Shown here: piece after piece, positions 1 to 17,420 of the stretch
Numbering within the stretch: the first letter of the stretch is position 1
How the letters are laid out: every line of letters begins with the position of its first letter
Assembly: GCA_934754975.1 (NCBI GenBank)
Contig: CAKVKI010000024.1
Location: 1 to 17,420, forward strand
Direction: 5' to 3'
From: an uncultured Alistipes sp.
Lineage (GTDB): Bacteria; Bacteroidota; Bacteroidia; Bacteroidales; Rikenellaceae
Length of the DNA stretch: 17,420 bases
Program-made: the position numbers and the translations under genes
The notes under the pieces: model-generated
Database searches by the model: none
What the model was told of the DNA's origin: nothing
Seen by the model: the letters and a program-made list of their open reading frames with translations, nothing else

Positions 1-16
1 CATTACAGACATCGCC

Positions 17-1474
17 CTATTGCAGCGACTCGGGAGCCGGAATCAGGAACAGCAATCCGATCAGCAGGATCAGACACACCGCCACGATCAGGATTATCTT
101 TCCCAGGCTCGTTTTCTTCTTTACGGGCACCACGGTCTCGTAACCGGCGAAGGCCTTGGCATCGGACTGCGCCGCCGCAGGTTTCGTCCCGCCCAGACGG
201 GCCATCTCCTGCTCCATGCGCTTCGAACGGTCGGCCGAGAGTTCGGCCTGCTTCTGCCGGCGGGCCTGCTCCGCGGCCTGCTGCTCGCGCACCTGCCGTT
301 CCTGCTCGTCCCGGGCTTCCTGCTCGCGGCGGGCCTGCTCGGCACACAGGTATTCGATATACTTTCCGGCCCGGAAAACGTCCACGAAGACAAACATCTC
401 CTCGGCGCTGTACTGCTGATCCAGTTGGATATCGTCGCGGATAAGCCGCTGCAACGCGTCGTAAACCATCGTCAGCGGTTTGGACAGATACTCCCGGCGG
501 ATCGAAGCCGACAGCTCCCCGGCGCGCTCCAGCATCGAACCTTCGAACGAATCGAAACCGCGCGCGAGGTAATAAACCGTTTCGGCCAGGCGCACGTCGT
601 CTTCCCGGTCACCGAACACGGTGCGTACGCGGTCCACGGCGGCGCTTCCCTTGGGCGATCCCGTGTTGCAGCAGGCCAGGAAGCCCCAGTAACGCTGCCA
701 GTAATTGTCGGTCAGCTCCTCCTCGTAACTCTTCACCGATCCGGCCGGATCGAGAATCGCCCGGGCGAGAAAATACCAGTATTCGACCTCGTAATTCGAC
801 GAGACTTCATGCAGTGCGGTGAAGGTTTCCAGACTTTTCAGTCCCTGTTCGCGTTCGGTCGCCGTAATCAGACGCCGCACCGCGGCATCCAGTTCGGCCC
901 GCTGCACGGAACTCAGCTCCGCCGCATTTCCGGACGGGGCGCGCTGCTGCAAAGCCCGCAGGATCGAAGCCTGCGTCCCGGCATCGATCCGAAGACGACG
1001 CGCTTCGGCGTCCAGCTGCTGTTTGCGCGCCGCATCGAACGGCCCCGGAGCCTCCATGACCCGCGCCACGAATACGCGGTACTCCTCGCGGGCCTGCTGT
1101 TCGCAGTTCTCGCAGCGCTTCGAGGTCTCGACATAATATTCCAGCGCCACCTGCCCGCCGCACTGGGGGCATACGACACTCTGGTCCATATAGATACGCT
1201 TTCCGGAAACCGCACACTCCACGATCTTGTGCGACTGGTCCTCATTGATCGTATTGTGAATCGTGATGTTCGAGGCTTCGTACTTCTCCTGCTTGCCGAT
1301 AATCGTACTTTCGTTGATCAGGTTCTTGTCGCCGACCAGCGGACCGGCCTCTCCGGTGTCGGGTTCGGACTTGGGTTTGCGTTTCACCTCCATCGTGCGG
1401 CACTCGGTACCGCACTCAAGACAGAACCGGGCGTCGTCCGCCAGTTCCGAACCGCATTTATGGCATTTTTTCAT
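17..1474 (-). CDS. Tail-anchored protein with two zinc ribbons and a coiled coil
   Basis: The 485-residue protein begins with a zinc ribbon (Cys4, Cys7, Cys18, Cys21). An Asn/Thr/Ile-rich stretch (about 48-78) follows, then a second cysteine cluster (Cys102, Cys105, Cys121, Cys124, with Cys87 nearby). The middle (about 125-385) is helical, with aromatic-rich segments that could be TPR-like, though I could not assign a family. Residues about 385-430 form a Glu/Gln/Arg-rich coiled coil. A single hydrophobic helix at about 459-478 leaves only a few residues beyond it, as in a tail-anchored membrane protein with its bulk in the cytoplasm. The start overlaps the previous stop in ATGA, so translation is probably coupled. 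A scaffold or adaptor role at the inner membrane is inference. It is the last complete gene of the operon. Confidence 0.85.
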   Translation of the reverse strand: MKKCHKCGSELADDARFCLECGTECRTMEVKRKPKSEPDTGEAGPLVGDKNLINESTIIGKQEKYEASNITIHNTINEDQSHKIVECAVSGKRIYMDQSVVCPQCGGQVALEYYVETSKRCENCEQQAREEYRVFVARVMEAPGPFDAARKQQLDAEARRLRIDAGTQASILRALQQRAPSGNAAELSSVQRAELDAAVRRLITATEREQGLKSLETFTALHEVSSNYEVEYWYFLARAILDPAGSVKSYEEELTDNYWQRYWGFLACCNTGSPKGSAAVDRVRTVFGDREDDVRLAETVYYLARGFDSFEGSMLERAGELSASIRREYLSKPLTMVYDALQRLIRDDIQLDQQYSAEEMFVFVDVFRAGKYIEYLCAEQARREQEARDEQERQVREQQAAEQARRQKQAELSADRSKRMEQEMARLGGTKPAAAQSDAKAFAGYETVVPVKKKTSLGKIILIVAVCLILLIGLLFLIPAPESLQ

Positions 1475-1758
1475 GCTTGTTCCCTGTTTTCTGTTGTTTC
1501 ATCAATATCCGTATCTTCGGTATGCACCGCCGCTTCGACCGTATCGGCCACCAGCCATCCGTGACTCATACGCCCCGTTACAACCACCTCCGAGCGGTCA
1601 TATGCAGCAAAGAACGGATCGTCGGCGGGCGGCACGCCCTCGCGGCACAGCTTCAGGACGCTCATGTCGTCGTCCCGCACCAGAAAGGCGTAGCGCCCCT
1701 CCGATTTCGATCCGGCATTCTGCAGCCGGATCAGTATTACACCTTCGTAGCGTTCCAT
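1471..1758 (-). CDS. Small OB-like conserved protein, function unknown
   Basis: This 95-residue protein lies between the SPFH protein (8-base gap) and the tail-anchored zinc-ribbon protein (ATGA overlap), which strongly supports it as a real gene. It has no signal peptide, membrane helix or cysteine pair. The core (about 1-75) alternates short hydrophobic strands with Gly turns, contains a SEGRYAFLV segment and a DDPFF motif, and ends in a V-V-V-T-G-R strand followed by a short W-containing strand. This pattern suggests a small beta-barrel of OB-fold type. The last 20 residues are acidic and Thr-rich, probably disordered. A role as partner or ligand-binding subunit of its neighbours is inference only. 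Confidence 0.75.
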   Translation of the reverse strand: MERYEGVILIRLQNAGSKSEGRYAFLVRDDDMSVLKLCREGVPPADDPFFAAYDRSEVVVTGRMSHGWLVADTVEAAVHTEDTDIDETTENREQA

Positions 1759-1766
1759 ACTCCGGT

Positions 1767-3917
1767 TTATTTGAGGTCACGCCCGCAATGGGCGCAGAAA
1801 CGGATTCCCTGAGCGGCTACCGTGCCGCAGTCGGGGCAGACGCGGCCGACGGACTGCGGGGCCTGCGGCGGCTGGGGCTTTGCCGCCCCCTGCTGGTTAT
1901 TGCGGGTGGCGTACTCGAGCGCGCTGTCCTGCGTCTTGTCCACACGGTCCTCCTGACGTTCCATACGTTCGCGGTAGCGGTCGCGCTCCTCGTCCTTGTT
2001 CTGCACGATATGTCCGGTCATCGTCGTAGCCATATCCTTCATTTCGCGCATCATCTCCAGCATGCGGTCCTCGTGACGCTGCGAATCGGCGATGCGGGCC
2101 TCGGCGGCCTGCTGCACCTGCTCGACGTTCTTCCCCGCCGAGAACGACTCGGCGAACTTCACCGCGGCCTGCGAATCGAGGTTCTCCCCGGCGGCCACGG
2201 CCATCAGCTGTTCGGCGGTCATCTGCGCCTTTTTGTCGAGGGCTTCCTGTTTCAGACGCTCCATCTCACGCTCGTGGTCCAGATCCATCTTCTTGTCCTC
2301 GCGGTTGATCTCCTTGACCTTGCGCAGGCGTTCGATCTGGGCGTTCATCTCGGCATCGTCCAGCTCCATTTCTGTTTCACGGTCGGCCCGCATCTGCTCG
2401 CGCTCTTTGGCGCGGCGGTCGTCGGAATACTCGTCCTCCCGCCTGCGGTGCGCCAGCGTCAGCTCCTGCAGCTCCAGTCCCTGACGCATCGTCTCCACGG
2501 CGATCTGACCTTCGCCCGCCGTGCGGACTTTTTCGAATTCGATTTCATCCTTCAGCTGCATGAGTTTAATCACCTGCCCGCGCTGGTAACGCCGCTCGGC
2601 GATGTCGATCCGCAGGTTCTCGACGTCCTCTTCGCGCAGCAGGCCGGTCTTTTCGATGTCGGACAAAGCCGCTTCGACCTCCTCCTCGCTCTGCGCGTCG
2701 CGGATACGCTTCTCGCGCGAAAGCACAGTGTAGAACTTATCCAGTTCGTCGTCGGCCAGCAGACGGTCTTTATTGACCTCCTGCAATCCCTGGTAAAGCT
2801 GCAGATCGCTGCGGGCATCGGCAATGGTCTGTTCGTTGGTTTCCGTCGCCAGCCGGTTGCGGAAATCGTTGGTGCGGCGCAGGAAGTCGAGTTCCTGGCT
2901 CAGGCTGCGCAGACGCTCCAGATCCTCGTTCGACGCCGCCACTTCGGCGACGCGCTCCAGCGTCAGGCCGTAGAACTGGTCGCCCGAAGCGACGATCCTT
3001 GCCGTAATCAGTTCGACGACGTCGGCGGGAACCGACGTCCCTTCGACCTCACGGTCCTGCATAACGGCCTGCACGGCGTTCTGAATCGTGGGCTGCAGCT
3101 TCTCGGCGATCTTCAGCGTCGTGGCGACGCGCTCGTCGGTGAGGAAGTACTCGGCGAAGCGGTTGAAGTCGCTGATGCGGAAAATCGCACGCAGGCCCAC
3201 CTGCAGGTCGAGCAGTTTCGTACGGACGGTCATCGGCTTGAATTCGGCCATCTCCTCGGCCGTTCCCGAACCGAAGACCAGCGAGAAGCTCTTGTCGAGC
3301 TTGAGGGTCAGCGAAAAGGCTTCGTGCCGCTTCATGCTCTCGATCACGGCGTCGAGCGAACGCTGGCGTTCGGGATCGCCGCTCTTGTCGAACTTGTCCT
3401 TCACACGGCGGCCCAGCAGGGCGTTTATCAGGAAACGGCCGCCGCCGGCAAGCGCGCCCGCCGCACCGCCCCTGCGGCTTTCGAGTATGCGCTCCAGTTC
3501 GTCGGGATCGACGAAATCGTAGATTCCTCCGTGGATCTCGGCCAGCACTTTGCCGTTGGCTTTGATATAGGCCGTGGTGCCGTCGTTCACGATCAGGCCC
3601 TGCGCCGAATCATAGCGGATAAACTCCGACTCATTGACCCGGCAGGCCACTTCGCCTTTCTGGATATTCCAGAAAATCTTCTGCTTCACGGCGGCCAGTT
3701 CACCCCCTTCGGCGGCCTGCGCTTCGGGTGCGGGCGCACTCTCCGGCGCAGTTGCGGCCGGAGCGCCGCACGTCGTGCAGAATTTGGCGTCGGGCAGCAG
3801 CGGAGCATTGCACTTTTTGCACACGCTCCCGGCAGGCTGCGCCGCAGCGGGCGTTCCGCAGGTCGTGCAGAATTTCGCACCCTCCAGGAGTTCTGAATTA
3901 CAATTCTGGCATTTCAT
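1767..3917 (-). CDS. SPFH-like (YdjI/virion-core type) protein with three zinc ribbons and a long coiled coil
   Basis: The 716-residue protein has two tandem N-terminal zinc ribbons (Cys3/6/17/20 and Cys33/36/47/50) that look like an internal duplication, and a third ribbon at the C-terminus (Cys694/697/708/711). After a Pro/Ala linker, residues about 74-310 resemble the SPFH/band-7 group that includes the stomatin-like proteins with a C-terminal zinc ribbon. Residues about 370-650 are a charged coiled coil rich in Glu, Arg, Lys and Met. There is no signal peptide or obvious membrane helix; a Gly/Ala-rich patch at about 148-165 could touch the membrane. SPFH proteins form rings or microdomains at membranes, so this is the likely oligomeric platform of the operon (inference). 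It sits 10 bases after the C25-like gene. Confidence 0.8.
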   Translation of the reverse strand: MKCQNCNSELLEGAKFCTTCGTPAAAQPAGSVCKKCNAPLLPDAKFCTTCGAPAATAPESAPAPEAQAAEGGELAAVKQKIFWNIQKGEVACRVNESEFIRYDSAQGLIVNDGTTAYIKANGKVLAEIHGGIYDFVDPDELERILESRRGGAAGALAGGGRFLINALLGRRVKDKFDKSGDPERQRSLDAVIESMKRHEAFSLTLKLDKSFSLVFGSGTAEEMAEFKPMTVRTKLLDLQVGLRAIFRISDFNRFAEYFLTDERVATTLKIAEKLQPTIQNAVQAVMQDREVEGTSVPADVVELITARIVASGDQFYGLTLERVAEVAASNEDLERLRSLSQELDFLRRTNDFRNRLATETNEQTIADARSDLQLYQGLQEVNKDRLLADDELDKFYTVLSREKRIRDAQSEEEVEAALSDIEKTGLLREEDVENLRIDIAERRYQRGQVIKLMQLKDEIEFEKVRTAGEGQIAVETMRQGLELQELTLAHRRREDEYSDDRRAKEREQMRADRETEMELDDAEMNAQIERLRKVKEINREDKKMDLDHEREMERLKQEALDKKAQMTAEQLMAVAAGENLDSQAAVKFAESFSAGKNVEQVQQAAEARIADSQRHEDRMLEMMREMKDMATTMTGHIVQNKDEERDRYRERMERQEDRVDKTQDSALEYATRNNQQGAAKPQPPQAPQSVGRVCPDCGTVAAQGIRFCAHCGRDLK

Positions 3918-3927
3918 AGTAGTCGTT

Positions 3928-5784
3928 CTATTTAGTTGATATTATTGATTTCACACTTCCTTTCAAATCGGCCGTCGCCGTGTGGCAGCTCTTGATCGTT
4001 CCGTCCGTTTCAACATAGTTGAAGGCGTAGAATTCATCGCCGTTGCCGTATCTGAGCCGGGTGACGGTCGATAGTTTGCGCGGCTCCACGCCCAGCTGTT
4101 CGTAAAGCTGTTTATCGACCGTGGCGCGTATGGCCAGCAGGTTGCGGTCCACGGCGTTGCGCACCTGATCGAGTACCGACGCCGGAGCGGCCTCGTACAC
4201 GCACTTGCGTTCGACCACGGCGTTCACCGGGCCTTTGGCCAGCGCCTTAACCTCGCGCAGCTGAACCTTCGCTTCACCCCGCCGCGCCCCGACATAGAGG
4301 AACGGATCGCCGAAAAGGTTGAACTCGACGATCGTAAGCGCCTGATGCGGCGTGAAATAGCCGTCGTTATAGTCGAAGAAGCTCTGACGGGCCAGGTAGA
4401 ACGCTTCGCCCGCGCTGTACCCTTCGAGCAGCTTGGACATATAGACATTGGTCAGGCGGTCGGCGTTGTTAAGATCGGCCGTCGAACTGCTCTGCGACGC
4501 GCCCCACGCGATGCGCGACGAGCCGAGGTAAAGCAATGTCTTGTCGCCCATGGCGGCGAGCAGCATCGTCTCGCCGCGGCCGTAATCCTGGAATTTGGCT
4601 CCGTAGCAGGCTTCGGTCACCACCACGTTCGCCGCCTGGGCCGAAGCCAGCTGGCGCGGCGTGATCGCTTCGTAGCACTGCTGCCGGTAGGAGGCATAGA
4701 AACTGCACGCCGTCGGCGCATCGCTTCCGTGCAGGTTGAAGTAATACAGGTCGGCGTTCCGGTCGAAAACCTTATCGACGATCGACCGTTCGACGCAGGG
4801 GCTGATAAAAAGATTCCGGGAGTAAATGCGCTCGTCCAGCCGCTCGTCGCCCCGGTAAAGTTTGTGACGGTGGAACGGTTCGCTGACCGAAGCCGAGGCC
4901 GAAAGCCACGTCAGGTCGGTCTGGCCGTACACCCGCCCGATACCGAGCGTGCCGGGAGCCTTCGCCGCACGGCGCAGGTACCCTGCCAGATCGTCCAGCG
5001 AAGCGTCCTCCGCAAGCGGCAGGCGGCCTACATGGAAATACTGTTCGTACTGGAAAATCTCCGCTGACCCCAGCATGGGATAGGTCTTCTCGCCCAGCAG
5101 ATAGGCATACGGAATATCGGTGTCGATGTCCGTATCGCTGTAATCGGGATCGGAGATATACTGCGGCACCACCGGCATCGGGATTACGTCGCCGCCGCCG
5201 ATGATGAACAGATAGTTGGTTTCCTCCTCGGCCGTACTGCGCCCGAAACGGAAATAGTCGGCCAGCAGATATCCGTGTCCGACCCACGAATCCGACGGAG
5301 AAAGGCTCACTCGGCGGTCGTCACCCGCTTCGGGGTTGATGAAAGCGTAATCCGCGGCGTCGATGATATGGTAGCGGATACCGTGCGCGAGCGACGCCTC
5401 GGCATAAGCCGCCAGCAGTTTGCGCACCACGCCGGCATCGGTGCCGAATTTGCGGGAGAGCGCCCGCAGGTTGGTAAAAAGAACTCCTTCGGCCATACGC
5501 CCGCCGGACTCCTTCGAATCGGAGGTCTGTGCGTCGCCGGGCACGGCAGGAACCGGAGCCGTGCCGGGCCCAGCCGGGGCCACTGGAGTTGCCGAAACGG
5601 TCGGTGCGGCCGCAGAAGCCGGAACCGCCGGGGCGGACTGGACCGGCGGAACCGGAGCAGGTGAAGCCGGAGCGGACTGGCCGGCGGAAGCCGCCGGAAC
5701 CGATGCGGCAGGCAGTTTGGCGCCGCAGTTCCAGCAGAACAGGGTGTTATCCTCGCACTTTTTTCCACAATTGGGACAAAACAT
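3928..5784 (-). CDS. Cytoplasmic zinc-ribbon C25 (gingipain/caspase-fold) peptidase-like protein
   Basis: The 618-residue protein starts with a zinc ribbon (Cys3, Cys6, Cys17, Cys20), then a Pro/Ala/Val-rich linker to about residue 95. From about 135 to 500 it follows the layout of peptidase family C25. A YLFIIGGGDVIP strand appears at about 191-202. His352 lies in an NLHGSD motif and Cys392 in TEACYGA; the 40-residue spacing suits the caspase/gingipain His-Cys dyad. The typical FGDP segment falls at 491-494. Residues 500-618 form an additional domain of unknown type. Unlike gingipains it has no signal peptide or secretion domain, so it should act in the cytoplasm. The substrate is unknown. 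The neighbours, an SPFH platform and other ribbon proteins, suggest it is recruited to a membrane complex. Peptidase activity is inferred from the dyad only. Confidence 0.85.
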   Translation of the reverse strand: MFCPNCGKKCEDNTLFCWNCGAKLPAASVPAASAGQSAPASPAPVPPVQSAPAVPASAAAPTVSATPVAPAGPGTAPVPAVPGDAQTSDSKESGGRMAEGVLFTNLRALSRKFGTDAGVVRKLLAAYAEASLAHGIRYHIIDAADYAFINPEAGDDRRVSLSPSDSWVGHGYLLADYFRFGRSTAEEETNYLFIIGGGDVIPMPVVPQYISDPDYSDTDIDTDIPYAYLLGEKTYPMLGSAEIFQYEQYFHVGRLPLAEDASLDDLAGYLRRAAKAPGTLGIGRVYGQTDLTWLSASASVSEPFHRHKLYRGDERLDERIYSRNLFISPCVERSIVDKVFDRNADLYYFNLHGSDAPTACSFYASYRQQCYEAITPRQLASAQAANVVVTEACYGAKFQDYGRGETMLLAAMGDKTLLYLGSSRIAWGASQSSSTADLNNADRLTNVYMSKLLEGYSAGEAFYLARQSFFDYNDGYFTPHQALTIVEFNLFGDPFLYVGARRGEAKVQLREVKALAKGPVNAVVERKCVYEAAPASVLDQVRNAVDRNLLAIRATVDKQLYEQLGVEPRKLSTVTRLRYGNGDEFYAFNYVETDGTIKSCHTATADLKGSVKSIISTK

Positions 5785-5804
5785 CGCGAATCGGGTTTTA
5801 AGGG

Positions 5805-7376
5805 TTAGTCAATCTTGACGACCTGCGCCGCGACCCGTTTCAGGTCGGGCATCGCGTCGCCCACGTCGGCCCCCACGTAAGTCGGGTCGCAGACGACATA
5901 GCGTTTGGCGCCTATCTGCATGTAGTCGCCTTTCACATCGCCGTTGAAGCAGACCGCCGTGGCGATATGCTCCGGGTAATAAAGCAGGACGACATCCAGC
6001 CCGAGCAGGTCCCTGACCAACCGTGCGAAGAGGATCGAACGGTCCTCGCAATCGCTGTAAGGGTAATGGAACATCTCTTCGGCGAAAAGCGTGCGTTCGA
6101 CGCCGAACTGGGCCTCGTCGGTCTTATAGGGAAACGCCCGGTGCAGGTAGTGCAGCAGCAGGTTGGCCGCGTCGTACCCGCCTTTGCCCGCCAGCGCGCT
6201 GCGCAGGGTCGGATAAAGCTGGTCGCGCACCGCCGAAGTCAGCTCGGTCGCCGCATAAATGCTCCAGCAGCAGGGCGGATAGTCGGTATAGAAATCCATC
6301 AGGTTCCGGTTCACCGTCACAGTCGTCGTGAGCGATCCTTCCCCGCACTTCCGCACGGCGGGCTGTCCGGATTTCTGCGCCAGCACGGGCGGCACGGGCA
6401 TCGCCAGCGACAGCGGACGTTCGCCGGGAATCTTGAAATTACAGATGTTGTACGATGCGGCCCGCGCCATATCGTCCAGCAGGTAGAAGGTCTGTCCGTC
6501 GATTTTGAAATAGGGTTTGGCATAGACCTGATCGTCGAGCGCCAGCAACAGGCAGAGGCGGTTGCCGCCCCGTGCCAGACGCACTTTGCAGCCCGCTTCG
6601 GCCATCAGGAACGACTGCAGCACGACCGATTCGGCCGATTGTTCGCCCAAGAACCCGTCGCTCAGCGTACGTACCAGCGCATAATAGCCCCAGTCGTTGA
6701 GCCGCAGTTGTTCTTTCAGCTCGCGGCACTCCTTCGCCACCGGATCGTACGAACCGCCCGCAACGCGTTCCCACGCATCGGCGACGCTGTTTTCCTGTAA
6801 CGACGCGAGCCTGAAACGATGTTTTGCGGCCAGCGACACCGAGCAGTCCGTGCCGTAGAACGTAAAACGGCAGGGGCGCGAAGTCACGACGGCGGGAGCC
6901 GGGCCGCCCTTCCCGGCAGGCGGCGTACGGCCCTCGTCCTTTTTCACGTCGGGGACTTTCGGCGCCGCAGGGAGATCCGGCACTGCCGGTTCGACAGACT
7001 CCTTCGGAGCATCAGGAACTTCCGGCACGGCAGGCGTCTGCGGAGCCGCAGGAGCCTCCGGGACGGCGCGAGCAGGCGCTTCGACCACCTCTTTATAGGG
7101 AATCCGGTCCTGCGTGGGCGCCGCCGATTCGTCGGGCCGCTTCACGACGGGCTGTTCCGGCTCCTTCCGTTCGGGGAGAGGCACCGGCGCTTCGGAGCGG
7201 AAAGCCTCCCAGCGCTTGCGCATGAAGTCGGCGCACGCTTTGCGGTAGTTGTCCTGAAACTCGGCGTAAGCCTGCCTGCGGCGGGCCTGATACTCGAGCA
7301 GGGCTTCGCGCCGCGACTGCGCCGCAAGGGGCACAGCGAAAAGTAGCGACAACAACAGAATCAGGTAGCGTTTCAT
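5805..7376 (-). CDS. Exported transglutaminase-like (papain-fold) protein
   Basis: The reading frame opens at 7436, but I chose the ATG at 7376 because it begins a clean signal peptide (MKRYLILLLSLLFAVPLAAQ). This gives 523 residues. After cleavage come a basic helical segment with many Arg, Tyr and Ala, a long Pro/Ala/Val/Glu-rich linker, a central beta-rich domain, and a C-terminal transglutaminase-like core. The core shows Cys443 in SDCEDR, His470 in PEHIA and Asp497 in CDPTY, in the usual Cys-His-Asp order. Bacterial proteins of this class are often peptidases or inactive scaffolds, so the reaction cannot be fixed. It is expected in the periplasm or outside the cell. An 84-base gap with a strong hairpin separates it from the upstream lipoprotein gene; the C25-like gene follows 20 bases downstream. 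Confidence 0.85.
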   Translation of the reverse strand: MKRYLILLLSLLFAVPLAAQSRREALLEYQARRRQAYAEFQDNYRKACADFMRKRWEAFRSEAPVPLPERKEPEQPVVKRPDESAAPTQDRIPYKEVVEAPARAVPEAPAAPQTPAVPEVPDAPKESVEPAVPDLPAAPKVPDVKKDEGRTPPAGKGGPAPAVVTSRPCRFTFYGTDCSVSLAAKHRFRLASLQENSVADAWERVAGGSYDPVAKECRELKEQLRLNDWGYYALVRTLSDGFLGEQSAESVVLQSFLMAEAGCKVRLARGGNRLCLLLALDDQVYAKPYFKIDGQTFYLLDDMARAASYNICNFKIPGERPLSLAMPVPPVLAQKSGQPAVRKCGEGSLTTTVTVNRNLMDFYTDYPPCCWSIYAATELTSAVRDQLYPTLRSALAGKGGYDAANLLLHYLHRAFPYKTDEAQFGVERTLFAEEMFHYPYSDCEDRSILFARLVRDLLGLDVVLLYYPEHIATAVCFNGDVKGDYMQIGAKRYVVCDPTYVGADVGDAMPDLKRVAAQVVKID

Positions 7377-7399
7377 AGACGGATCGGTTACGGATAAGA

Positions 7400-7434
7400 G
7401 ACGGCGGCTTCCCTCCTGCGAGGGGAGCGCCGTC
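7400..7434 (-). other. Intergenic hairpin, possible attenuator or mRNA-processing structure
   Basis: GACGGC (7400-7405) pairs with GCCGTC (7429-7434), and inner CT/CCCTC and GAGGG/AG segments extend the stem around a four-base loop. No T-run follows on the minus strand, so it is not a classical terminator. It lies in the second-largest gap inside the operon, just upstream of the transglutaminase-like gene. Confidence 0.5.
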
Positions 7435-7460
7435 AATCAGACTATAATATCGGCCGGCTG

Positions 7461-8033
7461 CTATTGTGCAAACGCCGCCATCTGCTCTTCGAAGATCTTC
7501 TTGAACTGAGCGCGGTCGAATTCCAGGTTGAGCTTGGCGTCTTTGGCGATCGCATCCTCCACGGCGGCTTCGAGAGCGGCTTTGGGAAGCTGCATGCAGA
7601 CATAGCAGCGCATCGAACCGTTGTCCTGACGGAACATCTTCTCCTCGACGATCTGCACGTCGCGCAGCTGCTGGTTCACGGCCGTATAGGCCAGCTCCTG
7701 GTACTGCGACTTATGCTCGGCCGAGATGCCCGTATCCTGATTTTTCACATAATTTTCGATAACCATCTTCACATCGGCCTGAATGGCGGCGGCCAAGTCC
7801 TGACGGCAGTTCTGCATGGCGATCTTCTGCGCCGTGCTGCGCTCGGCGCTCACGCCGTTCTGCACGGCACGGTAATATTCGGCATTGCTGCGGTACTGCG
7901 GTCCGCTCAGCGGCATGGCCTCTTCGACCATGCCAGCAGGGGCGGCGGGTCCGGTGGCCTTTTTCGAAGAACTGCACGACACGGCGCCGGCAGCGAGTAC
8001 GAGAGCGATTGCTCCAATGAGGGTTCTTTTCAT
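7461..8033 (-). CDS. LPP20-like lipoprotein
   Basis: The 190-residue protein has a lipoprotein signal ending at Cys20 (AVSC), followed by Ser/Lys residues rather than the acidic stretch that directs Bacteroidota lipoproteins to the surface. It is therefore probably anchored facing the periplasm. The mature part contains a helix with regularly spaced Ala residues (about 60-100), then a strand-rich part with MRCYVCMQLPKAAL, and a charged helix at the end. This helix-strand order resembles the LPP20 domain shared by Helicobacter Lpp20 and the flagellar outer-membrane lipoprotein FlgP; I am unsure of the homology. It starts 8 bases after an exported protein that also looks LPP20-like, so the two may form one complex. 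Confidence 0.8.
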   Translation of the reverse strand: MKRTLIGAIALVLAAGAVSCSSSKKATGPAAPAGMVEEAMPLSGPQYRSNAEYYRAVQNGVSAERSTAQKIAMQNCRQDLAAAIQADVKMVIENYVKNQDTGISAEHKSQYQELAYTAVNQQLRDVQIVEEKMFRQDNGSMRCYVCMQLPKAALEAAVEDAIAKDAKLNLEFDRAQFKKIFEEQMAAFAQ

Positions 8034-8041
8034 CTTTTCGG

Positions 8042-9319
8042 TTATTTAATAGTAAGTTTGTAAGGCAGTGTGAATTTGATCTCCGTGGTTTTCTTATCCG
8101 CGGGATTATAGATACCGAGACTTCCTTTGACGACGTCCAGTTCGTTCATCGAGCGGGCCAGTGCGGCCGACGTTTCGAAACTCAGGGTCCGTTCGCCTTG
8201 CGTGATCCGGGCGGGTTCGACCTTCTCGGCGGCAAAGCGCGCGCCGTCGGCGGGATTCCAGAACACAAGTTCGCGCACCTCGGCCTGTGCGCCGTTCACG
8301 CGCAGCTGGATGGCGCCGCGCAGCAGGCTGCCGGCCTGCTCGAAGCGGACGACGCCTTTCGGAAGTACGGCGACCTTGCCTTCGGCAGGATCGAAATAGA
8401 TCGTCCGCGACACGCGGGCGCCGCCGAACAGGTACGTAAGTTCGATCTTATTGACATCGGCCGGCGATGCGTATTCGGGATTATAGGTCAGCAGATAGAG
8501 GTCGTCCCCGTAAGGCTTGACGTCCATTCCGAGCGCAGACTCGCTCTGCAGGCGCGGCTGCCGGGCGGTCACGGCGCGGCGGCCGCTGAGCCGCAGCGAA
8601 TAGACGCAGGCGCCCGGCGTCTCGGACTCGACTTGGATCGAAAGCCCGTTGCAGAGTGCCAGGTAGTTACGTTTCAGGGTTTCGACCGCTCCTTTACGGG
8701 TGGCGTCGAAGAAATAGTCGTACAGTCCGTCGAGTTCATTCACGTTCTGCTGGATGCGGTCGAGGTCGGTGATCGTTTCAAGTTCGCTGCGCAGACGCTC
8801 GTACTCGGCCTGCTTGGCGTCGTCGATGGCCAGGAACGTCTCGATCAACTGCCGCCGCGCCGTCTCCGGGAAGGGATAGAGTACCGAATATTCGTAACGG
8901 TAACTCTTCGTCTTCTTGCTGTACACCCGTTCCCAATAAATCGCCTCGGCGTTCGAGAGGGTGATATTATTCAGGTAAGGCAGTTTCCCGGCTTCGGTCA
9001 TCAGCACCGAGGAGTAATCGTTCATTACGCTGACCAGCTGGTCGCGCGTAACCTGCCGCGTGGTCATCTTCTCGGCGGACGAGATGTTGACCGCCACGGC
9101 ATTGACGATGTACTGCCGGATCGAAGCCATGCACTTGTCCGAAGCGGCGGCAAGGGTCTCCCCCACCTCCGTGACGGCGAAATGCGACGGATCGGATTTC
9201 CCGATCCAGTCGGGTTTGCGCTTGCTGCTCGACTCGACGACCTTGTCCTTCTGGGCAAAAGCCCCGGAAGAGATACAGCATGCCGACAACAGCAGCGCGA
9301 AAGTAAGTAAACGCTTCAT
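8042..9319 (-). CDS. Exported LPP20-like protein with beta-rich C-terminus
   Basis: The 425-residue protein has a signal peptide. The best type I site is after AFA at residue 22, but LSAC at 11-14 could also be read as a lipobox. The segment from about residue 36 (KPDWIG, then a VTEVGETLAAASDKCMA helix) resembles the LPP20/FlgT-N pattern, in which a PDW motif precedes a helix of regularly spaced Ala. A helical section (about 155-220) follows, and the rest is beta-rich, with an R-L-S-G-R segment. No catalytic motif is visible. It lies 7 bases after the zinc-ribbon membrane protein gene and 8 bases before the lipoprotein gene. It probably belongs to a periplasmic or outer-membrane assembly (inference). 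Confidence 0.8.
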   Translation of the reverse strand: MKRLLTFALLLSACCISSGAFAQKDKVVESSSKRKPDWIGKSDPSHFAVTEVGETLAAASDKCMASIRQYIVNAVAVNISSAEKMTTRQVTRDQLVSVMNDYSSVLMTEAGKLPYLNNITLSNAEAIYWERVYSKKTKSYRYEYSVLYPFPETARRQLIETFLAIDDAKQAEYERLRSELETITDLDRIQQNVNELDGLYDYFFDATRKGAVETLKRNYLALCNGLSIQVESETPGACVYSLRLSGRRAVTARQPRLQSESALGMDVKPYGDDLYLLTYNPEYASPADVNKIELTYLFGGARVSRTIYFDPAEGKVAVLPKGVVRFEQAGSLLRGAIQLRVNGAQAEVRELVFWNPADGARFAAEKVEPARITQGERTLSFETSAALARSMNELDVVKGSLGIYNPADKKTTEIKFTLPYKLTIK

Positions 9320-9326
9320 CGGATTG

Positions 9327-10253
9327 TCATTTTAGGGATTTTACCTTCCGCGTATCGGAATCGTAACGCAGTTTCACCTTGCCCGTAAAAGCGCCGAGCG
9401 CCTCCGCGTCGTTATGCGTCTTGTAATGGCGGGCTATGAGCAGGGCGCAATCGACGTCGCCCATGTTTCCCTGGCTGTGCGCGAAGAAGAACTCCTCGGC
9501 CGCCGCGCTTTCGCCGGCATCGAGCATGGCATGCACCACGCTCAGCCGCAGATCTTTGTCGCCGTTCTCGTCATCGTCGGCCGATGCGAGGTAACCATCC
9601 CGCAGTTTGATCCATTCGGGCTGCGCGGCATAAGCCGCTTCGGCCCTGCGGGCGGCATGGTTCCGCACCGCCAGCGCACCGACGCCCACACAGCACAGCG
9701 CCAGCACGACAGACGCGATCAGGATCACCTTTTTGCGGTTGCGGGCATGAGCCTCGGCCTGCCCGGCAAGGGCGTCGTCCAGCCGCAGTTCCATCGCGTC
9801 GAGCCGGGCCATTACGTCGGCATTGTCCGCGAAACGCTCCCGCACCGAAGCGGCGTCCTCGGCGAAGACCCGCGCGGCGGCGCGTACGACCACCTCACCA
9901 GCGCTAAGCCGCTGTCTTCCCCGCATCAGCGCAACCACCAGCAGGATCAGTGCGGCGACGGCCAGCAGGTAGAAAAAATTAGCCCCGGTAAGCACGCCCG
10001 AGAGCAGGCAGAAAGCCAGCGCAACACCGCAAAGCAGGGGCGTCATCTTACGGGCCGTCTCACCCAATGCGGGCATCGGGACGGTATCCAGCCCAGCCAG
10101 CCCCTCTTCGAGACTGGCGAGCATCAGGCAGGGGTCGGCTTCGACCCCGGCGGTAATGTCATTGACCACGGCTTCGACGTAATCGGCGCCGCAGGCGGGA
10201 CAGAGGTTCTGCGAATCGGACATCCGGGCGCCGCAGACAGGACAGGTTTTCAT
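9327..10253 (-). CDS. Zinc-ribbon membrane protein with three helices
   Basis: The 308-residue protein begins with a zinc ribbon (Cys4, Cys7, Cys18, Cys21). It has a hydrophobic pair at about 72-88 and 92-110, a soluble helical segment (about 115-172), a third membrane helix at about 175-196 and a C-terminal soluble region of about 110 residues. With the ribbon in the cytoplasm, three crossings place the C-terminal part in the periplasm, so it is the one member that could link the ribbon proteins to the exported ones (inference). The tail is Ala- and Glu-rich and resembles a short tetratricopeptide-like helix set. I recognise no named family. Gaps of 33 and 7 bases tie it to the operon. Confidence 0.8.
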   Translation of the reverse strand: MKTCPVCGARMSDSQNLCPACGADYVEAVVNDITAGVEADPCLMLASLEEGLAGLDTVPMPALGETARKMTPLLCGVALAFCLLSGVLTGANFFYLLAVAALILLVVALMRGRQRLSAGEVVVRAAARVFAEDAASVRERFADNADVMARLDAMELRLDDALAGQAEAHARNRKKVILIASVVLALCCVGVGALAVRNHAARRAEAAYAAQPEWIKLRDGYLASADDDENGDKDLRLSVVHAMLDAGESAAAEEFFFAHSQGNMGDVDCALLIARHYKTHNDAEALGAFTGKVKLRYDSDTRKVKSLK

Positions 10254-10286
10254 CGTAATCCTAAGTTAGTTCCGACATCGGTTCGA

Positions 10287-11237
10287 TCAGAGTCCGAAGA
10301 GCCATTCGCCCAGCGACTTGCCTTTCTTCTCATAGGAATCGGCTTTGGTCTGCTTCAGCGTCTTGGCTTCGGCAGTCGCCTCCTGCTGCGTACGTTCGCG
10401 CAGCTGCTCGGCGTCCATCCTGCGCAGCTCCTGCTCCAGTGCGGCGGCTTCGGCGGCCGCGGCCTGCGCGTCGAGACGGTTCAGGAAGCGGACCACCTCG
10501 CCGTAATTGGGGCTTACCGGGTTGCACGAGCGGCACAAATCCAGCGCCGCGTCGATATTGCCCTGGCGGACCAGGATATCGGCTTCGGCGACGGCCTGCT
10601 TCACTTCGTTTTCAAGCAGTTTGTTGTAAACCTGCACCTTGAGGTCGGAGACGGCTGCGTATTCATCGACGTTCTCCGGAATCACCGCCAGCGCGGCCAT
10701 CGCATCCTCGTACTCCCCGCGGGCGACGAGCGAGTTGATCTTGGAGAGGATCTTCGGCATCTGGCGCGTATAGTAGTCGGCGATGCTCTGCTGCACGTCC
10801 TTGATCATCTTGGCGAAACGTACGTCGTTCACGTTCACCTTGTTGATGAGCGAACGCATGCAGGCCTCCCCGCTCTTGCCGTTGGCCTGGAGCGATACGG
10901 TCTGGCTGGCGAAAACGGTATTTTCGAAGAGGTTCTTGACCGAAAGGGTCAGGTCGGCACGCACGACATGCACGGTCGTCATGCCCGTATCGACCGTGCC
11001 GTCGTCGGTGACGGTAAGCGTCGGCGTGACGACGAAAAGCCCCGCCGCGTCGGCCATGCCGTTGCGGGTGATGATCTTGCTGATCTTATTGCGGAGGGCC
11101 GCAGCGTTGCTCTCGCCGAGCTGCGCGGCCGTGTCTTCGTCGATATAGGCCGAGAGGTCGATTACGGTCTGCGCCCGGAGCGACAGCGCGCCCAGCGCGA
11201 ACGCCGCGAAGAACGATAATTTACGAAGCAGATTCAT
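10287..11237 (-). CDS. Exported CsgG/TolB-N-like protein with helical repeats
   Basis: The 316-residue protein has a signal peptide ending near LRA (about residue 22). Residues about 35-150 alternate strands and helices (LRNKISKIITRNGM followed by a FVVTPTLTV strand), in the manner of the CsgG/TolB N-terminal fold that opens many periplasmic assembly proteins; this is a weak match by eye. Residues about 150-260 look like tetratricopeptide-type helical hairpins, including an AEADILVRQGNIDAALDLC repeat unit. Residues about 262-300 form an Ala/Glu/Gln-rich coiled coil, and the end is basic. It begins 10 bases after the preceding gene. It is probably a periplasmic partner of the CsgG-like and FlgT-like proteins upstream. 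Confidence 0.75.
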   Translation of the reverse strand: MNLLRKLSFFAAFALGALSLRAQTVIDLSAYIDEDTAAQLGESNAAALRNKISKIITRNGMADAAGLFVVTPTLTVTDDGTVDTGMTTVHVVRADLTLSVKNLFENTVFASQTVSLQANGKSGEACMRSLINKVNVNDVRFAKMIKDVQQSIADYYTRQMPKILSKINSLVARGEYEDAMAALAVIPENVDEYAAVSDLKVQVYNKLLENEVKQAVAEADILVRQGNIDAALDLCRSCNPVSPNYGEVVRFLNRLDAQAAAAEAAALEQELRRMDAEQLRERTQQEATAEAKTLKQTKADSYEKKGKSLGEWLFGL

Positions 11238-11247
11238 GGTCTGTTGT

Positions 11248-12513
11248 TTAGTAGATGATTACGTCGATGGAATTACCCGTGATCGTACGCGACACGGAGA
11301 GGTTCAGCCCCTTGAGGTACTGGTAGAGCGCCAGCGCGAAGTCATTGACGTCGGACTGCATGCCGTCCTCCATGGAGTTGTCCACAAAGATATCGCTGAA
11401 GGCCAGCAGCGTACTCGTACGGCCCTGCGTATGGTATTTGCCGTTCTTGGCGTGGCGTTTGACCCACGAAACGAGAATGTCCGAGAGCGGCATGATGTTG
11501 TTGATTTCGGTGTCCATGTTGATCGCCGAGCCGGGATCGATCGTGAAACGCACGGCCACGCTCTGGCCGGTCGAGATCTTGGTCGCCATACGGGTCGAAA
11601 TCTGTTTCATGAAGTCGCCGATCATCGCTTTGGCCATGACGCCGCACAGCACGTCGGCCGTGGTGCGCTTGCGGCCCGAGATTTCGGATTTCGTGGCCAG
11701 CGTATTGCCCGTGGCGACCTCGATCGCCTGCAGGGTCAGCGAAACGCGCACGCCGCCGTCGTTCACGTCCTGATTGATATCGACGCTCACAGAAACGTCG
11801 GCTCCGGAATTGGCCAGAATCGCATCGTCGAGCGACATGCCGTCGCCCATACGCACCTGATAGGTATTGGCGTTATTCAGCGAGGTGAGCAGGTCCTTGG
11901 TCTCGACGCCCTCGCCGATGAAGCCTTCGTTCACCTTCGAAATCGCCATGCGCATGTCCGAATTGTTGCGGATCGCCTCTTCATAGGATTCGTCCCCTTT
12001 GCGGAAAGGCACTACCATGACCGTCGGCATGGCGATCAGCTCCTGCGTCTCGGAGAGCGCGATATCGGAAGCGCTGCGCCCGATGACGCCGTTGTTGATC
12101 AGGTCCCGTTCGAGCGACTCGGTATAGAGGTCGATCGTCGCGAAGACCTGTATGTTTTTATCGGCCGTCTTGTTGGTCCGGTCAGCAATCGTGCAGCTGC
12201 GGATGAAATTGGCGTAACGGGTCGTGCCGAGCAGCGTGCCGACATACTGCGAAGCGTCGGCCGAAGGTTTGTAGCCCAGCAGGGGCTTGTTGTCGTTCAG
12301 GCCGTCTATACCGTTATATAAATAGGTGTATATCACAGATTTTTTCGCCATTTCGGTTGCCTCCTTCTTCGTACGGGCGATTCCGGAACACTCCAGCGTC
12401 GCAATTTTTCCGGTCGTTTTCTTCAGGATGGCATCGGTCGTGTAATTCTGGGCCGCCGCCGGGATCAGGGCGCAAAGAACGACGATAACTGACAATACGG
12501 ACTTCCTAAACAT
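11248..12513 (-). CDS. Exported FlgT-N/DUF6175-like protein
   Basis: The 421-residue protein has a clear signal peptide (cleavage after PAAA, about residue 21). The first mature domain carries IATLECSGIARTKKEATEMA, a strand followed by a helix with spaced Ala residues, as in the N-terminal domain of the flagellar protein FlgT. The middle (about 165-300) has a VMVVPF strand, an ADVSVSVDI strand and a long helix, resembling a TolB/CsgG-type domain. From memory it may belong to DUF6175, a Bacteroidota family of unknown function; I could not check this. No catalytic residues stand out. A 92-base gap with a hairpin separates it from the CsgG-like gene upstream. Periplasmic location is expected. 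Confidence 0.8.
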   Translation of the reverse strand: MFRKSVLSVIVVLCALIPAAAQNYTTDAILKKTTGKIATLECSGIARTKKEATEMAKKSVIYTYLYNGIDGLNDNKPLLGYKPSADASQYVGTLLGTTRYANFIRSCTIADRTNKTADKNIQVFATIDLYTESLERDLINNGVIGRSASDIALSETQELIAMPTVMVVPFRKGDESYEEAIRNNSDMRMAISKVNEGFIGEGVETKDLLTSLNNANTYQVRMGDGMSLDDAILANSGADVSVSVDINQDVNDGGVRVSLTLQAIEVATGNTLATKSEISGRKRTTADVLCGVMAKAMIGDFMKQISTRMATKISTGQSVAVRFTIDPGSAINMDTEINNIMPLSDILVSWVKRHAKNGKYHTQGRTSTLLAFSDIFVDNSMEDGMQSDVNDFALALYQYLKGLNLSVSRTITGNSIDVIIY

Positions 12514-12549
12514 TTGATCTTATTTTTTAAGTTTGAACGGATAAAGCCC

Positions 12550-12572
12550 CCGGGACGCCGTCGGCACCCCGG
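12550..12572 (-). other. Intergenic GC-rich hairpin between first and second operon genes
   Basis: CCGGG (12550-12554) pairs with CCCGG (12568-12572), and GCC (12557-12559) pairs with GGC (12563-12565) around a three-base loop, with a two-base mismatch between the stems. No T-run follows on the minus strand, so it is more likely a processing or stabilising structure, or a leaky attenuator, than a true terminator. Confidence 0.45.
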
Positions 12573-12605
12573 AGACTGTATGGAACAGGATATTTTTCGA
12601 AACGC

Positions 12606-13502
12606 TTATGCACCTACCAGACCTTTGAGGAATCCGCCTGCGGCCGTTCCCTGCTTATCGACGATGACGATCAGCTTCTCGCCGCTGTTGAACTTCTCCT
12701 TGATGGCCTCCTCGCCCGCAGCGACCTGGCATTTGGTAACGCCGTCCATCACCTCGACGGCGACGAGCGTACCGATCTCCGATTTGGTCACCTTCGGACC
12801 GATCTTACGCTCGGTGTATACTTTGAAGCGGGTCTTCTTGGCAACGCCCATCTCCGAGCCGCCCGAAATGTAGAGGTCCTTCACGCGGCCTTTCTTGTCG
12901 GCTTCGCCCAGCTCCAGGATGTAGGTTTCGAACTTGAAGTGGTTGTCGACGAATTTGATCATCGCCTTGCGCAGGTCCTTCATCGCGTCGTTGAACGCGC
13001 CGTCCTTCGAATCGGCATCGACACCCATCACGGCGACGGTCTCCGATCCGACCATCGCGCCGTCGATGATATTGTACACCTTCAGCGCCAGCGTCACCTC
13101 GGCTTTGTTGTACATCTTGCCGTCGATGTCCGATTTGAAGGTCGAAAACGAGACGTTGTTGGCCTGTCCGATAACGACTTTCTTCGCTCCCAGCGCCTTG
13201 TAGGCGGCTTCGCTTTCAGACTTCCAGTTGGCGTCGTTCACCACGTCCTCGGCATTGCGGTCGGCATAGAGCTTCGACAGCGTTTCGTCGGTCAGGGCAT
13301 CGACGATGTGAAAACGGCCCCGGTCGGAAAAGCCCGACAGAACGGCAGCGCGCATGTTATCGCACGCAGCCTGGCTGACGGCATCGGTGCAGGCAAAAGG
13401 GTTGATGATTACGGTCTCTTTCGAGGGATCCTCCTGCGCGGCAGCGCCCAGGGTTACAAACACGGCAGCGGCCGCCAGAACAGTTCTGAATACGTTTTTC
13501 AT
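12606..13502 (-). CDS. CsgG-like exported protein with FlgT-C-like end
   Basis: The 298-residue protein has a signal peptide cleaved after GAAA (about residue 22). The N-terminal domain resembles the CsgG/TolB-N fold: a VIINPF strand, a helix, then a GRFHIVDAL strand, and KALGAKKVVIGQA, which matches the GA-x-x-VVIG strand typical of CsgG. The C-terminal third (about 205-290) has a KGRVKDLYISGG strand pair, a RFKVYTER strand, an IGTLVAVEVMDG strand and a closing KLIVIVD strand. This is the pattern of the FlgT C-terminal barrel, a fusion-like architecture. It has no lipobox, unlike CsgG itself. It is the first gene of the operon, about 100 bases after the terminator of the upstream RNA gene. 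Confidence 0.8.
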   Translation of the reverse strand: MKNVFRTVLAAAAVFVTLGAAAQEDPSKETVIINPFACTDAVSQAACDNMRAAVLSGFSDRGRFHIVDALTDETLSKLYADRNAEDVVNDANWKSESEAAYKALGAKKVVIGQANNVSFSTFKSDIDGKMYNKAEVTLALKVYNIIDGAMVGSETVAVMGVDADSKDGAFNDAMKDLRKAMIKFVDNHFKFETYILELGEADKKGRVKDLYISGGSEMGVAKKTRFKVYTERKIGPKVTKSEIGTLVAVEVMDGVTKCQVAAGEEAIKEKFNSGEKLIVIVDKQGTAAGGFLKGLVGA

Positions 13503-13530
13503 ATGTTTAAGTAAGGGTTAGTTGTTCATT

Positions 13531-13548
13531 GTGTCGATGGGGCGACAC
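13531..13548 (-). other. Short hairpin in leader of the CsgG-like gene
   Basis: GTGTCG (13531-13536) pairs perfectly with CGACAC (13543-13548) around a six-base loop, 29-46 bases upstream of the start codon of the CsgG-like gene. It may stabilise the 5' end of the mRNA or tune translation; either role is inference. Confidence 0.4.
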
Positions 13549-13599
13549 GTCGGTTCCGGCCCCCGCACCAAAAGGGTCCGATATAACTCGTTATTAAAC

Positions 13600-13690
13600 A
13601 AAAAAAAGGAAAGCGTGGTGCTGAATGCTTATTTTAGAGTGGGAGGTTCTTGCAAAACCTGAAGAATAAAATAAGCAACAGTCCCACGCT
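13600..13690 (-). terminator. Terminator of the small RNA / possible attenuator
   Basis: Eight A residues on the plus strand (13600-13607) give a U8 tail on the minus transcript. Directly before it is a three-part stem: 13612-13618 with 13684-13690 (7 pairs), 13626-13636 with 13667-13677 (11 perfect pairs) and 13644-13648 with 13656-13660, with a seven-base loop. The same U-run also follows the closing stem of the rod fold. It either ends the small RNA or attenuates read-through into the operon. Confidence 0.65.
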
Positions 13691-13805
13691 CTAAATCCGA
13701 AAACGGACAGAACGTGAAGAAATGCCGGCTTATTCTCTCCTTCGTAATAACTTGCAAGATTTACCACTCGAGAATAAACTTACACTTTCCGTGTTAGTCA
13801 ATATG
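13600..13805 (-). ncRNA. Candidate 6S-like structured small RNA
   Basis: A promoter-like element and a U8 terminator bracket about 205 bases with no coding potential. Read on the minus strand the RNA folds into a long rod. The ends close with 13782-13790 against 13608-13616 (9 pairs). Then 13764-13779 pairs with 13627-13642 (14 of 16), 13752-13759 with 13648-13655 (8 of 8), and 13730-13737 with 13662-13669 (8 pairs). The tip is a hairpin of 13709-13716 with 13685-13692, capped by UCCG-UUUU-CGGA. Between the last two stems is a bubble of about 13/15 bases, and between the two 8-base stems one of 14/6. End-to-end pairing, a total rod of 183 bases and large internal bubbles are hallmarks of 6S RNA, which binds RNA polymerase by mimicking open promoters. 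Primary sequence similarity was not tested. An alternative local fold (13612-13690) would make it a leader attenuator. Confidence 0.6.
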
Positions 13806-13811
13806 TTACTA

Positions 13812-13842
13812 CAAATGTAAAAAACATATTCGGAAAATACAA
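13812..13842 (-). promoter_or_regulatory. Bacteroidota-type promoter for the small RNA
   Basis: On the minus strand TACATTTG (13819 to 13812) matches the -7 consensus TAnnTTTG, and TTG (13842 to 13840) lies 20 bases upstream as the -33 element. The predicted transcription start is near 13805, about 15 bases before the closing stem of the RNA rod. Confidence 0.6.
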
Positions 13843-13871
13843 CACCGACACTTCTTTTTTGGGACTGTTGC

Positions 13872-14050
13872 GAGTACAATTTACGACAAAACATTTAAAT
13901 CGGCAATATTGATTCCAAAATATCTTATTTCATATTGCGGGAACAGGCCCTTGCGGAGAGCGTTCCATCCAATCAATTGATTTACAATAATACACAAACG
14001 GCAAAATATAATTTTCATATTCCGCCCGAGGAAACGGCAGCGTTGAGAGA
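13872..14050. other. AT-rich intergenic stretch, no gene seen
   Basis: This stretch lies between the upstream edge of the small RNA promoter and the terminator of the membrane-protein gene. Open frames here overlap the membrane-protein gene in the wrong frame or lack support. I see no RNA gene and no repeat. Confidence 0.6.
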
Positions 14051-14081
14051 CAAGAAAACCGGACCGAAAAAACCGGCCCGG
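14051..14081 (-). terminator. Intrinsic terminator of the membrane-protein gene
   Basis: On the minus strand an 8-base stem (14081-14074 with 14066-14059, one G-U pair) and a seven-base loop are followed by TTTTCTTG. It lies about 20 bases after the stop codon of the membrane-protein gene. Confidence 0.75.
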
Positions 14082-14102
14082 CGCGCATATCCGAGGACAA
14101 TT

Positions 14103-14612
14103 TTACATGGTAAGGAGTACCAATGCGGCCATCGGCACGACGGCCCACCAAAGCGTGCGCCGCTCTCCCGCAGGCATCAGCCGGGCAAGGGCCTCCGAGC
14201 GTTCCAGGTAACAGAGGAATCCGAACCACAGACCGCCCCAAGCCAGATTCAGCGCTTCGGCACGCACCAATACGGCATAACCGCCCGATGCTTCCGGATC
14301 ATAACCGGTAAACAACGGGGCAATCGCGGCAACGCCATGCACCAGCATCTGCAAACCGGCATACCAGCGAACCAAAGGCATGCCATAGGATTTTCGCAGC
14401 GCCAGACAGCAGAACAGCCCCACAGGCAGCAATGCCGCGGCAAGCCCCAGCAGCCGCATCCCTGCCGTCCAGCCGTCCAGCCACAGATTCCCGTCCACGC
14501 ACTGCACCAACAGCGTCAAACACCATTCGCCCAGGCGGGTTACGCCGAAAGCGCCGAACAGCCACACGGGTCCCGGCAGTTCATTGAGATTTTGGAGGAA
14601 AGGGGATTTCAT
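14103..14612 (-). CDS. Small four-helix membrane protein, function unknown
   Basis: The 169-residue protein has four hydrophobic helices, at about 15-37, 49-71, 83-103 and 115-135, with a possible fifth at the very C-terminus (about 152-169). A cluster of basic and acidic residues lies between the fourth and fifth. There is no cleavable signal peptide and no enzyme motif; Trp and Leu are abundant. I do not recognise the family; small DoxX-like or DUF membrane proteins have similar size and layout, but nothing specific supports them. It has its own promoter box 26 bases upstream and its own terminator downstream, so it is probably a single-gene unit unrelated to either neighbouring operon. Confidence 0.75.
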   Translation of the reverse strand: MKSPFLQNLNELPGPVWLFGAFGVTRLGEWCLTLLVQCVDGNLWLDGWTAGMRLLGLAAALLPVGLFCCLALRKSYGMPLVRWYAGLQMLVHGVAAIAPLFTGYDPEASGGYAVLVRAEALNLAWGGLWFGFLCYLERSEALARLMPAGERRTLWWAVVPMAALVLLTM

Positions 14613-14637
14613 CGGGAATAAAGTTTGCGGTACGCCG

Positions 14638-14645
14638 CAAAGATA
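14638..14645 (-). promoter_or_regulatory. Promoter -7 box of the membrane-protein gene
   Basis: On the minus strand TATCTTTG (14645 to 14638), followed by C, matches the TAnnTTTG consensus 26 bases upstream of the start codon. The -33 region (about 14664) is weak, with CTG in place of TTG. The predicted leader is under 20 bases. Confidence 0.6.
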
Positions 14646-14708
14646 GTAAAAAATCAGGTCATTCAGTAGACTTAAAGCCGTGTCTCAATCTACGTTATTC
14701 CCAGGCGG

Positions 14709-14748
14709 AAAAAAGGCCCGTGCATCTCCAAAAGACGATGCACGGGCC
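14709..14748 (-). terminator. Strong intrinsic terminator of the GH18 operon
   Basis: GGCCCGTGCATC (14715-14726) and GATGCACGGGCC (14737-14748) form a perfect 12-base stem with a ten-base loop. On the minus strand it is followed by six T (14714-14709). It lies about 60 bases after the stop codon of the endoglycosidase gene and ends that operon. Confidence 0.9.
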
Positions 14749-14809
14749 AGATACTAAGATACTTGGTATACTTAAATCGGTCAACAGAGTCTCATCATCC
14801 CTCAGAAGT

Positions 14810-15814
14810 TTACTGGGCGGTAGCCTCAGCGTAGGTAATCGTGTAGCCGCTGGGAACGAACGTCCAGTCCTGTGTGCGGTTACCGTTCGTGCAGGTCACA
14901 GCACCCTCAGCCCAAGCACCGTCGGCAATCGCAGTGAACAGAGCCGTAGGATCGTTCTGCGACCGTGTGCGCAGGTTGAAGTGCATGATCGCACCGTAAC
15001 CTCCTTCAGCAGCGTCATAAGCACGGTCGCCAGCTGTAGAAGGATTATTGTACGAACCAAGGTTGAGCGACAGCGGAGCAAAACGGTCTTTGGTAACACC
15101 CGCCACACCGATGTAAGTGCTATATCCGAAGTTAGCATAAACGTAATCGATCTTGGCGCCGGCCGTGGCGTTGATCTGCGAAGAGCCATAGTTGCCCCAC
15201 TGGAATACAGTGATGAGCTTGTCGGCCGGCATCTTAGCGCGCAGTTTGGTAATGATATTGCCCCAAGAACCGCTGACGGTAGTCGGCGATCCGTCATATT
15301 CGTTATCGAATCCGATACCGTCGAGACCGTACTTCTGCACGGCATAGGCAAGGATCGTAGCGAACTGGTCGGCCTGCGTGTCGTTCATGCTGGTTACTCC
15401 GATATTCTGCCAGTCGCCCAGCACGGTAAGCAGCACCTTGATGCCCATATCCTGTAAGGGTTTCACATAGGTCAGATTACCACCGTTCTCCAGCAGGTTG
15501 GTCATCTTGTCGTTCAGGTAGAGCGTCGGACGCACGACACCGTTCACCGTCTCCTTGTGGATATTGGAAGCGAAGAATTCCACGATATCGGCATAGGGCT
15601 TGCCGTTGGGAAGTTTGTAGTCACCCGCATTGAGCGGATTCACGTCGTTGGTCTCGACGTAAATGTTGACGATCGGAGTTTTGTCTCCGAATGCACGGGT
15701 CATTTTCGCCTCGGGCTGAGCAGCATCCATCTGAGGCTCCTCTGCCTGTTGGCAGGAAAATAACATAGTTGCTCCGATAAGGAGCGAACTGAAAACATTA
15801 ATGTAAGTTTTCAT
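14810..15814 (-). CDS. GH18 endo-beta-N-acetylglucosaminidase (EndoF/EndoH-like) lipoprotein
   Basis: The 334-residue protein has a lipoprotein signal (LFSC, Cys21) followed by QQAEE, acidic as in surface-exported Bacteroidota lipoproteins. The mature part is a GH18 barrel of EndoF/EndoH type: a VNIYVET strand, a GIKVLLTVLGDW strand (about 124-135), then KYGLDGIGFDNEY (161-173). Glu172 is the expected catalytic acid and Asp170 the residue assisting the substrate-assisted mechanism. The motif's middle Asp is Gly168 here, where these enzymes usually have DGxDxDxE. Such enzymes cut the chitobiose core of N-glycans and release the glycan from the protein. It follows a degenerate GH18 partner by 132 bases, as in the Bacteroides thetaiotaomicron high-mannose N-glycan locus around BT3987. 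Substrate type is inferred. Confidence 0.88.
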   Translation of the reverse strand: MKTYINVFSSLLIGATMLFSCQQAEEPQMDAAQPEAKMTRAFGDKTPIVNIYVETNDVNPLNAGDYKLPNGKPYADIVEFFASNIHKETVNGVVRPTLYLNDKMTNLLENGGNLTYVKPLQDMGIKVLLTVLGDWQNIGVTSMNDTQADQFATILAYAVQKYGLDGIGFDNEYDGSPTTVSGSWGNIITKLRAKMPADKLITVFQWGNYGSSQINATAGAKIDYVYANFGYSTYIGVAGVTKDRFAPLSLNLGSYNNPSTAGDRAYDAAEGGYGAIMHFNLRTRSQNDPTALFTAIADGAWAEGAVTCTNGNRTQDWTFVPSGYTITYAEATAQ

Positions 15815-15835
15815 AGTTATGAAGAATTAAGTTAG

Positions 15836-15856
15836 GAATTCAAGCAGTTTGAATTC
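15836..15856 (-). other. Hairpin upstream of the endoglycosidase gene
   Basis: GAATTCAA (15836-15843) and TTGAATTC (15849-15856) form a perfect 8-base stem with a five-base loop, 22-42 bases before the start codon. No T-run follows on the minus strand. It may set relative expression of the two GH18-family genes or protect the mRNA. Confidence 0.45.
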
Positions 15857-15946
15857 TGATTGTTTTGGTTTTGTAGTTTTTTCTTTTCAGAAAAATGTGA
15901 GAGAGTTAAATGAAACCTGCTGACCGATTTTAGTTTCATATTCAGT

Positions 15947-17420
15947 TTACCAATCTTTCAGCCATTTGCCGTAACCTCCGGTTCCGTCCGGCAATATGCT
16001 GAGAGCGCGGTTTATATCGAAAGTGTAACTGTAACCGTTGCGAGTCCCGAGAATCCAACGGCTTTCATCGTCCATATAAGTACAACATGCTTCAAATGTC
16101 TGGTTCCAATAGGTTTCGTATTTGTCCTGCAAATTGGTTCGGATGTCGTCGAATACGACAATCTGATTCGGTTTGTATTTATTCTGCACCCAATCGACAA
16201 GAAAATCCGGTTGCCTGTAGGTTATTTCCACCGGATCTTCCGTGCCGGGATAAATCGGGAAATTGACACAGCCGTAACGTTCTTTAGGAAGATTCGCAAT
16301 CGGTTTCTGCGTATAGGCCGATACATACTCCAGCTCGGTATGCCACGGGTCGAGCAGCTGCACAGCCTCGTTGTTGTTATTGTAGCCCGACCATGCGTAG
16401 TCGATGTAGTCCCCGACGGCGATTCCGCCCGACGCCCCGGTGTCCCAGAAAGACTCCGTCGGTTTGTCGTAGACGGTGACGGTAATCATCTTTTCGGAAC
16501 CCAATGCTTCGCGCAGGGCTTTGATCAGCTTGGGGTAGGAAGTTGTATTCATGGCAGGCATGCCCTCTTTGCCGTAACTGGAGTTGCGGTCCCAAAGGTT
16601 GACGCCGTCCAATCCGTATTCATAGACCACGGCTTTGATCTGGGATGCGAAATCCGCGATCTGCATATCGGAAAGATTGCAGAATCCCAATCCCTTGCCG
16701 CCGCCTTCGATACTCATGCACAACTTACGGCCTTTGTCCTGAAGCGGACTGTTATATTTCACGTAATGGTCCAGAACATAGCGCATATCCGAGCCTAGGC
16801 TGAGTTTGGCACGTCCGGTTTCCGCTTCGTAATCGAGCCTGACGGTACGCAGGTTGATGATATTGCCGACGGTGCTGTACCATTTGACGGTCGATCCGCG
16901 GGCCAGCTTTTTCTGCATGAAATAATCATCCACCAGAAGAGGCTGGTACTGCGATGTGTTGATGTAGAAAACAAAGAACAGGTCCGAGCCGTCGTGAAGT
17001 TCATAGTCTCCCATCTGCGGCTGACGAATCGTAATCGTATAATAAAGCACCTGCTTCTCATCGACGCTGGCTGCATTTTTATCGGCGACGGATACCGGCA
17101 GCAGGTATTCGCCCGGCTCCAGCCCCTCGGCCGACACCTTGATTCGTTTCGGGTCGGTTCGCAGACCCTCCTTGGCTACGGTCAGGGTTTTGCCGTCCGG
17201 AAATTCACAATTCGCTTCAGGCAGCAGTTTGTACTCCGTTTCATTCGCCTGATTGAAACCGTCCAAAAGCGAATTATCGACCCAAACATCCAGCGAAAGG
17301 CCCTCGGCGGCGGGTTTGGTGATCTGATAATAGATATTATCCGTTACAAAACCGACTCCCTGCGTAAGTAACAGATACGCTTCATTATCGCTGGTCCTGT
17401 TACTGCGCAGCATGCCGTAG
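15947..17420 (-). CDS. DUF1735 plus degenerate GH18 domain protein, partial (5' end outside the window)
   Basis: The frame is still open at the right edge: the Met at 17413 is preceded in frame by Tyr-Gly and the expected lipoprotein signal is missing, so the gene starts beyond the window. Residues below count from that Met. Residues about 1-130 look like the DUF1735 / BT_3987-type N-terminal domain of Bacteroidota glycan proteins. Residues about 140-480 are a GH18-like barrel. The active-site segment reads YGLDGVNLWDRN (266-277): catalytic Glu is replaced by Arg276, and both conserved inner Asp by Asn272 and Trp274. It should be inactive and may bind N-glycans at the cell surface, as proposed for similar proteins beside active endoglycosidases. 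It is followed by the active GH18 gene in the same operon. Confidence 0.85.
   Translation of the reverse strand, partial: YGMLRSNRTSDNEAYLLLTQGVGFVTDNIYYQITKPAAEGLSLDVWVDNSLLDGFNQANETEYKLLPEANCEFPDGKTLTVAKEGLRTDPKRIKVSAEGLEPGEYLLPVSVADKNAASVDEKQVLYYTITIRQPQMGDYELHDGSDLFFVFYINTSQYQPLLVDDYFMQKKLARGSTVKWYSTVGNIINLRTVRLDYEAETGRAKLSLGSDMRYVLDHYVKYNSPLQDKGRKLCMSIEGGGKGLGFCNLSDMQIADFASQIKAVVYEYGLDGVNLWDRNSSYGKEGMPAMNTTSYPKLIKALREALGSEKMITVTVYDKPTESFWDTGASGGIAVGDYIDYAWSGYNNNNEAVQLLDPWHTELEYVSAYTQKPIANLPKERYGCVNFPIYPGTEDPVEITYRQPDFLVDWVQNKYKPNQIVVFDDIRTNLQDKYETYWNQTFEACCTYMDDESRWILGTRNGYSYTFDINRALSILPDGTGGYGKWLKDW

Follow-up and report, generated by a model that had tools for sequence, protein, structure and literature searches.

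SPFH scaffolds are already known with AAA+, NfeD-type and PspA partners. Family C25 peptidases belong to clan CD, the caspase clan, and the gingipain-like C25 peptidases are secreted. In Bacillus subtilis, YdjI together with YdjG/H connects PspA and an SPFH protein with the membrane, and wall synthesis is mislocated when either YdjG or YdjH is lost (excerpts of PMC8581546). Excerpts of PMC11237479 deal with the zinc-ribbon and band-7 parts of the YdjFGHI-type system, and those of PMC10936438 with an ESCRT link of the Ydj/PspA-type system. We found no paper on a C25 peptidase as an SPFH partner in the open PMC literature. The locus described here, from an uncultured Alistipes sp., joins the two in one gene cluster. 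YdjI with YdjG/H is its nearest experimental precedent, and the best reading, by analogy, is that the locus may work like YdjGHI-PspA or HflKC-FtsH and belong to neither.

The analysed stretch of 17,420 nt (contig CAKVKI010000024.1, hereafter the window) carries eleven ORFs at 17–13502, all on the minus strand with intergenic gaps of −4 to 92 bp, as the original prediction of closely packed genes had it. They are named in transcription order from g1 (12606–13502) to g11 (17–1474); 600 bp separate g1 from the next ORF taken as a gene (14103–14612). The closest relatives of g9 are 95–96% identical Alistipes proteins (best match 97%), and the best relatives of g8 show 90% identity across the whole length. 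The eleven genes form two linked modules. The core consists of the C25 peptidase g8, the SPFH protein g9, the OB-like g10 and the zinc-ribbon/transmembrane (TM) protein g11; the envelope module consists of the LpoB-like g1, the DUF6175 protein g2, LPP20-type proteins and a wall enzyme, which is transglutaminase-like in Alistipes and a lytic transglycosylase in most others. Compartments were predicted from relatives with a crude hydropathy test. Signal-peptide-like N-termini were called for g1 (40/42), g2 (45/47), g3 (11/11), g5 (7/8), g6 (42/42) and g7 (7/7), and for the alternative proteins u1 (30/31) and u2 (29/32) described below; they were rare in g8 (1/55), g9 (0/53) and g10 (2/46). The test also flagged g4 of the window, which we read as a TM protein instead. 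On these predictions g1, g2, g3, g5/u1, g6 and g7/u2 would lie outside and g8, g9 and g10 inside, in agreement with the two compartments proposed earlier.

The protein encoded by g8 (3928–5784, minus strand) scored 42.4 bits against the C25 profile PF01364 (E 6.9e-11; cut-off 23). H352 and C393 were invariant in an alignment of 25 sequences, made up of the window protein and 24 relatives selected from the 120 matches listed; by position, we take them to be the catalytic His/Cys pair. Profile and invariant residues place g8 in family C25, with peptidase activity as a prediction. In passing the Pfam cut-off and retaining His and Cys it resembles the gingipain-like C25 peptidases. Unlike these secreted enzymes, g8 has an N-terminal zinc ribbon and is predicted to be cytoplasmic from the near absence of signal-peptide-like relatives, so the C25-like cytoplasmic peptidase of the original prediction was upheld. 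The terms caspase-like and zinc ribbon also occur in PMC7159879 on NTP-dependent conflict systems with caspase-like domains; its excerpts describe GTPase-centred systems, unlike this locus, and 'C25' is absent from it and SPFH appears in a reference only.

A scan derived from the C25 alignment yielded 64 loci, and 65 were mapped after L071 was added. The active-site Cys sits in one of the two patterns of the scan, and conservation of the Cys motif among the loci is therefore partly by construction. Eight remote C25 loci in which no other core gene was found (L054, L055, L056, L058, L059, L061, L062, and L064) were left out. The 57 loci kept comprise 53 from Bacteroidales (L071 counted here since it was drawn from that order) and four others. 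A g9 gene was found in 53 of the 57, and g8 and g9 were adjacent in that order in 52, with a median gap of 13 bp.

The g9 product (1767–3917, minus strand) has zinc ribbons at both ends and a long helical region. Its AlphaFold2 model (pLDDT 71, pTM 0.43) was searched against the PDB with Foldseek, and SPFH proteins occupied the best 18 rows (top E 2.4e-6); the predicted fold is thus that of SPFH/band 7 proteins. The window protein had no SPFH match in Pfam, a Flavobacterium relative reached 18.3 bits against an SPFH profile with a cut-off of 24, and hhalign aligned g9 to a Band_7_1 protein at 87.9%. The SPFH platform proposed earlier therefore stands on the predicted fold, but not on a Pfam match. 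The window g9 has no TM segment, and a TM-like stretch was seen in 5/53 relatives. Downstream, g10 (1471–1758, minus strand) encodes a small OB-like barrel with a GSKSEG motif, and g11 (17–1474, minus strand) a zinc-ribbon protein with a C-terminal TM segment, which the crude hydropathy test detected in 32/39 g11 and 14/15 u3 proteins; several g11 relatives carry Sel1 repeats beyond it. Of the 57 loci, 11 showed no g10 and six no g11/u3, some of them at contig ends. With g4 (barely), g8, g9 and g11 above the Pfam cut-offs for zinc ribbons, the expectation of several zinc-ribbon proteins proved right.

The core resembles YdjFGHI in its SPFH protein with a zinc ribbon (g9), its zinc-ribbon TM partner (g11) and a link to wall synthesis (excerpts of PMC8581546 and PMC11237479). 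It differs in its C25 peptidase and its exported module, and neither a PspA nor a TPM family was among the window's Pfam matches. HflK/C-FtsH and QmcA-NfeD (YbbJ being an NfeD-family protein) share the SPFH scaffold, and structures of both ranked high among the fold matches of g9. The partner here, however, is a zinc-ribbon C25 peptidase and not an AAA+ or NfeD-type protein; the Pfam matches of the window included no AAA+ metalloprotease.

The envelope module, also on the minus strand throughout, opens with g1, which is predicted to be exported and was found in 42/64 loci. The window g1 had no Pfam match. A Butyricimonas relative matched LpoB (PF13036; E 3.7e-6, 27.4 bits vs. a cut-off of 22.3) and, under the cut-off, FlgT_C (E 7.6e-4), the family of the earlier FlgT-like assignment. 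The predicted exported g2 (11248–12513; 46/64 loci) is a DUF6175 protein (PF19672, E 1.5e-46) that aligned weakly with g1 (hhalign 66%, E 5.5e-5). No CsgG family or curli gene was among the window's Pfam matches, and the CsgG-like protein of the original prediction gives way to DUF6175. The third gene, g3 (10287–11237), predicted to be exported and with a weak TPR match under the cut-off, was found in 11/64 core loci and in 10/12 unlinked regions lacking the core. A zinc ribbon and TM segments characterize g4 (9327–10253; 7/64 loci). The predicted exported g5 (8042–9319; 8/64 loci) had no Pfam match; its position in other families is occupied by u1, an LPP20-type protein (LPP20 at E 9.9e-10 in the Butyricimonas protein). 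The LPP20-like lipoprotein g6 (7461–8033) has a lipobox-like motif in 33/42 relatives and scored 22.2 bits, under the LPP20 cut-off of 25.9; the proposed LPP20-like protein thus passes in the g5 slot of Butyricimonas and falls short in g6.

The last envelope gene, g7 (5805–7376), for which ATG 7376 is a likelier start codon than TTG 7436, encodes a predicted exported, transglutaminase-like protein. C442, H469 and D496 (numbering of window:5805-7373) were invariant in 8/8 sequences, and we take them to be the transglutaminase-like Cys-His-Asp triad. The residue set speaks for the exported transglutaminase-like protein proposed earlier, although g7 gave neither a Pfam match nor a relevant NCBIfam match. 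It was found in 7/64 loci, as was g4, and for both genes these are the Alistipes/Rikenellaceae ones. In most other loci the position is taken by u2, a predicted exported MltC-like lytic transglycosylase (SLT E 1.8e-23, MltC_N E 1.2e-8 in the one member scanned). Immediately upstream of g8 lay u2 in 28/57 loci and g7 in 7/57.

Upstream of g1 lies a structured leader RNA (13596–13841, minus strand) with a promoter-like 5' end, a member of a dispersed, multi-copy, covarying RNA family. It scored 216 bits against family R1, which was built with this copy included, and its fold z-score was −4.25 (fold run on 13500–13806). The motif TACATTTG at 13812–13819 occurs in the window at a chance count, yet is kept in most aligned copies. 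Matches were found in 36/61 genus genomes by blastn and in 38/149 order genomes by covariance model (E 1e-4), at 1–8 copies each; at most 14 candidates were scored per genome and the copy counts are thus lower bounds. In 66 matches, aligned by fitting to the structure and including four weak second matches on the opposite strand over copies already counted, 93.7% of pair cells were kept and covariation was 0.548 vs. 0.220 in shuffles (0/500) and 0.06–0.09 when slid. An unfitted alignment of 21 copies showed changes on both sides in 22/57 predicted pairs. For 61 copies placed outside the window, we took the longest of the ORFs that start no more than 600 nt downstream: it lay on the leader's strand in 53, and was also signal-peptide-like in 38; six lay on the opposite strand and two were left unjudged. 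In 18/61 copies this ORF starts 30–46 nt past the element; g1 of the window starts 93 nt past it. Rfam gave no match at the gathering score for the window and 16 further leader loci, and chance-level rows only at E values up to 10. The candidate structured RNAs reported in PMC8040213 (excerpts) number in the thousands and include some that are palindromic in Bacteroidetes, and the leader family may therefore be among them.

The original prediction treated all eleven genes as one apparatus. A g1 and/or g2 gene lies on the core's strand in 47/53 Bacteroidales loci (15 upstream, 32 downstream of the core), which supports that reading in part; a single eleven-gene unit is not supported. In L012, L017, L051 and L052 g2 was present and g1 undetected, and L034, L039 and L049 have g1-g2 only. 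Five of the six Bacteroidales loci without g1/g2 (L008, L018, L032, L033, and L037) reach contig ends beside the core, with u1-g6 still visible in L018; the sixth, L048, has no envelope module in 9.3 kb downstream or 2.0 kb upstream. Nor was one found in the sequence around the cores of Flavobacterium (L046), Treponema (L053), Ferrovum (L060) and Methylococcaceae (L063); L060 and L063 (Pseudomonadota) are short contigs that do not show the SPFH gene. Sel1, WG, LRR and MORN repeat proteins occur near L048, L053 and L060. Conversely, core-less combinations of g1, g2, g3, g5/u1 and g6 were seen in L068, L072, L073, L074, L075 and L078. Twelve of the 14 regions read carry DUF6175 genes and no adjoining core; one of the twelve, L069, lies in a genome with a core elsewhere.

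The order sample consisted of 149 genomes, the centre genome included. C25 was found in three of them and the SPFH protein g9 in the identical three (hypergeometric 1.9e-6, with genomes treated as independent and the centre genome counted). The same three were among the seven genomes with g1 and among the 37 with DUF6175. The envelope module is thus commoner than the core and often stands alone, as these 37 genomes and the 12/14 regions without an adjoining core indicate. Independent occurrence of the genes in related genomes, which the original prediction had taken to speak against it, was therefore found for one half of the locus, 34 of the DUF6175 genomes being without C25. Elsewhere, C25 was present in 5/121 genus genomes (centre included), in 4/6 genomes of the genus of the Butyricimonas genome, in 1/296 of a phylum draw and in 1/59 of the genus of the Treponema genome, the single carrier in each of these last two samples being its centre genome.

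Trees were built for C25 (56 rows, quick search) and g2 (60 rows). On the C25 tree the upstream or downstream order of the modules needs at least two changes; on the g2 tree linked vs. unlinked copies need four, counts that cannot separate gain from loss. L012, L017, L051 and L052 share a starred C25 clade with L029. Their g2 proteins fall in a distant branch among unlinked copies, and that of L029 falls elsewhere. The simplest reading of these placements is that the four loci exchanged the envelope module and retained the core. Both trees carry long-branch warnings, that of g2 naming the group of L012, and single placements are accordingly unsure. The two or more order changes and the one clade with a different envelope module suggest that the linkage of core and envelope module was kept through rearrangement.

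Our tentative preference, held with somewhat more doubt than confidence, is an accessory envelope-gated proteolysis system in which an SPFH scaffold holds a clan-CD protease and the envelope module is exchangeable. It builds on the observed families, g9 fold, predicted compartments, co-occurrence, linkage and apparent module exchange; complex formation, zinc-ribbon docking, gating of g8, signal direction, substrate and outcome are what we infer from them. The protein g9 would assemble into a ring or cage at the inner membrane, on its cytoplasmic side, anchored through the TM protein g11 (also g4 in Alistipes), and the zinc ribbons of g8, g9, g11 and g4, together with g10, would dock g8 and restrain it. 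Outside, g1, g2, the LPP20-type g5/g6 and the wall enzyme (g7, or the lytic transglycosylase in other families) would survey or remodel the junction of peptidoglycan and outer membrane. Damage to the envelope would be signaled via g11/g4 and release g8, which would cleave a cytoplasmic or membrane substrate, leading to repair or growth arrest. The C25/SPFH co-occurrence, g8-g9 adjacency, invariant His/Cys, SPFH fold, g1/g2 linkage, module exchange in L012/L017/L051/L052, u2 or g7 adjoining g8 and the YdjI-YdjG/H precedent all argue for envelope-gated proteolysis. Against it stand the absence of g10 from 11/57 and of g11/u3 from 6/57 loci, the missing TM segment of the window g9 (TM-like in 5/53 relatives) and the long-branch warning on the g2 tree. 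No regulator family was among the window's Pfam matches, and the envelope module mostly occurs without the core, so that whatever it does by itself cannot require g8.

The predicted export of the LpoB-like g1 and of u2 or g7, the position of u2 or g7 next to g8 in 35/57 loci and the displaced wall synthesis upon YdjG/H loss (excerpts of PMC8581546) would also suit a scaffold for wall growth or remodeling, in which the SPFH platform positions wall enzymes and LpoB-like activators and the C25 peptidase trims or matures a partner, with stress gating and killing absent. We consider this unlikely: presence in 5/121 genus and 3/149 order genomes (centre included) is odd for a growth function, and the cores of other phyla have no wall proteins in the surrounding sequence. 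The same patchiness would fit a cell-death or anti-phage system whose SPFH-held caspase-like protease kills or arrests the cell when triggered by a damaged envelope, as would the caspase-clan peptidase and the exchangeable modules, among them the Sel1/WG/LRR/MORN repeat proteins in the vicinity of L048, L053 and L060. Yet ten of the eleven window proteins (all except g10) gave no PADLOC 2.0 match below E 0.0014 (g6), and no phage record with g8 was found. Matches to 50 PADLOC models, some of them strong, were obtained among the 118 flank proteins, one being to a type I specificity subunit. Of the 25 models listed, however, a single one was matched by two proteins and each of the others, for the most part candidate models, by one protein, and no Pfam family recurred in more than three of the 118. 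This alternative seems quite unlikely, and the defence role raised in the original prediction is unsupported. That the two modules are unrelated neighbours by chance or co-transfer is improbable to our minds. The envelope module does stand alone in most DUF6175 genomes, as the core does in L046 and L053, but the one-strand linkage in 47/53 Bacteroidales loci, the two or more order changes with one apparent module exchange and flanks otherwise devoid of recurrent Pfam families speak for a maintained association.

A broader generalization, which we regard as rather unlikely, is a general bacterial 'SPFH-caged caspase' platform that would convert membrane or wall damage into regulated proteolysis or cell death. 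It would have a conserved core (C25 peptidase, SPFH cage, and OB-like adaptor) and exchangeable sensors: in Bacteroidales the envelope/wall module, in other bacteria large repeat proteins of the Sel1/WG/LRR/MORN kinds. If true, it would, by analogy, unite prohibitin-type scaffolds and caspases in one machine. With a caspase-clan peptidase as an SPFH partner, membrane microdomains would gain a protease class new to them, and through the connection of this peptidase with LpoB-like and lytic proteins Bacteroidales would have a route from envelope damage to proteolysis that can be tested.

The leader RNA ahead of g1 (13596-13841, minus strand) belongs to a multi-copy family of structured RNAs. Its members are ∼200 nt long; they start at a promoter-like TAnnTTTG, end in a U-run and show strong covariation across the family. 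Besides the window copy, copies were located at L002:424-655 and L073:11126-11358, with further ones at loci L085-L123 and L125-L144. By blastn, copies were detected in 36 of 61 genomes of the genus, and the covariance model recovered the family in at least 38 of 149 genomes of the order. The window and 16 further loci gave no Rfam match at the gathering score. Among 61 placed copies, the gene directly 3′ of the RNA lies on the same strand in 53 and has an exported-like product in 38.

Copies were also observed upstream of DUF6175 genes, the family of g2. At L108 (genome G029) the distance is 258 nt, and at L073 (G119) one exported-like gene separates the RNA from g1-g2-g3. At L077, L079 and L081, the DUF6175-type g2 is in pieces, its N-terminal part being encoded by two distinct small genes that adjoin the C-terminal part.

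In DNA neighbouring the cores (C25 peptidase and associated core genes) of L048 (Bacteroidales), L053 (Treponema) and L060 (Ferrovum, short contig), the envelope module was not detected; large Sel1, WG, LRR_5 or MORN repeat proteins adjoin these cores. The Treponema MAG (G009) carries a second C25 relative on a different contig.

Beyond the operon, the minus strand of the window encodes a hydrophobic-looking 169 aa ORF (14103-14612) with no Pfam family, and two GH18-like proteins, one below the Pfam cut-off (14810-15814) and one just above it (15947-17413), the latter with an N-terminal BT_3987-like domain (Pfam).
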